Positions 1 to 64,000 of a stretch of 64,000 nucleotides of DNA are shown piece by piece (the first letter of the stretch is position 1; each line of letters starts with the position of its first letter). A program made the position numbers and the translations under genes. The notes under the pieces were generated by a model. The model saw nothing but the letters and a program-made list of their open reading frames with translations. It was not told the DNA's origin and made no database searches. Origin of the DNA: Arcobacter arenosus (GTDB lineage: Bacteria; Campylobacterota; Campylobacteria; Campylobacterales; Arcobacteraceae); assembly GCF_005771535.1 (NCBI RefSeq), contig NZ_VANU01000003.1:277809-341808 (forward strand), read 5' to 3'.

Positions 1-698
1 ATGATATATCCGTACCCTTTATGAGATACAATAAAGTCATCATCTTTTACTTTGTCTTTTAATCTTTTCATTACTGTTCTAAAAGCAGAATCGTTTGTAT
101 TTATATCACCCCAAACTAACTCTTTAAACTTTTCAACAGGTACAACTTCACCTAGATTATCAATTAAAACTTTTAAAATATCAAGCTCTTTTTTAGATAA
201 TTTAACGATTGACTCTTCATTATATAATTTATCACTTGTTGTATTGTAAGTATATCTTTTATTTAAAGTAATATAATCTTTTGTTTCCTCTTCAACTATG
301 TTATCAGCAAGAACTTCCTCTTTTGCTTTTTTTAACATCTCCATCATATTGTCAATATTTAATGGTTTAACAAAATAACCTAAAACCCTAAGATTAATAA
401 GTTTTAACAAATCATCTTCATTTTTATGAGCACTTACAATTATAAATCTTTGATTAGGGGTTAATTCTCTTATCTCATCAATCATAGACATACCATCTTT
501 ATTTGGCATTTTTAAGTCTGTTAAAACTAAATCAAATTGTTTTTCTTCATCATAGTTTTTTTTGAAAACTTTACTACCCTCTGCACCATCGCAAGCTACT
601 ACAACTTCATCAAAAATAGTATTTAAGTAAAAAGAGAGTGTTTTTCTTGCAACATCTTCGTCTTCAACTAGTAGAACTCTAGTTATATATGCTTTCAT
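1..698 (-). CDS. OmpR-type response regulator, C-terminal end off the window
   Basis: Cytoplasmic transcriptional response regulator, presumably the partner of the histidine kinase just upstream. The receiver domain fills residues 1-118: acidic pair E12/D13, phospho-acceptor D61 in LTDLKMPNKDG, and K111 in GYFVKPL. A winged-helix Trans_reg_C domain follows from about residue 145, where KKELDILKVL and a VWGDINTND segment are visible. The frame is still open at base 1 (KGYGYI), so only the last few residues are missing. The ATG at 698 has AGGG about 7 bases upstream. A TATAAT sequence lies in the 50-base gap after the kinase, so it may also be transcribed alone. Target genes cannot be read from the sequence. 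Confidence 0.9.
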   Translation of the reverse strand, partial: MKAYITRVLLVEDEDVARKTLSFYLNTIFDEVVVACDGAEGSKVFKKNYDEEKQFDLVLTDLKMPNKDGMSMIDEIRELTPNQRFIIVSAHKNEDDLLKLINLRVLGYFVKPLNIDNMMEMLKKAKEEVLADNIVEEETKDYITLNKRYTYNTTSDKLYNEESIVKLSKKELDILKVLIDNLGEVVPVEKFKELVWGDINTNDSAFRTVMKRLKDKVKDDDFIVSHKGYGYI

Positions 699-726
699 TT
701 CTAACCCTAAAAATATATTTTTTGTA

Positions 727-732
727 ATTATA
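727..732 (-). promoter_or_regulatory. Possible -10 element of the response regulator
   Basis: TATAAT on the minus strand in the short gap between the kinase stop and the regulator start, with a predicted leader of about 20 bases. No convincing -35 is visible. Confidence 0.4.
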
Positions 733-748
733 CCTAAAAAGTTATATG

Positions 749-3331
749 TTAATAATAAGAAAGTGGTAAAATGATTACAAAAATAACTCCATCATTTTTA
801 TTTTTAGCAAAAATTTTACCTCCCATATTTTTTTCGATAATAGTTTTTGCCATATATAGACCTATTCCTGTCCCTTGATTTTCAAACTTTGTTGTAAAAT
901 AAGGTTCAAACATTCTATCCATAACTTCATCTTCTATTTTCCCACAGTTATTTTCTAGAACTATTTTAATTTTATTCCCATAATCTATAAAAATTTCAAC
1001 ATCTACTTTTGCATCAAAATCTGCTATTTGTTTTTTTATAATTGCAGCATCAGCGGCATTGTTTAAGATATTTAAAACAACTTGTTGAAGTTCATTCATA
1101 TAGTTAACTGTTTCAACATCCTCCCCTGTGATATTAAGTTCAATATTGTTTTTTTCAAACTGTGTTTCAACTATTTTAGAACATTGTAAAATTGAGTCTT
1201 TTACATTGAATTTTACTTTATCTTTATTTGGTTGATAAAAGTTTCTAAAATCATCAATTGTTTGAGACATATACTCAATTTGTAATTTTGTATCTTTTAT
1301 AACTGAATCCAATTCCTCTTTACTTAATGTTCCATAACTATCTCTAATAAAATGGGTAAGCAGATTAATATTATTTAGTGGTTGTCTCCATTGGTGGGCA
1401 ATATTTCCTAACATCTCACCCATAGCGGCAAGTTTACTTTGATGAACCAAGATTCTATCTTTTTCAATATTTTTTTCAACCTCTTCATCAACTTTATGTT
1501 TTAACTCTTCTTCTGTTAGTTTCATCTCAGTAATATCACTTATATAACCATAAAAATAAGCTACATTTCCAAAATCATCTTTTAAGAAAATTGTTCTTGT
1601 GAATACCCACCTTACATCACCATTTTTATCTTTTACCCTATAAACTTTTGTAAATGATCTCTCATCATTATTAACTGCTTTTGCAAGGTCTTCTTTTAAT
1701 TCTTTAATATCATCTTCATGCACAAAATCAAAATAGCTTACCTCTTTACTTTGAAATTCTTGAGCACTATATCCATATGAACTAATTGACTTTGAAATAT
1801 AATCAACACTTAGGTTTTCATCATTTTTCCATTTAAAAATTACAATTCGCCCATACTCAACTAATAAATCAACATATTTTAATTCTTTAATTAGTTTTTT
1901 TCTTTGTTCAATATCCATAGACATCATTAACATTCGTTTATGATTATTATCATTAAAGGCTTTTCCTCTAACTAAAATCCATTTAAATTTATTGTTTTTA
2001 TTTTTTATTCTATACTCACAAACAAAGTTTTCACTATCTCCATTTAAATGTTTATTGAATTTATCCATTACAAGTTGTCTATCTTCATAATGGATTAAGT
2101 CAAACCACTCATCAAGATTATTAATATCTCCATCTTCATAACCAAACATATCAAGCCATTTTTTAGAAAAGTAAATATGTTTTGTTTTTAAATCAATATC
2201 CCAAAGTCCATCATTTGAAGCAATAATTGCAAGTTCATATCTCTCTTTCCATTTTTTATACATAATATTTCTAGTCTCTAATCTTTTGTTATATCTATGA
2301 AATATCTTATTTATAAATTTAGAAAAAAGTGTTGAGGCAACAATTAAAAAAATAGCTATTAAAATTACAATTGAGATTGCGATTGACAACTTTGAGTTAT
2401 ATTCATATTTTAATTGGGCAATTTTATTTGGCAAAGAAAAACTTTTTATAGATATTAAAAAGTTATATTTTGAGAAATTATGGATATCGCTACTAGATGT
2501 TGTTTCATTATTTATATATTTTTTTAAAATTTCATTTGAACTATTTAATCTATCTTGGTCTAATATAAATTTTGCATCTATTTTTTGACCCTTGTTGTAA
2601 TAGTTGTAGACATAACCTAAATTATAATCATAAAACCAGAAGTAGGCATCTTTATAGTATTTACTTTTTTGAACTATTGAATTTAAAATTGCATTTCTTG
2701 TAGATTCCTTTAAATCATCAATTTTTGAAAATGCTCCAATATAGTATTGAGTATTATCAAGTTTTTTAAAATAACTTAGTCTAATTTTTCTTTTTTCAGT
2801 ATCTACCCAATATATTAAATTGTTAGTCCCAATATAAGAGATATTTTTTAACATATGGTGTCTAAAACTACTCATTTTTATATTTGAATTAGTTAAAACT
2901 TTTAAATAATCAATTATCTCTTTACCGTATAAAACACTATCATCTTCAGTTGAAAATAATACAAATTCAAAATTTGTTTTTTTTTCAACCTCCATCATCT
3001 TTTTTATGATGGTATATTTACTAATCCCTTGAACACTATAATGGATGTATCCATACAAGGATAAGACTGCTTCATTTAGTAAAATCTCTTCATTATCAAA
3101 AGAGGAACTAGCGTTATATTTTATATCAGAGATATATTCATTTAAAATTGTTTCTTTATTATAAGTGTCTTCTTGTATATATAAAAAAGTGTTGTTCTTT
3201 TTTTCAAATTCTAATACAAAAGTAATCACTAAAATAGCAATAAAAGAGATTAAAAAAACAAAAATTAGAGGTGTAAAAACTATATGTTTTCTTATATCTG
3301 ATAGGGTATAAAACTTTCTTTTTTTAATCAT
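749..3331 (-). CDS. Membrane sensor histidine kinase with two PAS domains
   Basis: Transmembrane sensor kinase of 860 residues. One membrane helix lies at about residues 17-40, followed by a periplasmic sensing region of roughly 280 residues (Cache-like by architecture only) and a second helix around 320-345. Two PAS/PAC domains follow (about 360-480 and 485-610). The dimerisation and phospho-acceptor box GNIAHQWRQPLNN has its His near residue 645. The HATPase domain carries the N box (NILNNAADA) and a G box (GTGIGLYMAK). The start overlaps the truA stop by 4 bases, so it is translationally coupled. The response regulator follows directly. The HQWRQPL box is common in Campylobacterota kinases. 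The ligand is unknown. Confidence 0.92.
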   Translation of the reverse strand: MIKKRKFYTLSDIRKHIVFTPLIFVFLISFIAILVITFVLEFEKKNNTFLYIQEDTYNKETILNEYISDIKYNASSSFDNEEILLNEAVLSLYGYIHYSVQGISKYTIIKKMMEVEKKTNFEFVLFSTEDDSVLYGKEIIDYLKVLTNSNIKMSSFRHHMLKNISYIGTNNLIYWVDTEKRKIRLSYFKKLDNTQYYIGAFSKIDDLKESTRNAILNSIVQKSKYYKDAYFWFYDYNLGYVYNYYNKGQKIDAKFILDQDRLNSSNEILKKYINNETTSSSDIHNFSKYNFLISIKSFSLPNKIAQLKYEYNSKLSIAISIVILIAIFLIVASTLFSKFINKIFHRYNKRLETRNIMYKKWKERYELAIIASNDGLWDIDLKTKHIYFSKKWLDMFGYEDGDINNLDEWFDLIHYEDRQLVMDKFNKHLNGDSENFVCEYRIKNKNNKFKWILVRGKAFNDNNHKRMLMMSMDIEQRKKLIKELKYVDLLVEYGRIVIFKWKNDENLSVDYISKSISSYGYSAQEFQSKEVSYFDFVHEDDIKELKEDLAKAVNNDERSFTKVYRVKDKNGDVRWVFTRTIFLKDDFGNVAYFYGYISDITEMKLTEEELKHKVDEEVEKNIEKDRILVHQSKLAAMGEMLGNIAHQWRQPLNNINLLTHFIRDSYGTLSKEELDSVIKDTKLQIEYMSQTIDDFRNFYQPNKDKVKFNVKDSILQCSKIVETQFEKNNIELNITGEDVETVNYMNELQQVVLNILNNAADAAIIKKQIADFDAKVDVEIFIDYGNKIKIVLENNCGKIEDEVMDRMFEPYFTTKFENQGTGIGLYMAKTIIEKNMGGKIFAKNKNDGVIFVIILPLSYY

Positions 3332-4053
3332 TTATAAAGAACCTTCGTAAGATATAAACCATAAGGATTTGCAGGTTTTCTATAAATATATTTCTCTTTT
3401 TTTAATTGAAGAATTAAATCATTTTTTGTTAATTCACCTTTTCCAACTTCTAGTAAAAATCCAACCATTAGTCTAATTTGTGAACGTAAATATGAGTTTG
3501 CAGTAAATTTAAAAACATAAAGATTTCTATATTTATAAAACGAGGTTTTAAAAACCTCCCTTACTGTATTATCCTTATCACTTCCTTTTTTGTGGAAATA
3601 TTCAAAATCATGAACTCCCTCAAAAAGTTTTATGGCCTCTTTAATTTTCTCTTCATCAAAATCTTTATAATGGGAGATGTATTTTGAGTTAAAAACACTT
3701 AACTGCTCTTTTGTAACTAAATATCGATAAACCCTTTTTTTTGCACTAAATCTTGAATGAAATCTTTCATCTACCTCTTTTATATTATGAACTTTAATTG
3801 ATATGGGAAGATGCCTATTCATAATATCTTTTAACTTTTTTAAATCATACCAATAAGAAGGGATTATAGCATTAAAAACTTGACCTGTTGCATGAACATC
3901 TTTATCTGTTCTTCCACTAAGAATAATTTTTGTATCTATATTTAAGGACTTAAAAACCTCTTGAAGTTTATCCTCAACACTTAATCCATTTGGTTGAGTT
4001 TGACTACCTGCATATTCACTCCCATCATATGAGATTGTAAACTTTACATTCAT
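3328..4053 (-). CDS. truA: tRNA pseudouridine(38-40) synthase TruA
   Basis: Makes pseudouridine at positions 38-40 of the tRNA anticodon stem. The catalytic Asp is in GRTDKDVHATGQ, and the N-terminal KFTISYDGSEYAG strand and the C-terminal FLRSQIR-like segment (here YLRSQIRLMVG) match the family. I chose the ATG at 4053 (241 residues), one base after the stop of the upstream permease. The frame stays open 51 bases further upstream, but that extension would overlap the permease gene and has no counterpart in TruA proteins. It ends in a 4-base overlap with the sensor kinase, so all three are probably one transcript. Confidence 0.95.
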   Translation of the reverse strand: MNVKFTISYDGSEYAGSQTQPNGLSVEDKLQEVFKSLNIDTKIILSGRTDKDVHATGQVFNAIIPSYWYDLKKLKDIMNRHLPISIKVHNIKEVDERFHSRFSAKKRVYRYLVTKEQLSVFNSKYISHYKDFDEEKIKEAIKLFEGVHDFEYFHKKGSDKDNTVREVFKTSFYKYRNLYVFKFTANSYLRSQIRLMVGFLLEVGKGELTKNDLILQLKKEKYIYRKPANPYGLYLTKVLYK

Positions 4054-4054
4054 A

Positions 4055-5071
4055 TTAATACTGCTGTTTAACACTTCTTTGGTACATAAAATATGTAAAA
4101 CCAATCCATGATAAAGGGACTATATATAAAGAGTGTAAAAATAGGTTATCAACACTTATTTGCATAAATATATAATAAACAGTGACAAAAACCACTGCTT
4201 TCATAACTGCCTTGTTTTTCTCATATCTTGGGTTAAAATATCCTGCATAAACAACTAAAAGAAGTGAAATTAAAGGGAAGATTGAGACTAAAATATTAAA
4301 TGAAAATCTATCAGTATTTTGATTTTTTGAGAAATTTGCTTTCCAATAATTAAATGAAGTTGTAAAATCTCCAATATTGCTATCTACAATTGAATCATTT
4401 AAATACATATTTTTATAATCGATTTGATTTAGTTCTTCATTATCTATTACAAAAGATTTCCCATTTATAAATTTAAAGCTTAAATTGCCATTTTCATTTT
4501 CTAAAACTGCATTATCTGAAATAATAAATTGATCTTTTTTATCTTGAGTTTTAAAAAGTTTAACCTTTGAATATTTCTTATCATCTTTATCTTCAATATA
4601 AATTAACCAGTCACCAAACTTTTGACCAAATTCTGAAGCTTTTATATTAAAATTTGCCTCTTTTTTCTTTTGTTCAATAAAAGCTTTATTTAGATATTTT
4701 GCTTTAGGAATTAGCCCAACAGATATAATTACTAAAGCAATTGTCATAAGTAAAGTTATAGGGAAAAAAATCTTTATAATCTTTAATGGATTTAGACCAA
4801 ACGAGGTTATAACAATAAGTTCATACTCACTAGATAATTTTGATAAGGTTATAACTAATGAGATAAAAAAAGATATGGGTAAAGTAAAAAATATAATTGT
4901 TGGCATAACATAACTATAAAGTTTTAATAACTCTACAAAGTTTATTGTAATAGCAGAACTCAATGATGCAATTTTTACTAAAAATATTATTGATGTAATA
5001 AAATACAATCCTAAGAATATAGGAAAAAATGTTTGAGATAATTGGCTAAGTAAATACTCTTTTAATTTCAA
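4055..5071 (-). CDS. LptF/LptG family lipopolysaccharide export permease
   Basis: Inner-membrane permease subunit of the Lpt machinery, which extracts lipopolysaccharide or lipooligosaccharide and feeds it to the periplasmic bridge. It has 338 residues. Membrane helices lie near residues 10-35, 50-80 and 95-120, then a soluble beta-rich (jellyroll) region of about 140 residues, then three helices at the C-terminus. The SSEYELIVITSFGLNP segment is the coupling region typical of the YjgP/YjgQ family. It starts with a 4-base overlap with the prepilin peptidase gene. The sequence alone does not separate LptF from LptG; the position in an operon with uppS and truA suggests LptG. Confidence 0.88.
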   Translation of the reverse strand: MKLKEYLLSQLSQTFFPIFLGLYFITSIIFLVKIASLSSAITINFVELLKLYSYVMPTIIFFTLPISFFISLVITLSKLSSEYELIVITSFGLNPLKIIKIFFPITLLMTIALVIISVGLIPKAKYLNKAFIEQKKKEANFNIKASEFGQKFGDWLIYIEDKDDKKYSKVKLFKTQDKKDQFIISDNAVLENENGNLSFKFINGKSFVIDNEELNQIDYKNMYLNDSIVDSNIGDFTTSFNYWKANFSKNQNTDRFSFNILVSIFPLISLLLVVYAGYFNPRYEKNKAVMKAVVFVTVYYIFMQISVDNLFLHSLYIVPLSWIGFTYFMYQRSVKQQY

Positions 5072-5856
5072 TTAAAAACCTTTGATATATTAAAAAAATA
5101 TTCAACAATTAAACCTAAACTTAAATATGGAATAAAAGGTGTCTGAATATCTTTTTTCTTTATTTGAAAATATATAGATGGTATTATAGCAAAAAGTGAC
5201 GATAAAAATATTGCTACAAATGTTTCAGGAAATCCTAAGATTGCTCCAATAGATGCTAGGATAGGTATATCACCCTCTCCTAAAGCTTCTTGTTGTTTTA
5301 AAGATTCATCTTTTAAAATTCTTGACTTTATATTTTGAATATAAAAAGTTATTACAAAATTCAATAAAATAAAAGCACCAGAAATTATAAAAGCATCTTT
5401 AAGGGCATAAAATAAATCTTTTTGTGTAATTACAAATGAAAATATTAATGCAATTAATAAAAGATAGTCAGGTACTGCTTTATATTTAAAATCTATAAAA
5501 GATAAAACAATTAAAGTATAAAAAAATACCATCGAAAAAAGTAGTTCGTAAGATAAACCAAATTTTAAATATAACCCTAATGTTAATAAAGCTGTTAAAA
5601 ACTCAACAATTGGATATTGTAAAGATATTTTTTCGCCACACTCTTTACAATTTCCTTTTAAATAAATATAAGAAAAGATTGGAATATTTAAATACCAAGG
5701 AATTAGTTTATTACAGTTTGTACATCTACTTCTAGGTGTTATGAAAGATTTTTTTATTGGAAGCCTATAAATTAGAACATTTAAAAATGACCCAATAAGA
5801 AGTCCAAATATAAAACTAAATACCTCCAAATCTTCTCTCTCGATTTGTAAAATCAC
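5068..5856 (-). CDS. Prepilin peptidase (A24 family, PilD/GspO-like)
   Basis: Aspartyl membrane protease that cleaves type IV prepilin or pseudopilin leaders and usually methylates the new N-terminus. The N-terminal domain has GSFLNVLIYRLP, then two CxxC pairs (CTNC and CKEC), as in bifunctional enzymes. The two catalytic Asp are in the helix SFIDFKYKAVPD and in GEGDIP. About 7-8 membrane helices can be counted. The start is uncertain: GTG at 5856 overlaps uppS by 41 bases and lacks a ribosome site, while TTG at 5829 has an AGAGAAGA stretch nearby. No pilin genes are in the window, so the substrate (pili or DNA-uptake pseudopili) is unknown. Confidence 0.9.
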   Translation of the reverse strand: MILQIEREDLEVFSFIFGLLIGSFLNVLIYRLPIKKSFITPRSRCTNCNKLIPWYLNIPIFSYIYLKGNCKECGEKISLQYPIVEFLTALLTLGLYLKFGLSYELLFSMVFFYTLIVLSFIDFKYKAVPDYLLLIALIFSFVITQKDLFYALKDAFIISGAFILLNFVITFYIQNIKSRILKDESLKQQEALGEGDIPILASIGAILGFPETFVAIFLSSLFAIIPSIYFQIKKKDIQTPFIPYLSLGLIVEYFFNISKVFN

Positions 5857-6502
5857 TAATTAAATCATCTAATTCTGAAGGGGTAAATTCAGGCCAAAAT
5901 GTAGGTGTAAAAAACATCTCTGCGTAAGCATTCTGCCAAAGAAGATAATTAGATAATCTAACTTCTCCACTTGTTCTAATCAACATATCAACATCAGGCA
6001 TTCCTGCAGTATCCAAACAAGATTCAAAATTCTCTTTAGTAATCTCTAAACCTTTTTCCTGCATCTTTTTCATTGCCCTTAACATCTCATCTTGAGAACC
6101 ATAATTTAAAGCTAAAACTTGTGTTAGTTTTGTTCCATGACTAGTTTTTTCTTCTGTTTCTCTTATTGTTTTTTGTAAAGATTTTGAGAACCTTGATATA
6201 TCTCCAATTGCTTTTAATCTAGTTTGATTTTCTAAATAAACTGGTAACTCTTTTTTTAACCAATTTTCTAAAAGCTTCATTAAAAATTCAACCTCTAATT
6301 TTGGTCTTGTCCAATTTTCCGTTGAAAAAGCGTATAAGGTTAAATATTTAACTCCAATATTAGAGCAATGTGTAGTAATATCCCTAACTCTTTTTGCTCC
6401 CTCTTCATGGCCTGCAGTTCGTTTTAAATCTCTCTCTTTTGCCCATCGTCCATTACCATCCATAATAATAGCTATATGTTTAGGGATATTATTTTCAGTC
6501 AT
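5816..6502 (-). CDS. uppS: Undecaprenyl diphosphate synthase UppS
   Basis: Cis-prenyltransferase that elongates farnesyl diphosphate with isopentenyl diphosphate to make the C55 lipid carrier for peptidoglycan and surface glycans. The signature IAIIMDGNGRWAKERDLKRT starts at residue 10 and holds the catalytic Asp. Further family blocks are YLTLYAFSTENW, LIRTSGEVRLSNYLLWQ and the ending RERRFGG. The 228 residues are normal for the family. It overlaps coaBC by 8 bases upstream and the prepilin peptidase downstream. Its place among cell-envelope genes (glmU, Lpt permease) fits its role. Confidence 0.96.
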   Translation of the reverse strand: MTENNIPKHIAIIMDGNGRWAKERDLKRTAGHEEGAKRVRDITTHCSNIGVKYLTLYAFSTENWTRPKLEVEFLMKLLENWLKKELPVYLENQTRLKAIGDISRFSKSLQKTIRETEEKTSHGTKLTQVLALNYGSQDEMLRAMKKMQEKGLEITKENFESCLDTAGMPDVDMLIRTSGEVRLSNYLLWQNAYAEMFFTPTFWPEFTPSELDDLISDFTNRERRFGGI

Positions 6503-7712
6503 TATTTACAAACTCATCTTTTACTTTATTTATTAAATCCATTGAAATTTCAAATTTGTTTCCACTAAAAGTACTAGAACCATTTTTTGTTATAAACTCA
6601 ATAATATTTGAATCACTTCCAAAATAGTTTTCTTCATCAATAATATTTAAACAAACACCATCAATATTTTTCTTTTCTATCATTGAAGTTGCGTTATTTT
6701 TAGCATTTTGTTTATCCATTTCAGCTTTAAAACCAATAGTGATAATATCTTTTTTCTCTAAACTATTTAAGATATCAATATTTAAAGATAGTTGTAAATT
6801 CCAAGTTTCACCAAGATTTTCTTTTTTTAATTTTCCATCATTTTTAGGTGGGATATAATCACTTACAGCTGCCGCCATAAATAAAAATGGCTTTTTACTT
6901 TTTTCACTATTTTCTATACTTTTTTTCAAGTTTTCAAACATCTGATTTGTTGAACTAACTTGTAATATTTTTATAGATTTTGGAAGATTTTCATATCCTC
7001 TAGAGCTAACAAGTGTTACTTTTGCACCCTTTAAATATAAAGCTTTTGCTAAAGATGATGCCATTTTCCCTGAAGAAAAATTTGAGATATATCTAACATC
7101 ATCTATTTTTTCTAAAGTTCCACCACCACTTATAATAACCTCTCTATTATTCCAATACTCAACTTTTAAAAGTTGTTTTGATGTTTCATAAAAAATTTCA
7201 TCAGGCTCAGCCATTGCACCATCCCCAACATCTTTACAAGCTAACTCTTTTATTTGTGATGAGATAATCTTAAAGTTGTAATTTTTAAGTTTTTCAAGAC
7301 TAGAAACAGTAATTTGATTTTGTATCATATTTGTATTTGCCGCAGGTGCTATCAACTTTAATTTTGGATAGGCTAAAACTGTTTGAGTTAAAAGATTATC
7401 AGCTATACCATTTGCTAATTTATTTATAGTATTTGCTGTTGCCGGAGCTATTACAAAAATATCTGCCCACTTTCCAATATCTATATGATTATAAATAGAT
7501 TTTTTGTCCCAAGATTCTGTTTCATCACATAAAACTTTATTTTGTGAGATTGCCTCAAAAGTAAGCGGAGTTATAAACTTTTCAGCGGCCTTTGTCATTA
7601 TAACTTTTACATTTGCCCCTTGTTTTATATAAAGTCTAATTAGTTCTAAACTTTTATAAATAGCAATAGAGCTGCTTATCCCAACTAAAATATTTTTATC
7701 TTTTAACAACAT
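6495..7712 (-). CDS. coaBC: Bifunctional CoaBC: phosphopantothenoylcysteine decarboxylase/synthetase
   Basis: Carries out two steps of coenzyme A synthesis: it joins 4'-phosphopantothenate to cysteine using CTP (CoaB) and then decarboxylates the product (CoaC, FMN). The CoaC half is N-terminal, with the flavin motif GISSSIAIYKSLELIR, the catalytic His in YNHIDIGKWAD and the substrate segment APAANTNM. The CoaB half starts near residue 185 with ISGGGTLEKIDDVRYISNFSSG and includes IGFKAE. The 405 residues match fused enzymes. Ten bases separate it from glmU upstream and it overlaps uppS, so it is in the same operon. Confidence 0.95.
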   Translation of the reverse strand: MLLKDKNILVGISSSIAIYKSLELIRLYIKQGANVKVIMTKAAEKFITPLTFEAISQNKVLCDETESWDKKSIYNHIDIGKWADIFVIAPATANTINKLANGIADNLLTQTVLAYPKLKLIAPAANTNMIQNQITVSSLEKLKNYNFKIISSQIKELACKDVGDGAMAEPDEIFYETSKQLLKVEYWNNREVIISGGGTLEKIDDVRYISNFSSGKMASSLAKALYLKGAKVTLVSSRGYENLPKSIKILQVSSTNQMFENLKKSIENSEKSKKPFLFMAAAVSDYIPPKNDGKLKKENLGETWNLQLSLNIDILNSLEKKDIITIGFKAEMDKQNAKNNATSMIEKKNIDGVCLNIIDEENYFGSDSNIIEFITKNGSSTFSGNKFEISMDLINKVKDEFVNND

Positions 7713-7722
7713 CTATTTTTCT

Positions 7723-9018
7723 TTATTTTTTATTTCCAAAATGTTTATAAAAATAACCATCAATTTTTTTAGCTTTGCTTCTTGTTAGATAAAGTTCACC
7801 TTTTTTAACATCACCTGTTACAGTTGAGCCAGCACCAATTAGGACATCATCTTCAATATTAACAGGAGCTACAAATTGTGTATCACTTCCTACAAATACA
7901 TTTTTTCCAATAATTGTTTTATGTTTATTTATTCCATCATAATTACAAGTGATTGTTCCACAACCAATATTTGTACCCTCATCAATTTCACAATCACCAA
8001 GATAAGTTAAATGTCCTGCTTTTACACCATTTAATTTTGCTTTTTTTGTTTCTACAAAATTTCCTAAGTGAGTTCCAATTATTTCACTTCCTGGTCTAAC
8101 TCTTGCCATTGGTCCAGCATCAGAATCAATTAAAATTGCATCTTCAATCACTGTATTTGTTTTGATATGGGAATTTACAATTTTACTATTTCCTAAAAGA
8201 GATACTCCATTTTCAATTATAGATTCACCCTCAATAATAACACCCTCTTCTATATAAATAGTGTCAGGCAATCTCATAATAACACCCTGTTTTAAAAACT
8301 CTCTTTTGATTCTATTTTGGTGAATTACTTCTGCTTCACTTAAATCTAATTTCGAATTAACACCTTTGAAATTTTCTTCATTTACAATAAGTGGTTTTAA
8401 AACCTTACCTTGATTTATAGCCATCTCAACTAAATCAGTAATATAGTATTCTTTTTGAGCATTGTTGTTTGAAAGTTTTGGTAGGCTTTCTAATAAAAAT
8501 TTTGTATCAAACTGATAGATACCTGCATTTGCCGTAGTAACTGCTAATTCACTTTGAGAAGCATCTTTTTGCTCTACAATTTTTTTAACATTTCCATTCT
8601 CAATTATAACTCGACCATAACCATCTGCATTTTGAAGTTCAAGTACTGACATTACAATCGTTGCATCTAGGTCAAATTTTTTAAGCTCATCAGCTTGAAT
8701 TAAAGGCATATCTCCATTTAAAACCAAAACCTTTTCATATTTTGGTGTTATTCCCATAACTGCACCACCTGTTCCAGGATAGTTTTCATGGTCTTGAATT
8801 ACATAATTTATTCCATCAAAAAACTTTTCCATTTGCTGTTGAACTTTTTGTGCTTGGTGAAATAATACAACTGTTACATCATCACTAAGTTCAAGTGCTT
8901 CTTTAATTGAGTAATAAAGCATTGGTTTACCAGAAATTTTATGTAAAACCTTTGGAAGTTTTGATTTCATTCTTGTACCAGCACCTGCTGCTAAAATTAT
9001 AATTGATTTATTTACCAT
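7723..9018 (-). CDS. glmU: Bifunctional GlmU: GlcN-1-P acetyltransferase / GlcNAc-1-P uridylyltransferase
   Basis: Makes UDP-GlcNAc, the precursor of peptidoglycan, lipid A and also of the nonulosonic acids made by the locus at 18-49 kb. The N-terminal uridylyltransferase has ILAAGAGTRMKSKLPKVLH at residue 7 and VLVLNGDMPLI. The C-terminal left-handed beta-helix (from about 250) carries the acetyltransferase residues in RPGSEIIGTHLGNFVETKKA and the GAGSTVTGDVKKG end. At 431 residues it is slightly shorter than the E. coli enzyme, as is usual in this phylum. Only 6 bases separate it from the ankyrin gene upstream. Confidence 0.96.
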   Translation of the reverse strand: MVNKSIIILAAGAGTRMKSKLPKVLHKISGKPMLYYSIKEALELSDDVTVVLFHQAQKVQQQMEKFFDGINYVIQDHENYPGTGGAVMGITPKYEKVLVLNGDMPLIQADELKKFDLDATIVMSVLELQNADGYGRVIIENGNVKKIVEQKDASQSELAVTTANAGIYQFDTKFLLESLPKLSNNNAQKEYYITDLVEMAINQGKVLKPLIVNEENFKGVNSKLDLSEAEVIHQNRIKREFLKQGVIMRLPDTIYIEEGVIIEGESIIENGVSLLGNSKIVNSHIKTNTVIEDAILIDSDAGPMARVRPGSEIIGTHLGNFVETKKAKLNGVKAGHLTYLGDCEIDEGTNIGCGTITCNYDGINKHKTIIGKNVFVGSDTQFVAPVNIEDDVLIGAGSTVTGDVKKGELYLTRSKAKKIDGYFYKHFGNKK

Positions 9019-9024
9019 TAATTT

Positions 9025-10965
9025 TTATCCTTCTAAAGCTTCTTTTATCTCTTTTTTTAGGTTTTCAACAACCTCTTCAATAGCTGTTCTCATCTTTGTA
9101 TCAGTTATATTTGCATCTAATAAATTATCTAGATTTTTTTCTCTTTCTCTAAAAAATTTCGCCACTGATTTACTTTTTTTATTATGGTTATACATTAAAA
9201 CACCAGATAAAATAAGTACGACTACAAGTTTTGTATGACCTAAAATTGCGGCATAATTTAATATCGTAAATCCTGCATAATCAGGCTCATTTATATTTGC
9301 TCCTGCAGCTATTAAAAGTCTTGCAATTTTATAATTACCTTTCCATTGTGTATGGTGTAAGGCAGTTCTTCCTTGCTTGTCTTTTATATCTAAGTTTACT
9401 TTTTTTGTAAGAAGCTTTTCCATAACCTCTAAATTGTTTGCAAAAGCAGTTTTATGGAAAATTGTTCGTCCCTCTTTATCAATTGTATTAACATCAATTC
9501 TAAATTTTAAAAGGAATACTAATTTCTCTAAGAAAACTTCTTTTTCTTTATTATTTTTAATTTCTAGCCCTTTATCAACTAAGTAAGATAAAGGTGTATT
9601 CATATCATTATCAACAATATTTAAATCAAGTCCAGCATTAACAAAAATCTTTATTAATTCTAAATTATCATAATCAAGTAAATCAAAGATAATTGTTTTT
9701 CCATCACTTCTTGGTTCATTGATTCTAGGTTTAAAAAGAAGCATTTTCTTTAAAAGTTGAAAATAATCATCTTTTAAGTCCAAATCAAAAAATCTTTTTG
9801 AGCTTGGTTTTTTATTGTTTTTTGTAATTAATACTGCTTCTGCTAAATCATCAATTATTGTTTTTTCATTAAAATCTCTATGGTCAATATCTGCACCTCG
9901 AGCAATTAAATGGTCTATCATATTCATATTTGATTGACCTTTTAAAACAGCATCAAAAATAACTGTACGACCCTCTTTATCTTGTGCATTTACATCGGCC
10001 CCAGATGCTATTAAAAAATCGATAGTGTCGTAGTTTTGCCTTTCAACTTCTTTGTAAAGAATCGTTTTCCCGTCAATATCAGTTCTATCAACTGCAAGTC
10101 CCATATCTATAAGTATTCCAGTTAATTTTAAATAATTTCTATCTGAACTTACTAATCTATATTTCCCTTCAACTTTTTCATCAGGTTTATTAACTATTGC
10201 AAGAAGTTTTAAAATCTCATCAAGTATCGTTTTTTCTGCATAATCTTTTATATTTAATTTTGCACCTTTTTCAATCAAAAGTTCAATAATTGGAAGATTA
10301 GTTGAACCTAAGATAACTGCATTAAATAAAGCTGTTTGACGCTTTTTATTCAAAATATTTACATCTATTCCATTTGAGATTAAAAATTTTGCTACTTCAG
10401 GATTCTCTTTTAAAACAGCATTAAATAAAACTGATTGACCATCATTATCAACAATATTTATATCATCAATATTATTTACAACTTCTCTTATAATATCAAT
10501 ATTTCCACCATCAACAGCATCAAAAAGTACTGTTCTACCGTAATGGTCTCTAATATTTAAATTTGGATTTTGTGTCATTAAAATTCTAAATGCTTTTTCG
10601 TTTTCTTCTAAGGCGGCATCATGTAAAACTGTTCTTCCTGAGGAATTTATATGATTTACAGAAGCACCATGCTCAAGTAAAAACCTTATCATCATTCCAT
10701 CAATTTTATCAACAGCTTCGCTTAAAACTGTTTTACCAAAATTATCCTCAGAATTAATATCTATACCGTTTCTGATTAAAAGTTTTATTGATTCTATTCT
10801 TCTTTTTGCAGACAATTCAAAGAGCATAGTTCGCCCTTTTGCATCTTTTCTGTTTATATTTACACCACTATCGATTAAAGCTTGTATTTTCTTTTCATCA
10901 ATATAGTTTTTAAGTAATTCTTTTTGTAAGGCTTCTGCACCATCAGTTTTAAACATTCCAAGCAT
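9025..10965 (-). CDS. Large ankyrin-repeat protein
   Basis: A protein of 646 residues made almost wholly of about 15 ankyrin-type repeats. Many carry an unusual core, D-x-x-G-R-T-x-L-F-x-A-V, in place of the usual G-x-T-P-L-H-x-A. Two inserts (about 245-270 and 385-410) break the regular spacing. The repeats end near residue 590 in a hydrophobic stretch (TKLVVVLILSGVLMYN), followed by a charged alpha-helical tail. There is no signal peptide, so it is probably cytoplasmic and protein-binding. It is the first gene of the glmU-coaBC-uppS run, with its own promoter at about 11.0 kb. The partner and function are unknown. Confidence 0.88.
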   Translation of the reverse strand: MLGMFKTDGAEALQKELLKNYIDEKKIQALIDSGVNINRKDAKGRTMLFELSAKRRIESIKLLIRNGIDINSEDNFGKTVLSEAVDKIDGMMIRFLLEHGASVNHINSSGRTVLHDAALEENEKAFRILMTQNPNLNIRDHYGRTVLFDAVDGGNIDIIREVVNNIDDINIVDNDGQSVLFNAVLKENPEVAKFLISNGIDVNILNKKRQTALFNAVILGSTNLPIIELLIEKGAKLNIKDYAEKTILDEILKLLAIVNKPDEKVEGKYRLVSSDRNYLKLTGILIDMGLAVDRTDIDGKTILYKEVERQNYDTIDFLIASGADVNAQDKEGRTVIFDAVLKGQSNMNMIDHLIARGADIDHRDFNEKTIIDDLAEAVLITKNNKKPSSKRFFDLDLKDDYFQLLKKMLLFKPRINEPRSDGKTIIFDLLDYDNLELIKIFVNAGLDLNIVDNDMNTPLSYLVDKGLEIKNNKEKEVFLEKLVFLLKFRIDVNTIDKEGRTIFHKTAFANNLEVMEKLLTKKVNLDIKDKQGRTALHHTQWKGNYKIARLLIAAGANINEPDYAGFTILNYAAILGHTKLVVVLILSGVLMYNHNKKSKSVAKFFREREKNLDNLLDANITDTKMRTAIEEVVENLKKEIKEALEG

Positions 10966-11000
10966 CTAATAATTCCTGTCAAAGTTGCGTAAAGTGATAG

Positions 11001-11009
11001 ATTATATCA
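11001..11009 (-). promoter_or_regulatory. Extended -10 promoter of the ankyrin-glmU operon
   Basis: The minus strand reads TGATATAAT, with a run of T just upstream, in the 53-base gap before the ankyrin gene. The T-rich block plus extended -10 matches the sigma-70 promoter style known in Campylobacterota. An AGGA site lies near 10975. Confidence 0.6.
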
Positions 11010-11018
11010 AAAAAAAAT

Positions 11019-12551
11019 TTAATAACGACTTCTTCCATTTCTTCTTATTGGTCTAGTATATTTTTTCTTAAATTCAGGCTCTTTTATCTTAAGATTTGAC
11101 TTCAATGTTTTTTCTATAAAACTATTAAAACTATTTCTTAAAATCACAGCTTTATCATAATCTGGAAAAATATCTGGGAATTTATATGATAACCATAAAT
11201 AAAGTGAGATTTTTTTAACTTCATCTTCTACTAATAATAAATCCTTTGCTGTTACTGCTTTTTTAGGTAAGGTAATTGATGGTTTGTATCTACAAATTTT
11301 ATTTCTTATAACAGAAGCAACATAGGCTTCATAAGCTTGTAAAATAATAGTTGATTTTGTTGTAATTGGTGCTTGAGCTAATAAATATTTATCTTCTAAA
11401 CTTAATTTTTCTCTTTTATCAATAATTGTTGCTGCTTCAAGCATAGATGAAATATTTGAAGCTATAAAAGGTCCATCAAAATTCATATTATCTTTAAAAT
11501 ATTTTAAAATTTTTGTTAGCGATTTTGTTTTAATATGTGACGCTAATTCTTCAAGTTGTTCACTACTCATTTTAACTTTATAAGGGGGTTTAATAGTTCT
11601 AATTGGTGAATTAAACTCCTCTTTTATATATTCTAAAACATCTCTTCTAGTTGCCCCTAGAAATCCTACTTCATGGTGTCCATATCTTCCCGCACGACCG
11701 GCAATTTGAACAATTTCATTAACACTTAGCTTTCTTCTGCTCACACCATCAAACTTAGTATCTGTTGTAAAAAGAATATTTTTAATAGGAAGATTTAATC
11801 CCATAGAGATTGCATCCGTTGCTATTAAGATATCACTTTGTTTTTCCCTAAAACGTCTTGCTTCATCACGTCTTACTTCAGGGGATAAATTTCCATAAAT
11901 CACTGAAACTCTATATTTTTTTTGTAACTTTTGTTTTAATTTTAAAACGTCACTTCTAGAAAAAGCAATTAAAGCAGTACCTGCTTCTAAGTGTTCTAAA
12001 GAGGTATGTCTTGCCATAACTTTTAAAGGAGTTTTTCTTTTATGTTTTACAACTTCAAGCTCTTCACCTAGGTATGCTGCTATTTTTGTAACTGCATCTA
12101 AAGCATTTACACTACCAGTCATAATAACAGTTTTTGCAGGACACCCAATAATTGCATTTACCCATGCCCAACCTCTATCTTCATCATCCAACATTTGAAC
12201 TTCATCAATAATAGCTGTATCAACATCTAAATTAAAATCTAACATCTCAATAGTTGAACATACATGAGCTGCATCTTCATCTATAATTTGCTCTTCACCG
12301 GTGATTAAAGTTGCTTCAATATTGTTTTGTTTTAAATCTTCATAACCTTCTAAAGCAAGAAGTCTAAGTGGAGCTAAATACAAACCACTATTTGCTTTTT
12401 TTAATTCACTCATTGCATTATAGGTTTTACCAGAGTTTGTTGGTCCTACAAAAAACTTTAGTTTTCTATTCATACTACGTGCTAGGGGAAAAAGTGATTT
12501 TAAATCACACTTTAAAAATGATTGTAATTGTTCTTGGAATGTTTCTTTCAT
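11019..12551 (-). CDS. Suv3-like ATP-dependent RNA helicase
   Basis: Superfamily 2 helicase of the Ski2-like/Suv3 group, best known from the mitochondrial RNA degradosome. Motif I is FVGPTNSGKTYNAM (residues 34-47), followed by YLAPLRLLALEGYE (Ia). Motif II is the DExQ-type box IIDEVQMLDDEDRGWAW, motif III is MTGSVNA, and the C-terminal RecA fold has RFREKQSDILIATDAISMGLNLP and QIAGRAGRYG. A Lys/Arg-rich tail ends the 510 residues. The first 25 residues are not clearly conserved, and ATG at 12473 is an alternative start. Neither start has a clear ribosome site. It probably unwinds structured RNA; the nuclease partner is unknown. Confidence 0.85.
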   Translation of the reverse strand: MKETFQEQLQSFLKCDLKSLFPLARSMNRKLKFFVGPTNSGKTYNAMSELKKANSGLYLAPLRLLALEGYEDLKQNNIEATLITGEEQIIDEDAAHVCSTIEMLDFNLDVDTAIIDEVQMLDDEDRGWAWVNAIIGCPAKTVIMTGSVNALDAVTKIAAYLGEELEVVKHKRKTPLKVMARHTSLEHLEAGTALIAFSRSDVLKLKQKLQKKYRVSVIYGNLSPEVRRDEARRFREKQSDILIATDAISMGLNLPIKNILFTTDTKFDGVSRRKLSVNEIVQIAGRAGRYGHHEVGFLGATRRDVLEYIKEEFNSPIRTIKPPYKVKMSSEQLEELASHIKTKSLTKILKYFKDNMNFDGPFIASNISSMLEAATIIDKREKLSLEDKYLLAQAPITTKSTIILQAYEAYVASVIRNKICRYKPSITLPKKAVTAKDLLLVEDEVKKISLYLWLSYKFPDIFPDYDKAVILRNSFNSFIEKTLKSNLKIKEPEFKKKYTRPIRRNGRSRY

Positions 12552-12557
12552 GGGCGT

Positions 12558-12563
12558 ATTATA
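12558..12563 (-). promoter_or_regulatory. -10 element of the helicase gene, possibly leaderless
   Basis: TATAAT on the minus strand ends only 6 bases before the helicase ATG. If it is used, transcription would begin at or next to the A of the start codon. Confidence 0.4.
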
Positions 12564-12573
12564 GTAAATAGAA

Positions 12574-12579
12574 TATAAT
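12574..12579 (+). promoter_or_regulatory. -10 element of trmA
   Basis: TATAAT on the plus strand in the 61-base divergent gap. It predicts a leader of about 35 bases to the trmA ATG at 12619, with AAGG at 12606-12609. Confidence 0.5.
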
Positions 12580-12618
12580 ATCTGTTTAAATAAAAAAACT
12601 ATTTTAAGGCACTTGATT

Positions 12619-13740
12619 ATGACATGCGAATATTTTGGTAAATGTGGTTCTTGTAAACTTTATGAAATGAACTATGAGCAACAACTTGAATACAAAATAA
12701 AAAGAGAAAAACAAAGATTTTCTAATTTTACAGATATAGAGTTTGATATTATAAGAAGTGAAGAGGAAAATTTTAGATATAGAGCAGAGTTTAGAATATG
12801 GAAAAACTTTGATGATGGTGATAATCCAACTATTTCTTATGCTATGACATCTTTTGAAAAAAACACTTTAGAGATAGATTCTTGCCAAATAGTTTCAAAA
12901 CAAATTCAAGAGCTTATGCCTGTATTACTTGAAAAGCTACAAAATGACGAAGAGTTTAGATTTAAATTATATGCAATTGAGTTTTTAAATTCAACAACAC
13001 AAGATATGCTTGTAACTTTAATTTATCACAAAAAGCTTGGGGAAAACTGGATTCAAAAAGCAAAAAATCTAGAAGAAGAATTAAATATAAAAATCATAGG
13101 AAGAAGTAGAAAACAAAAAGAGGTTTTAAGTGAAGACTTTATCAATGAAGAACTAAATATTGATGGAGAAAATTTTAAATTTCATTATAAAGAGGGTGGA
13201 TTTACTCAGCCAAATACAAAAGTAAATGTTAAGATGATTGAATGGGTTTTAAAACATCTAGAAAAATCTGACAAAGATTTATGTGAATTATATTGTGGAG
13301 GTGGGAACTTTACAATACCATTAAGTAAAAAATTTAATAAAGTTTTAGCAACAGAAATATCAAAAACATCTATCAATTCAGCTTTAGAAAATTGCAAGTT
13401 AAATAGTATAGAAAATATTGATTTTATTAGAATGAGTGCTGAAGAGTTTGTTGAAGCTTTAGAAGAAAAAAGAGAGTTTAGAAGATTAAAAGATGTTGAT
13501 TTAAAATCATATAACTTTGATACTATTTTTGTGGATCCTCCAAGAGCAGGTTTAGATGATACCACTAGAAATTTAGTAAAAGATTACGAAAAGATAATTT
13601 ATATATCTTGTAATCCAGAAACACTTCATAGAGATTTGCAGACTTTAACAAAAACTCATGAAATTAAAAATTTCGCACTTTTTGACCAATTTTCTTATAC
13701 TGAACATATAGAATCTGGAATAGTTTTACAAAAAGTATAA
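12619..13740 (+). CDS. trmA: TrmA-type tRNA (uracil-5-)-methyltransferase
   Basis: SAM-dependent RNA methyltransferase that makes 5-methyluridine, at U54 of tRNA in the TrmA family. The SAM motif is LCELYCGGGNFTIPL, the motif IV segment is FVDPPRAGLD, and the nucleophilic Cys is in YISCNPETLHRDL. The N-terminus has a Cys cluster (CEYFGKCGSC); E. coli TrmA has no iron-sulfur cluster, so RlmD-like binding there is only a possibility. I chose the ATG at 12619 over the TTG two codons earlier because AAGG lies 9 bases before it. The length, 373 residues, is close to TrmA. It is divergent from the helicase gene. Confidence 0.88.
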   Translation: MTCEYFGKCGSCKLYEMNYEQQLEYKIKREKQRFSNFTDIEFDIIRSEEENFRYRAEFRIWKNFDDGDNPTISYAMTSFEKNTLEIDSCQIVSKQIQELMPVLLEKLQNDEEFRFKLYAIEFLNSTTQDMLVTLIYHKKLGENWIQKAKNLEEELNIKIIGRSRKQKEVLSEDFINEELNIDGENFKFHYKEGGFTQPNTKVNVKMIEWVLKHLEKSDKDLCELYCGGGNFTIPLSKKFNKVLATEISKTSINSALENCKLNSIENIDFIRMSAEEFVEALEEKREFRRLKDVDLKSYNFDTIFVDPPRAGLDDTTRNLVKDYEKIIYISCNPETLHRDLQTLTKTHEIKNFALFDQFSYTEHIESGIVLQKV

Positions 13741-13777
13741 TTATTAAGAAAATATTAAGAAAAATATAAATAATTTT

Positions 13778-13786
13778 TGCTAAAAT
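13778..13786 (+). promoter_or_regulatory. Extended -10 promoter of the first flagellin gene
   Basis: TGCTAAAAT preceded by a T run, about 33 bases upstream of the ATG; the ribosome site AAAAGG is at 13807-13812. I see neither a FliA-type CGATAT nor a sigma-54 GG/GC pair in this gap. Confidence 0.5.
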
Positions 13787-13818
13787 ATGTACATATTAAA
13801 CACATGAAAAGGTAACTC

Positions 13819-15798
13819 ATGAAAATCAATACAAATGTGTCTTCTTTAAGCGCACAAGAAGCAAACAAAAACACGAATAACAACATTGCTAAATCTTTAG
13901 AGAAACTATCTACAGGTTTAAAAATCAACAAAGCTGCAGATGATGCATCTGGTTTAGCTATTGCTGATAAACTTAGAACTCAAGGTAACTCTATTGGTCA
14001 AGGTATCTCAAATGCTAACTCAGCAGTTGCATTAATCCAAATTGCTGATAAAGCTATGGCTGAGCAATCTAACATTTTAGATACAATCAAAACTAAACTT
14101 ATTCAAGCATCTACTTCTACTACTTCTGAAGATGGTAGAGAAGCTATTAGAAAAGATATCCAAAAACTTTTAGAGCAATTTGATAATATTGCTGGTCAAA
14201 CTAACTATAATGGTTTAAATCTTTTAAATGAAAAAGATAAAGAATTTGTTTTCCAAGTTGGAGAAGACTCATCTTTTGATATTGGTTTAAAAACTGAATT
14301 CGCTGTTAATACATCTGGTCTTGGTAGTGCTGGAAATGAAGGAACAACCACAGCAACAATTAAAACAAGTGCTGCTGCTGGTGTTACTTTAGAAGGAGAA
14401 TCGCCGAATGCTTCAATTACAGTAAACTCAACATCAGGAAATGCTACACTTACTGTTGCAGCAGCAGCATCTGCTTCTTCTACATCAGAAATGACTGTAA
14501 ATGTTTCTGCAAATGATGTTTCTAAAATAGGTCTTAGTAATTCTACAACTACAAGTTCAATAGTATTATCAACTGATGATGTTGAATTAGCTAAATTCTT
14601 AGATAAAGAAGCTGATAAATCAACTTCTGATGGATTAACAAAAATCTCAAGTGGTGTATATGAATTTAAATCTACTGCAGATGCTACAGAATCAACTATC
14701 ACATTTGAAAATAATGCATTAGTTGATATTAGCAGTTTAAAAGTTAGTAATCTATCTGCATTAACTACTGGTGGAGATATCTTCAAAGTTTATACTGACG
14801 AAGCTGTTACAGTTGAAAAACTTGGAGGTGGTAATGATATCACAGTAAATACTGGTTCTGCTATGGATGTAAAAATCAATGGTGACACATCAGAAGGTAT
14901 TGCTTATACAGCAGGAACTTATGCAATGCTTACAGAAGGTACAATTGCAGTTAGAGACAATTCTACTTCAGCAACACTTGATGTTGTAGCTATTAACTCT
15001 GTTGAGGCAACTACTACTTCAGAAGTAGCTATTAACTCATTTACTGCTACATCTGATGCAAGTGTAAAATCTATTTCATTAAGAAACACTGGTGCTGAAG
15101 CAAGTGTTATTATATCTACTACAGATGGTACTACAGCTCAAGCTTTAAGAGATGCTGGTCTTAATGAAAATGCAGATGGTACATTTACTTGGGCTACATC
15201 AGGGGTTGATGATACAGCAACTTTAGATTTTGGAACAGATGGAATTGATATTGGAAATATTAGTTTCTCAGATGTTGATAAAAACACTACTTCTAATGAT
15301 GTTATCTTTATTGAAACATCAGGTACAGTTACAATCTCTAATGATAAAGCAGAAGGAACAGACTCTGATTATGGTCATATAAGTGTATCTTTAACTACTT
15401 CTGAAACAGCTGCTGCTTTTGAAACTGCTGGTGTTGGATTTGGAGAAGTTAGTTCAGGTATGGCATTTAAAAACCTTGAAGGACTATCAGTTTTAGGAGA
15501 AGGTGACTTAACTTCTGATACTGCTAATTTATATATGAGTGTTGTTGATGATGCATTAACTCAACTTAACTCTGTTAGATCTGACTTTGGTGCTACTCAA
15601 AACCAATTAGACTCTGCTATTAGAAATATGATGACAGTGCAAACTAATATTAAAGCAGCGGAATCTGTAATTAGAGATGTTGACTATGCAGAAGAATCAG
15701 CGAACTTCAATAAACAAAATATTATTTCACAAGCTGGGTCTTATGCTATGTCTCAAGCTAATCAAGTACAACAGAACGTTCTTAGATTACTTCAATAA
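13819..15798 (+). CDS. flaA: Flagellin, first tandem copy
   Basis: Structural subunit of the flagellar filament, 659 residues. The N-terminal D0/D1 region (about 1-150) has the family pattern INTNVSSLSAQ, LEKLSTGLKIN and DDASGLAIADKLR. The C-terminal D1/D0 region (about 575-659) ends in NVLRLLQ. The central 420 residues are Ser/Thr-, Ala- and Val-rich, hydrophilic and Cys-poor, as expected of surface domains and of a protein that is O-glycosylated. This is larger than common flagellins of 400-580 residues. The strong ribosome site AAAAGG fixes the start. A terminator follows. Neighbouring Maf and the nonulosonate locus suggest glycosylation of these Ser/Thr residues. Confidence 0.95.
   Translation: MKINTNVSSLSAQEANKNTNNNIAKSLEKLSTGLKINKAADDASGLAIADKLRTQGNSIGQGISNANSAVALIQIADKAMAEQSNILDTIKTKLIQASTSTTSEDGREAIRKDIQKLLEQFDNIAGQTNYNGLNLLNEKDKEFVFQVGEDSSFDIGLKTEFAVNTSGLGSAGNEGTTTATIKTSAAAGVTLEGESPNASITVNSTSGNATLTVAAAASASSTSEMTVNVSANDVSKIGLSNSTTTSSIVLSTDDVELAKFLDKEADKSTSDGLTKISSGVYEFKSTADATESTITFENNALVDISSLKVSNLSALTTGGDIFKVYTDEAVTVEKLGGGNDITVNTGSAMDVKINGDTSEGIAYTAGTYAMLTEGTIAVRDNSTSATLDVVAINSVEATTTSEVAINSFTATSDASVKSISLRNTGAEASVIISTTDGTTAQALRDAGLNENADGTFTWATSGVDDTATLDFGTDGIDIGNISFSDVDKNTTSNDVIFIETSGTVTISNDKAEGTDSDYGHISVSLTTSETAAAFETAGVGFGEVSSGMAFKNLEGLSVLGEGDLTSDTANLYMSVVDDALTQLNSVRSDFGATQNQLDSAIRNMMTVQTNIKAAESVIRDVDYAEESANFNKQNIISQAGSYAMSQANQVQQNVLRLLQ
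13828..14159 (+). repeat. 332-base identical block shared by the two flagellin genes (copy 1)
   Basis: Read side by side, this block and 16021-16352 show no mismatch, including at synonymous positions. The first differences outside it are at bases 13827 and 14160. It encodes most of the D0/D1 N-terminal domain. Confidence 0.85.
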
Positions 15799-15811
15799 AA
15801 TTAATCTATCT

Positions 15812-15840
15812 AAAAGCCTAGTTAATTCTAGGCTTTTTTA
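15812..15840 (+). terminator. Rho-independent terminator of the first flagellin gene
   Basis: A perfect 10-base stem (AAAAGCCTAG pairing with CTAGGCTTTT) with a 6-base loop, ending in a T run, 14 bases after the stop codon. Confidence 0.9.
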
Positions 15841-16011
15841 TTTGCCTGCTTATATTTAATCTAACTTTAAGAATTGGTATGTGATAATTTCATTATAAGT
15901 ATATAGGGATCAATTGATTCCAAAGAGACTTTTTCTCTATGCTTGGTAACACAAGAATGTTTTAGGCTGTGAAACTATTCACTATGTGTCATAATATTGA
16001 AAGGATTTATT
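15841..16011 (+). promoter_or_regulatory. Promoter and long leader of the second flagellin gene
   Basis: An extended -10, TGTGATAAT, lies at 15880-15888 and would give a leader of roughly 115 bases. The leader can form small hairpins: a bulged stem at about 15908-15922 (GGATCAA/TTGATTCC), AGAGA/TCTCT near 15925-15940 and GTGAA/TTCAC at 15969-15982. The ribosome site GAAAGGA is at 15999-16005. A weaker TGTCATAAT at 15987-15995 is too close to the start to be the main promoter. The first flagellin gene has no such leader. Confidence 0.4.
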
Positions 16012-18003
16012 ATGAGAATTAATACAAATGTGTCTTCTTTAAGCGCACAAGAAGCAAACAAAAACACGAATAACAACATTGCTAAATCTTTAGAGAAACT
16101 ATCTACAGGTTTAAAAATCAACAAAGCTGCAGATGATGCATCTGGTTTAGCTATTGCTGATAAACTTAGAACTCAAGGTAACTCTATTGGTCAAGGTATC
16201 TCAAATGCTAACTCAGCAGTTGCATTAATCCAAATTGCTGATAAAGCTATGGCTGAGCAATCTAACATTTTAGATACAATCAAAACTAAACTTATTCAAG
16301 CATCTACTTCTACTACTTCTGAAGATGGTAGAGAAGCTATTAGAAAAGATATTCAAAAACTTTTAGAGCAATTTGACAATATCTCTGGTCAAACTAACTA
16401 TAATGGTTTAAATCTTTTAAATGAAAAAGATAAAGAATTTGTTTTCCAAGTTGGAGAAGACTCATCTTTTGATATTGGTTTAAAAACTGAATTCGCTGTT
16501 AATACATCTGGTCTTGGTAGTGCAGGAAATGAAGGAACAACTACTTCTACTATCAAAACTACTGGTGGTGCTGCAGGAAATGTTACTTTAGAAGGTGAAG
16601 TATCTAATGCTTCAATTACTGTTAGTTCAACAGCTGGTGATGTATCTATAAGTGCTGCATCAGCAGCATCTGCTTCTTCAACATCAGAAATGTCAGTTAA
16701 TGTTTCTGCAAATGATGTTTCTAAAATAGGTCTTAGTAATACTACAACTACAAGTTCAATAGTATTATCAACTGATGATGTTGAATTAGCTAAATTCTTA
16801 GATAAAGAAGCTGATAAATCAACTTCTGATGGATTAACAAAAATCTCAAGTGGTGTATATGAATTTAAATCTACTGCAGATGCTACAGAATCAACTATCA
16901 CATTTGAAAATAATGCATTAGTTGATATTAGTAGTTTAAAAGTTAGTAATCTATCTTCATTAACTACTGGTGGAGATATATTCAACGTTTACACTAACGA
17001 AGCTGTTACTATTGAAAAACTTGGTGGAGGAGAAGATATCTCTATTAATAATAGTGGTAATGATGTTATGGATGTAAAAATCAATGGTGACACATCAGAA
17101 GGTATTGCTTATACAGCAGGAACTTATGCAATGCTTACAGAAGGTACAATTGCAGTTAGAGACAATTCTACTTCAGCAACACTTGATGTTGTAGCTATTA
17201 ACTCTGTTGAAGCAACTACTACTTCAGAAGTAGCTATTAACTCATTTACTGCTGCATCTGATGCAAATGTAAAATCTATTTCATTAAGAAATACTGGTGC
17301 TGAAGCAAGTGTTATTATATCTACTACAGATGGTACTACAGCTCAAGCTTTAAGAGATGCTGGTCTTAATGAAAATGCAGATGGTACATTTACTTGGGCT
17401 ACATCAGGGGTTGATGATACTAATACATTAGATTTTGGAACAGATGGAATTGATATTGGAAACATTAGTTTCTCAGATGTTGATAAAAACACTACTTCTA
17501 ATGATGTTATCTTTATTGAAACATCAGGTACAGTTACAATCTCTAATGATAAAGCAGAAGGTACTGATGCTGATTACGGTCATATAAGTGTATCTTTAAC
17601 TACTTCTGAAACAGCTGCTGCTTTTGAAACTGCTGGTGTTGGATTTGGAGAAGTTAGTTCAGGTATGGCATTTAAAAACCTTGAAGGTCTTATGGCTCTA
17701 GGGGAAGGTGATTTAACTTCTGAAACAGCAAATAACTTTATGTCTGTTGTTGATGATGCATTAACTCAACTTAACTCTGTTAGATCTGACTTTGGTGCTA
17801 CTCAAAACCAATTAGACTCTGCTATTAGAAATATGCAAACAGTGCAAACTAATATTAAAGCAGCGGAATCTGTAATTAGAGATGTTGACTATGCTGCAGA
17901 ATCAGCGAACTTCAATAAACAAAATATTATTGCTCAAGCTGGGTCTTATGCTATGTCTCAAGCTAATGCAGTACAACAAAACGTATTAAGACTACTTCAG
18001 TAG
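16012..18003 (+). CDS. flaB: Flagellin, second tandem copy
   Basis: Second filament subunit, 663 residues, nearly identical to the copy 214 bases upstream. Differences cluster at residues 180-225 (for example a GGAAGNV insertion), around 335-355 and at scattered C-terminal sites such as MALGEGDLTSETANNF. The rest matches, down to synonymous codons over long stretches. The frame opens at a TTG (15997), but the ATG at 16012 with GAAAGGA upstream gives the flagellin start MRINTNVSSL. In this phylum paired flagellins are often expressed at different levels; the different leaders here fit that. It is a likely target of the Maf-dependent glycosylation encoded downstream. Confidence 0.95.
   Translation: MRINTNVSSLSAQEANKNTNNNIAKSLEKLSTGLKINKAADDASGLAIADKLRTQGNSIGQGISNANSAVALIQIADKAMAEQSNILDTIKTKLIQASTSTTSEDGREAIRKDIQKLLEQFDNISGQTNYNGLNLLNEKDKEFVFQVGEDSSFDIGLKTEFAVNTSGLGSAGNEGTTTSTIKTTGGAAGNVTLEGEVSNASITVSSTAGDVSISAASAASASSTSEMSVNVSANDVSKIGLSNTTTTSSIVLSTDDVELAKFLDKEADKSTSDGLTKISSGVYEFKSTADATESTITFENNALVDISSLKVSNLSSLTTGGDIFNVYTNEAVTIEKLGGGEDISINNSGNDVMDVKINGDTSEGIAYTAGTYAMLTEGTIAVRDNSTSATLDVVAINSVEATTTSEVAINSFTAASDANVKSISLRNTGAEASVIISTTDGTTAQALRDAGLNENADGTFTWATSGVDDTNTLDFGTDGIDIGNISFSDVDKNTTSNDVIFIETSGTVTISNDKAEGTDADYGHISVSLTTSETAAAFETAGVGFGEVSSGMAFKNLEGLMALGEGDLTSETANNFMSVVDDALTQLNSVRSDFGATQNQLDSAIRNMQTVQTNIKAAESVIRDVDYAAESANFNKQNIIAQAGSYAMSQANAVQQNVLRLLQ
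16021..16352 (+). repeat. 332-base identical block shared by the two flagellin genes (copy 2)
   Basis: Partner of 13828-14159, offset by 2193 bases, with no mismatch by eye. Confidence 0.85.
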
Positions 18004-18011
18004 TTGAACAA

Positions 18012-18030
18012 GTAGTAGCTTAGCTACTAC
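18012..18030 (+). other. Hairpin just after the second flagellin gene
   Basis: GTAGTAGC and GCTACTAC are separated by TTA, giving an 8-base perfect stem 8 bases after the stop codon. No T run follows, so it is not a classical terminator. It might protect the mRNA 3' end. Confidence 0.6.
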
Positions 18031-18047
18031 GAATACGTTTCTGTGAA

Positions 18048-18071
18048 AACGTTCTTAGATTACTTCAATAG
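18048..18071 (+). pseudogene. Orphan flagellin 3' end (NVLRLLQ-stop)
   Basis: These 24 bases read in frame as N-V-L-R-L-L-Q-stop. The first 23 match the 3' end of the first flagellin gene (15775-15797) exactly, differing only in the last base (TAG, not TAA). They match the adjacent second copy much less well, as that uses other codons. It is probably a scar of a deleted third flagellin or of an unequal recombination between copies. Confidence 0.7.
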
Positions 18072-18090
18072 AAAGTAATTTAATTCTAAT

Positions 18091-18116
18091 AAAGTAGTGA
18101 CTTAAGTCACTACTTT
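18091..18116. terminator. Bidirectional terminator between flagellin and maf
   Basis: A perfect 26-base palindrome whose left half is AAAGTAGTGACTT. It ends in TTT on both strands and overlaps the last codon and stop of the convergent maf gene (stop at 18110-18112). Confidence 0.65.
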
Positions 18117-20068
18117 AAATTAATATCTTTAACTCTATTTTCTACTTCTTCAAAAAATTCTAATAATTTTAATAAAGAACTATTTACAAAATTCATTGCT
18201 TTATTTTTATCTGATGTAGCAAGTGCATGGGTATATAAAGCTGTATAAAAGTGATACATAGTCCCTTTTAATAAAGACCTTGTTAAATAACTTTTGTTTT
18301 CATAATTAGGATTATTTGCTATTTCATATGTAGTTGAGATTAAATCAAAAAGTTCTTTAAATGTTTCAATCTCTTTTTGTGTAACTATCTCTTTAATTTC
18401 TTTAATATTAGAAATCAACATTTCTTTTTCTGATTTATATATTGAATCTATTTCTTTATGAAGTTTTTCAAAATCAAAATCAAAATTGTTTTCTATTCCT
18501 TTTAAAATATCAACTTTGTTAATTTTGTTATCTAGCTTTATACTTTCCGCTTTAAATGGTGTTGTTCCATCAATATATAAACCATCACTACAATTAAAAT
18601 AATTAATTTTAATTTTTCTTTTAACTTTATAATCAAGAATACAATTCTCAGCTCTTTGTTTACACCAATTAAATATATTAGTTGTCATAAACTTTTCTTC
18701 TTTATCAAAATTACCAGGAAATTTTTCTTTTAATAAATCTAATGTATTTACTTTATGCTCTTTAGTATTATAATAGATTGTATCTTTTGAATGATGACTT
18801 TCAGGATCTTTAAATCCCATATCTGTACCAAACATAAATATATTTTGAAATCCTATATCAGATAAAAAAGATAATGCCCCATTAACAATAGTTGGATTAC
18901 AATGATTTAACTTAGGTATATCTTCTGGGACAATAGAAGACCCTGCATCATTATCTCTAAAATAAATTTTTGCACTTTTAAACATACTATATACTTTAGG
19001 ATCAATAACATTTAAACCAATCATATCAATGTTTTTCAAGTACTCTTTAGTTCCATAATTTTCAATGATAGAAGCCATAAAAGTTGGTCTTTCAATTTCC
19101 ATATGAAAATCAGGAGAAATACCATTTTTATATAAAACTCTTAATGCAGTACCACAAGATATTAATACAACATTATCTTTATGCTTTTTAATATATTCTA
19201 TATCTTTATCAATTGATGGACCTGAGGCAACTATGAAAGCTGTAGAATTTTTAGGTAATTTATTACTATATCTATAAACAGGTAAATCATCATTTAGATT
19301 TTTAATAGTATGTTCTAAACTTATTATTTCATCATCATAAAAACCTTGACCAGTGAAAGCTATATCAATTTTTTCTATAAATTTTTCTTTAAATTCATCA
19401 AAAAACTTAGATTTATAATGGGTATAAAAAGGGATTAAATAAAACTGATAAGAAAAGTTTTTATAAATAGTATTAAGTACAATTCTTGATATTTCTTGAC
19501 TATTACTACCAATACAAAAATGAAGACCATGATTTTTTTGTTTAAAATACATAAAAATAGGTCTCCAATCTAAAAGATGAAAACTAACTTTTAACATTTC
19601 ATAACTTTCATCTACAATAATAATTTCTTTAATACCATTTGATTGTTGAATTAACTTTTGAATATGAGCCCCTGAACCAATCCCCATCATCAATAAAAAA
19701 GGAAAATATCCTTCTAAGTTTTGATGATAGTTCTCGAAGCCTTTATTTTCTTTTAAATACTCCGATTTTAGTTCAATGCCTTTAATTAATTTATCATGGT
19801 AATAATCTTTGTCACTATCTTTATTCCAAGTAGGTTTTTTAAAAAACATTGGAGGATTATCTAAAAAAGCATTTACTTGAGCTTGTATAGCTAAATCAAC
19901 TTTCCCAGGATAAATATTTTTACCCTTTATAGCTATATTATATTCACCTAATTGAGTAATATTTAGTTCATAATCTTTTATATCTGCTTTAATAATACTA
20001 TTATAAACCTCTGGCCAACCTTCTTTTAAAAAAGTCATATTATTTTGATAGTTTTTTTCTAAATCCAT
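18110..20068 (-). CDS. maf: Motility accessory factor Maf (DUF115), flagellin nonulosonate transferase
   Basis: Cytoplasmic protein of 652 residues that in Campylobacter, Helicobacter, Aeromonas and Magnetospirillum is required to put pseudaminic or legionaminic acid on flagellin before export. The DUF115/MAF core is clear: STAFIVASGPSIDKD at about residue 275-290, VLISCGTALRVLYKNGISPDFHMEIERP-like text after it, and MFGTDMGFKDPESHHSKD. The N-terminal GIGSGAHIQKL segment (about 130) looks like a nucleotide-binding loop. GAAGGA precedes the ATG. It lies convergent to the flagellin genes and is the last gene of the sugar locus, with pseI directly upstream. Confidence 0.92.
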   Translation of the reverse strand: MDLEKNYQNNMTFLKEGWPEVYNSIIKADIKDYELNITQLGEYNIAIKGKNIYPGKVDLAIQAQVNAFLDNPPMFFKKPTWNKDSDKDYYHDKLIKGIELKSEYLKENKGFENYHQNLEGYFPFLLMMGIGSGAHIQKLIQQSNGIKEIIIVDESYEMLKVSFHLLDWRPIFMYFKQKNHGLHFCIGSNSQEISRIVLNTIYKNFSYQFYLIPFYTHYKSKFFDEFKEKFIEKIDIAFTGQGFYDDEIISLEHTIKNLNDDLPVYRYSNKLPKNSTAFIVASGPSIDKDIEYIKKHKDNVVLISCGTALRVLYKNGISPDFHMEIERPTFMASIIENYGTKEYLKNIDMIGLNVIDPKVYSMFKSAKIYFRDNDAGSSIVPEDIPKLNHCNPTIVNGALSFLSDIGFQNIFMFGTDMGFKDPESHHSKDTIYYNTKEHKVNTLDLLKEKFPGNFDKEEKFMTTNIFNWCKQRAENCILDYKVKRKIKINYFNCSDGLYIDGTTPFKAESIKLDNKINKVDILKGIENNFDFDFEKLHKEIDSIYKSEKEMLISNIKEIKEIVTQKEIETFKELFDLISTTYEIANNPNYENKSYLTRSLLKGTMYHFYTALYTHALATSDKNKAMNFVNSSLLKLLEFFEEVENRVKDINLK

Positions 20069-20121
20069 ACTTTTCCTTCTTTTATTGTACTAGTTCACAG
20101 TAATCTCATATACAAAATAAA

Positions 20122-21237
20122 TTAATCTTTCCCTTCAAGAATAGTCCAATTAACTTGTGTACCTTTTTTTAAATCTTTATTTACCTTTTTCCCTAAAAAA
20201 TCATTCAAATATTTAGGATGCATCCCATAGCCAGGTCTTACACTTCTAATATTTTCAGAAGTAAGCATTTCACCTTTTTTTATATCTTTAGATATATAAA
20301 GACTTCGAGCAAATTGTCTTGATTTTTTCTTTTTAGAGGTCATACTGTAGTCTACTTTTCCAAGAAGTTTTTCAGTATCCCTAACTACTTTTATCATCTG
20401 TGCAAACTCTTCTTTATCTAAAGAAAATTCAGCATCAGGCCCTCCTATAGATTTATCCAAAATAAAATGTTTTTCTATAACTTTTGCTCCTAATGTTGTA
20501 GCAACAATAGGGGCAGTAGTTCCTAAGGTATGGTCGGAGAAACCTGATATAACATTAAATGTTTGGGCAAGATTTGGTATTATAACTAAGTTTGCATCTT
20601 CAAAGGGTGCTGGATATGCACTTGTACATTTTAAAAGTACAATATCATTATTCCCTGCACTTCTACAAATATCTACGGCATCTTGAATCTCATCAATAGT
20701 AGCTATACCTGTACTAATTATTATAGGTTTGCCTTTCGAAGCTACATACTTGATAAGTTCATGATCTGATATTTCAAATGATGCTATTTTGTATGCACTA
20801 GGATTAAATTGCTCTAAAAAATCCACTGCCGTTTTATCAAAAGGAGTTGAAAATATATCAATATCTAAACTTCTTGCATAATCAAATAATTGCTTATGCC
20901 ATTCCCATGGTGTTGAAGCCCATTCATATAATTCATATAAACTTTTTCCATCCCAAAGAGTTCCACCTTTTACTATAAAGTCATCTTCTTTACACTTTAA
21001 TGTCATAGTATCCGCTGTATATGTTTGAAGCTTAATAGCATTTGCCCCTATTTCTTTTGCTGCTTTTATAGTGTCCAATGCGTTTTGAATACATCCATTA
21101 TGATTAGCACTTAATTCTGCAATTATATATATTCCATCTTTGTTTAGATCAAAATCACCTATTTTACACACAAAGGGTTCCTTAAAATTATTATTTCTAA
21201 AATTATTCAGTTTTTTATCTGAACTTAAGGGTTTCAT
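20122..21237 (-). CDS. pseI: Pseudaminic acid synthase PseI
   Basis: Condenses 2,4-diacetamido-2,4,6-trideoxy-L-altrose with phosphoenolpyruvate to give pseudaminic acid. The NeuB barrel shows YIIAELSANHNG, and PseI rather than NeuB or LegI identity is shown by FIVKGGTLWDGKSLYELYEW, the TPWEWHK segment and the STPFDKTAVDFL block. The C-terminal SAF domain has IKKGEMLTSENIRSVRPGYG. I chose the ATG at 21237 (371 residues); a TTG seven codons earlier is possible and neither has a strong ribosome site. It lies about 24 kb from pseG, pseF, pseC and pseB and seems to have its own promoter in the 92 bases upstream. Confidence 0.93.
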   Translation of the reverse strand: MKPLSSDKKLNNFRNNNFKEPFVCKIGDFDLNKDGIYIIAELSANHNGCIQNALDTIKAAKEIGANAIKLQTYTADTMTLKCKEDDFIVKGGTLWDGKSLYELYEWASTPWEWHKQLFDYARSLDIDIFSTPFDKTAVDFLEQFNPSAYKIASFEISDHELIKYVASKGKPIIISTGIATIDEIQDAVDICRSAGNNDIVLLKCTSAYPAPFEDANLVIIPNLAQTFNVISGFSDHTLGTTAPIVATTLGAKVIEKHFILDKSIGGPDAEFSLDKEEFAQMIKVVRDTEKLLGKVDYSMTSKKKKSRQFARSLYISKDIKKGEMLTSENIRSVRPGYGMHPKYLNDFLGKKVNKDLKKGTQVNWTILEGKD

Positions 21238-21298
21238 TATACTTTTTTTCAAATTCAATTGGACTTATAAAGACTAAATAATAATACTTTGTATTAAG

Positions 21299-21304
21299 AT
21301 TATA
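21299..21304 (-). promoter_or_regulatory. -10 element of pseI-maf
   Basis: TATAAT on the minus strand within one of the few gaps in the sugar locus (21238-21329); the predicted leader is about 55 bases. It would let pseI and maf be transcribed separately. Confidence 0.45.
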
Positions 21305-21329
21305 TTAAATATATTATCATTTAATTTTT

Positions 21330-22409
21330 TTATTCTAATATCTCTTTAATGATATTTTTAATACTTATATCCATTTGATTTAAAATACTCACATTTATCT
21401 CTTGACCTATCAGTTCTTTTGACTTAGCAATTAATTCATCTTTATTTTTTACCCATACCATCATATTATTATCAATTTGATATTTGTCATAGTGACAAAT
21501 AAAGCTTCTAGTTGAAATAGTTGGCGTACCTAAAAAACATGCTTCAGTATTAATTGTACCTCCGCCACCTATAAATAAATCTGCAAATTTTAATAAGTGT
21601 TGTATTTTTACTTTTTCTTCAAGTACAATAGCAAAGGGAAATTCATCTTTTAAATAACTACTTTCATATCGTGGTATGATTATGATATTAACATTTAATT
21701 TTTGTTGTATTTGCTCTAGTGATTCATATAAAAAAGGATACTTTTTATTTACATAGCTTGACTTATATTCTTCCTCTCTTATAACAATTGTTTTTTTTGA
21801 GTAATCCATAGGATAGTTTTTTAATATTCTATAAACATACTCTTTATTGTAATTAAACTTTTTTAACCAGATAAGAGGGTCTATAAAATCGTATTGAAAA
21901 ATCTGCTCATCATCAAGACCAAATCTTTTTATAACTTGATCTGGCACAACAAAAGGCTTAAACATTTTAGCAGCTAAAGGTATTGTAAGTCTAGCTTGAG
22001 GAAGAGCCTTTTTAAAATTTTCATTGAAATCAGATAAAGGTATATCATAAAAGTTATATATAGGTATTCCCAAACCAAAAGCTGCTCGGCAAGCATCTAC
22101 GGAAGATAGACAAACCAATTTCTCAATATTATGATGTGCTAGATAATCAATAATTTTAAACTGTCTATCAAGTGATGTTTTATACTTTGATATAAGACAA
22201 TTTCCACCAAAATTTCCAATATTTTCAAATTCCAGATTATAAAGTTTTAATAACTCTACAGTCTCTTTGTATCCTTCACCACCTCTTGTGGTAATAAGTG
22301 TATTTTTATGTTTTTGTATCTCTTTTATTATTGGCTCAAAAAAAAGCACAGACTTTGGTGTGACGAGATCAAACCATATAATCCCTTCTGCCTTTTGTTT
22401 CGTTCTCAT
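21330..22409 (-). CDS. DUF354 family protein, GT-B-like
   Basis: A protein of 359 residues resembling the DUF354 family, which has the fold of UDP-GlcNAc 2-epimerases and GT-B glycosyltransferases. The N-terminus reads IIWFDLVTPKSVLFFEPIIKE and TTRGGEGYKETVELLKLYNLEFENIG. The C-terminal nucleotide-sugar site is probably LFIGGGGTINTEACFLGTPTIS (about 283-303). No signal or membrane segment is seen. The start shares one base with the asnB stop. It is the last gene before the pseI promoter. It may be a glycosyltransferase or an epimerase; the sequence does not decide. Confidence 0.75.
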   Translation of the reverse strand: MRTKQKAEGIIWFDLVTPKSVLFFEPIIKEIQKHKNTLITTRGGEGYKETVELLKLYNLEFENIGNFGGNCLISKYKTSLDRQFKIIDYLAHHNIEKLVCLSSVDACRAAFGLGIPIYNFYDIPLSDFNENFKKALPQARLTIPLAAKMFKPFVVPDQVIKRFGLDDEQIFQYDFIDPLIWLKKFNYNKEYVYRILKNYPMDYSKKTIVIREEEYKSSYVNKKYPFLYESLEQIQQKLNVNIIIIPRYESSYLKDEFPFAIVLEEKVKIQHLLKFADLFIGGGGTINTEACFLGTPTISTRSFICHYDKYQIDNNMMVWVKNKDELIAKSKELIGQEINVSILNQMDISIKNIIKEILE

Positions 22410-24160
22410 TAATACACCTTTTTAAACCATTTAGCAAATATAAAAAGATTCCAAATATGCTGTTTAAATCTCTTTTCTTTGGATTCATTAAATAAAAATC
22501 TTATAAAATCTTCATTAAAAATATTTAATTTTTTATTTACTTCTAAAATAGTGTGAAGAATATCTTCTTTATACTCTTCATATAACCACTCAATAAAAGG
22601 AGAAGAAAAACCTTTTTTTCTTCTGTGTACTATTTCATTAGGTAAATATTTTAATGCTACTTGCTTTAAAAGATATTTATTTGTATTTCCTTTCTTTAGG
22701 TTTTCACCTACACTTAACATATACTCAACTAGATGGTAATCTAAAAAAGGTGCTCTTAATTCTAAAGAATTTGCCATTGACATTCTATCTAATTTTGTCA
22801 TTAATACTTCTGCAATCCATATCTTAAAATCTATATATGTAAGCCACTTATATGGAGGATAAGTACATTTCATATAATTTTCTACATGGTTTTTAATTTT
22901 ATATTCTTTAAGAACTCTTTGTTTCTGATTCTCACTAAAAGTTTCTCCATAAGTTTGATAAATATGTCTTTTTTCAAAAGCTCTGTTATTATATTCCCAC
23001 TCTTTAGTAAAAGTAAACAGCTCTTTTGAACCTTTACTTTGATAATAATTCAACATTGTAAAATAATTATCATAACCTAAAAAGCTCTCATCACTTCCCT
23101 CTCCAGAAAGAGCAACTTTAATACCTTGGTTATGAATAAACTCACTTAAAAGATATGTTGGAATAGCCGCTGAATCACCAAAAGGTTCATCAGTATAGTC
23201 AATCATCTTATCAATGGTTTCTATATAATCTTTTCTATTAATAATCAACTCATGATGATTTGAATTAATATGCTTTGATACGACTTTTGCATAATCTATT
23301 TCACTATAGTGTTTATGTTCATCATAACCTATACAAAAGGTATTTATCTTATTTTTTGAAAACTTTGAATATAGAGCAGAAGTTAAAGATGAATCAATTC
23401 CACCTGAAAGTAAAGTTGCAACTTCAACATCTGAAACTAGCCTTTGATTAACACTATTTATTAAAATATCTTCTATATCATTTAAAACTGTCTCTTCATT
23501 TCTTTTAACATTTTTAATATTATCAATATCATAATATTTTTTAATTTTAAAGCTAGTTTCATCAAAAATTAAAAAATGCCCTGCTGGTAATTTTTTTATA
23601 TCTTCATAGAAAGTATTATCTTCAATAGGTGTTAAAAATGATAGGTATTGTGATAAAGCTTTTTGATTTAAATTTGGAGTTGAATCAAGTAATTTTAAAA
23701 TAGACTTTATCTCACTTGCATAAATAAACTTATCATTTTTTAAATAATAATAAAAAGGTTTTTTCCCAAATCTATCCCGAGCACAAAAATATCTACCTTT
23801 TTTTATGTCATAAATAGAAAAAGAGAACATTCCATTAATTTTATTTAAAAAGTTTTCTCCATATTTTTGATAAAGTCTTATTAAAACTTCTGTATCACTT
23901 TTAGTTATACACAAAAGTTTTTCTTCTTTTATTATCTCTTTATAATTATAAATTTCTCCATTAAAAATGATAATAATATCATCAAAAACCATAGGTTGAT
24001 TAGCTTCACTTTCTAAATCAATAATAGCTAATCTAGTATGTCCAAATTGACAATTCTCATATTCATATAAACCTAAATTATCTGGACCTCTATGATTTAA
24101 AAGTTTTAAAGAATCAAGAAAAAAAGATGATTTAAAATTTGTACCTAAGATACCACACAT
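22409..24160 (-). CDS. asnB: Asparagine synthase-like amidotransferase (AsnB)
   Basis: Glutamine-dependent amidotransferase of 583 residues. Cys2 (MCGILG) is the glutaminase nucleophile, with LNHRGPDN and FNGEIYN in the same class II domain. The synthase half has the PP-loop LLSGGIDSSLTSALYS (near 253) and ALSGEGSDESFLGYD, then RAPFLDYHLVEYMLS. The full catalytic set appears intact. AsnB-like genes are frequent in surface-glycan loci, where they may amidate a sugar carboxylate rather than aspartate. It starts one base into the end of the aminotransferase gene, so it is coupled. Plain asparagine synthesis cannot be excluded. Confidence 0.85.
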   Translation of the reverse strand: MCGILGTNFKSSFFLDSLKLLNHRGPDNLGLYEYENCQFGHTRLAIIDLESEANQPMVFDDIIIIFNGEIYNYKEIIKEEKLLCITKSDTEVLIRLYQKYGENFLNKINGMFSFSIYDIKKGRYFCARDRFGKKPFYYYLKNDKFIYASEIKSILKLLDSTPNLNQKALSQYLSFLTPIEDNTFYEDIKKLPAGHFLIFDETSFKIKKYYDIDNIKNVKRNEETVLNDIEDILINSVNQRLVSDVEVATLLSGGIDSSLTSALYSKFSKNKINTFCIGYDEHKHYSEIDYAKVVSKHINSNHHELIINRKDYIETIDKMIDYTDEPFGDSAAIPTYLLSEFIHNQGIKVALSGEGSDESFLGYDNYFTMLNYYQSKGSKELFTFTKEWEYNNRAFEKRHIYQTYGETFSENQKQRVLKEYKIKNHVENYMKCTYPPYKWLTYIDFKIWIAEVLMTKLDRMSMANSLELRAPFLDYHLVEYMLSVGENLKKGNTNKYLLKQVALKYLPNEIVHRRKKGFSSPFIEWLYEEYKEDILHTILEVNKKLNIFNEDFIRFLFNESKEKRFKQHIWNLFIFAKWFKKVY

Positions 24161-25248
24161 TATATTTTCTCACAAATATAATCTATTTCATCCTCAGTTA
24201 AATAAGGATTCATCGGTAAACTTATTATCTCTTTAGAAATTTTTTCACTAATTGGAAAATCTCCCTTTTTATAATTTAAAAAATTGAAACACACTTGTAA
24301 ATGAAGTGGTATTGGATAATGGATAGATGTAGGAATTCCTACTTCTTTTAATCTTGCTTGTAAAATATCTCTATTTTCTGTTCTAATGGAAAATTGAGCC
24401 CATGTTGAAGTACAATTATGTTCAACAAAGGGAAGAATAATATTCTCTTTAAATGAAAGTTTTTTTAAGTATTTTTTAGCAACTTCTTCCCTGAGTAATA
24501 GCTCATCATTAAAATATTTTAACTTAACATTTAAGATTGCAGCTTGTATAGTATCTAATCTTCCACCAATACCAATATATTTATGATGATACCTTTTATT
24601 TTGTCCATGAACTCTCAGTTGCTTTAATTTTTGTGCTAATTCTTTATTGTTTGTAAAAAGTGCGCCCCCATCTCCATAACAACCTAAGGGTTTAGCTGGA
24701 AAAAAAGATGTGATTGAAAGGTCTCCTAAACAACTGTCTTTTATTCCATTATGTGTGGCACCAAAACTTTGTGCTCCATCAATTACAACTTTTAGATTGT
24801 ATTTTTTTGCAATATTTACTATTTCATCAATTTTAGGTGGTTGTCCATATAAAGCTACAGGAATTATAGCTTTAGTTCTATTAGTAATTTTTTCTTCTAT
24901 TAAATTAGGGTCTATATTATAAGTTTTATCATCAATATCTACAAAAACTGGTTTTGCACCAATTAAAGCTATAGTTTCAGCAGTTGAAATAAAAGTAAAA
25001 GGTGTAGTTATAACTTCATCACCCTCTTTAATATTTAAAGCTAATAAAGCTAAAAGAAGAGCATCCGTTCCGGAAGAGCATGCTATTGCATATTTTGCAT
25101 TAGTAAATTCTTCAAGATTTTCTTCTAAAATATTTATCTCTTCACCCATTATGTAATTAGATTTATCTAAAACATTTTGAATAGCTTTATCTATCTCTTT
25201 CTTATAAAGTTGATATTGATATTGTAGGTTAGCAAAATCTATTTTCAT
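24160..25248 (-). CDS. DegT/DnrJ/EryC1/StrS sugar aminotransferase, WlbC/WbpE-like
   Basis: PLP-dependent aminotransferase that adds an amino group to a keto nucleotide sugar. The PLP lysine is K186 in SFFPAKPLGCYGDGGAL, the cofactor Asp/Gln is in VVIDGAQSFGA, and SSGTDALLLAL binds the phosphate. The FDFANLQYQY-like N-terminus (here IDFANLQYQYQ) and the FPAKPLGCYGDGG block resemble WlbC/WbpE, which make UDP-GlcNAc(3NH2)A from the 3-keto acid. The WlbA-like oxidase needed for that step lies at 28.1-29.0 kb in the same operon. Substrate assignment rests on this pairing and family resemblance. Confidence 0.85.
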   Translation of the reverse strand: MKIDFANLQYQYQLYKKEIDKAIQNVLDKSNYIMGEEINILEENLEEFTNAKYAIACSSGTDALLLALLALNIKEGDEVITTPFTFISTAETIALIGAKPVFVDIDDKTYNIDPNLIEEKITNRTKAIIPVALYGQPPKIDEIVNIAKKYNLKVVIDGAQSFGATHNGIKDSCLGDLSITSFFPAKPLGCYGDGGALFTNNKELAQKLKQLRVHGQNKRYHHKYIGIGGRLDTIQAAILNVKLKYFNDELLLREEVAKKYLKKLSFKENIILPFVEHNCTSTWAQFSIRTENRDILQARLKEVGIPTSIHYPIPLHLQVCFNFLNYKKGDFPISEKISKEIISLPMNPYLTEDEIDYICEKI

Positions 25249-26228
25249 GAACCTATCATTCCTACTTGTTTTCCCCAGGGAAACTCAATTTTGTGAGCAC
25301 ATAACATAGAACAAGGTTGACACTCTTTTTTTTCTACTTTTTTCAAAACATCTAAAGCTTTCTTAGATTCTAATAATAGATCTAAATCTCCATTAAAATC
25401 TTTTAGATTACCCATTTTTAAAAACTCTAAACACTCATTACAAGGGAAAACATTTCCATATGGGTCAATAACTAAAGAGCGACTTCCCATAAAACAATTA
25501 AAAAAAGGTACACTATTTTTATAAATTGATTTTGCCCATAACCAATTTGGTTTTCGTCTTTCATCTAACCAATTCACCTTAGTAAGTAAAGATTCTATCT
25601 CTTTTAACTCATTATTTGTATAACTATATATTTTATCTCTATTTCGAAGTAATCCTGCATTTCTAGAATATCCTATAAAATAACCAATTTCTAACTCTTT
25701 TGCAAATTCAACTAACCATGGAATATCTTTATAATTCTCCTTGTAAACAATCATTGTTAAACGGATTTGTATTCCCAAACTCTTCAAAAGATTAACAGTT
25801 TCTATTACTTTTTCATAACCATTTTTAACTAATCGTACTTTTTCATAATTCTCTTTTGAACCATCAAGAGAGATATCTATTCTAAAATTTTTAGAGCTGA
25901 TATATTTTAAACATTCTTTTACAACCTCATAATGTTTTTGAGGATACCACCCACTAATATTTGTGTGAAGAAAGGCATCTTTTTTATATTTTGAAATAAC
26001 TCTTACTACCTCAACATATTTTGGTGAAAGTTGCGATTCTCCGGCAGTTAAATCAAAATAATTTGTTTTTTCTAAATATTTTGATTGAATAGTTTTTTCA
26101 AAGATTTCAATCTCTATTTCATTATTTGTGATTTCATTTTTTTCATACTGCCAAATATTACAATTAACACACTTTCCTGGACAAAATAATGAAACCATAT
26201 AATTTATATCTTCTATTTGATATTTCAT
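25245..26228 (-). CDS. Radical SAM protein with SPASM-like C-terminus
   Basis: The radical SAM cluster is bound by C16, C20 and C23 (FCPGKCVNCNIW). The barrel continues with TAGESQLS and RIDISLDGSKENYEKVR. The C-terminal part carries further Cys (NCFMGSRSLVIDPYGNVFPCNECLEF and CQPCSMLC) typical of SPASM/twitch domains that bind extra iron-sulfur clusters. There are 327 residues and no membrane segment. It overlaps the aminotransferase by 4 bases and abuts a glycosyltransferase. It could modify a sugar or its carrier; I cannot assign a reaction. Confidence 0.8.
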   Translation of the reverse strand: MKYQIEDINYMVSLFCPGKCVNCNIWQYEKNEITNNEIEIEIFEKTIQSKYLEKTNYFDLTAGESQLSPKYVEVVRVISKYKKDAFLHTNISGWYPQKHYEVVKECLKYISSKNFRIDISLDGSKENYEKVRLVKNGYEKVIETVNLLKSLGIQIRLTMIVYKENYKDIPWLVEFAKELEIGYFIGYSRNAGLLRNRDKIYSYTNNELKEIESLLTKVNWLDERRKPNWLWAKSIYKNSVPFFNCFMGSRSLVIDPYGNVFPCNECLEFLKMGNLKDFNGDLDLLLESKKALDVLKKVEKKECQPCSMLCAHKIEFPWGKQVGMIGS

Positions 26229-26229
26229 T

Positions 26230-27369
26230 TTAACTTCTTATTTTTATGTATTCAACTAACTCTTCTAATTTTTTATCTAATGATATTTTTCTTGCTTCAA
26301 AATGAAGAGATTCAATATTTGTTCGATTTTGTTTTTTTAAAAATTTAATTATATTTTTTACATTTAGAGGTATATCATCAAATGATTCCATTAAATATGC
26401 CTGTTTAATATTCTCTTTTCCATCAATTCCATGATCTTCATGGGCTAAGACAAAAGGTAATCCCCAAGCCATAAAATCTAAAGTTTTTAAAGTATTAACT
26501 TTACCACCTTGCTTTCGATGAACTGCTAAATCATTTATGCCTAAATCAATTTTATTAATATATTTGTTAATTTCTATAATTGGAATAAATCCTAAATAGT
26601 TAATTTTGACATACTCTTTTACAAATTTTAAATCATAATATTCTAAAATCTCTTTAAATCCTTCAATATCAGTTCCACCAACATAAAGTTCAAAAAGGGT
26701 TTTCTTTGATTCTTTTAAATAGTTTTCTAGACCTAAAAGAAGTCTATCATAACCTGAGTATTCATATTTTCCATATTTTGAAGACATAAGTAAAAAAGAG
26801 ATATGAGTCTCATCATACTTTTTAAAATCCCTTTTTTTATAATTGTTAATAAATATACTATTATTCATAACATAAATATTATCAATTTTTCCCTCATAAT
26901 ATCCATTATCATAAGATAAAATAGAGAAAGGAACACTTTTCATTGCTTCTAAATTATATCGATTAGATAATTTATAATAAAGTGGTTTTTCTATAGTTGT
27001 TTCTTCAATTGGTGGAGTTGGATATTCTAAAATAGGTTTAAATCTTTTTATAAAATTAAAAATCTTTTTTGAAACAAAATCCATTCTCAATATAATATAA
27101 TCAGGATTTAATTGAGAAACTTTTTTTACTAACTCATCATAAATATTCTCCCAAACTCTCATTGCAGAAAATTTTTGATTTAAAAATGTTCCTCTTAAGA
27201 AATAAATATTTTTATTCTCTTCAAAATTATTAAATCCAAGAGGAGAAATAAAAATTAAATGATAATTAATATTCCCATTTTTCTCAAAAACTTTATAATA
27301 ATTCATATATTTTTGATATATATTTGTACCACCATTTACCCCTATATAAACAATATGTATTAATTTCAT
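26230..27369 (-). CDS. Glycosyltransferase-like protein (GT-B, GT4 type)
   Basis: A protein of 379 residues with the outline of a two-domain GT-B glycosyltransferase. The N-terminus HIVYIGVNGGTNIYQKYMNYYKVF has a glycine-rich acceptor loop, residues 195-235 hold a strand-rich GT4-like start (ISFLLMSSKYGKYEYSGYDRL) and the C-terminus has the donor-site text NDLAVHRKQGGKVNTLKTLDFMAWGLPFVL with a matching E-x7-E-like region weakly visible. Two bases separate it from the radical SAM gene. It probably transfers one sugar within this locus; donor and acceptor are unknown. Confidence 0.65.
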   Translation of the reverse strand: MKLIHIVYIGVNGGTNIYQKYMNYYKVFEKNGNINYHLIFISPLGFNNFEENKNIYFLRGTFLNQKFSAMRVWENIYDELVKKVSQLNPDYIILRMDFVSKKIFNFIKRFKPILEYPTPPIEETTIEKPLYYKLSNRYNLEAMKSVPFSILSYDNGYYEGKIDNIYVMNNSIFINNYKKRDFKKYDETHISFLLMSSKYGKYEYSGYDRLLLGLENYLKESKKTLFELYVGGTDIEGFKEILEYYDLKFVKEYVKINYLGFIPIIEINKYINKIDLGINDLAVHRKQGGKVNTLKTLDFMAWGLPFVLAHEDHGIDGKENIKQAYLMESFDDIPLNVKNIIKFLKKQNRTNIESLHFEARKISLDKKLEELVEYIKIRS

Positions 27370-27372
27370 ACT

Positions 27373-28083
27373 CTATTTTCCAAATCTATTTTTCCAAGAT
27401 TCAAATAAACTTATTGCTTTATTTTGCTCATCTTCATTCATAGGAGGGTTTGAAGTAACATTTTCAATCAAACCTATTTTAGGGATAATCATATTATCTT
27501 TTAAATACTTATCACAAATAAAAGTTAACTCTTCATTTTCAATTAAATTACATTTATATTTAATATCTTCAATTCTATCATTTAAATTTATTTCAACTAA
27601 TTTCTCTTTTATAATTGCTCCTGCATCAATTCTTTTATCAATAAAATGTGTAGTTATATATAAAGGGATTCTTTTTTGTATACTCCAATATAAAGAATCT
27701 AAACCACTAGATTCTGGAATTTTTCCAGGATGAAGATTTATTATACCATGACTAAAACTATTAATGATATTCTCTTTTAAAATTCTTGCACCTGAAATAA
27801 TTCCTAAATTTGCATTGAGTTTTTCTATTAAAGTTAATGATTCATTACTGTTATGAGTAACAACAAAATATGGAATATCATATAAATCACATAACTCTTT
27901 TGGGTGAAAGATTGGTGGATTAGAAATACTTCTTTTATAAATCTTGTTAGGTAAATGTAACTTTACACTTGGTGCAGCCAAATATCCTACAACTTCAATA
28001 CCATACTTTTTTAATATATGTAAAAAATCTTCACTTTTTTTGTGGGGGAAGTCATAGCCAAAAACAACCACTTTATACATCAT
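27373..28083 (-). CDS. Sugar N-formyltransferase-like protein (Formyl_trans_N), third of the locus
   Basis: A protein of 236 residues with the N10-formyltetrahydrofolate-dependent formyltransferase fold. The catalytic triad is complete: N116, H118 (GIINLHPGKIPESSG) and D153 (RIDAGAII). It lacks the C-terminal OB domain of methionyl-tRNA formyltransferase, so a small substrate is likely. It overlaps the WlbA-like oxidase gene by 11 bases. That neighbour and the WlbC/WbpE-like enzyme make a 3-amino sugar acid, which would be a plausible acceptor, as no WlbB/WbpD acetyltransferase is in the window. The acceptor is inferred. Confidence 0.8.
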   Translation of the reverse strand: MMYKVVVFGYDFPHKKSEDFLHILKKYGIEVVGYLAAPSVKLHLPNKIYKRSISNPPIFHPKELCDLYDIPYFVVTHNSNESLTLIEKLNANLGIISGARILKENIINSFSHGIINLHPGKIPESSGLDSLYWSIQKRIPLYITTHFIDKRIDAGAIIKEKLVEINLNDRIEDIKYKCNLIENEELTFICDKYLKDNMIIPKIGLIENVTSNPPMNEDEQNKAISLFESWKNRFGK

Positions 28084-29032
28084 TAAACCTCATGCAAAGA
28101 GGATGGTAATCACCCTCTATTCTAGATAAAGAACAATTTCTAATATCTGAAGCTACACAAATTGAAGATAATGAGTCTTCTAAAGAAAAACCTTGATTAT
28201 CTAATATCATTTCATAACTTTTTGTATGTAAGTCAGTAAAACCATCAGAAAACTCTAACTGCTTACTATCGATACAGATATTCCTATAAGTTCTTTGACC
28301 TTTTTGTTTAATATTAGTTGGTAGAAAAGATTCATTTATAGATAAAAACCATCTAACTCTTGCATATTTTAATTCTAAAAAACCTGAATGAACATCTTCT
28401 TTTTTAATATGAACTTTACTATTTTGTACCTCTCCAAAAATATCAATTAACATATCAAAGAAATGAATACCTATATTTGTAGAAACTCCACCTGATTTAA
28501 TTAAATCATTTTTCCAAGAATAAAAATACCATTTACCCCTAGATGTAATATAAGTTAAATCAATATCAAATATTTTAGAAGGGTTTTCTTTTAATTTAGC
28601 TTGTACCTTTTTCTTCAAATCTTGAATAGTAGGATGTAGTCTAAGCTGTAAAATTGTATTAACATCTTTATTATACTCTTTTTCTATATCCATAAGTTTA
28701 TATACATTATTGGGATTTAAAACTAAAGGTTTTTCACAAATTGCATGGGTATTACTTCTTAATGCAAATCTAATATGAGAATCATGTAAATAGTTAGGAG
28801 AACAAATTGAAATATAATCAATTTTATCTTTAGTATTTCGAAACTTATCAACATATCTATCAAATCTTTCAAACTCTGTAAAAAAAGCGCAATTTGGGAA
28901 AAAGCTATCTAAAATACCTACACTATCATGTTTATCTAAAGCGACATCTAAATAATTATTTGTATCTTTTATAGCCTTTAAATGTCTTGGTGCAATATAT
29001 CCTGCAACTCCTATTAATGCAAACTTTTTCAC
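28073..29032 (-). CDS. WlbA-like UDP-GlcNAc uronate 3-oxidase (Gfo/Idh/MocA family)
   Basis: NAD-dependent oxidoreductase that in WlbA/WbpB oxidises C3 of UDP-N-acetylglucosaminuronic acid. The N-terminal KKFALIGVAGYIAPRHLKAI and the CAFFTEFERFDRYVDK segment are nearly diagnostic for WlbA. AICEKPLVLNP carries the Lys of the EKP motif, and GGVSTNIGIHFFDMLIDIFG the C-terminal domain. I chose the GTG at 29032 because GATGAGG stands 5 bases before it; an ATG at 29047 would add five residues and overlap the methyltransferase. The UDP-GlcNAc 6-dehydrogenase (WbpA) supplying its substrate is not in the window. Confidence 0.88.
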   Translation of the reverse strand: MKKFALIGVAGYIAPRHLKAIKDTNNYLDVALDKHDSVGILDSFFPNCAFFTEFERFDRYVDKFRNTKDKIDYISICSPNYLHDSHIRFALRSNTHAICEKPLVLNPNNVYKLMDIEKEYNKDVNTILQLRLHPTIQDLKKKVQAKLKENPSKIFDIDLTYITSRGKWYFYSWKNDLIKSGGVSTNIGIHFFDMLIDIFGEVQNSKVHIKKEDVHSGFLELKYARVRWFLSINESFLPTNIKQKGQRTYRNICIDSKQLEFSDGFTDLHTKSYEMILDNQGFSLEDSLSSICVASDIRNCSLSRIEGDYHPLCMRFNDV

Positions 29033-29039
29033 AAAAACC

Positions 29040-29768
29040 TCATCCATTTTTTTTTACTTTTAATACATAATGTACACTTTTGTCTAAAGCATTTCTATAA
29101 TCATGCTGTATAACGTCAAAACCATTTTCTTCAAAACTTTTATAAAGATATTCTTTATCATAAAAAAATCGATAAATATAATCATCATTTTCAAACTGAT
29201 ACATTTTTTTTATCAATGGAGGAATACAATCGTAAAATACTACAAGAGTTTTATCATGACATCTACTAATTAAATTTTTAAGTAATAAAGACAAATCTTC
29301 ACAGAACATAATACAACTTCTTAATAAAATCACATCAAACTCTTCTTCGAAAAGCTTATTTCTTTTATCATTTAAATCAAATACAATTGCAGGTATCTTT
29401 AATCTATTTCTAGCGTATTTTACAACTGTTTCATTAATTTCTGTTAAATATGCTCGTGCACCAAATTTTTCAAATTTCTTTACAAAATGACCATTCCCAC
29501 CACTTATATCTAAAATCTTCTTATCTTGAAAATTAAATCCATCTACTTCAAAAATATCTTCCATCTCTAACATAAAGTTTTGGAAAACATAAGATTGTTT
29601 TTTAATATGTCCAAAGTTAATAAAATAATCATAAAATTCTTGAGTATAACTTACATCTTTTTTAGGAAGACTAAAGGCATTTGTACAATATTTACAAACA
29701 TACCATTTATGTTTAGCCGTATCATATTCTTCAAATTCAGTTTCTTCCTTACATATTTGACATCTCAT
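29040..29768 (-). CDS. Class I SAM-dependent methyltransferase with N-terminal zinc ribbon
   Basis: A protein of 242 residues. The N-terminus has CxxC pairs (MRCQICKEE and YVCKYCTNAF), a probable zinc ribbon often found on sugar methyltransferases. SAM motif I is ILDISGGNGHFVKKF, followed by YLTEINE (motif II) and FDVILLRSCIMFCEDL (motif IV). It overlaps the amidotransferase gene by 4 bases. It probably methylates a sugar or its amidino group; the substrate is unknown. A run of nine A at 29047-29055 lies just before the stop and runs into the upstream ATG of the next gene. Confidence 0.82.
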   Translation of the reverse strand: MRCQICKEETEFEEYDTAKHKWYVCKYCTNAFSLPKKDVSYTQEFYDYFINFGHIKKQSYVFQNFMLEMEDIFEVDGFNFQDKKILDISGGNGHFVKKFEKFGARAYLTEINETVVKYARNRLKIPAIVFDLNDKRNKLFEEEFDVILLRSCIMFCEDLSLLLKNLISRCHDKTLVVFYDCIPPLIKKMYQFENDDYIYRFFYDKEYLYKSFEENGFDVIQHDYRNALDKSVHYVLKVKKNG

Positions 29769-30784
29769 GAATCATACTCCTTTTTAATATATTCATTAAA
29801 CCATTTTTCATCTAATCTTAATTTTTTTAAAACATATTTCTTATCATTAATTAATTCAACTTCATCATATATTGGTTTTTCTAAAATTTGCAAAGCTTCA
29901 TTTCTTGTAATTTGTTTTGCTTTTATCATAGAAGATAAATGTGCTCTTCTTTTATCAATATTATATTTTGTTGGCAAAATATAGTTTTGATAAAATTTTG
30001 TAAAAATTGATTCAGAGTGTTTTCCCCCATACTCTTTCCAATCACAAAACTTATTTAATATTTTTTTTGCATCTTCTTTATTATAATCTATATGATTCAA
30101 AGGAGAAATAAACTCAATATCAATAAGTTTTTTATTGATGTAAGGATATGTTTTAAAATCATTAATTCCATAATTAAATGCTGTCTTTTGAATTAAACTA
30201 AAATCCATTTTATCATGAACCCAATCTCTTGGAAGAATTGACTCACTTTGATAATTTTGTCCACTAACTGAGTATTTAATCTTGAATTTTTCACATACTA
30301 TTTGTTGTATTGCATTCATTGCATGATCCGTAACCATTTCTAAATCAATATTATCTGAATAAAAAAATGCCCTTTGTAACTCCCTAAACTCTTCCCAATC
30401 AATTATGTAAGTGTATAAATCAAGATTCAGTTTTTTTACAAGAAGCTCAATATTATGAATAGCTGCCTCACTATTCCATCCATTATCACAATGAACTACC
30501 AAAGGTCTTAAGTTTAGCTTCACTACACAATAATAAAGTAAAAAAGAGCTATCAACACCTCCACTAAGTCCTAATATAACATCATAATTACTATTTTTCT
30601 GATTTAATTTTATATCTTCAACTTTAGAGATTAAATCTGCAAATGATTTTTGTTTAATTCCTCTTTGTTCATACCAGTGACAATGTGAACAAATACCATT
30701 TTCATCAAATTCAATAGATGGATCACTTGTATCCATAACACATTTAGAACAAACTTGATACTCTCTAAACATAGTTATGTCCAT
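29765..30784 (-). CDS. pseA: N-acetyl sugar amidotransferase, PseA/WbpG-like
   Basis: ATP-dependent enzyme that converts an N-acetyl group of a sugar to an acetamidino group with ammonia from a HisH/HisF pair (PseA in Campylobacter, WbpG in Pseudomonas). Two CxxC pairs near the N-terminus (CSKCVMDTSDP and CSHCHWYEQRG) and the PP-loop VILGLSGGVDSSFLLYY are characteristic. KYSVSGQNYQSESILP and CDWKEYGGKHSES also match the family. The start is ATG at 30784 or the ATG four codons on. hisF and hisH partners are directly upstream. Whether it acts on a nonulosonate or on a uronate is open. Confidence 0.88.
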   Translation of the reverse strand: MDITMFREYQVCSKCVMDTSDPSIEFDENGICSHCHWYEQRGIKQKSFADLISKVEDIKLNQKNSNYDVILGLSGGVDSSFLLYYCVVKLNLRPLVVHCDNGWNSEAAIHNIELLVKKLNLDLYTYIIDWEEFRELQRAFFYSDNIDLEMVTDHAMNAIQQIVCEKFKIKYSVSGQNYQSESILPRDWVHDKMDFSLIQKTAFNYGINDFKTYPYINKKLIDIEFISPLNHIDYNKEDAKKILNKFCDWKEYGGKHSESIFTKFYQNYILPTKYNIDKRRAHLSSMIKAKQITRNEALQILEKPIYDEVELINDKKYVLKKLRLDEKWFNEYIKKEYDS

Positions 30785-31541
30785 TGTTTATTTTTTTGAT
30801 TATATATTCTCTATCTTCCAAACTCAAATATTGTAATAAAACACTCTTTAATTTAGTTAAGTATAAAAAATAAGAACCTATAGCAAATGCTTTAATATTT
30901 GTATTGTTAATTACTTCAACAATATCATCTAAGCTTCCCATTCCTCCTAGAGCAATTAATTCACAATTTAGCTCTTTAAATTTTGATAAAAGTTCAGTAT
31001 CGTAACCCATCATCATTCCATCATGATTTACTGAATTTATAACTATCTCACCAATACCTAAATTTATCAAAACTTTAATATGTTTTTGTAAATTTTCATT
31101 TTTTACTAAGTTATTTTTATAATCAAATAAAAAATATTCATTATTAACATTAACTATATCCAAACATACAGAAACACTTTGCGACCCAAATAAATTAATC
31201 AACTTTGATATAAAATCATAATCAAATGAATTTCTACCTATAATTAATTTTTCTATACCCAAATTTATCAGTTTAAATGCATCCTCAATATTTGAGATAT
31301 TCCCTCCATATGATATGGGTCTAGTAAATTCATCAACCATGTCTTTTAGTAGTTGGAAATTTATCATATTTTTATTAATTGCGCTTTTATCTAAAATAAT
31401 AAGTTCATCTACATTTTTTTGATTAAATATTTTAATACTATTAATTGGGTCCCCAATGTATCTATCAAACTTAAATTGTTTTGTTTTAATTACTTTATTT
31501 TCACTCAATAAAATCACAGGAGAAATTCGTAAAGGAATCAT
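30765..31541 (-). CDS. HisF-like subunit for sugar amidination
   Basis: Barrel protein of 258 residues, homologous to imidazole glycerol phosphate synthase HisF. The KFDRYIGDPINSIKIFNQK segment is typical of the glycan-locus HisF2 group. The first catalytic Asp of true HisF (IPCLD) is replaced here (SPVILLSENKV), while the second (VCLDIVN) is kept. This fits a role in binding HisH and channelling ammonia rather than histidine synthesis. It overlaps both hisH (4 bases) and the amidotransferase gene (20 bases), so all three are coupled. Confidence 0.87.
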   Translation of the reverse strand: MIPLRISPVILLSENKVIKTKQFKFDRYIGDPINSIKIFNQKNVDELIILDKSAINKNMINFQLLKDMVDEFTRPISYGGNISNIEDAFKLINLGIEKLIIGRNSFDYDFISKLINLFGSQSVSVCLDIVNVNNEYFLFDYKNNLVKNENLQKHIKVLINLGIGEIVINSVNHDGMMMGYDTELLSKFKELNCELIALGGMGSLDDIVEVINNTNIKAFAIGSYFLYLTKLKSVLLQYLSLEDREYIIKKINNGHNYV

Positions 31542-32107
31542 TTAAACTCCTCTACAAAATATTTTAAAAAATCTAAACCAAGGTCTCCACTAATTTCTGG
31601 ATGAAATTGACAAGCTAAAATATTCTCTTTTTTAATAATTGCTGGAATTTTCATATTATAAATAACATAATCTATCTCACAATTTTCTTCTTTAACCTCT
31701 AGGAAATATGAGTGAGAGAAGTAATATTTTTTTTCATTTACATAATTAAAACCAATATGTGGAACTTTATATATCTCATCTGAATTTATTTTTTTTACTT
31801 TAGCATTAATAAAACCTAAACCTTTAAGAGTACCTTCTTCACTACTAACACTAAAAAGTTGCATTCCTAAACAAATTCCTAAAATTGGTTTTTTATCTTC
31901 TAATACTATTTTTTTTAAATCTTGAACAATTGGTTTCAAAATCTTCATTGCAGAATCAAAACTACCAATTCCAGGTAAGATTAATTTATCACACTTTTCT
32001 AATTCATCATACTCTTTTACTATTTTAACTGATGCATTAATTGAATTTAAGGCATTAAATAAAGAATTTAAATTATTAGCTTTAGTATCTATAATTCCAA
32101 TAGTCAT
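31538..32107 (-). CDS. HisH-like glutamine amidotransferase subunit
   Basis: Class I glutaminase of 189 residues that releases ammonia from glutamine for the adjacent HisF/PseA-like pair. The catalytic Cys79 is in ILGICLGMQLF, and His and Glu are in CQFHPEISGD. The IIDTKANNLNSL N-terminus is HisH-like. It shares 4 bases with the cytidylyltransferase gene upstream. With the HisF variant and the amidotransferase it forms a three-gene set known from Campylobacter flagellin and Pseudomonas O-antigen loci. Confidence 0.9.
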   Translation of the reverse strand: MTIGIIDTKANNLNSLFNALNSINASVKIVKEYDELEKCDKLILPGIGSFDSAMKILKPIVQDLKKIVLEDKKPILGICLGMQLFSVSSEEGTLKGLGFINAKVKKINSDEIYKVPHIGFNYVNEKKYYFSHSYFLEVKEENCEIDYVIYNMKIPAIIKKENILACQFHPEISGDLGLDFLKYFVEEFK

Positions 32108-32826
32108 CTATGCTCTTTCTCATTTATATATGAAAACAAAAACTCTGCATATTTAAAATCTATTTCGGTATCAATATCAATGGATACATCTTTATCCATT
32201 TCAAAAGCAAAAATATTATTATTTAAAAATACACTATCTACTTTACTAAAACTCTCTACTTTACAAATATAAATTGCGCCATTAAGTCTATAATATTTTT
32301 CTAAATCTTGACTTTTACTATTTGTAGGAATATTTTGAAGGAAAAGAGACATATCTTTTGAAGGAGGAAGAATACCAGTCCATTGTATTGGGTGTTCAAC
32401 TTCACAAACAGATACAACTGCTTCTGCATTTTTATTAAACAAAAATTCTATTGCATTATCAATATGGATTTCATTTCTTAAGGGAGAAGTTGGTTGTAAA
32501 TAAATTAAATATTCAAATTCCATAAGAAGATTGTTTTTATAAAATTCTAATGTATGCTTTATCACTTCATCTTTAGTTGTGTTATCTCTAGATATCTCTT
32601 TTGGTCGTAAGAATGGAGTTTTAGCACCAAATTTTTGAGATATCAATTTTATTTTTTCATCATCTGTACTAACCATAACTTCATCAACATATCTACTTTT
32701 ACTAGCTGCTTCAATACTCCAAGAAATCAAAGGCTTTCCATTTAACTCTAATATATTCTTATTTTTAACTCTTTTACTCCCACTTCTTGCAGGAATTATT
32801 GCCAAAATTTTCTTATTTTGATACAT
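32104..32826 (-). CDS. Acylneuraminate cytidylyltransferase, NeuA/LegF-like
   Basis: Activates a nonulosonic acid as its CMP sugar. The CTP site is IIPARSGSKRVKNKNI at residue 11, followed by GKPLISWSIEAA, VMVSTDDEKI and LQPTSPLR. The ending FEMDKDVSIDIDTEIDF is typical of the NeuA group. It is the second cytidylyltransferase of the locus; PseF at 46.7 kb is the pseudaminic one. Its near neighbours are NeuB/LegI- and NeuD-like genes, so it probably activates legionaminic acid or a related sugar. It overlaps the CBS-aminotransferase gene by 14 bases. Confidence 0.87.
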   Translation of the reverse strand: MYQNKKILAIIPARSGSKRVKNKNILELNGKPLISWSIEAASKSRYVDEVMVSTDDEKIKLISQKFGAKTPFLRPKEISRDNTTKDEVIKHTLEFYKNNLLMEFEYLIYLQPTSPLRNEIHIDNAIEFLFNKNAEAVVSVCEVEHPIQWTGILPPSKDMSLFLQNIPTNSKSQDLEKYYRLNGAIYICKVESFSKVDSVFLNNNIFAFEMDKDVSIDIDTEIDFKYAEFLFSYINEKEHR

Positions 32827-34225
32827 TTTTTAAGACTTCTTCAATTTCATCTTTACTTTTTAAGCTTTCATAAGTAGGTAAATTTAAACCTCTTTTTGAA
32901 AGGGCATGGGAAATAGGTGTTGAAGAATTACAATATTCTTTATAAATTTCCATATCACTTAAAGGATAAAAAAATGGTCTCGCGTCAATTCCATTATCTT
33001 TTAATTTTGAAATAAATTCATCCCTATTTGTTTCTTCAGAAACTAAAGCACTAACCAACCAAGTAACCCTTTCTCTTTTTTCTAAATCTACTTGAAATTT
33101 GAAATTACTTTTTGTAAGTACTTTCTTATATGTTATTTCATATTTTCTTCTATTTTCATGAATCTCGTCTATTCTTTCTAATTGAGCAAATCCTATTGAT
33201 GCTTGTAAATTTGTTAATCGATAATTAAACCCAACTACATCATTCCAGTATCGTCTTTTTTTATTCATTCCATGATCTCTTAATATTCTCATTTTTTCAT
33301 CAAGAATTTTACTTTGGGTAACACACATTCCACCTTCACCAGTAGTTATAATTTTATTACCAAAAAAAGAGAAACATCCTATATCCCCAAAACTCCCTAC
33401 TTTTTTATTATCATATTTCGAACCATGAGCTTGGGCACAATCTTCTATAACTTTCAGATTATACTCTTTAGCTATATTCATGATTTCATCCATATTACAC
33501 ACTTGTCCATACAAATGTACAGGAATAATTGCCTTAGTTCTTGGAGTAATTGCTTTTCTAATCTCTACTGGGTCAATACACCAACTTTCCTCTTCTACAT
33601 CAACAATTACAGGAGTTGCTTTTGAATGAAGTACAGCATTTATAGTTGCTGAAAATGTTAAATCTGGGATTATCACTTCATCTCCTTCCTTAACATCTAA
33701 GGTCACTAAAGCCAAATGAAGTGCAACCGTTCCATTAGATACAGCAACACCAAAAGAGCTGTCAACATAAGAAGAAAATCCCTCTTCGAATTTTGTAATA
33801 TATTCGCCACTACTTGAAATCCAGCTACTTAAAAAAGCATCAATAAGATACTTAAATTCATTTCCATTTAAATTTGGTATTGCAATTGGGAAATTTATAT
33901 TTTGCCTATATTCAAAATAATCAACTACTTCCATTTTATCATTTACCAAAGGAATTATCTTAACCCTATCTGATATTTTACTAATTAAACTTTTATGTGA
34001 CTCGTTAATTTTTCCATAGGTGAAATCATCTTTTAAAATTGAAAATATTTTTTCACTTAATAGAATATCCTTTAATAATGCTCTTCTTATATCTCCATCA
34101 GTAACCACACCACATAATCTATTTGTATCATCAACAATAAAAGATATCCCCATAGCATTATCATTAATAACTTTCATAACGTCAAGTAAACTTGCATCAA
34201 CATTAGATAACATTTTTTTAATCAT
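32813..34225 (-). CDS. Fusion of CBS-domain pair and DegT-family sugar aminotransferase
   Basis: Residues 1-107 form a pair of CBS motifs: the first has ISFIVDDTNRLCGVVTDGDIRRALL, split here from the second at about 70-107 (IIPLVNDKMEVVDYF). Residues 115-470 are a DegT/StrS aminotransferase with VSNGTVALHLAL, EDCAQAHGS and PLP Lys291 in FFGNKIITTGEGG. In Campylobacter a similar CBS pair precedes the PtmE nucleotidyltransferase, not an aminotransferase. I chose the ATG at 34225 (470 residues) because AAAGG lies before it; the frame is open 14 codons earlier. The CBS part may bind a nucleotide to control flux. The keto-sugar substrate is unknown. Confidence 0.82.
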   Translation of the reverse strand: MIKKMLSNVDASLLDVMKVINDNAMGISFIVDDTNRLCGVVTDGDIRRALLKDILLSEKIFSILKDDFTYGKINESHKSLISKISDRVKIIPLVNDKMEVVDYFEYRQNINFPIAIPNLNGNEFKYLIDAFLSSWISSSGEYITKFEEGFSSYVDSSFGVAVSNGTVALHLALVTLDVKEGDEVIIPDLTFSATINAVLHSKATPVIVDVEEESWCIDPVEIRKAITPRTKAIIPVHLYGQVCNMDEIMNIAKEYNLKVIEDCAQAHGSKYDNKKVGSFGDIGCFSFFGNKIITTGEGGMCVTQSKILDEKMRILRDHGMNKKRRYWNDVVGFNYRLTNLQASIGFAQLERIDEIHENRRKYEITYKKVLTKSNFKFQVDLEKRERVTWLVSALVSEETNRDEFISKLKDNGIDARPFFYPLSDMEIYKEYCNSSTPISHALSKRGLNLPTYESLKSKDEIEEVLKNVSK

Positions 34226-35072
34226 TATAAACCTTTTGTAGAACCTCAATACTATTTTTAATATCATTTAATCCACTGTAAATTTCAAGTGTTATATCTT
34301 TATTTGTCAAATCATTTTTTTTTAAAATATTTATTAATTCTGATTCTTTTTCTATAGAAAGATTTAAATCTTGTAAGCCATCATTATCACTTAAATGTAA
34401 ATAATTTGTCTGTTTAATCATATTTGACAACTCACTTTCAAAAACTAAACCTAAAGTTTGGCAGCTCACTTTTAAATGAGCGATATCCAAAAGAAGTTTA
34501 AAATTTATAAATTCTTTTAATTCTTCAAACTCTTTATAATTAGTTAGCATAAATGGATTAATTTCTTCATATGTTTCAAGATTTAACGAAGAGAAAACAT
34601 TGTTTTCTAAATATAATTCAATATGAGTAAACTCTTTTTGTAATATATTAAAACCTTCACAAAATCTTTTTATTGATTTCTTTTTATCAAAAATATCTTC
34701 TTTTGAAAGTTTCTTACCTATATGATTTATGCTAATATCTATAAAAAAACCAGCATGAAACCCAAACTTTGAAGAGGATAATTTATTACTCAAAGTTAAT
34801 GAATTTATTAAATGCTCTAAACTTTTATTAAAAATTTCATCATTTAAAGATGCTAAGTTTACTACAAAGTGCTCTTTAGGAGGAGGAAAATAGTTATGAC
34901 ATAAATAATTTAAGTCATATTTATTTTTTAACTCTAATAAATCCTCATCAAAACCATCATAATATTCTGTACCACCGGAAAGTTCAATATTTTTAAATCC
35001 ATTATCTACTAATTCTTGAATAGAATCTTTTATTTTTTTATGCTTTACGCAAGAAGAAGAGATATAAATCAA
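34218..35072 (-). CDS. TIM-barrel sugar phosphate isomerase/epimerase-like protein
   Basis: A protein of 284 residues resembling the AP-endonuclease-2/xylose-isomerase barrel family. Metal-ligand style segments are LCHNYFPPPKEHFVVNLAS, FGFHAGFFIDI, HIELYLENN, LLLDIAHLKVS and YLHLSDNDGLQD, ending in ITLEIYSG. These give the His/Glu/Asp set expected of the fold. It overlaps the CBS-aminotransferase gene by 8 bases and the NeuD-like gene by 4. It may epimerise or isomerise a sugar in the second nonulosonate arm, but the reaction is not known. Confidence 0.75.
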   Translation of the reverse strand: MIYISSSCVKHKKIKDSIQELVDNGFKNIELSGGTEYYDGFDEDLLELKNKYDLNYLCHNYFPPPKEHFVVNLASLNDEIFNKSLEHLINSLTLSNKLSSSKFGFHAGFFIDISINHIGKKLSKEDIFDKKKSIKRFCEGFNILQKEFTHIELYLENNVFSSLNLETYEEINPFMLTNYKEFEELKEFINFKLLLDIAHLKVSCQTLGLVFESELSNMIKQTNYLHLSDNDGLQDLNLSIEKESELINILKKNDLTNKDITLEIYSGLNDIKNSIEVLQKVYND

Positions 35073-35683
35073 TTTACTCTCCTTGCAGGATTTCCAACAT
35101 AAGTTCCTGCCTTAGTAATATTTTTTATAACCACACTACCTGCACCAATAATAACATCACTACAAATATTTATTTTATCAATAATTGTAGCATTAGCTCC
35201 AATAAAACATCTATCTTCTATGCATACTCTACCGCATAGTTTGGCTCCTACTGAGATATGGTTATGATTTCCAATTTTAACTTCATGTTCTAATATTGCT
35301 GATGTATTAATAATATTATTATCTCCAATTTGAGAAGAAGAATTTATATAAGCATTTGCAAATATTTGATTTGAACTTCCTAATGTGACACTTTTTTCTA
35401 TATAGCTTGTTTTATGAAAAAGATTCTCTCTAATAATCTTTTTATTAAATTGATTAAAGTACTTTTCCCTTAAAATATTATCCCCTATAGATAAAAGAAT
35501 TTTCTCTTCGTCACTAATGGCAGAAAGTGAACCAGTTACTTTTACACCCTCAATTAGTTCATTTTCTTCATAACTAAAATTTTCATCATAAATTCTTAAT
35601 TTAGAGGATTGAAATTTATTTTTTAAAAGATTTAATAAAGATCGAGTATGCCCTCCTGCACCTATAATCGCAATTTTACTCAT
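35069..35683 (-). CDS. NeuD/PglD-like sugar O- or N-acetyltransferase
   Basis: A protein of 204 residues with an N-terminal nucleotide-binding strand (KIAIIGAGGHTRSLLNLL) and a C-terminal left-handed beta-helix of hexapeptide repeats (IGDNNIINTSAILEHEVKIG, then IGANATIIDK and IGAGSVVIKNI), ending in GTYVGNPARRV. The catalytic His is probably the one in ILEHEV. NeuD acetylates sialic acid and PglD acetylates a 4-amino UDP sugar. It is the only hexapeptide acyltransferase in the sugar locus, so it could even supply the otherwise missing N-acetylation; position beside the NeuB-like gene favours NeuD-like action. Confidence 0.82.
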   Translation of the reverse strand: MSKIAIIGAGGHTRSLLNLLKNKFQSSKLRIYDENFSYEENELIEGVKVTGSLSAISDEEKILLSIGDNILREKYFNQFNKKIIRENLFHKTSYIEKSVTLGSSNQIFANAYINSSSQIGDNNIINTSAILEHEVKIGNHNHISVGAKLCGRVCIEDRCFIGANATIIDKINICSDVIIGAGSVVIKNITKAGTYVGNPARRVN

Positions 35684-36726
35684 AAACTAATAATCTCATC
35701 TTTTACAAAATCTTCTTTAGCCTTTTTCCCAACTATTTCATTAAAATAAATTGGAGAAATACCAACTCCTCCTGTTCTTTTTGCAATAATATTATTTTCA
35801 GTAAAGAGTTCTCCTTTCTTTATTTCCAATTTAGCTACAAGACATTTTTGTAAAGAAGCCCTTGTTTTAGTCTCACTCAAGGTTGGTTTTTTAATATCAC
35901 TTCCCATAAATGAATCAACTTTTCTAACTAATCTAACAAACTCTTTTAACTCATCAGGAGACAATGAAGCTTTATGATCAGGCCCTTCTAATGCTTTATT
36001 CAAAGTAAAGTGTTTCTCAACTACCTTAGCTCCCATAGGAATTGCAAAAGCTGCCGCACCTAACCCTTGAGTATGGTCACTATACCCTAACAATATATCA
36101 AAGTTATTTTTAAAAGTATTCAAAACTTCTAAATTTGCTTCACTATCTTCAATTGGATAATTTGCTGTACATTGCATAAGAACAACATCTTTATTATATT
36201 TATATATAGTTTCTAAAGCCATTTTAACTTCACTTAAAAAACTCATACCTGTTGATAAAAATATAGGTTTATTTTTTAAAGCTACTTTTTTTAGAAAAGG
36301 TAGATTAGTTATATCCGTTGAAGCTATTTTATATGCAGGTAAATTAAGTTCATCAAGTTCATCCAAGCTTAATTCATCAAAAGGTGTAGTTAAAAAGATT
36401 ATACCTTTTTTTTCACTATAATTTTTTAACTCTAAGTTTTGTTCCTTTGTCACTTCAAGCTTTTTTAACATCTCTATTTGAGACTCATTAGAATTAGTTG
36501 TTTTTTCTTGATAAGGAGCTTTTCTTACCGAATCTAAAATCAAGTGTTCACTTTTAAAAGTTTGAAATTTCACAGCATCTGCTTCTGCCTCACTTGCTAA
36601 ATCTATTAATCGTTTTGCAATATTAATATCCCCACCATGGTTTACCCCTGCTTCAGCGATTATAAAACTAGCAGATTCCTTTAAAATCTCTTTATTCCCT
36701 ATTTTTATATTTTTATTAAATTTCAT
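35680..36726 (-). CDS. NeuB/LegI-type nonulosonic acid synthase
   Basis: Second NeuB-family enzyme of the locus, 348 residues, condensing a 6-carbon N-acyl sugar with phosphoenolpyruvate. Characteristic blocks are FIIAEAGVNHGGDINIAKRLI, VKFQTFKSEHL, LTTPFDELSLDEL, LGYSDHTQGLGAA and VVEKHFTLNK. The C-terminal antifreeze-like domain has RTGGVGISP, as in NeuB and LegI, not PseI. The KKLEVTKEQNLELK segment is closest to LegI in memory. No LegB, LegC or LegG is nearby, so the substrate supply must come from elsewhere or from an unusual route. Confidence 0.87.
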   Translation of the reverse strand: MKFNKNIKIGNKEILKESASFIIAEAGVNHGGDINIAKRLIDLASEAEADAVKFQTFKSEHLILDSVRKAPYQEKTTNSNESQIEMLKKLEVTKEQNLELKNYSEKKGIIFLTTPFDELSLDELDELNLPAYKIASTDITNLPFLKKVALKNKPIFLSTGMSFLSEVKMALETIYKYNKDVVLMQCTANYPIEDSEANLEVLNTFKNNFDILLGYSDHTQGLGAAAFAIPMGAKVVEKHFTLNKALEGPDHKASLSPDELKEFVRLVRKVDSFMGSDIKKPTLSETKTRASLQKCLVAKLEIKKGELFTENNIIAKRTGGVGISPIYFNEIVGKKAKEDFVKDEIISL

Positions 36727-36731
36727 ATACT

Positions 36732-37547
36732 TTACTCAATATCTAATTTATCAAAATTAATAGACTCTAAATAACTATTTAAGCTATTAGACATTATATA
36801 ATTATTCATATTTAACTGTCTATTCTGTCTTTGTATTGTTTTTCTAGCAAACTCTTTAGAAATATTATTTTCTAAAGCAAATCCAAAAAATATTGCTAAT
36901 TTTGTAGATTTCTCTTTTTCTCTTTTTTCTTTGAAATATTCAAATTTATCTTTGCCAATATTTGAGCTTTTTTTCTCTATTTCTCTACAGACATTTTTGT
37001 CATCTTCATCTAAATAATAACCCTTATGTTTTAATCTTTGATCAAAAATTATAACATCACCTTTATTTGATTTTATATTTATAGGTTTTTTAAATAGTTT
37101 TTCATCAAACTCTTTATGAGAGCCAGGCACTACACTTAAACCATACTCATTTAAGTCATGATTTTGAAGGTAGATTCCAACCTTATAAATTTTTGCCAAA
37201 TTAAATATTTTTTCATCTTCAAAACCATCAATATAATCCGAAGACAAATCTCTATGCCAATTATTAAACATATTATATGATAAATCATTATGATAGATAT
37301 ACTTTATATCTCCAATTATACCTTTTAAATACTCTACAAGCTTTTTATTCAATACTACTCTAAGTTCAGGAACATACTCAAAAAAATTTGTAATTACTTT
37401 TCCACAATTATGATAAAAGAACTTATTTCTTTCATCTGAAAAATATTCTATTGCTATATTATTAAAAGTATCAATCTCTTCACTACTAAAAAAATTTTCT
37501 AGAATTATATAACCATGTTCAGATAAATCTTTTTTATAATTTTTCAT
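36732..37547 (-). CDS. PhyH-like Fe(II)/2-oxoglutarate dioxygenase
   Basis: A protein of 271 residues with the phytanoyl-CoA dioxygenase outline. The iron ligands are probably H98 and D100 (NWHRDLSS) and H174 (QRLKHKGYYL), with a 2-oxoglutarate Arg about 14 residues on. LSVVPGSHKEFD is the typical PhyH substrate loop. There is no signal peptide. It starts after a 4-base overlap with the 437-residue gene. Such enzymes hydroxylate small molecules; a sugar, sugar nucleotide or lipid carrier would fit this locus. The substrate cannot be read from the sequence. Confidence 0.78.
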   Translation of the reverse strand: MKNYKKDLSEHGYIILENFFSSEEIDTFNNIAIEYFSDERNKFFYHNCGKVITNFFEYVPELRVVLNKKLVEYLKGIIGDIKYIYHNDLSYNMFNNWHRDLSSDYIDGFEDEKIFNLAKIYKVGIYLQNHDLNEYGLSVVPGSHKEFDEKLFKKPINIKSNKGDVIIFDQRLKHKGYYLDEDDKNVCREIEKKSSNIGKDKFEYFKEKREKEKSTKLAIFFGFALENNISKEFARKTIQRQNRQLNMNNYIMSNSLNSYLESINFDKLDIE

Positions 37548-38857
37548 CTAAATTCCTTAAATATATAATTGATGTTTTTTTCTAAACTTTCTTTATAATT
37601 TACAAATGATAATTTTTTGGTACCTATATTTTTTTTATTTATTAGCAAAGTATAATTCTCTTTATTATTAACTATTTTTAAATAATCCAATTTTTTAAAA
37701 TAATCATAATACATTGTTGAATAATTTTCAATATTAATAAGTATCGTTGGTTTTCCAAACACTAAAGATTCATAAGCACAAGTAGAATAAACAGTTGTAT
37801 GAATATCACTATTTAACAAAATTTCATAGCAATTAAATTCAGGCATTGTATAAAAATTTCTTGTATACTCTATTTTCTCTTTATTCGTTCTAGGGATTAA
37901 AATAAATAAGATTCTTGTATTTATTTTAGCTACATCTTTAATAAACTCAATTAATTTTAATTCAACAGTATCTTGACTTGATATGGATACTATTTTTGAA
38001 AAAGTTTTTTTTAAAGTTCTAAAAGCTTCTATTTTTTCTATTTTTTTATTTAAAAAATCTAAATGATAATTCCCTTGAATAAAAATATTTTTATTTTCAT
38101 ACATACTTTTATTAGATAAATACTCTTTATCTAATTGGCTAAATACTAAAAAATAATTTGGCTGAAAAAGAGATTCAATTTCAAAGTTTGTATCATAAGC
38201 AAAATGACCAATAACCGATCCATGTTGCACTTCAATGATAGGGATATTTAACTCTCTTGCAGCTAAGATAATATTTAACTTTCCTATATAACCATCTATA
38301 AATATAGTTTTAGGTTGTAATTCGTTTAATATCTTTTTTATTGAGAAATAATACTTGAAAAAATTTTGCAATTTATTTTTATAATCAAATTTTATACCTA
38401 ATATTTTAAAAATTTTCAGGAGCAGTTCTTCATTCTCTATTTTAAAATCAAACAATTCACTATCAATTTTACTTTTTAGTAGAGTATTATAATCAAAAAC
38501 ATTTTTTGAATATAAAGTAAATTCTTGTAAATCTTCTAAAAAAATAGATGAATTTTGTCCCAAATAATCTGCAATAGGATCAAGAATAGGATCAAGATAT
38601 TTATTATTATATAGCCTTCTATTTATAGAAGATGTAAACATAAGATTTTTATTTTTATTATTTTCTAAATTTAATATTTCAAATTTTTTTTCAACTACAA
38701 GCTTTTCATCTTTGTACTCTATATTTTTTCTAATTTCAGAAGTCTTTACAATATTAAATAAGATATTTCTAACTATCATCCAAATAGAAATATTATTTAC
38801 TCTAATTGAATTTATAGGATATTTTTTTTCTATTTCTATAATTTCTTGATAAGTCAT
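37544..38857 (-). CDS. Unassigned protein, possible GT-B glycosyltransferase
   Basis: I do not recognise a named family. The 437 residues are soluble, very rich in Lys, Asn and Ile, with no signal or membrane segment. The C-terminal half has features seen in capsule and polysialic acid GT-B enzymes: IPIIEVQHGSVIGHFAYD with a QHG motif near residue 210, PNYFLVFSQLDKEYL, and VYSTCAYESLVFGKPTILIN near 360. The N-terminus is poorly conserved in look. It lies between the carbamoyltransferase and the PhyH gene, with 3- and 4-base junctions. Glycosyltransferase is the best guess. Confidence 0.6.
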   Translation of the reverse strand: MTYQEIIEIEKKYPINSIRVNNISIWMIVRNILFNIVKTSEIRKNIEYKDEKLVVEKKFEILNLENNKNKNLMFTSSINRRLYNNKYLDPILDPIADYLGQNSSIFLEDLQEFTLYSKNVFDYNTLLKSKIDSELFDFKIENEELLLKIFKILGIKFDYKNKLQNFFKYYFSIKKILNELQPKTIFIDGYIGKLNIILAARELNIPIIEVQHGSVIGHFAYDTNFEIESLFQPNYFLVFSQLDKEYLSNKSMYENKNIFIQGNYHLDFLNKKIEKIEAFRTLKKTFSKIVSISSQDTVELKLIEFIKDVAKINTRILFILIPRTNKEKIEYTRNFYTMPEFNCYEILLNSDIHTTVYSTCAYESLVFGKPTILINIENYSTMYYDYFKKLDYLKIVNNKENYTLLINKKNIGTKKLSFVNYKESLEKNINYIFKEFR

Positions 38858-38860
38858 TAA

Positions 38861-40696
38861 CTAATTTTCACTCTTTAACTTACGAACTTCAATACCTTCA
38901 ATCATTAAAAAATTTAAACCTGTATCTAAAAAATCATCTATTGCATCTTGAGGAGATTCAATAATTGTTCTTCCATGTTTATTAAATGAAGTATTTAACA
39001 AAACACCATAACCTGTTAAATTTTTAAATTCACTCAATATTTTATAGTAGTTTGGGTTACTTTCATGAGTTACAAATTGAACACGAGCAGTATTATCTAT
39101 GTGAACTGCACAAGGAATTTTATCTATAAATTCCTCTTTCATTATAAATGCACATGTCATATCTTTATTTATATAAGAATTTTCAAATAATCTTTCCCTT
39201 TCATCTATCATTATACTAGGACAAAAAGGTTGATAAAAAGGCCTATTTTTAACTTCTACATTTAATTTATTAATACTATTTTTGTTTAAAGGATTACCTA
39301 AAATTGATCTATTTCCTAGTGCTCTAGGACCCCATTCCATTTTTCCATGAAAAATAGCACCTACTTCATCATTATGTATATATTCAGCAGTTTTTTTCAT
39401 CCAATCTTTACCCAAGTCTTTATAAAAAATATTAGCAGTATTTTTTAAAACTGATATTATTTCCTCTTTTGAATAACTTGTTCCTAAATATTGAGTATTA
39501 TATTTACGAATCCATGAAATATTTTCTTCTAATTTAGTCTCTTCTAACAATTTTAAACAAATAGAACCCAAACCTAATCCATCATCAGACATTGCTGGAA
39601 TTATATATATATTATTTGTAACTTCTTCAAATATTCTCATGTTTACAATTACATTTGCAAATACTCCTCCCGATAAAACAATATTTTTGATTTTATATTT
39701 TTTTACAATAGAAGATATATAATTCACAATCGATATTTCCAAAAATTTTTGAACAGCTGCTGCAATATCTACTTTCGAAAATTTTATTAAATAATCATCA
39801 AAAGCTAGCTTATTAAAATATTTATATAACAATTTTTGATCAATATCTAGAGTTAAATTGCTCCTATCAAAAAGCAAACATTCCTTTAGTTTATAAAAAA
39901 TTTCATTATCAAAATTCCCATATGCAGCTAATGCTTCAACTTTTCCCTCTTCACTAAATCTATGAAAACCTAATTTTAATGTAAAATACTCATAAATATT
40001 TCCAAGAGAATTTCCGCAATCAATATCATCAAGATAAAAGTTTTTTCTTTTAGAACCAACTTTATATTCAAATTTATCCTTAGAGCATAAAAATACTTTA
40101 CTGAAATACCCATCCCCTGCACCATCAAATGTTATTGCAATTGCATGTTCATAGGGAGATAAAACAAAACTACCAAGAGCATGAGATTTATGATGATCAA
40201 AATACTCAATTTCATTTAATGATAAATCAAAAATCTTATTAATATATTTTGAAACTTCTTCAGAAATAGTTACTGCATTTTTTTGTTGTGATTTTTTTAT
40301 CTCAAATAGTTTTTTACCCGCATAACTTTGATTATAAATCAACTCTTGCTCATCAAGAGATAATAATTTAAAAGAATTATGTTTTCGTACTAATTCACCT
40401 TTGTATTTTAAATTATAAAACTCTCTTAAAGCTGTTTCATACTCATACCAATTAGAAAAATTTAACTTTTTAGCATAATCTTTTTCTGCTAAACAAAAAA
40501 CTATATTTTTAATTAAAGATTTTTCAAGTTTCGTATATTCAAATATATTTTCCAAAATTTTAATTGGATAAATAGTGTCATGTTTATATCTAGTTACTCT
40601 TTCAGTAGAAATAGCAAATATATAATTTTTCTCTGGACAAATTACCACAACATTTGTATCATGTCCAAAAAATTTCATCCCAATATATAACTTCAC
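38861..40696 (-). CDS. Carbamoyltransferase of the NodU/CmcH family
   Basis: A protein of 611 residues that transfers carbamoyl from carbamoyl phosphate, through an adenylate, to a hydroxyl of a sugar or other small molecule. The N-terminal Kae1-like domain has HDTNVVVICPEK, EYFDHHKSHALGSFVLSP (the metal-binding His pair) and AITFDGAGDGYFS. LSGGVFANVIVNMRIFE precedes the C-terminal domain, where GAIFHGKMEWGPRALGNRSILG and LLNTSFNKHGRTIIESP are family hallmarks. It is the only carbamoyltransferase here and suggests an O-carbamoyl group on one of the flagellin sugars. Confidence 0.9.
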   Translation of the reverse strand: MKLYIGMKFFGHDTNVVVICPEKNYIFAISTERVTRYKHDTIYPIKILENIFEYTKLEKSLIKNIVFCLAEKDYAKKLNFSNWYEYETALREFYNLKYKGELVRKHNSFKLLSLDEQELIYNQSYAGKKLFEIKKSQQKNAVTISEEVSKYINKIFDLSLNEIEYFDHHKSHALGSFVLSPYEHAIAITFDGAGDGYFSKVFLCSKDKFEYKVGSKRKNFYLDDIDCGNSLGNIYEYFTLKLGFHRFSEEGKVEALAAYGNFDNEIFYKLKECLLFDRSNLTLDIDQKLLYKYFNKLAFDDYLIKFSKVDIAAAVQKFLEISIVNYISSIVKKYKIKNIVLSGGVFANVIVNMRIFEEVTNNIYIIPAMSDDGLGLGSICLKLLEETKLEENISWIRKYNTQYLGTSYSKEEIISVLKNTANIFYKDLGKDWMKKTAEYIHNDEVGAIFHGKMEWGPRALGNRSILGNPLNKNSINKLNVEVKNRPFYQPFCPSIMIDERERLFENSYINKDMTCAFIMKEEFIDKIPCAVHIDNTARVQFVTHESNPNYYKILSEFKNLTGYGVLLNTSFNKHGRTIIESPQDAIDDFLDTGLNFLMIEGIEVRKLKSEN

Positions 40697-40698
40697 TT

Positions 40699-41667
40699 TT
40701 ATACCTTAATATCTATTTTGATTTTTTTAGCGATATCATTATTACTAATAGCAGTTGTAATCTGAGATTTGATAAAGGATTTATCCTCTTCTTTTAATCG
40801 TAAAAATCTATGGCACTTATTACAAGTTTCGTATGTCATATCAATAAATTCTTTTCTGATTTTATTAATTTGAGGTGAATTAAAAACTTTATATAAACCA
40901 TCAGTTACATTAGATAAGTTAAACTCTGAAGAAAAATCTTGACAACATAATGACATTTTTCCATCATAAGATATAACCGGAGTATAAAAAGGAAAATGAC
41001 ACCACTTTTTCTCATTAGATATATACTCAAAATTAAAGTAATGTTCTTTTAGCCTCTCATCATAAGAAGGAATAAATTCTATGCCATTAAAATAAGAAGA
41101 AGGATATAAAGGACTAACCTCTAAATAATCAATTAACTCAGCCCAGTTTTCTAAAAATAAATTAAAGTCTGACTTAACTGAAAAAATATTGTTTATTCCA
41201 ATCTCCATTTTAGAATTGCTATTATTTTTTGCATCTCTAAGTAGTTTCAAATTTCTTTTTATTTTTTCATATTTCAAAGGATATCTAAACAATTCAAAGC
41301 TTTTTTTATCCCATCCATCTATTGAAAATCTTACATAGTCTACCATCAAGAGAGTTTCGATATATTTATCAACATCAGAACCATTAGTTGATAAAGTTAT
41401 AATAAATCCATTATCTTTTCCATATTTTACTAGGCTATCAAGTTCAGGATGTAAAGTTGCTTCTCCTGTTTGATATAAACTGATATCTTTCACCCCTAGT
41501 TTTTTTGCATCATCTAAAATACTCTTAAAAAGAGAAAACTCCATAAAACTATTTTTTCTAGAACCATTCATCATCTCTCTAGCACAAAAATGGCATTTGG
41601 CACTACATGCAGTTGTAATATCAATAACTAAACTTTTTGGTATATACTCATCTTTTAAATATCTCAT
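40699..41667 (-). CDS. Radical SAM/SPASM protein
   Basis: The radical SAM cluster ligands are C21, C25 and C28 (TTACSAKCHFCAREMMNG). The barrel shows LYQTGEATLHPELDSLVKY and FSIDGWDKKSFELFRY. A SPASM-like tail contains WCHFPFYTPVISYDGKMSLCCQDF and TCNKCHRFLR. The 322 residues have no signal sequence. It shares one base with the glycosyltransferase gene upstream and lies 2 bases before the carbamoyltransferase gene. It is a different lineage from the radical SAM protein at 25.2 kb. The reaction is unknown; modification of a sugar is inferred only from context. Confidence 0.82.
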   Translation of the reverse strand: MRYLKDEYIPKSLVIDITTACSAKCHFCAREMMNGSRKNSFMEFSLFKSILDDAKKLGVKDISLYQTGEATLHPELDSLVKYGKDNGFIITLSTNGSDVDKYIETLLMVDYVRFSIDGWDKKSFELFRYPLKYEKIKRNLKLLRDAKNNSNSKMEIGINNIFSVKSDFNLFLENWAELIDYLEVSPLYPSSYFNGIEFIPSYDERLKEHYFNFEYISNEKKWCHFPFYTPVISYDGKMSLCCQDFSSEFNLSNVTDGLYKVFNSPQINKIRKEFIDMTYETCNKCHRFLRLKEEDKSFIKSQITTAISNNDIAKKIKIDIKV

Positions 41668-43733
41668 TATCTTATACTAACTTTTAATATATCTATAAAA
41701 CTATCTTTAATAGTATTTATGTAGCATTTTTCTACAACATTCTTATGAAAATTACATGCTTTTTTATATACTTCATCATCTGTTATTAAAGCACTAAGAT
41801 AACAACTAAATTTTTTGTAATTATCAATAGGGTAATTTTTTAAACCAATTGCATCTGAAATTATAGTTTTATATTCTTCAAATATACCAGTAAAATGTCT
41901 TTTGGACTCTGGATCATCGACAATGGTAACTATAGGTTTTCCTTTTGCTGCATATTCTACTTTTGATACTCCTTGCCGTAAAGGAAAAGTATCTGGCATT
42001 ATATCAATAATCTGTGCATATATATGAGCATCTACATGACCCGGAAAATAAAATCTATTTACTAAAGTGCTATCTATATTCTTTATTTTATCTACTATTG
42101 GTTGTTTATTACCACTTCCACATGCTAGATAAATTATATTAGGATTATTCTTCATAACTTTACATATCACTTCTAAATAATCTTGACTATCAAGTTTTAT
42201 AAGTCTTCCAATAGTTCCCAAAATAATCGAATTATCAGGGAATTTAGATCTTATTTCTTTAACAGCATTAATGCTAATATTAGGATTAAGTTGTTCTTTA
42301 GTGTGAGGGACCTGAAATCTTAAGAATTCAAAGCCTTCTATAATCTCTTTTTTAAAATCTATTGATCCATGATGAATCCTTAAATCAATCCCCTTTACAT
42401 TATATACATAATTTCCATGACTCCAATATATCTGCTTATGTGCAGTTCTATTTACAAATAAAAAATTCACTAAAGGGAAATTATTTGTTCCAACAATCAT
42501 AATATCTGTGTTGTGATTGATGATAGATTCTCTTAATTTTATAGCTTTTTTATAATGATTTCCATAGAAACCAAATGTTTCTAAAGTATCACTATTTGGA
42601 TTATAAACTTTTATTCCAAGATTTTCAAAAAGCTTTATTGCTTCTGAATCATCTTGGCTTTTTTCAAAATAATCACATGAATATATACTAATTTCATAAT
42701 TAGCCTTGAATTTTTCATTTTCTAATAGTGTTTTTAAAAGTGAAATTTCTACGTTTGTAACAGAAGTCATTGCAATACGATCTTTTACAAGGGCAATCTT
42801 TGTTTTTTTATTATGAGTTTCTTTATTTTTTAAAAGATCTTCTTTTTTATAATATAAAGAAGCTGGATATGTTATCTCTTCATTAAATTTTTTTATCTCA
42901 TTTTGTGTTTGAAAAAGATTTCCCATCACATGCCAAATGAAAAACTCTAAATACATAGCTTCATCTGTCTGATTATTTTCAAGATGCCAAAAAAGTAAGT
43001 TTTTCAATTTAGGGTATAATACTATCCAACTACTATGATTATGATATTCAGAAATATTTGATATAAAATGAAGGTACCAATTAAATAAAGATCTTCTTTC
43101 TATATTTTTTAAAGAAAAGTACTTTTCTTTACTAAGTAACTCATCCAAACATTTTAATATAAAATCCAATTTAATTTCATTATTATTAAAAAATTGTCTT
43201 AAAAAAGTATTGTATTCAAGATTTGTCATTTTATGAATCTGAAGTATAAATAGCCTTTGAAGATAATTTTTTAAAGAATTACTATCAAGAGTTAATATTT
43301 CACCTAACATTATTATATCGCTTACAATTATCTGTATATCCGAACAATAATCTAATTTTCCATATTGATCTTTTAACTGTTGTAGTATTATATTTATAAA
43401 TTTATTATCTGGTTCTATATTTGGTATTTGTGATATTATTTCATGTAAATAGATAGTATCCCCCATTGGTTTGAGATTACCTGAGATATTACTTGCAAGT
43501 TGTATATATTTTTTTTGGAGATCATAGACTAATCCCAAATATTCTTTATTATATCTAGCTTCTATATGTTTTTTGTATTCTCTTTCTATAATTATAAATA
43601 ATATTATACATTGTTTAAATTCATAAAAGTTAGATATAGTTTTTATACAATTTGAAAATTTTTTTATATATTCATTTATAAAATCTCTTTTAATAAACTC
43701 TTCTAATTCAGTTTTTAACTCTGGATAGTTCAT
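41667..43733 (-). CDS. Two-part protein: helical N-terminal half and GT-B glycosyltransferase half
   Basis: A protein of 688 residues. The first 310 are alpha-helical, TPR-like in look, with no clear motif. The second half resembles GT-B enzymes with a TPR arm: IALVKDRIAMTSVTNVEISLL (about 315-335), IMIVGTNNFPLVNFLF, IYWSHGNYVYNVKG, then the donor domain SIILGTIGRLIKLDSQDYLEV, IYLACGSGNKQ and MPDTFPLRQGVSKVEYAAKGKPIVTI. The arrangement of helical arm plus GT-B recalls protein-modifying transferases and HMW1C-like proteins. It may glycosylate protein directly, but this is inference. It sits just after a formyltransferase gene. Confidence 0.7.
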   Translation of the reverse strand: MNYPELKTELEEFIKRDFINEYIKKFSNCIKTISNFYEFKQCIILFIIIEREYKKHIEARYNKEYLGLVYDLQKKYIQLASNISGNLKPMGDTIYLHEIISQIPNIEPDNKFINIILQQLKDQYGKLDYCSDIQIIVSDIIMLGEILTLDSNSLKNYLQRLFILQIHKMTNLEYNTFLRQFFNNNEIKLDFILKCLDELLSKEKYFSLKNIERRSLFNWYLHFISNISEYHNHSSWIVLYPKLKNLLFWHLENNQTDEAMYLEFFIWHVMGNLFQTQNEIKKFNEEITYPASLYYKKEDLLKNKETHNKKTKIALVKDRIAMTSVTNVEISLLKTLLENEKFKANYEISIYSCDYFEKSQDDSEAIKLFENLGIKVYNPNSDTLETFGFYGNHYKKAIKLRESIINHNTDIMIVGTNNFPLVNFLFVNRTAHKQIYWSHGNYVYNVKGIDLRIHHGSIDFKKEIIEGFEFLRFQVPHTKEQLNPNISINAVKEIRSKFPDNSIILGTIGRLIKLDSQDYLEVICKVMKNNPNIIYLACGSGNKQPIVDKIKNIDSTLVNRFYFPGHVDAHIYAQIIDIMPDTFPLRQGVSKVEYAAKGKPIVTIVDDPESKRHFTGIFEEYKTIISDAIGLKNYPIDNYKKFSCYLSALITDDEVYKKACNFHKNVVEKCYINTIKDSFIDILKVSIR

Positions 43734-43757
43734 AACTATACTAATCCTTTTTTAACT

Positions 43758-44402
43758 TCAAAAAACTTTTTCATCACTTGCCTTTTCTATTTTTAAAATA
43801 TATTTTTCTCCCCCTTTATAGAAAAATGCAGGATAATTTTCATTATCGACTATTCTAAAAAGATTAAATTGCTCATTTATAGACTTTTCTATATTTAATT
43901 CACTATCTTTTGCAGTTCTTTTTTTATAAAAACTCTCTTCACCAACTTGAGGTTTAGAAAATTTATATTTTTCATAATTTTTTATAAATTCTAAGCACAT
44001 TTGGATTGTTAATTCTGCTTGTTTAGCTCTAAGTTGTTTATTTAGTTCTGTGCCATCTAAAATTAAACGCTTCTTCATATAAATGTTTCCATTATCAATT
44101 CCATTTGAAGCTTCAAACATTGAAAAAACTATCTCATCTTGTCCTTCTAGTATTTGCCAAAAAAGAGGTGCCCAACCTTTACCTTTTGGTAAATCACTTT
44201 CATGAATAACAATATTGTGTAAATTCAACTTTAAATATTTTTCTTCGATTATTTTATGATATCCCAAAATAAATAGTATATCAAATGATTCATGCAAATT
44301 TTTATGTTCAAAAAATAATACAGAATCTCTAATCTTTAATTGTAAATCTTTTGCATAATCTACAAACCATTGATTAGGTGATGTTAAAATCGCAACTTTC
44401 AT
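43758..44402 (-). CDS. Formyltransferase-like protein, second of the locus
   Basis: A protein of 214 residues with the Formyl_trans_N fold. The catalytic His67 (IVIHESDLPKGKGWAPLFW) and Asp103 (GIDNGNIYMKK) are present. The Asn normally two residues before the His is V65. A short C-terminal domain ends FRIVDNENYPAFFYKGGEKY, the same kind of tail as in the formyltransferase at 45.1 kb. It starts at the end of the PIG-L deacetylase gene (1-base overlap). The pair suggests that an N-acetyl group is removed and the amine then formylated. Confidence 0.75.
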   Translation of the reverse strand: MKVAILTSPNQWFVDYAKDLQLKIRDSVLFFEHKNLHESFDILFILGYHKIIEEKYLKLNLHNIVIHESDLPKGKGWAPLFWQILEGQDEIVFSMFEASNGIDNGNIYMKKRLILDGTELNKQLRAKQAELTIQMCLEFIKNYEKYKFSKPQVGEESFYKKRTAKDSELNIEKSINEQFNLFRIVDNENYPAFFYKGGEKYILKIEKASDEKVF

Positions 44403-45088
44403 TATTTTATTACTCTTACACTTTTAAATGCCTCAACGTATCTTTTACCAATTCTCATACCTTGATATTTTGCATTTAATTCTATCCCTTCAAGACTTCT
44501 TGGGTGAGGATATTCACACAATTCAGATGTATACTCTTTCATAGCCTCTATTTTTAAATCGATAGTATCAGATATATCATAATATGTATCAGGAGAAAAA
44601 GATAAAGGGTAATTCCATTCAGTAGATGATAGTATCTCAAAACTATATATCTCTTTTACACATTCATTTTCCATTGGTCTTGTTGCTGTAATTACTGCTT
44701 TATAGGTTATTTGATGATCAATATTTAAATCATGTTCATAGTGGGTAAAAATAATATCTGGTTTCACTACCTCTTTTACTTTTGATATAACTTTAATAAT
44801 ATCAAGCAAATCGACACTATCAAATCTATTATCAGGAAAAGTTTCGACAAAAACTTTTTTTATTCCTATAACATCATTCGCTTTTTGTATCTCATTATTT
44901 AATATTTTTATTTCATCTTTTTTATTTTCAACTAATCTTTTTTCATCCCTTGATGTTTTTCCTTCACCAAGAATCAAAGTATAAGCTTCATATCCCTCTT
45001 TAATAAGTTTAGAAACTGTGCCAAAACACCCCAATACTTCATCATCAGGATGAGCTGCAACTATTAAAATTTTTTTACTCATTTTCAA
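44402..45088 (-). CDS. PIG-L family sugar N-deacetylase
   Basis: Zinc-dependent de-N-acetylase of 228 residues. The metal site is made by H13, D15 and D16 (VAAHPDDEVLGC) and by the later His in THYEHDLNIDHQ. LILGEGKTSRDE and the C-terminal CEYPHPRSLEGIE also match the family. The start is ATG at 45088 or two codons on; it overlaps the formyltransferase gene by 14 bases upstream. The substrate is presumably an N-acetylated sugar made in this locus. Its flanking formyltransferases on both sides point to an exchange of N-acetyl for N-formyl. Confidence 0.85.
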   Translation of the reverse strand: MKMSKKILIVAAHPDDEVLGCFGTVSKLIKEGYEAYTLILGEGKTSRDEKRLVENKKDEIKILNNEIQKANDVIGIKKVFVETFPDNRFDSVDLLDIIKVISKVKEVVKPDIIFTHYEHDLNIDHQITYKAVITATRPMENECVKEIYSFEILSSTEWNYPLSFSPDTYYDISDTIDLKIEAMKEYTSELCEYPHPRSLEGIELNAKYQGMRIGKRYVEAFKSVRVIK

Positions 45089-45770
45089 TTACCTCAAATC
45101 GACCTACTAATTTATTATTTTTTAAATGTACTTCACTAAATTCAATCTTTATTTTATCAAGATTAATATATGCTTTAGGATACCCCTGTGCATCAAGCAT
45201 TCGAATAAAATCATACATTTTATTTAAAGTTTTTTCGTTAAGGCCTAAAATATCACTTTCCTTTGCTTCTCTTCTTTTGAATTTTACCACCTGCCCAGTT
45301 TGTTTTTGAGGTAATAAATCATTTTCTAAAAAATCAGGAATCATCTTCTCAAATATAATATTTGAAATACGAATAAAGTTTTCTTCAGCACTTCCTACAC
45401 TAATATTAAAGTCATATTTTAAAAACACATCTCCCGTATCTAAACCACCATCAACTTTAAGTGCAGATATTTTAGTTTCATAAACCTCATTCATAATTAA
45501 GTTTTGAAAAGGACTACCTCCTCGACCATATGGTAAATCTGTCATATGAAACACTATACATGTAAAATTATTATAAATGTCATCTCTTATAATCCATGAC
45601 CAATGAGGGAAAAAAATATATTTAGGATTAATTTTAGATATAAGTTCGTATGTTAACTCTTCTTTATTGGTTATAAGATGAAATTTATATTTATTTTCAT
45701 TAAATTCTTTAATCTTGAAAAAGTTTTTTATATTCCATTCTTTTATAGTTGCAATAATTATATTTTCCAT
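45075..45770 (-). CDS. Formyltransferase-like protein, first of the locus, next to pseG
   Basis: A protein of 231 residues with the formyltransferase fold. H75 (FHMTDLPYGRGGSPFQN) and D111/D114 (GGLDTGDVFLKYD) are present, but the usual Asn two residues before His is V73. The C-terminus YDFIRMLDAQGYPKAYI continues into a short beta domain. The FHMTDLP-GRGGSP type is, from memory, common in pseudaminic acid clusters where it is usually annotated as methionyl-tRNA formyltransferase. It lies 3 bases from pseG and takes the place where PseH would be expected, so it may formylate the 4-amino group of the altrose precursor. Confidence 0.78.
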   Translation of the reverse strand: MENIIIATIKEWNIKNFFKIKEFNENKYKFHLITNKEELTYELISKINPKYIFFPHWSWIIRDDIYNNFTCIVFHMTDLPYGRGGSPFQNLIMNEVYETKISALKVDGGLDTGDVFLKYDFNISVGSAEENFIRISNIIFEKMIPDFLENDLLPQKQTGQVVKFKRREAKESDILGLNEKTLNKMYDFIRMLDAQGYPKAYINLDKIKIEFSEVHLKNNKLVGRFEVIENE

Positions 45771-45773
45771 AAT

Positions 45774-46712
45774 TTACCTATCAGCTTTTGTTAATAGCTT
45801 AATTAATTTTTTTTGTAACTTTACAGTGTCAAAGGAATTCAAAACATCAAAATTTTTCTTTTTTAAATATGAATATATCTCTTTTTGATTACTTGCTGTT
45901 TTTATTGCTATAAATGGAACTTTCATAAAATAAATTTCATTTATAGTCACACTTGGGGTAATTATAGCAAGATTACTTTTTGCCATTAGTTCTGCAATTT
46001 TATTTGAGTTTACATGTAATTTAATCCATTTTTCATATTTACAGTATTTTACTAAACTTTTTAAATTTTTATTTGCAGTTGTTGTGACTAAATTTATTCT
46101 TATTTTTTCTTTATAAAGTTTATTAACTTTTTTTATAGTTTTTAGTATATCTACATTTATATTGCTATGATCCGCTCCACCCATTGCAATAAAAACTAAA
46201 AAAGTATTTCTACTTAAACTTCCTCTTTTTCTTTTTGATTTTTTCTTTTCAATTAAAAATTCTTCTCTTAAAAGAGTAAATTTACTTCCACATCTTAATT
46301 CACAGTTAGATGGTACTAAATTTTTATATTTTTTTTTACTTGCACCCATATTGTGATTTAACAATATATCACAATGGTGTTTTTCATAAGTATCATCAAG
46401 TACCATAATTTTTAATTCTGGATTTTTAACTTTTAATTGTTTTTCATAAGTGTAGTCAATACCATAATGATCTATTATAATCATATCAATAGATAGTTTT
46501 TTTATGAGTATTTCTACTTCTTCTATATCATTAGATTTTAGGATAACTTTGTTATATCCAGTTTCATCAATTTTATGATTCACTGACCCCTCTAGTTCTT
46601 GAGTGGCAAAAGTAATTTTTGATTTGGGATACTGTTTTGCAAGAACAAGATCTCGCATAATATGCCCAATACCTATTTTAGATGAAGAGTCTGTTCTAAA
46701 AAGGATATTCAT
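45774..46712 (-). CDS. pseG: UDP-sugar hydrolase PseG
   Basis: GT-B-fold hydrolase that removes UDP from UDP-2,4-diacetamido-2,4,6-trideoxy-beta-L-altrose to give the free sugar used by PseI. The N-terminal loop FRTDSSSKIGIGHIMRD holds the catalytic His (GHIMR), and IIIDHYGIDYTYEKQ and VLDDTYEKHHCDILLNHN are family blocks. The C-terminal half has FIAMGGADHSNI and ITPSVTINEIYFMKVPFIAIKT. No acetyltransferase domain is fused to it, unlike some PseG-PseH fusions. It lies 1 base from pseF. Confidence 0.93.
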   Translation of the reverse strand: MNILFRTDSSSKIGIGHIMRDLVLAKQYPKSKITFATQELEGSVNHKIDETGYNKVILKSNDIEEVEILIKKLSIDMIIIDHYGIDYTYEKQLKVKNPELKIMVLDDTYEKHHCDILLNHNMGASKKKYKNLVPSNCELRCGSKFTLLREEFLIEKKKSKRKRGSLSRNTFLVFIAMGGADHSNINVDILKTIKKVNKLYKEKIRINLVTTTANKNLKSLVKYCKYEKWIKLHVNSNKIAELMAKSNLAIITPSVTINEIYFMKVPFIAIKTASNQKEIYSYLKKKNFDVLNSFDTVKLQKKLIKLLTKADR

Positions 46713-46713
46713 A

Positions 46714-47415
46714 TTAAAATTCTCTATTTTGTTTTAATGCAGAATACATATATTCAGCTCTAGTCCAATCTTCTAATGTATCTATGTCTTGCACTAAATG
46801 TCTTGGTAAAATAATAGGTATGCTATCTTTTCCAAACATTACTTCACCTGAATTTTTACCTACTTTAGTCCAATAAAATTGTCCTGCATCTTGGTAAGCT
46901 TCTTCTAAATCTTGGCTTCTTTTCATATAATTTTCAGGCCAAAACATTTTACATCTATTATTCTCATCTATTTTAAAAGTTCTTTGAATCGGAAAAGGCA
47001 TGGAAGTGCATGAAAAAGTATTTATTGCATCATTGTTTTTTAACTTAGTATAACCTTCCACTAAATATTTTTCTTGAAGTAATGGTGCCGTTGCATAAAT
47101 TGTGCAACAATAATCATATACTTCTCCCTTTAGTTCAAGAAAGTCTATTGCATGCTTTGTTACATCAGCTGTACCTGTAAAATCATCACTTAATTCTTTA
47201 GGTCTTAAAAAAGGTACTTCTGCACCATATTTTTTAGAAATTTCTGCAATCTCTTCATCATCTGTACTTACCACAACTTTTTCAAACAATTTAGACCTTA
47301 ATGCTGTTTGAATACTATATGCAATTAAAGGTTTACCATGGAAGTCTTTAATATTTTTTTTAGGAATTCTTTTACTACCACCACGAGCAGGAATAATAGC
47401 AATAGACTTAGGCAT
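46714..47415 (-). CDS. pseF: Pseudaminic acid cytidylyltransferase PseF
   Basis: Activates pseudaminic acid to CMP-pseudaminic acid, the donor for Maf. The CTP site is IIPARGGSKRIPKKNIKDF at residue 6, with GKPLIAYSIQTAL, VVVSTDDEEIA and VPFLRPKELSDDFTGT. The EAYQDAGQFYWTK and LPRHLVQDIDTLEDW segments separate PseF from NeuA. It has 233 residues, normal for the family. The start overlaps the pseC stop by 8 bases, and pseG follows directly. Confidence 0.94.
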   Translation of the reverse strand: MPKSIAIIPARGGSKRIPKKNIKDFHGKPLIAYSIQTALRSKLFEKVVVSTDDEEIAEISKKYGAEVPFLRPKELSDDFTGTADVTKHAIDFLELKGEVYDYCCTIYATAPLLQEKYLVEGYTKLKNNDAINTFSCTSMPFPIQRTFKIDENNRCKMFWPENYMKRSQDLEEAYQDAGQFYWTKVGKNSGEVMFGKDSIPIILPRHLVQDIDTLEDWTRAEYMYSALKQNREF

Positions 47416-48538
47416 TACATATCTCCAAGATTGAGTTTATTACATATATTTGTTCATCTTTTGATAAAAGAGGGTAAATAGGTAAACTTATAGCCTTTTC
47501 ATAATATTCATCCATTATAAGAGTATTTTCATTCCCATATCCTAAATTTTGATAGTATGGTTGTTTATTTATGGGAATATAGTGATATTGAAGACCAATA
47601 TTTTTCTCTCTCATTTTTAAAACAAACTCTTTTTTATCAAAGTTTAATTTATCAAAATCAATTTTTACTACATATAAATGGTAAGCTGAATCATTAGTAA
47701 AAGAGTATAATGGCTCAATAAAATCTATACTATCAATTAATTCATCATATCTTTTGGCAATTGTTCTTCGTGAAATTAAAAATGAATCTAATCTTTTTAA
47801 TTGAGATATTCCTAATGCACATGAGATATCAGTTAATCTATAATTAAATCCTAACTCTGTCATATCATAATGCCAAGGTGCAACTTCACTATTTGATTTC
47901 ATTCCATGATTTCTTAAAAGCATAAGTTTTTCATAAAGCTCTTTTGAATTGGTAGTTATTGCTCCACCCTCTCCTGTAGTTAAACTTTTAACAGGATGAA
48001 AAGAGAAAATAGAGATATCACTATTTGTGCATGAGCCAGCTTTTATACCATCTTGCATAGCTCCAATAGCATGGGCATTATCTTCTAAAATCTTGATTTT
48101 ATATTTTTCTTTTATCTCTTTTAATTTTTTTTGATTTAGCATATTTCCTGAAAAAGATACACCAAATATAGCTTTTATTGAAGAATCTTTTTTTAAATAC
48201 TCTTCACAAAGATCTAAATTGATATTTCCATCTTCGTAAATATCCACAAAAACTGGTTTTGCATTTACATAAAGCATTGAATTAGAAGTTGCTAAAAATG
48301 AGTTTGGTGTTGTTAAAACTTTGTCACCATCATTTAAAAGTACCATTGAAGCTAAATGCAAAGCAGCAGTGCCATTTGATACAGCCACACAATATTTTGC
48401 ATCACAATATTTTGCAATTGAGTCTTCAAACTCTTTTACTTTTGGCCCTGTTGTTAGATAATCAGATTTTAAAACTTCAACAATACTATTTATATCTTTT
48501 TCATCAATAGTTTGCTTACCATAAGGGATGAAATTCAT
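47408..48538 (-). CDS. pseC: UDP-4-amino-4,6-dideoxy-L-AltNAc aminotransferase PseC
   Basis: PLP-dependent transaminase that aminates C4 of the keto sugar made by PseB. The N-terminus FIPYGKQTIDEKDINSIVEVL and YLTTGPKVKEFE are typical of PseC. The PLP Lys is in FSFHPVKSLTTGEGGA (near residue 183), with EDNAHAIGA and VSNGTAALHLA completing the cofactor site. LQYHYIPINKQPYY near the end matches PseC. It begins directly at the end of pseB with no gap and is coupled to pseF. Confidence 0.95.
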   Translation of the reverse strand: MNFIPYGKQTIDEKDINSIVEVLKSDYLTTGPKVKEFEDSIAKYCDAKYCVAVSNGTAALHLASMVLLNDGDKVLTTPNSFLATSNSMLYVNAKPVFVDIYEDGNINLDLCEEYLKKDSSIKAIFGVSFSGNMLNQKKLKEIKEKYKIKILEDNAHAIGAMQDGIKAGSCTNSDISIFSFHPVKSLTTGEGGAITTNSKELYEKLMLLRNHGMKSNSEVAPWHYDMTELGFNYRLTDISCALGISQLKRLDSFLISRRTIAKRYDELIDSIDFIEPLYSFTNDSAYHLYVVKIDFDKLNFDKKEFVLKMREKNIGLQYHYIPINKQPYYQNLGYGNENTLIMDEYYEKAISLPIYPLLSKDEQIYVINSILEICNA

Positions 48539-49557
<1,019 letters not shown>

Positions 49558-49602
49558 TATTTTAACTAATTTATTATTTAACTTTAATTTTAAGAGTTTA
49601 TA

Positions 49603-49611
49603 TGAGATAAT
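49603..49611 (+). promoter_or_regulatory. Extended -10 promoter of the small lysine-rich gene
   Basis: TGAGATAAT, about 30 bases before the ATG at 49642, matching the TGN-plus-hexamer form seen elsewhere in the window. AGG lies about 8 bases before the ATG. Confidence 0.45.
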
Positions 49612-49641
49612 TTAAATTATTAAATTTAATTAGGTTTTTAT

Positions 49642-49854
49642 ATGGCAAACAACATTATTCCAGAAGATATTTTGAAAATTCAAAAAAAACTAGCTACTTT
49701 TGAGAAAGGGAGTAGAAATTATAAAAAATATACAAAAATACTTGCTAAACATATTAAAACACATACAATGAAAAAAAGAGTTAACTCTCATATAAAAACA
49801 ATTGAAACAGTGAAAAAGATAGAAGAAGAATCATCTGAAAAAAAAGATGATTAA
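49642..49854 (+). CDS. Small lysine-rich protein of unknown function
   Basis: A protein of 70 residues that I do not recognise. It is strongly basic and probably all-helical: PEDILKIQKKLATFEKGS, then YKKYTKILAKHIK and KKRVNSHIKTIETV, ending in an acidic/Lys tail EEESSEKKDD. There is no Cys, signal or membrane segment. The start has a nearby AGG and an extended -10, and the gene stands alone between pseB (divergent) and recA, which favours a real gene over chance. A nucleic-acid-binding role would fit the charge but is only inference. Confidence 0.7.
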   Translation: MANNIIPEDILKIQKKLATFEKGSRNYKKYTKILAKHIKTHTMKKRVNSHIKTIETVKKIEEESSEKKDD

Positions 49855-49903
49855 AAATAAATATTGCATTTTGTAATATAAGTAACTACTTTAAAAATAA
49901 TTC

Positions 49904-49911
49904 GCTAAAAT
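49904..49911 (+). promoter_or_regulatory. -10 element of recA
   Basis: GCTAAAAT, about 33 bases before the recA ATG, closely similar to the element upstream of the first flagellin. AGGA lies at 49932-49935. No SOS-box-like palindrome is visible. Confidence 0.45.
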
Positions 49912-49944
49912 TCCAACATAAAATAAAACACAGGACATAAAACA

Positions 49945-50979
49945 ATGGATGATAATCAAAAAAAATCATTAGAACTAGCTATTAAACAAATTGATAAAAC
50001 ATTTGGTAAAGGAACTTTAATTAGACTTGGTGACAAAGAAGTAGTTCCAACTGAATCAATATCTACAGGATCATTAGGACTTGACTTAGCACTTGGTGTT
50101 GGTGGTCTTCCAAAAGGTAGAGTGGTAGAGATTTATGGACCTGAATCATCAGGTAAAACAACTCTGACTTTACATGCTATTGCTGAAGCGCAAAAAGCTG
50201 GTGGAGTTTGTGCTTTTATTGATGCAGAACATGCTCTTGATGTAAAATATGCAAAAGATATTGGTGTAGATACTGATAACTTACTTGTATCTCAACCAGA
50301 TTTTGGTGAGCAAGCTTTAGAAATCCTAGAAACTGTTATTAGAAGTGGAGCAGTTGATTTAGTAGTAGTTGACTCAGTTGCGGCACTTACTCCAAAAGTT
50401 GAAATTGATGGAGATATGGATGACCAACAAGTTGGTGTTCAAGCTAGACTTATGAGTAAAGCTCTTAGAAAAATCACAGGTTTATTAAATAAAATGCATT
50501 GTACAGTTATCTTTATCAACCAAATCAGAATGAAAATTGGTATGACAGGATATGGATCTCCAGAAACAACTACTGGTGGAAATGCACTAAAATTTTACTC
50601 TTCAGTTAGACTAGATATTAGAAGAATTGCAACTTTAAAACAAGGTGAAAATTCTATTGGTAATAGAGTAAAAGTTAAAGTAGTAAAAAATAAAGTTGCA
50701 CCACCATTTAAACAAGCTGAATTTGATATTATGTTTGGTGAAGGTGTATCAAAAATGGGTGAGCTTATTGATTATGGTGTAAAACTTGATATTGTTGATA
50801 AAGCTGGGGCATGGTTCTCTTATGAAGATACAAAAATCGGTCAAGGTAAAGAAAATTCAAAAGTATTTTTAAAAGACAACCCAGAAATTGCACGGGAGAT
50901 AGAACAAAAAATCCTTGCTGCAATGGGAATTAATGATGAACTAATTCAAGGTGAAACAGAAACTACAGAAGAAGATTAA
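49945..50979 (+). CDS. recA: Recombinase RecA
   Basis: DNA strand-exchange ATPase for homologous recombination and repair; it would also drive recombination between the two flagellin copies. The Walker A motif is [10 protein letters not shown], Walker [11 protein letters not shown], with [19 protein letters not shown]-type text in loop L1 and [19 protein letters not shown]-type text in L2. The 344 residues are normal and the acidic C-terminus is short. The order recA-eno-ftsB-AMIN is conserved in Campylobacter. A long palindrome follows the stop. Confidence 0.97.
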
Positions 50980-51004
50980 TCAAAGAGAATATTCTCTTTG
51001 ATTA
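50977..51004 (+). terminator. 28-base perfect palindrome after recA
   Basis: The left half is TAATCAAAGAGAAT and the right half its exact complement; the recA stop codon is at its left edge. It can form a strong hairpin but is not followed by a clear T run, so it may stabilise the mRNA end as much as terminate. Confidence 0.55.
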
Positions 51005-51085
51005 AAACCATAAAAATCTACCCTTAAACTTACTTATAATCTTTCAAAACACTTTTATAAAAGCAATTACCAATAAAAATTTTAG

Positions 51086-51091
51086 TAGAAT
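51086..51091 (+). promoter_or_regulatory. -10 element of eno
   Basis: TAGAAT, about 32 bases before the eno ATG. The ribosome site is AGGAG at 51112-51116. The gap 51005-51085 shows no other feature. Confidence 0.4.
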
Positions 51092-51123
51092 ATACCAATT
51101 TTATTCAAAACAGGAGACCATAA

Positions 51124-52398
<1,275 letters not shown>

Positions 52399-52401
52399 TT
52401 T

Positions 52402-52644
52402 ATGAAAGAAAATCGTGGTATTATAAAAAAATTTTCGATAATGGCAACAGTTTCTGTTGCCATTACGATATTTCTTGGATATCATGTCTCTAATGTTCTT
52501 TTTGGAGATAACTCTTTAGAGGTTTATAACTCTTTAAAACATAAAAAAGAGTATCTTCAAAGTGAAATAAAAAGATTACAACAAGAAAATGCTTATTTAC
52601 AAAAAGAGTATTTTGAATTAAAAAACTTGGAGCCTGAGGAATGA
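52402..52644 (+). CDS. FtsB/DivIC-like septum protein
   Basis: A bitopic inner-membrane protein of 80 residues. A short charged N-terminus (MKENRGIIKK) is followed by one membrane helix at about 11-33 and a periplasmic coiled coil from about 41 to 76 (KKEYLQSEIKRLQQENAYLQ, with a clear heptad pattern). This is the layout of FtsB/DivIC, which join the FtsL/FtsQ division subcomplex. The gene order eno, this gene, AMIN protein is the same in Campylobacter. It overlaps the next gene by 4 bases. Confidence 0.78.
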   Translation: MKENRGIIKKFSIMATVSVAITIFLGYHVSNVLFGDNSLEVYNSLKHKKEYLQSEIKRLQQENAYLQKEYFELKNLEPEE

Positions 52645-53306
52645 AAAGACTATTTACACTTCTACTTATACTATCTGTTAGTTTAATTGCTAGAGAAAAC
52701 CCTTTTGAAGCAACAAACACATACCAAGAAGAAGCAGCAAGATTAATTGAAATCAATGAACCAGAAGATGATTATGCAGTTGAGTTTCAACAAGAGCAAC
52801 ATTATGTTAATGAGATGTATGAAAATATGAATAAGCCTGAGCCTAAGGTTAAACCAGTTACGGAAGAAAAGGTTAAACAAATGATTGAAGAGGTTAAAAA
52901 AGAAGTAAAACCTAAAACAATCATTAAAAAAGAGATTATTATAAAAGAGCCAAAACAAGAAGTTGTTTATGTAAAACCAAGACTTGATATTACAAATGAA
53001 AAAGAGTTACTTCCTTTTCTAAAAATCGAATATGATAATGATAAATTAGATATTCATACAAACTACAAAGTTACAAAGAAAATGACACTTCCAGGTAAAA
53101 AGAAAATCATTTTAGACTTTGGTGCTAAAGAAAATTTTTATACTATAAGAGAAGATTTAAACTCTACAAATTTCCCAAAAATTGCAGTTGGAAATCATAA
53201 AAATGAAAACTATTTTAGAATAGTTGTAGAACTAGCTAATATGCCAGAAGATTATGAAGTTACATATGATGATAAGATGGTAAGTATTATTAAGCTTTAT
53301 GAGTAA
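52641..53306 (+). CDS. Exported AMIN-domain protein
   Basis: Periplasmic protein of 221 residues. A signal peptide (MKRLFTLLLILSVSLIA, then RENPF) lies at the N-terminus. Residues 60-110 form a Lys/Glu/Pro-rich linker, and the C-terminal 100 residues (LLPFLKIEYDNDKLDI to MVSIIKLYE) form an AMIN-like beta domain. AMIN domains target amidases and secretins to peptidoglycan, but no amidase domain is present. The start overlaps the FtsB-like stop (ATGA). A cell-envelope or division role is inferred. Confidence 0.8.
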   Translation: MKRLFTLLLILSVSLIARENPFEATNTYQEEAARLIEINEPEDDYAVEFQQEQHYVNEMYENMNKPEPKVKPVTEEKVKQMIEEVKKEVKPKTIIKKEIIIKEPKQEVVYVKPRLDITNEKELLPFLKIEYDNDKLDIHTNYKVTKKMTLPGKKKIILDFGAKENFYTIREDLNSTNFPKIAVGNHKNENYFRIVVELANMPEDYEVTYDDKMVSIIKLYE

Positions 53307-53328
53307 AAAAACCTAAATAGGTTTTTTT
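53305..53328. terminator. Bidirectional terminator between AMIN protein and antiporter
   Basis: An 11-base stem (AAAAAAACCTA pairing with TAGGTTTTTTT) with a 2-base loop. It is flanked by A and T runs, so it works in both directions. It overlaps the stop codons of both convergent genes. Confidence 0.85.
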
Positions 53329-54491
53329 ACCTTTTTCTTCTCACTATTTTTTAAAAAACTAGCAACAATTCTAATTAAAATCATTACAACTAAAACTTCA
53401 ATAATAGCAGCTAAAATAAAAGCATAATAATAAAACTGTGTAATAGAATGAGTATGATAAGCTAATGTTGCAACAGCAATTAAAAGTGTAATTGGCATCG
53501 AATGGGAAAAACCAATCATAAAAAATTTATTCCATCCCATCTCTTTAATAAACAACATAGAAGCTACAAATCTAATCCCTACCATAGCTACAACAATTAA
53601 AATTGCACTTACAAGTAATCCATCTTGTAATAATGCATCCAATTCAAAAGAAGCTCCAACAGAGATAAAGAAAATAGGCACTAACCATCCAAACCCAAAA
53701 TGCTCTAACTTGTGTGAAAGTTTATTGTTATGCTTCTCAAAAAATGTTGTAATAAATGTTCCAGCAATAAATGCTCCAAAAGCAACTTTTAAATGTAATG
53801 CCATCATAACAGCAATCATTAAAAAGAAAATAGCCATAGATACTCTAATATCTTGTTCTTGGTGATCTTGCTCTGGCATAAGTAAAGCTTTTATTTCAGG
53901 AAACCACCAAATTAGATTATGAAATAGTTTGTAAATAAATAGCATAGAAACTAAAAATGCAATAAATAAAACCATTGTTTTATAAAACTCAATATTAATA
54001 CCAAACTCTAATGCTGCTGATACAGTTGTTAGTGCAAAAATAGAAACGATTTCTCCAATAAGTCCCACTGTAATTGAAAGCTTAATCCAATCAACATCAC
54101 CATACTCTTTCTTTAAAGCAGCTAATAAACCAATAGAAATAAGTGGTAACACAACTATAAAAATTAAGCCAAGATCTAAATAAATAGCAATTAATGCAGA
54201 TAAAGAGAATAAAATCACATTATAAAATATAGATTTTCTTAAAATTGTATTTGATATGGTCATAAGCTTTTTTAAATCAACTTCAAGTCCTGCTAGAAAC
54301 ATCAAATATAAGAAACCTAATTCCGCAACAAGTTCTAATACAGCATGCTCTGTAATAAAAGCAAAATATGCTGCTAAAGCCCCTAACATTATCTCAATAG
54401 TAATAGTAGGAAGTTTTATAAACTTTGATATTAATGGTGAAGAAAATATAATCAAAGATATAGTGATAATGATTAATATTTCTTCAGTCAT
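53313..54491 (-). CDS. Cation/proton antiporter, CPA2 (KefB-like) membrane domain
   Basis: Integral membrane protein of 392 residues with about 12 helices and the Na+/H+ exchanger fold. Family blocks are ITISNTIL-like loops, LAELGFLYLMFLAGLEVDLKKL (helix 3) and AFGAFIAGTFITTFFEKHN, with VGASFELDALLQDG near residue 290. There is no cytosolic RCK or TrkA-N domain, unlike full KefB/KefC. It probably exchanges Na+ or K+ for H+. It lies 9 bases after bioB in the same direction. Confidence 0.88.
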   Translation of the reverse strand: MTEEILIIITISLIIFSSPLISKFIKLPTITIEIMLGALAAYFAFITEHAVLELVAELGFLYLMFLAGLEVDLKKLMTISNTILRKSIFYNVILFSLSALIAIYLDLGLIFIVVLPLISIGLLAALKKEYGDVDWIKLSITVGLIGEIVSIFALTTVSAALEFGINIEFYKTMVLFIAFLVSMLFIYKLFHNLIWWFPEIKALLMPEQDHQEQDIRVSMAIFFLMIAVMMALHLKVAFGAFIAGTFITTFFEKHNNKLSHKLEHFGFGWLVPIFFISVGASFELDALLQDGLLVSAILIVVAMVGIRFVASMLFIKEMGWNKFFMIGFSHSMPITLLIAVATLAYHTHSITQFYYYAFILAAIIEVLVVMILIRIVASFLKNSEKKKVKKPI

Positions 54492-54500
54492 TACTTATTC

Positions 54501-55349
54501 CTAGTTAATTTCTCTAGTAATAGAAAAACCTAATTTTTCAAGTTCTCTTATATCATCTTGTGGAGATTTTCCTGCAGTTGTTAAGTAATCGCCTATAACA
54601 AAGGCATTTGCACCTTTTTCAAAGATTTTATACTCTTCATCTCCAAACATCAATTCTCTTCCACCAGCAACCATAATTTTTTTTGCATTTGGAACCATTT
54701 TTCTTGTTAAGGTAATAAGTTCAAAAGCCTCTTCTCTTGTTATAGAATTTTCTACTATTGGTAAAGCTTTATTTGGATGGAAAAAATTAATAGGAACATT
54801 CATTGGATCCAATGAAGCAATTGATTCAAGCATTGATACCCTTTGCTCTTGAGTTTCACCTAATCCAAAAATTCCTCCACAAACAAGTCTTAGTCCAACT
54901 TGTTTTACATTCTTACAAGTTTGATATCTTTCATCCCAAGTATGTGTTGTAACAATTTCAGGATAGAAATCCCTTGCAGTTTCCAAGTTATGATTATATG
55001 CATCAACACCAGCTTCTTTTAAAGTCTCTAATTGCTCCACACTTGCAGTTCCATTACATGCAATTAAAATCAATCCTAGATTCTCTTTTTTAACTGCCCT
55101 TGCTGCTTCACAAACAAAAGCTAATCTTTTGTCTGTAAGACCTTTTCCTGCAGTTACTAGACAAAAACCATTTGCGTTATTTGCTCTAGCTCTTTTTGCT
55201 TCTTCAACTATTTGTTCAATCTGTTTTTGTTTATATCTTTGAATATCAGCTTTATATTTTACACTTTGGGTACAAAACTTACAATCTTCATTACATGTGC
55301 CACTTTCAATATTACAAATTGCACATAAAAATATTTGTTCACTTCTCAT
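54501..55349 (-). CDS. bioB: Biotin synthase BioB
   Basis: Radical SAM enzyme that inserts sulfur into dethiobiotin. The cluster ligands are in GTCNEDCKFCTQS (residues 17-29). YNHNLETARDFYPEIVTTH, LVCGGIFGLGE and INFFHPNKALP are BioB blocks, and the second cluster Arg is in VAGGRELMF. At 282 residues it is shorter at the N-terminus than E. coli BioB, which is normal in Campylobacterota. It overlaps the phosphodiesterase gene by 11 bases. Confidence 0.94.
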   Translation of the reverse strand: MRSEQIFLCAICNIESGTCNEDCKFCTQSVKYKADIQRYKQKQIEQIVEEAKRARANNANGFCLVTAGKGLTDKRLAFVCEAARAVKKENLGLILIACNGTASVEQLETLKEAGVDAYNHNLETARDFYPEIVTTHTWDERYQTCKNVKQVGLRLVCGGIFGLGETQEQRVSMLESIASLDPMNVPINFFHPNKALPIVENSITREEAFELITLTRKMVPNAKKIMVAGGRELMFGDEEYKIFEKGANAFVIGDYLTTAGKSPQDDIRELEKLGFSITREIN

Positions 55350-55851
55350 AAATTATCTCTTTTTTTAAAAACTCTTTTTTATTTATATCCCTTGAGTAAT
55401 AGTTGATTATATACTCATTATCTTTAATTTCAAGCAACACACATTCTACTAAAGGTTTCTCTCTAGCGCACACTTCACCAGGATTTAGAAAAAGTGTATT
55501 ATTTTTATATTCACTTTCAAAAATGTGTGTATGACCAAAAATCACCACATCACAATCACCTGTCATATAATAAGGTAAATGCATTAACTTAAAAGTAGTC
55601 TCCTTTATCTTGAAAGGATAAGGCTCCTGCTTTATATTATATTTATTGGAAATAGAGATTAATGACATATCATTATTTCCAAATACGCTTACATATGTAA
55701 GTTCAGATTCTTCTAATAATTTTAAATTCTCTTCCAAGCATAAGTCACCAGCATGGATAAGATATTCTGCACCATTCTTTTTTAATAGAGAAATCACCTC
55801 TTTAGTATATTCTACTTTGAAGTGACTATCTGATAAAACCCCTATTTTCAT
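55339..55851 (-). CDS. YfcE/MJ0936-type metallophosphodiesterase
   Basis: Calcineurin-like phosphoesterase of 170 residues. Metal ligands appear in order: IGVLSDSHFK (D7, H9), IHAGDLC, VFGNNDM and IFGHTHIFE, with FLNPGEV near the end. Family members hydrolyse phosphodiesters in vitro; the natural substrate is usually unknown. It lies between topA (8 bases) and bioB (overlap), so it is probably co-transcribed with both. Confidence 0.9.
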   Translation of the reverse strand: MKIGVLSDSHFKVEYTKEVISLLKKNGAEYLIHAGDLCLEENLKLLEESELTYVSVFGNNDMSLISISNKYNIKQEPYPFKIKETTFKLMHLPYYMTGDCDVVIFGHTHIFESEYKNNTLFLNPGEVCAREKPLVECVLLEIKDNEYIINYYSRDINKKEFLKKEIIYEK

Positions 55852-55859
55852 ATTAAAAT

Positions 55860-58214
55860 TTATTTATCTGTTTTTTTAGTCGTTGTTTTTTTCGCTGTAG
55901 TTTTTTTTCTACTAGTGGTTTTTTTTGCTGTAGTTTTTTTTGTTGCACTACCCTTTGATTTTGGGTCTTTAGAAATTATCTCTTTTACTTCTTCTAAAGT
56001 TAATTCTTGGGCATCAACACCTTTAGGAATTTTAAAATTTTTTCTTCCTTGCTTAATGTAAGGTCCATATCTTCCATCTAAAATCTGAATCTTATCTTCT
56101 GCAAAATCTTGGATTAAAGCCTTAGCTTTTGCTTCATCAATCTCTTGAATAACTTCTAAAGCTCTAGGTAATTCAATCGTATAAGGATCATCAGTTTTAA
56201 GTGAATAATATTTTGTTTTAACCTGTAAATAAGGACCAAATCTTCCAATATTTGCTTTTATATCTTCACCCTCATTAGTTTGCCCAACGACTCTTGGTAA
56301 AGTAAATAAAAATAATGCCTCTTCAAGGGTAATTGTATCCATATTTAAATGATCAGGAATAGCAACGAATTTTGGCTTTTCTTCATCATCTTTTGTTCCA
56401 ATTTGAACAAATGGACCAAATCTTCCAACTCTTGCACTTATTGGTTTCCCAGATTTTGGATCAATTCCTATCTCTCTTACTTGAAGATAATCTTCTTTAT
56501 TAACACTCTCTTCTTTTTCATTTATTGTTTTTTTGAAATCACCATAAAACTCATTCATAACTTGTTGCCAAGCTATTTTTCCATCAGCAATTTCATCAAA
56601 CTCCTCTTCAACTTTTGCAGTAAATCCTAAATCTACAATCTCAGGAAAATGGTCAACTAAGAAACTATTTACTATCTCACCTGTTGGTGTTGGTGCAAGT
56701 TTTTTATCTTCTGTTCGTTCTACATATTCCCTTGCTTGAATAGTTGAAATAGTTGGAGCATAAGTTGATGGTCTTCCAATCCCTTCACTCTCTAACTTTT
56801 TAACCAAGCTAGCCTCAGTATATCTAGCAGGCGGTTTAGTAAAATTTTGTTCTAAATCTAGTTTTTCTAAATCTAAAATTGTCCCAACTTTAATAGTTGG
56901 CAAGATTTTTTCACTACTATCAAGGGCTGCTTCAGGATTATCACTTCCTTCAGTATAAGCTTTCATAAAACCTGCAAAAATAATTCTTTGTCCCTTTGTT
57001 TGAAATTCAAACTCTTTATCTTTTCCTGCACTAATTTTATAAGTGGTGTTTGCTATTTTTGCTGGTGCCATTTGTGTTGCTAAAGTTCTTTTCCAAATTA
57101 AATCATATAATTTAAATTGTGCATTATCAACATATGGTTTTATTTCACTTGGTTTTAAAGCTAAATTTACAGGTCTAATTGCTTCGTGAGCCTCTTGCGC
57201 TCCCTTTGCTTTTGATTTATAAACTCTTGGTTTACTTAAAGAATACTCTTTTCCATACTCATTTTCTATAACTTCTTTTGCCTTACTTGTAGCAACTTTT
57301 GAAAGATTTAATGAGTCAGTTCTCATATATGTGATTAAACCACCTGAATGTCCTGGAATATTACCAACATTTCCTTCATATAATTGTTGAGCAATTACCA
57401 TTGTTTGTTTTACAGATAATCCAATCTTTCTACTAGCCTCTTGTTGTAGTGTTGAAGTTGTAAATGGAGCAGCAGGATTTCTTGTACTTTCTTTCTCTTC
57501 AATATCTATTAATTGGAAATTACCTTGATTTATTGAAGATTCTATCGCTTTTGCTTGTTGTTCATTTTCTACTTTTTCATTTTTTCCATCTATTTTTGCC
57601 AATAATGAATCAAAAGATGGATTTATAAACTCAGCTTTTATTCTCCAATACTCTTCAGGAACAAAGGCTCTAATCTCATTTTCTCTATCAACAATAATTC
57701 TAACAGCAACAGATTGAACTCTACCTGCACTAAGACCATATCTTACTTTTTTCCAAAGTAATGGAGAAAGTTCATAACCAACAGCTCTATCTAAAATTCT
57801 TCTTGCTTGTTGAGCATCTACTAAGTGTTGGTTTACTTCCCTTGGGTTATTAATAGCTTCTAAAATAGCATCTTTTGTAATTTCATGAAATACAATTCTT
57901 TTAAGTGGGTTTTTTTCAATTTTTAGTGCAGGAATTAGGTGCCATGCAATAGCCTCTCCCTCTCTATCTTCATCGGCTGCTAGGTAAATAGTAGTATCTT
58001 TTGAAATCTCTTTTTTTAAATCACTGATAACTTTTTTCTTATCAGTTGAGATTAAATATTTTGGTTCAAAATTGTTTTCTGGATCAAAGCCTAATTTTGA
58101 CTTTGGAAGGTCTCTTACATGCCCCATTGAGGCCATTACTTTATAGTCTTTTCCTAAAAACTTTGATATTGTTTTTGCTTTTGCTGGTGACTCTACTATT
58201 ACTAAATTCTTCAC
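55860..58214 (-). CDS. topA: DNA topoisomerase I TopA
   Basis: Type IA topoisomerase that relaxes negative supercoils. The Toprim start is NLVIVESPAKAKTISKFLG with AADEDREGEAIAWH later. The catalytic Tyr is in GLITYMRTDSLNLS, near residue 297. The C-terminus carries TopA repeats without clear zinc-ribbon Cys (VGRFGPFVQIG, IGRFGPYLQVK and DGRYGPYIKQG) and a 30-residue Lys/Thr-rich tail, probably for DNA binding. The 784 residues are normal for the group. It is upstream of the phosphodiesterase gene. Confidence 0.96.
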   Translation of the reverse strand: MKNLVIVESPAKAKTISKFLGKDYKVMASMGHVRDLPKSKLGFDPENNFEPKYLISTDKKKVISDLKKEISKDTTIYLAADEDREGEAIAWHLIPALKIEKNPLKRIVFHEITKDAILEAINNPREVNQHLVDAQQARRILDRAVGYELSPLLWKKVRYGLSAGRVQSVAVRIIVDRENEIRAFVPEEYWRIKAEFINPSFDSLLAKIDGKNEKVENEQQAKAIESSINQGNFQLIDIEEKESTRNPAAPFTTSTLQQEASRKIGLSVKQTMVIAQQLYEGNVGNIPGHSGGLITYMRTDSLNLSKVATSKAKEVIENEYGKEYSLSKPRVYKSKAKGAQEAHEAIRPVNLALKPSEIKPYVDNAQFKLYDLIWKRTLATQMAPAKIANTTYKISAGKDKEFEFQTKGQRIIFAGFMKAYTEGSDNPEAALDSSEKILPTIKVGTILDLEKLDLEQNFTKPPARYTEASLVKKLESEGIGRPSTYAPTISTIQAREYVERTEDKKLAPTPTGEIVNSFLVDHFPEIVDLGFTAKVEEEFDEIADGKIAWQQVMNEFYGDFKKTINEKEESVNKEDYLQVREIGIDPKSGKPISARVGRFGPFVQIGTKDDEEKPKFVAIPDHLNMDTITLEEALFLFTLPRVVGQTNEGEDIKANIGRFGPYLQVKTKYYSLKTDDPYTIELPRALEVIQEIDEAKAKALIQDFAEDKIQILDGRYGPYIKQGRKNFKIPKGVDAQELTLEEVKEIISKDPKSKGSATKKTTAKKTTSRKKTTAKKTTTKKTDK

Positions 58215-58280
58215 TAAAACTACCCTTACACTTATTATAAATCACGCATTCTAGCATAAAAAAATTAAAAGCATTTAATA

Positions 58281-59060
58281 TTAAAAAATTATGATCTCTT
58301 CTTGAATTTCTATATTAAACTGCTCTTTTATCCTATTTTTTGCTTCATTTATTAGATACATTGCATCCTCAAAAGTTCCTTCACCCTCATTTACTAAAAA
58401 ATTCGCATGAACCTTTGAGAAACTCATATCACCTTTTTTTAATCCTTTTAAACCAACCTGCTCTATCAATCTTCCAGCATAATCACCTTCAGGATTTTTA
58501 AAACAACTTCCCGCACTTGGAGTGTGGGGTTGGTTATCTCTCATTTTTTTAAACATTTCACTTTTTTCTTTTGAATACCCAGAAGATAAATTAAATACAA
58601 GCTCATAAACTATAGTATTGATATTTGTAAATCTATACCCATATTGAATACCTTCTTTTTTTATATAACCATCTTTTGTCTTAATAGAATCTATATAATT
58701 AAAAATCTCCCATTCTTTTAAGCCTGCATTCATTTTTATAAGCCCCCCTAAATTACCAGGAAGTCTCCCTAAAAACTCAAAATTAGCTAAATCATGTTTT
58801 TTGGCATATGATAAAAGTTTACCTGATTTTACTGCACAACCCACATAAAGTTTGTCATCTTTTTGTTCAATATACTCAAAAGCTTTTCCAAGCTTTGCAA
58901 ATTTTGGTGGGTCATTTGATACTAAAATATTATTAGCTTGTCCAATAATTTGATAATCATCATAATCACCTATCTCATTTATGTTTAAAACTTCACAAAT
59001 GGGACCTATTTTTATTGAACTATATTTTTTAAAATCAATCTCTTCAAAGAAGTTTTTCAT
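58281..59060 (-). CDS. murB: UDP-N-acetylenolpyruvoylglucosamine reductase MurB
   Basis: FAD enzyme that reduces the enolpyruvyl group to make UDP-MurNAc for peptidoglycan. Blocks are YSSIKIGPICEV at the N-terminus, FEFLGRLPGNLGGLIKMNAGL (FAD and substrate site), PSAGSCFKNPEGDYAGRLIEQ with the proton-donor Ser, and VHANFLVNEGEG. At 259 residues it is the short type II form known from Campylobacter and Helicobacter. It shares one base with the mqnD stop. The 66-base gap after it precedes topA. Confidence 0.94.
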   Translation of the reverse strand: MKNFFEEIDFKKYSSIKIGPICEVLNINEIGDYDDYQIIGQANNILVSNDPPKFAKLGKAFEYIEQKDDKLYVGCAVKSGKLLSYAKKHDLANFEFLGRLPGNLGGLIKMNAGLKEWEIFNYIDSIKTKDGYIKKEGIQYGYRFTNINTIVYELVFNLSSGYSKEKSEMFKKMRDNQPHTPSAGSCFKNPEGDYAGRLIEQVGLKGLKKGDMSFSKVHANFLVNEGEGTFEDAMYLINEAKNRIKEQFNIEIQEEIIIF

Positions 59061-59923
59061 TATTTAGCTCTAAATTCCTCATACTCACTTGGAATTAAAA
59101 AATCTTTTGCTTTTATTAGATTTTCATAATACCCATGTTTATATCCAAGCTCAAAAAGTTTGTCTAATGCTTTAAATTGAATTTCACTTAGCTCTACAGA
59201 GTTATCATTTGCATATAAATCTAAATATGTATCTAAAGTATCAGCATCTACCCTAATTAAACCTTTTTCAAGTAACATAGGAGCTAAAACTTTTCTATTT
59301 TTATTTGCAACATCAACAGCTTTAATAAGTGTGTTCTCATAATCAATTGCACTATGAAGAGGAATTGATCTTCTTAAGCACATACCTCCTAATGGTAATG
59401 GTAAGTCACCTCCACTAAGTTCAACCCAAATATCCCACATCTCTCGTTCTACTTCAAGTTCATCATTAAAAGTTAGAATTGACTCATGAATTAATACACC
59501 TGCGTCAACTTCTCCATCTAATACAGCTTGTTCGATATCTAAAAAGTTCATATATGTGATTCTAGCTTCAGGATAAGCTATTTTAAATAGAAGTGCATTT
59601 GTCGTAAACTCACCACTAAGTGCAACTTTAAAATTTCTTTTTAGTTTTGTACCTTTTTTCTTAATTAGTTTAGGTCCGTAACCCTCCCCAAAAGAAACAG
59701 CCGTTTTAAGTAAAGCATAATCATCCTTTACTAAAGGATATAAGGCAAAAGAAATGGCACAAACATCATATTCACCTTTTAAAGTTGCTTGATTTAATGT
59801 CTCAATATCATCAGCTATATTTTCAAATTTTGCATCTTTAGCAGTAACCCAACCAAACTTAATAGCATAATACATAAAAATATCATCAGCATCAGGAGAA
59901 TGTGCAACACTTATTGTTTTCAA
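59060..59923 (-). CDS. mqnD: 1,4-dihydroxy-6-naphthoate synthase MqnD
   Basis: Enzyme of the futalosine route to menaquinone. The N-terminus TISVAHSPDADDIFMYYAIKF and YDVCAISFALYPLV, the GYGPKLIKKK segment and GEVDAGVLIHES match MqnD, a periplasmic-binding-protein fold used as a cytoplasmic enzyme. I chose the TTG at 59923 (287 residues) because AAAGG lies 6 bases upstream and the protein then begins LKTISVAHSP-like; a longer frame from 59971 adds 16 residues with no family match. It starts the mqnD-murB pair. Confidence 0.88.
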   Translation of the reverse strand: MKTISVAHSPDADDIFMYYAIKFGWVTAKDAKFENIADDIETLNQATLKGEYDVCAISFALYPLVKDDYALLKTAVSFGEGYGPKLIKKKGTKLKRNFKVALSGEFTTNALLFKIAYPEARITYMNFLDIEQAVLDGEVDAGVLIHESILTFNDELEVEREMWDIWVELSGGDLPLPLGGMCLRRSIPLHSAIDYENTLIKAVDVANKNRKVLAPMLLEKGLIRVDADTLDTYLDLYANDNSVELSEIQFKALDKLFELGYKHGYYENLIKAKDFLIPSEYEEFRAK

Positions 59924-60038
59924 GATAGACCTTTTATCATAAATTTGTATGGGATTGTAACAAGTTATCAATTACTTTTTGTTTAGCCTCGTTTGTACAC
60001 TAAATATTCAATTATGTCATGCTAAATTCATAAAGAAG

Positions 60039-60047
60039 TGTTAAAAT
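60039..60047 (+). promoter_or_regulatory. Extended -10 promoter of the flavodoxin-fold gene
   Basis: TGTTAAAAT, about 31 bases before the ATG. A strong ribosome site, AAGGGGG, is at 60066-60072. Confidence 0.5.
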
Positions 60048-60077
60048 TTTATAAGTACTCAATATAAGGGGGAACTC

Positions 60078-60680
60078 ATGAGAGTTAAAATTATTGACTG
60101 TACGGAAAAACAACATAAAGATGTTGAAAAAATTGTAAATTTTATAAGTGATTATTTACAAAAAAACAATGTCAATTACACAAAATTAACTTTAAAAGAG
60201 TTACAATTTGCTCAATGTACTGAATGTAGATGCTGTACACAGAAAAAAAGTGATGAACCTGTAAAGTGTGTTTTAAAAGATGACTTAAATGATGAACTAG
60301 ATAATATTGAAGCTGCAAATAGATATATAATCTTAGCAGATAGAAATAATCTATTCTCAAAAAATAAGGTTCATGAAAAATTCTCCCAAAGACTAGTTGC
60401 ATATTACTATTGGCCATATGGGCAAGTGCAATCTACATTAAGAAGAGTAGCTCAAGCAAAAAGCTCTATTTTGATAAATTATAATACTACAAAATATTTT
60501 ATGAATCATAGTTTTTATACCTCTAAACACTACATGGAACATACTTCTGCCTCAATAGGAGCAAAAGTTATCGACTGGCAAGCAATAACTCCAAAAAAAG
60601 ATATTATCAAAAGCTATGAAAAAAGATTAATTGAGATGATAGATAAACTTTTACACTCTTTTGTACAAAGAGCCTCTTAA
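60078..60680 (+). CDS. NADPH-dependent FMN reductase-like flavodoxin-fold protein
   Basis: A protein of 200 residues with the NAD(P)H-dependent FMN reductase outline: an N-terminal strand (VKIIDCTEKQHKD) and an iron-sulfur or metal-type Cys cluster FAQCTECRCCTQ near residue 50, followed by CVLKDDLNDELDNIEAA. The RYIILADRNNLFSKNKVHEKF stretch takes the place of the usual flavin-binding text and is unusual. RLVAYYYWPYGQ and the helical end are ordinary. It stands alone between two minus-strand genes. The electron acceptor is unknown. Confidence 0.72.
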   Translation: MRVKIIDCTEKQHKDVEKIVNFISDYLQKNNVNYTKLTLKELQFAQCTECRCCTQKKSDEPVKCVLKDDLNDELDNIEAANRYIILADRNNLFSKNKVHEKFSQRLVAYYYWPYGQVQSTLRRVAQAKSSILINYNTTKYFMNHSFYTSKHYMEHTSASIGAKVIDWQAITPKKDIIKSYEKRLIEMIDKLLHSFVQRAS

Positions 60681-60691
60681 ATTTTTTGGAC

Positions 60692-60709
60692 ATTAGGAAA
60701 AATCCTAAT
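60692..60709. terminator. Possible terminator hairpin
   Basis: ATTAGGA and TCCTAAT separated by AAAA, between the reductase gene and nuoN. It overlaps the nuoN stop codon. The T tract is poor on the plus strand, so function is uncertain. Confidence 0.4.
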
Positions 60710-62192
60710 ATCCTGAAGTTTGTACATAGTACGAAATAATCTCTAATAATGGGTCAACCATAAAAATTGAAAGAATTGTAATTATTGCACAAAAACCAAT
60801 TACTGTTTTAATTGAAGTAGTTGCATTTGCCATATATTTTACTTCATTACCTTCAATTGGGTCTTTTAAGAACATATAAACAATTGGTTTTAAATAATAG
60901 TATCCTGCAATTGCAGAGTTTATAACCATAATAAGTGCTAATAACATATATCCAGCATTAACACTTGCTCCAATTAAATACATTTTTCCCCAGAAAAGTG
61001 CAAATGGTGGAATACCAGCTAATGATAATAAAAATAATCCCATCATTGTTGCAGTAAATGGTGAACTTTTTATAAGACCTGAATATTTTTCCAAAGCATG
61101 GTCTGAAGAGAATTTATAATCTTTACTTCTATTTAACCAAAGCATTGTAAATCCACCAAGGTTTGTAACTAAGAACATAATCCAATATAAAAATAGTGCA
61201 TTTGTTGCTTGTGTAGTTCCTATTAAAATTGCTGCCATTGCAAACCCTGCATTTGAGATTGAAGAGTATGCAAGCATTCTATTAATATCATTTTGAAGTA
61301 GTGCAATAATATTTGGAATAGTCATTGATAATACAACAATAACATAAAGAATAATCTCTACAAATCTATCACCACTTGCTATAAATATCTCAAAAAATCT
61401 TAAGGCAACAACAAAACCTGCCATTTTTGGAACAATAGACATAAATCCTGCTAAAGCTGCTGTTGCTCCCTCATATACATCAGGAACCCAAACATGAAAT
61501 GGAACTAGTGATATTTTAAAGGCTAAAGCACCTAACATAAAGATAACACCAATTAACATTACAGGATAGTTATCAAAATTTGATTCAACTAAAATTTGTG
61601 ACATAAGTCCTAACTCAACAGTTCCAGTTAAAGCATAAAAAATCATTGAACCAAAGGCAAAAAATGCAGTTGCTAAAGCACCCATTGTAAAATACTTAAT
61701 AGCTGCTTCTAAAGCATTTTTTCTATTATGCATAGCAATAATTGTATATAAAGACATAGAAGCTGTTTCAAGACCTACAAAGATTAAAATTAAAGAATCT
61801 GAACTAACCATAAATTGGAACCCTGCAATCATAAATAAATATAAAGCAAAGTACTCAGGATATCTATACTCTTGAAATCTTAATTTACCCATTGCCGTAA
61901 AGATAAAAAGAAGTGAAGCAATTACAATTACACCTTGAGAAAGTATCGAGATACCATCCACAAGCATTAAATCAAAAAAGCCTCTTACGTTTCCAGAAAA
62001 GCCAATCAATACCCCAAAGTCAACAATTAAAAATAAAACTGTTAACATGATATATAAAGATTTATCTAAATTTCTATTAACTAAATCAATGATTAAAATT
62101 ACAAGTGCTCCAACTATTGCAACAAGCATAGGAACTATTGTTCCAAAATTTAAACTAGCAAATTCAATTGATACAGGTGGTATATTTATCAT
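60705..62192 (-). CDS. nuoN: NADH-quinone oxidoreductase subunit N
   Basis: Antiporter-like membrane subunit of complex I, 495 residues and about 14 helices. The proton-channel Lys are in AIKYFTMGALATAFFAFG and AFKISLVPFHVWVPDVYEGA, with LAYSSISNAGFAMAAI and LAGIPPFALFWGKMYL as family blocks. It is the last gene of the nuo operon here: its start overlaps the nuoM stop by 4 bases and no further gene follows in this direction. It helps pump protons across the inner membrane. Confidence 0.95.
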   Translation of the reverse strand: MINIPPVSIEFASLNFGTIVPMLVAIVGALVILIIDLVNRNLDKSLYIMLTVLFLIVDFGVLIGFSGNVRGFFDLMLVDGISILSQGVIVIASLLFIFTAMGKLRFQEYRYPEYFALYLFMIAGFQFMVSSDSLILIFVGLETASMSLYTIIAMHNRKNALEAAIKYFTMGALATAFFAFGSMIFYALTGTVELGLMSQILVESNFDNYPVMLIGVIFMLGALAFKISLVPFHVWVPDVYEGATAALAGFMSIVPKMAGFVVALRFFEIFIASGDRFVEIILYVIVVLSMTIPNIIALLQNDINRMLAYSSISNAGFAMAAILIGTTQATNALFLYWIMFLVTNLGGFTMLWLNRSKDYKFSSDHALEKYSGLIKSSPFTATMMGLFLLSLAGIPPFALFWGKMYLIGASVNAGYMLLALIMVINSAIAGYYYLKPIVYMFLKDPIEGNEVKYMANATTSIKTVIGFCAIITILSIFMVDPLLEIISYYVQTSGY

Positions 62193-63718
62193 TTTTCACC
62201 TCCTTGAATACTATTAGACTCCATAAGTCTAGTCTTTGTAGTAGGATTTACTGCTTTTAGTTGCATAACTTCAACAAGGGCAGACACAGATGTATCTACA
62301 GGTTTTAAAATAGGTTTTGGATAAACACCTAAGATTACAACTAATGCAACAAGTGGAATTAATGCTGCTAATTCACGCCCTTTTACATCTTCAAGATTTT
62401 TATTTTCTTCATGAACAATAGGTCCAAAGAAAGATTTTTTATACATTACAAGCATATAAACAGCACCTAAAATAATTGTTAGTCCAGCAATAATTGTTAA
62501 TACAGGAGATACTTTAAAAAATCCAAGTAAAGATAAAAACTCACCTACAAAACCAATAGTTAAAGGAAGACCAACAGATGCCATTAACATGATTCCAAAA
62601 ATAGTTGCATATCTTGGCATTACAGAAGCTAATCCTCCAAAATCTTTTATCATTTTTGTATGTCGTCTATCATATATTACTCCAACAAGCATGAACAGGG
62701 CTCCTGATACAATACCATGAGAAATCATTAAGAAGATTGAACCACCAATCCCTTCTACATTTAGAGCAAAAATACCTAAAATAATAACACCCATATGTGA
62801 AACTGATGAGTAAGCAATAACTTGTTTCATATCCTCTTGGGCATAAGCTACCATTGCTGTGTAAACAATTGCAATAAGAGCTAAAGCCGCCATTGGATAT
62901 GTAAAATAAACCGAAGCATCAGGGAATAGTGGTAATGAAAATCTTACAAAACCATAAGTACCCATTTTAAGTAAAACAGCGGCTAAGATTACAGAACCTA
63001 TTGTTGGTGCTTGACCGTGAGCATATGGAAGCCATGTATGAAATGGGAACATTGGAACTTTGATTGCAAAACCACAAAAGAAAGCAATAAATAACCAAGT
63101 TTGCATATCAAATGGTAAAATAAGCATATTCCAATCTAAAATACTAAAGCTCCAGTTTCCTGTTGTTTGGAAATATACATATCCTAGGTATAACATACCA
63201 ATTAGCATCACCAATGAACCAATAAAGGTATATAAGAAAAATTTTATAGCTGCGTAAATTCTAAGTTGTCCACCCCATGCTCCAACAATATAAAGCATTG
63301 GTACTAAAGATAATTCCCAGAACATATAGAAAATGATTGCATCTAAAGCTAAAAATACTCCGACCATAGTCATTTCTAAGAACAATACTGTGATAATCAT
63401 ATGTTTTAGATTTCTTTTTTCAGTTAATCCAATAACTGCAATCATAGTCATAAAAGTAGTCATAATCACTAAAAATAGTGAAATTCCATCAATACCCACT
63501 AAATAATTAATACCATATGAACTTATTATTGGTAAGGTTTCATTAAACTGCATTCCAGCTACACTTGTATCAAAATTTGCCCAAAGAAAAATACTTAAAA
63601 CAAATTCTAATGCAGTAACAACAATACCATACATTCTAATAGAGTCATTTTTAACTAAAAACCCCACAAATGCTGCAAATGCTGGAAAAAATATTAAAAT
63701 TGATAAAATGTGTTCCAT
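62189..63718 (-). CDS. nuoM: NADH-quinone oxidoreductase subunit M
   Basis: Antiporter-like membrane subunit of complex I, 509 residues, about 14 helices. Key blocks are YFMFWELSLVPMLYIVG (with the conserved Glu), IKFFLYTFIGSLVMLIGM, KVPMFPFHTWLPYAHGQAP and QVIAYSSVSHMGVIILGI. The GLPLTIGFVGEFLSLLGFF segment is also typical. The start lies 12 bases after the nuoL stop and the stop overlaps nuoN, so all three are co-transcribed. Confidence 0.95.
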   Translation of the reverse strand: MEHILSILIFFPAFAAFVGFLVKNDSIRMYGIVVTALEFVLSIFLWANFDTSVAGMQFNETLPIISSYGINYLVGIDGISLFLVIMTTFMTMIAVIGLTEKRNLKHMIITVLFLEMTMVGVFLALDAIIFYMFWELSLVPMLYIVGAWGGQLRIYAAIKFFLYTFIGSLVMLIGMLYLGYVYFQTTGNWSFSILDWNMLILPFDMQTWLFIAFFCGFAIKVPMFPFHTWLPYAHGQAPTIGSVILAAVLLKMGTYGFVRFSLPLFPDASVYFTYPMAALALIAIVYTAMVAYAQEDMKQVIAYSSVSHMGVIILGIFALNVEGIGGSIFLMISHGIVSGALFMLVGVIYDRRHTKMIKDFGGLASVMPRYATIFGIMLMASVGLPLTIGFVGEFLSLLGFFKVSPVLTIIAGLTIILGAVYMLVMYKKSFFGPIVHEENKNLEDVKGRELAALIPLVALVVILGVYPKPILKPVDTSVSALVEVMQLKAVNPTTKTRLMESNSIQGGEK

Positions 63719-63730
63719 CTACTTAACCCC

Positions 63731-64000
63731 TTACTTTGCAATACCAAGTGCCACACTAAGCACTAGTAATACAGTAATACCAACAACCATCAATCTTAAT
63801 GAAGTTGATAAATTTCCACTTTGAATAGGCCTACTTGCCTCACCACTTTTGTATATAACTTTTGCAATACCATCAACAATAGCATCAACAATTTTAAGAT
63901 CAATATTTTTCCATGAAAATTTAGAAAGTGCCAAATATGGTTTATTGATTACATTCTCAATAAAGTGTGGCATAAAATATTGGTTTGCTAAAACTTTATA
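63731..64000 (-). CDS. nuoL: NADH-quinone oxidoreductase subunit L, C-terminal fragment
   Basis: The frame enters from beyond base 64000 and ends at 63731, giving the last 89 residues (YKVLANQYFMPHFIENVINK onwards). It ends in a hydrophobic helix (LRLMVVGITVLLVLSVALGIA). This matches the NuoL C-terminus in layout, and gene order nuoL-nuoM-nuoN supports it. The internal ATG at 63973 is not a start. The main body of the protein is outside the window. Confidence 0.85.
   Translation of the reverse strand, partial: YKVLANQYFMPHFIENVINKPYLALSKFSWKNIDLKIVDAIVDGIAKVIYKSGEASRPIQSGNLSTSLRLMVVGITVLLVLSVALGIAK

Follow-up and report, generated by a model that had tools for sequence, protein, structure and literature searches.

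What is a PIG-L de-N-acetylase gene doing between two formyltransferase-like genes, one upstream (FT2) and one downstream (FT1), and on which sugar does this trio act? We addressed the question in a stretch of 64,000 nucleotides from Arcobacter arenosus (GCF_005771535.1, contig NZ_VANU01000003.1, forward-strand positions 277,809 to 341,808), hereafter the window. Its relevant features are as follows.

13819-15798 and 15997-18003, plus strand: two flagellin genes, Flagellin_N and Flagellin_C over cut-off in both
18110..20068, minus strand: Maf flagellin glycosyltransferase (PF20157, 115.6 bits)
20122..21258, minus strand: PseI, pseudaminic acid (Pse) synthase, some 22 kb away from the trio, next to Maf (TIGR03586, 515 bits, cut-off 340.25)
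43758..44402, minus strand: FT1, formyltransferase family, 214 aa (Formyl_trans_N, PF00551, 34.2 bits, cut-off 26.1)
44402..45082, minus strand: PIG-L/LmbE de-N-acetylase, preferred start ATG, with the TTG at 45088 as an open alternative (PF02585, 88.5 bits, Pfam cut-off 28.2)
45075..45770, minus strand: FT2, formyltransferase family, 231 aa (Formyl_trans_C_2, PF21553, 66.9 bits, cut-off 27)
45774..46712, minus strand: PseG, UDP-sugar hydrolase (TIGR03590, 243 bits, cut-off 153.55)
46714..47415, minus strand: PseF, CMP-Pse synthetase (TIGR03584, 341 bits, cut-off 205.7)
47408..48538, minus strand: PseC, 4-aminotransferase (TIGR03588, 436.5 bits, cut-off 423.5)
48539..49531, minus strand: PseB, 4,6-dehydratase/5-epimerase (TIGR03589, 574 bits, cut-off 407.75)

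A profile search of the window placed PseB, PseC, PseF, PseG and PseI all above their curated NCBIfam cut-offs. The transcription order is pseB, pseC, pseF, pseG, FT2, PIG-L, FT1, all on the minus strand, and the three reading frames of the trio lie where the first-pass annotation of this DNA had put them. Since PseI, Maf and two flagellin genes, the likely glycan acceptors, stand in the same window, the locus is a flagellin glycosylation island and the trio lies within its Pse operon. A flagellar sugar had been suspected as the target and left unnamed; this context bears out the suspicion and supplies pseudaminic acid as the name. PseH was not found in the genome: the best match, at 37.5 bits, fell short of the cut-off of 93.1, and none passed 1e-15. 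PIG-L and FT1 meet at TAATG, an exact 1-base overlap as first described, but the 14-base overlap described for FT2 and PIG-L requires the TTG at 45088. We prefer the ATG at 45082 because it has GAGGT 8 bases upstream and aligned homologues begin at the same Met, and the overlap is probably 8 bases, as in locus L039. FT2, PIG-L and FT1 are translationally coupled.

The metal ligands of PIG-L are complete, as had been claimed: the AHPDDE motif (H13, D15, D16) and the downstream residues H116, D124, H125 and H195 do not vary among 24 homologues. Its predicted structure (pLDDT 91) best matches BshB (Z 26.6, rmsd 2.3, 203 aligned). It resembles BshB, diacetylchitobiose deacetylase and MshB in fold, in the AHPDD metal motif and in a presumed GlcNAc-type substrate, but forms a separate subfamily that is tied to Pse clusters and has as its partner a gene for an acyl-adding enzyme. 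Apart from the acetyl that PseH adds, the Pse pathway carries a single acetyl group, which comes from GlcNAc at C2 and ends up at N5 (steps in PMC5109656). We propose that PIG-L strips this 2-N-acetyl group from a Pse precursor.

To place FT1 we compared the gene that occupies its position across clusters. Its predicted structure (pLDDT 87.4) best matches PDB 1zgh (Z 19.3, rmsd 3.1, 202 aligned), with HypX and WbkC, a sugar formyltransferase, next at a Z of about 17. At four loci (L010, L039, L044, L051) the gene 3' of PIG-L scores over the cut-off as a true PseH, and PIG-L and PseH form a single protein in the Helicobacter-like loci L050, L124, L125 and L127, the C-terminal domain in L050 being PseH. 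Conversely, FT1 sits in the PseH slot with FT2 and PIG-L absent in five loci (L082, L083, L131, L136, L137), of which L083, L131 and L136 have PseB-C-F-G-FT1-PseI clusters and L082 and L137 similar ones; PseH was not found in any of their source genomes (G027, G058, G410, G389, G311). Because the PseH slot is occupied and PseH is absent in those genomes, FT1 is the probable 4-N-acylating enzyme. FT1 is found without FT2 and PIG-L in many genomes, most tested genomes with FT2 and PIG-L carry PseH in its place, and PseG is fused to FT1 in L072 and to PseH-like proteins in L058 and L069. FT1 does not replace PseH everywhere, however, since it is fused to a PseH domain in L133 (6848-8203) and L134 (7215-8339), and 8 of the 15 FT1 genomes tested also carry PseH over cut-off. 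Several other Campylobacterota FT1 frames measure 366-465 aa and may represent this fusion as well. For this genome we propose that FT1 replaces PseH, formylating the 4-amine that becomes N7.

FT2, by comparison, behaves as one half of a pair. Among 397 genomes of the phylum, FT2 was found in 21 (all E < 1e-87) and the PIG-L subfamily in 26 (E < 1e-94, the next group standing well apart at 3e-67). The two co-occur and are adjacent in all 21 FT2 genomes, with gaps of +2 to -14 bases (Fisher p = 1.5e-30 over the 397 genomes, uncorrected for kinship among them). Scanning a single genome per species gave 40 FT2 loci in taxa including Campylobacterota, Clostridia, Planctomycetota, Gammaproteobacteria, cyanobacteria, Pelagibacteraceae and a Nanoarchaeota bin. 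Pse-pathway genes were present at 32 of these, and profile mapping placed PIG-L at 35; the five remaining loci (L043, L055, L056, L075, L078) lie on contigs that are short or break off nearby. FT2 without PIG-L was not seen in complete genomes, so FT2 would act on the nitrogen exposed by PIG-L. In plasmid searches FT2 with PIG-L beside it appeared on one Synechococcus plasmid only; PIG-L relatives were mostly on Sinorhizobium and Priestia plasmids. Pairwise distances of FT2 and PIG-L correlate (r = 0.59, Mantel p = 2e-4, 36 loci), and those of FT2 and PseG do so about equally (r 0.59), which points to joint inheritance with the cluster rather than to a special coupling.

These distributions divide the acetyl-for-formyl exchange cassette that the first-pass annotation had read into the three genes. 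The 21/21 linkage and the Pse clusters support PIG-L and the upstream FT2 as such an exchange unit, but the downstream FT1 falls outside it, occupying the PseH slot and occurring without the pair. FT1 is also present in 6 of the 21 genomes with FT2 and PIG-L, so that the three-gene order is one of several combinations. The trio as a single functional unit was rejected, FT1 and the FT2/PIG-L pair segregating independently.

Together these data allow us to propose a route to Pse5Fm7Fm, a pseudaminic acid with formyl at both N5 and N7, in which FT1 performs 4-N-formylation while PIG-L and FT2 swap acetyl for formyl at N5; we give this reading a probability of roughly 60%. PseB and PseC would produce UDP-4-amino-4,6-dideoxy-L-AltNAc, of which FT1, in PseH's stead, would formylate the 4-amine (N7 of the finished nonulosonate). 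If FT1 acylates the 4-amine directly, the 2-N-acetyl would be the sole N-acetyl in the Pse intermediate and therefore the PIG-L target. PIG-L would then remove this acetyl from the GlcNAc-derived 2-amine (N5 of the nonulosonate), and FT2 would place a new acyl group, most likely formyl, on the freed amine. PseG, PseI and PseF would carry the product on to CMP-Pse5Fm7Fm, with a residue mass of about 288.1 instead of 316.1, and Maf would load Pse5Fm7Fm onto flagellin; relatives with PseH for FT1 would make Pse5Fm7Ac (302.1). We infer both substrates, the formyl group, the nitrogen served by each enzyme and the order of the steps from the gene order, families and linkage observed above. The PIG-L:PseH, PseG:PseH-like and PseG:FT1 fusions hint that the swap takes place on the UDP-sugar; the free sugar or CMP-Pse could be the PIG-L substrate instead.

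The point at which formyl transfer is least assured is the active site. FT2 belongs to the family of PDB 1zgh over its full length (1.4e-82; by profile 1.8e-103), and the catalytic His and Asp are invariant in the FT1 and FT2 families, being H75 and D111 in the 26 FT2 homologues. The canonical Asn two residues before the catalytic His, present in ArnA, LgrA and the window's third formyltransferase, was absent from all 26 FT2 and all 11 FT1 homologues, FT2 proteins having V, C, I or A at that position and FT1 having V. Because this catalytic Asn is missing, formyl transfer by FT1 and FT2 is not assured. PIG-L and a second enzyme could thus perform a general N5 acyl exchange in which FT2, and perhaps FT1, transfers a group other than formyl or uses different chemistry. 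That the group added after deacetylation can vary is also suggested by five genomes of the phylum survey with the PIG-L subfamily and without FT2. In one of these (L114) a GNAT-like protein directly precedes PIG-L, and in the other four a gene of the WbqC family (PF08889) stands in FT2's place within Pse clusters, as follows.

L115: 9284-9991
L116: 8517-9224
L117: 7664-8383
L118: 7497-8219

The WbqC assignment rests on one member scanned (224.8 bits), the others being alike by eye. Against a non-formyl group stand the formyltransferase fold with its retained His and Asp and the label of PDB 1zgh, a formyltransferase of the same family, although that label was probably given on sequence only. 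We consider a group other than formyl unlikely, and formyl remains the acyl group that FT2 most likely adds.

A different assignment of the nitrogens was also weighed. FT1 and FT2 come from related families and share 1zgh as their best PDB match, so FT2 might make the N7 formyl while PIG-L and FT1 serve N5, or the two might alternate on one nitrogen; with FT1 in the PseH slot of clusters without PIG-L and FT2, and FT2 never without PIG-L in complete genomes, we regard such an exchange of roles as quite improbable. We give similarly little credence to another sugar as the substrate, for instance legionaminic acid (Leg), whose genes lie at about 29-37 kb in the same island. The window does hold a NeuB/Leg-type synthase, and in the Nanoarchaeota bin (L046) FT2-PIG-L adjoins a Leg-type synthase and PseC/PseF-like genes, a possible route to N5-formyl legionaminic acid in an archaeal bin; in the window and at most loci, though, the pair sits between or beside pseG and pseI. 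That FT1 and FT2 are ordinary Met-tRNA formyltransferases, as the labels of their relatives would have it (1zgh; a Campylobacter coli clade 2 gene, PMC12102941), or decayed copies of these, is almost certainly wrong. Their TIGR00460 scores of 49.3 bits (FT1) and 32.1 bits (FT2) fall far under the cut-off of 201.5, on which the Met-tRNA identity was rejected, and a separate fmt-like gene is present on contig C5; the frames are intact and conserved and the residues invariant, which speaks against decay. We know of no function for 1zgh, the Clostridium thermocellum 'methionyl-tRNA formyltransferase' of the FT2 family, and given the Pse context of this family its label is probably wrong.

The variable partners of PIG-L suggest a wider scheme. 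In addition to the WbqC and GNAT loci, genome G002 (L079:5195-7892) has FT2-PIG-L with neither PseH nor FT1, and its pseF and pseG are fused. Two ATP-grasp ligases follow the pair there, and one of them carries an L-amino acid ligase C-terminal domain. This genome counts against the Pse5Fm7Fm route as drawn above and fits a modular scheme. In the WbqC clusters PseI scores lower, and a methyltransferase follows pseG in L115, L117 and L118. We tentatively propose, at well under even odds, a modular device for Pse-type nonulosonic acids in which PIG-L is the fixed part that unmasks N5, FT2, WbqC or the GNAT re-acylates it, and PseH, FT1 or the ATP-grasp enzymes set N7; the WbqC protein would be a candidate N-acyltransferase. 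If true, this device is a gene code for reading the N5 and N7 substituents of flagellar glycans, makes di-N-formyl Pse a natural sugar and points to an N-acyltransferase function for WbqC. In L051, L126 and L128 two PseH-type genes flank FT2-PIG-L, and these two copies are left unexplained by the exchange model.

Single elements of the proposed route have precedents. PseJ of Anoxybacillus is a UDP-sugar formyltransferase that gives 7-formamido Pse. Like FT1, it is a formyltransferase of the Pse pathway in PseH's place, and so a precedent for the FT1 role. An FT1 profile finds PseJ (PDB 6ci2 and 6ci4, named there as PseJ of Anoxybacillus kamchatkensis) at 4e-8, more weakly than ArnA (3e-12) or 1zgh (3e-19); FT1 would be an analogue of PseJ, and orthology is not supported. 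Diversification of the N5 substituent of Pse or Leg is likewise known from Campylobacter, where enzymes of the PseA/PtmG type form an acetamidino group at N5. Unlike FT2 and PIG-L, these convert acetamido to acetamidino with no deacetylation or re-acylation. An N5-formyl nonulosonate has a precedent in Halorubrum sp. PV6, whose 5-N-formyl-legionaminic acid cluster contains a formyltransferase gene (PMC6137143); by its description that system differs in that it makes Leg rather than Pse, no deacetylase is mentioned and the formyltransferase gene is longer (953 bp product). Aeromonas flagellar islands have a deacetylase among the pse genes, for example between pseF and pseG or after pseH, and by description no formyltransferase is mentioned (PMC7874193). 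Some of the Geobacillus islands without PseH carry formyltransferases (PMC5109656). The Aeromonas and Geobacillus islands are earlier sightings of single parts. The C. coli clade 2 'methionyl-tRNA formyltransferase' was found with pseH and read as a translation gene (PMC12102941); it is probably FT2, consistent with L052. In the literature searched, with most subscription journals outside its scope, we found no description of the FT2/PIG-L pair and no match for N5-formyl, N7-formyl or di-formyl in a Pse context. The same search gave no match for flagellin together with 302 Da, and a Vibrio/Moritella cluster paper and a Clostridium Pse paper mention neither formyl nor a deacetylase.

The acyl groups of nonulosonic acids decide how flagella appear to hosts, phages and antibodies. 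To our knowledge, the installation of non-acetyl N5 substituents is largely unassigned. A conserved two-gene signature would let the N5 group be predicted from sequence, correct the 'methionyl-tRNA formyltransferase' misannotation of 1zgh and probably of the C. coli gene, and supply enzymes for unusual Pse derivatives.

Three further groups of genes in the window were noted. A third formyltransferase-family gene (27373-28083) with a canonical Asn-Leu-His lies near the legionaminic acid genes and resembles the LgrA F domain and PseJ. At 29765-32107, HisF-like and HisH-like genes accompany an NAD-synthase-like (PseA/PtmG-like) gene, which suggests that legionaminic acid receives an acetamidino group in this island. 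Downstream of the trio, at 36732-41667, a PhyH-type dioxygenase, a 437-aa protein of no assigned family, a carbamoyltransferase (NodU/CmcH type) and a radical SAM-SPASM gene stand in a row.
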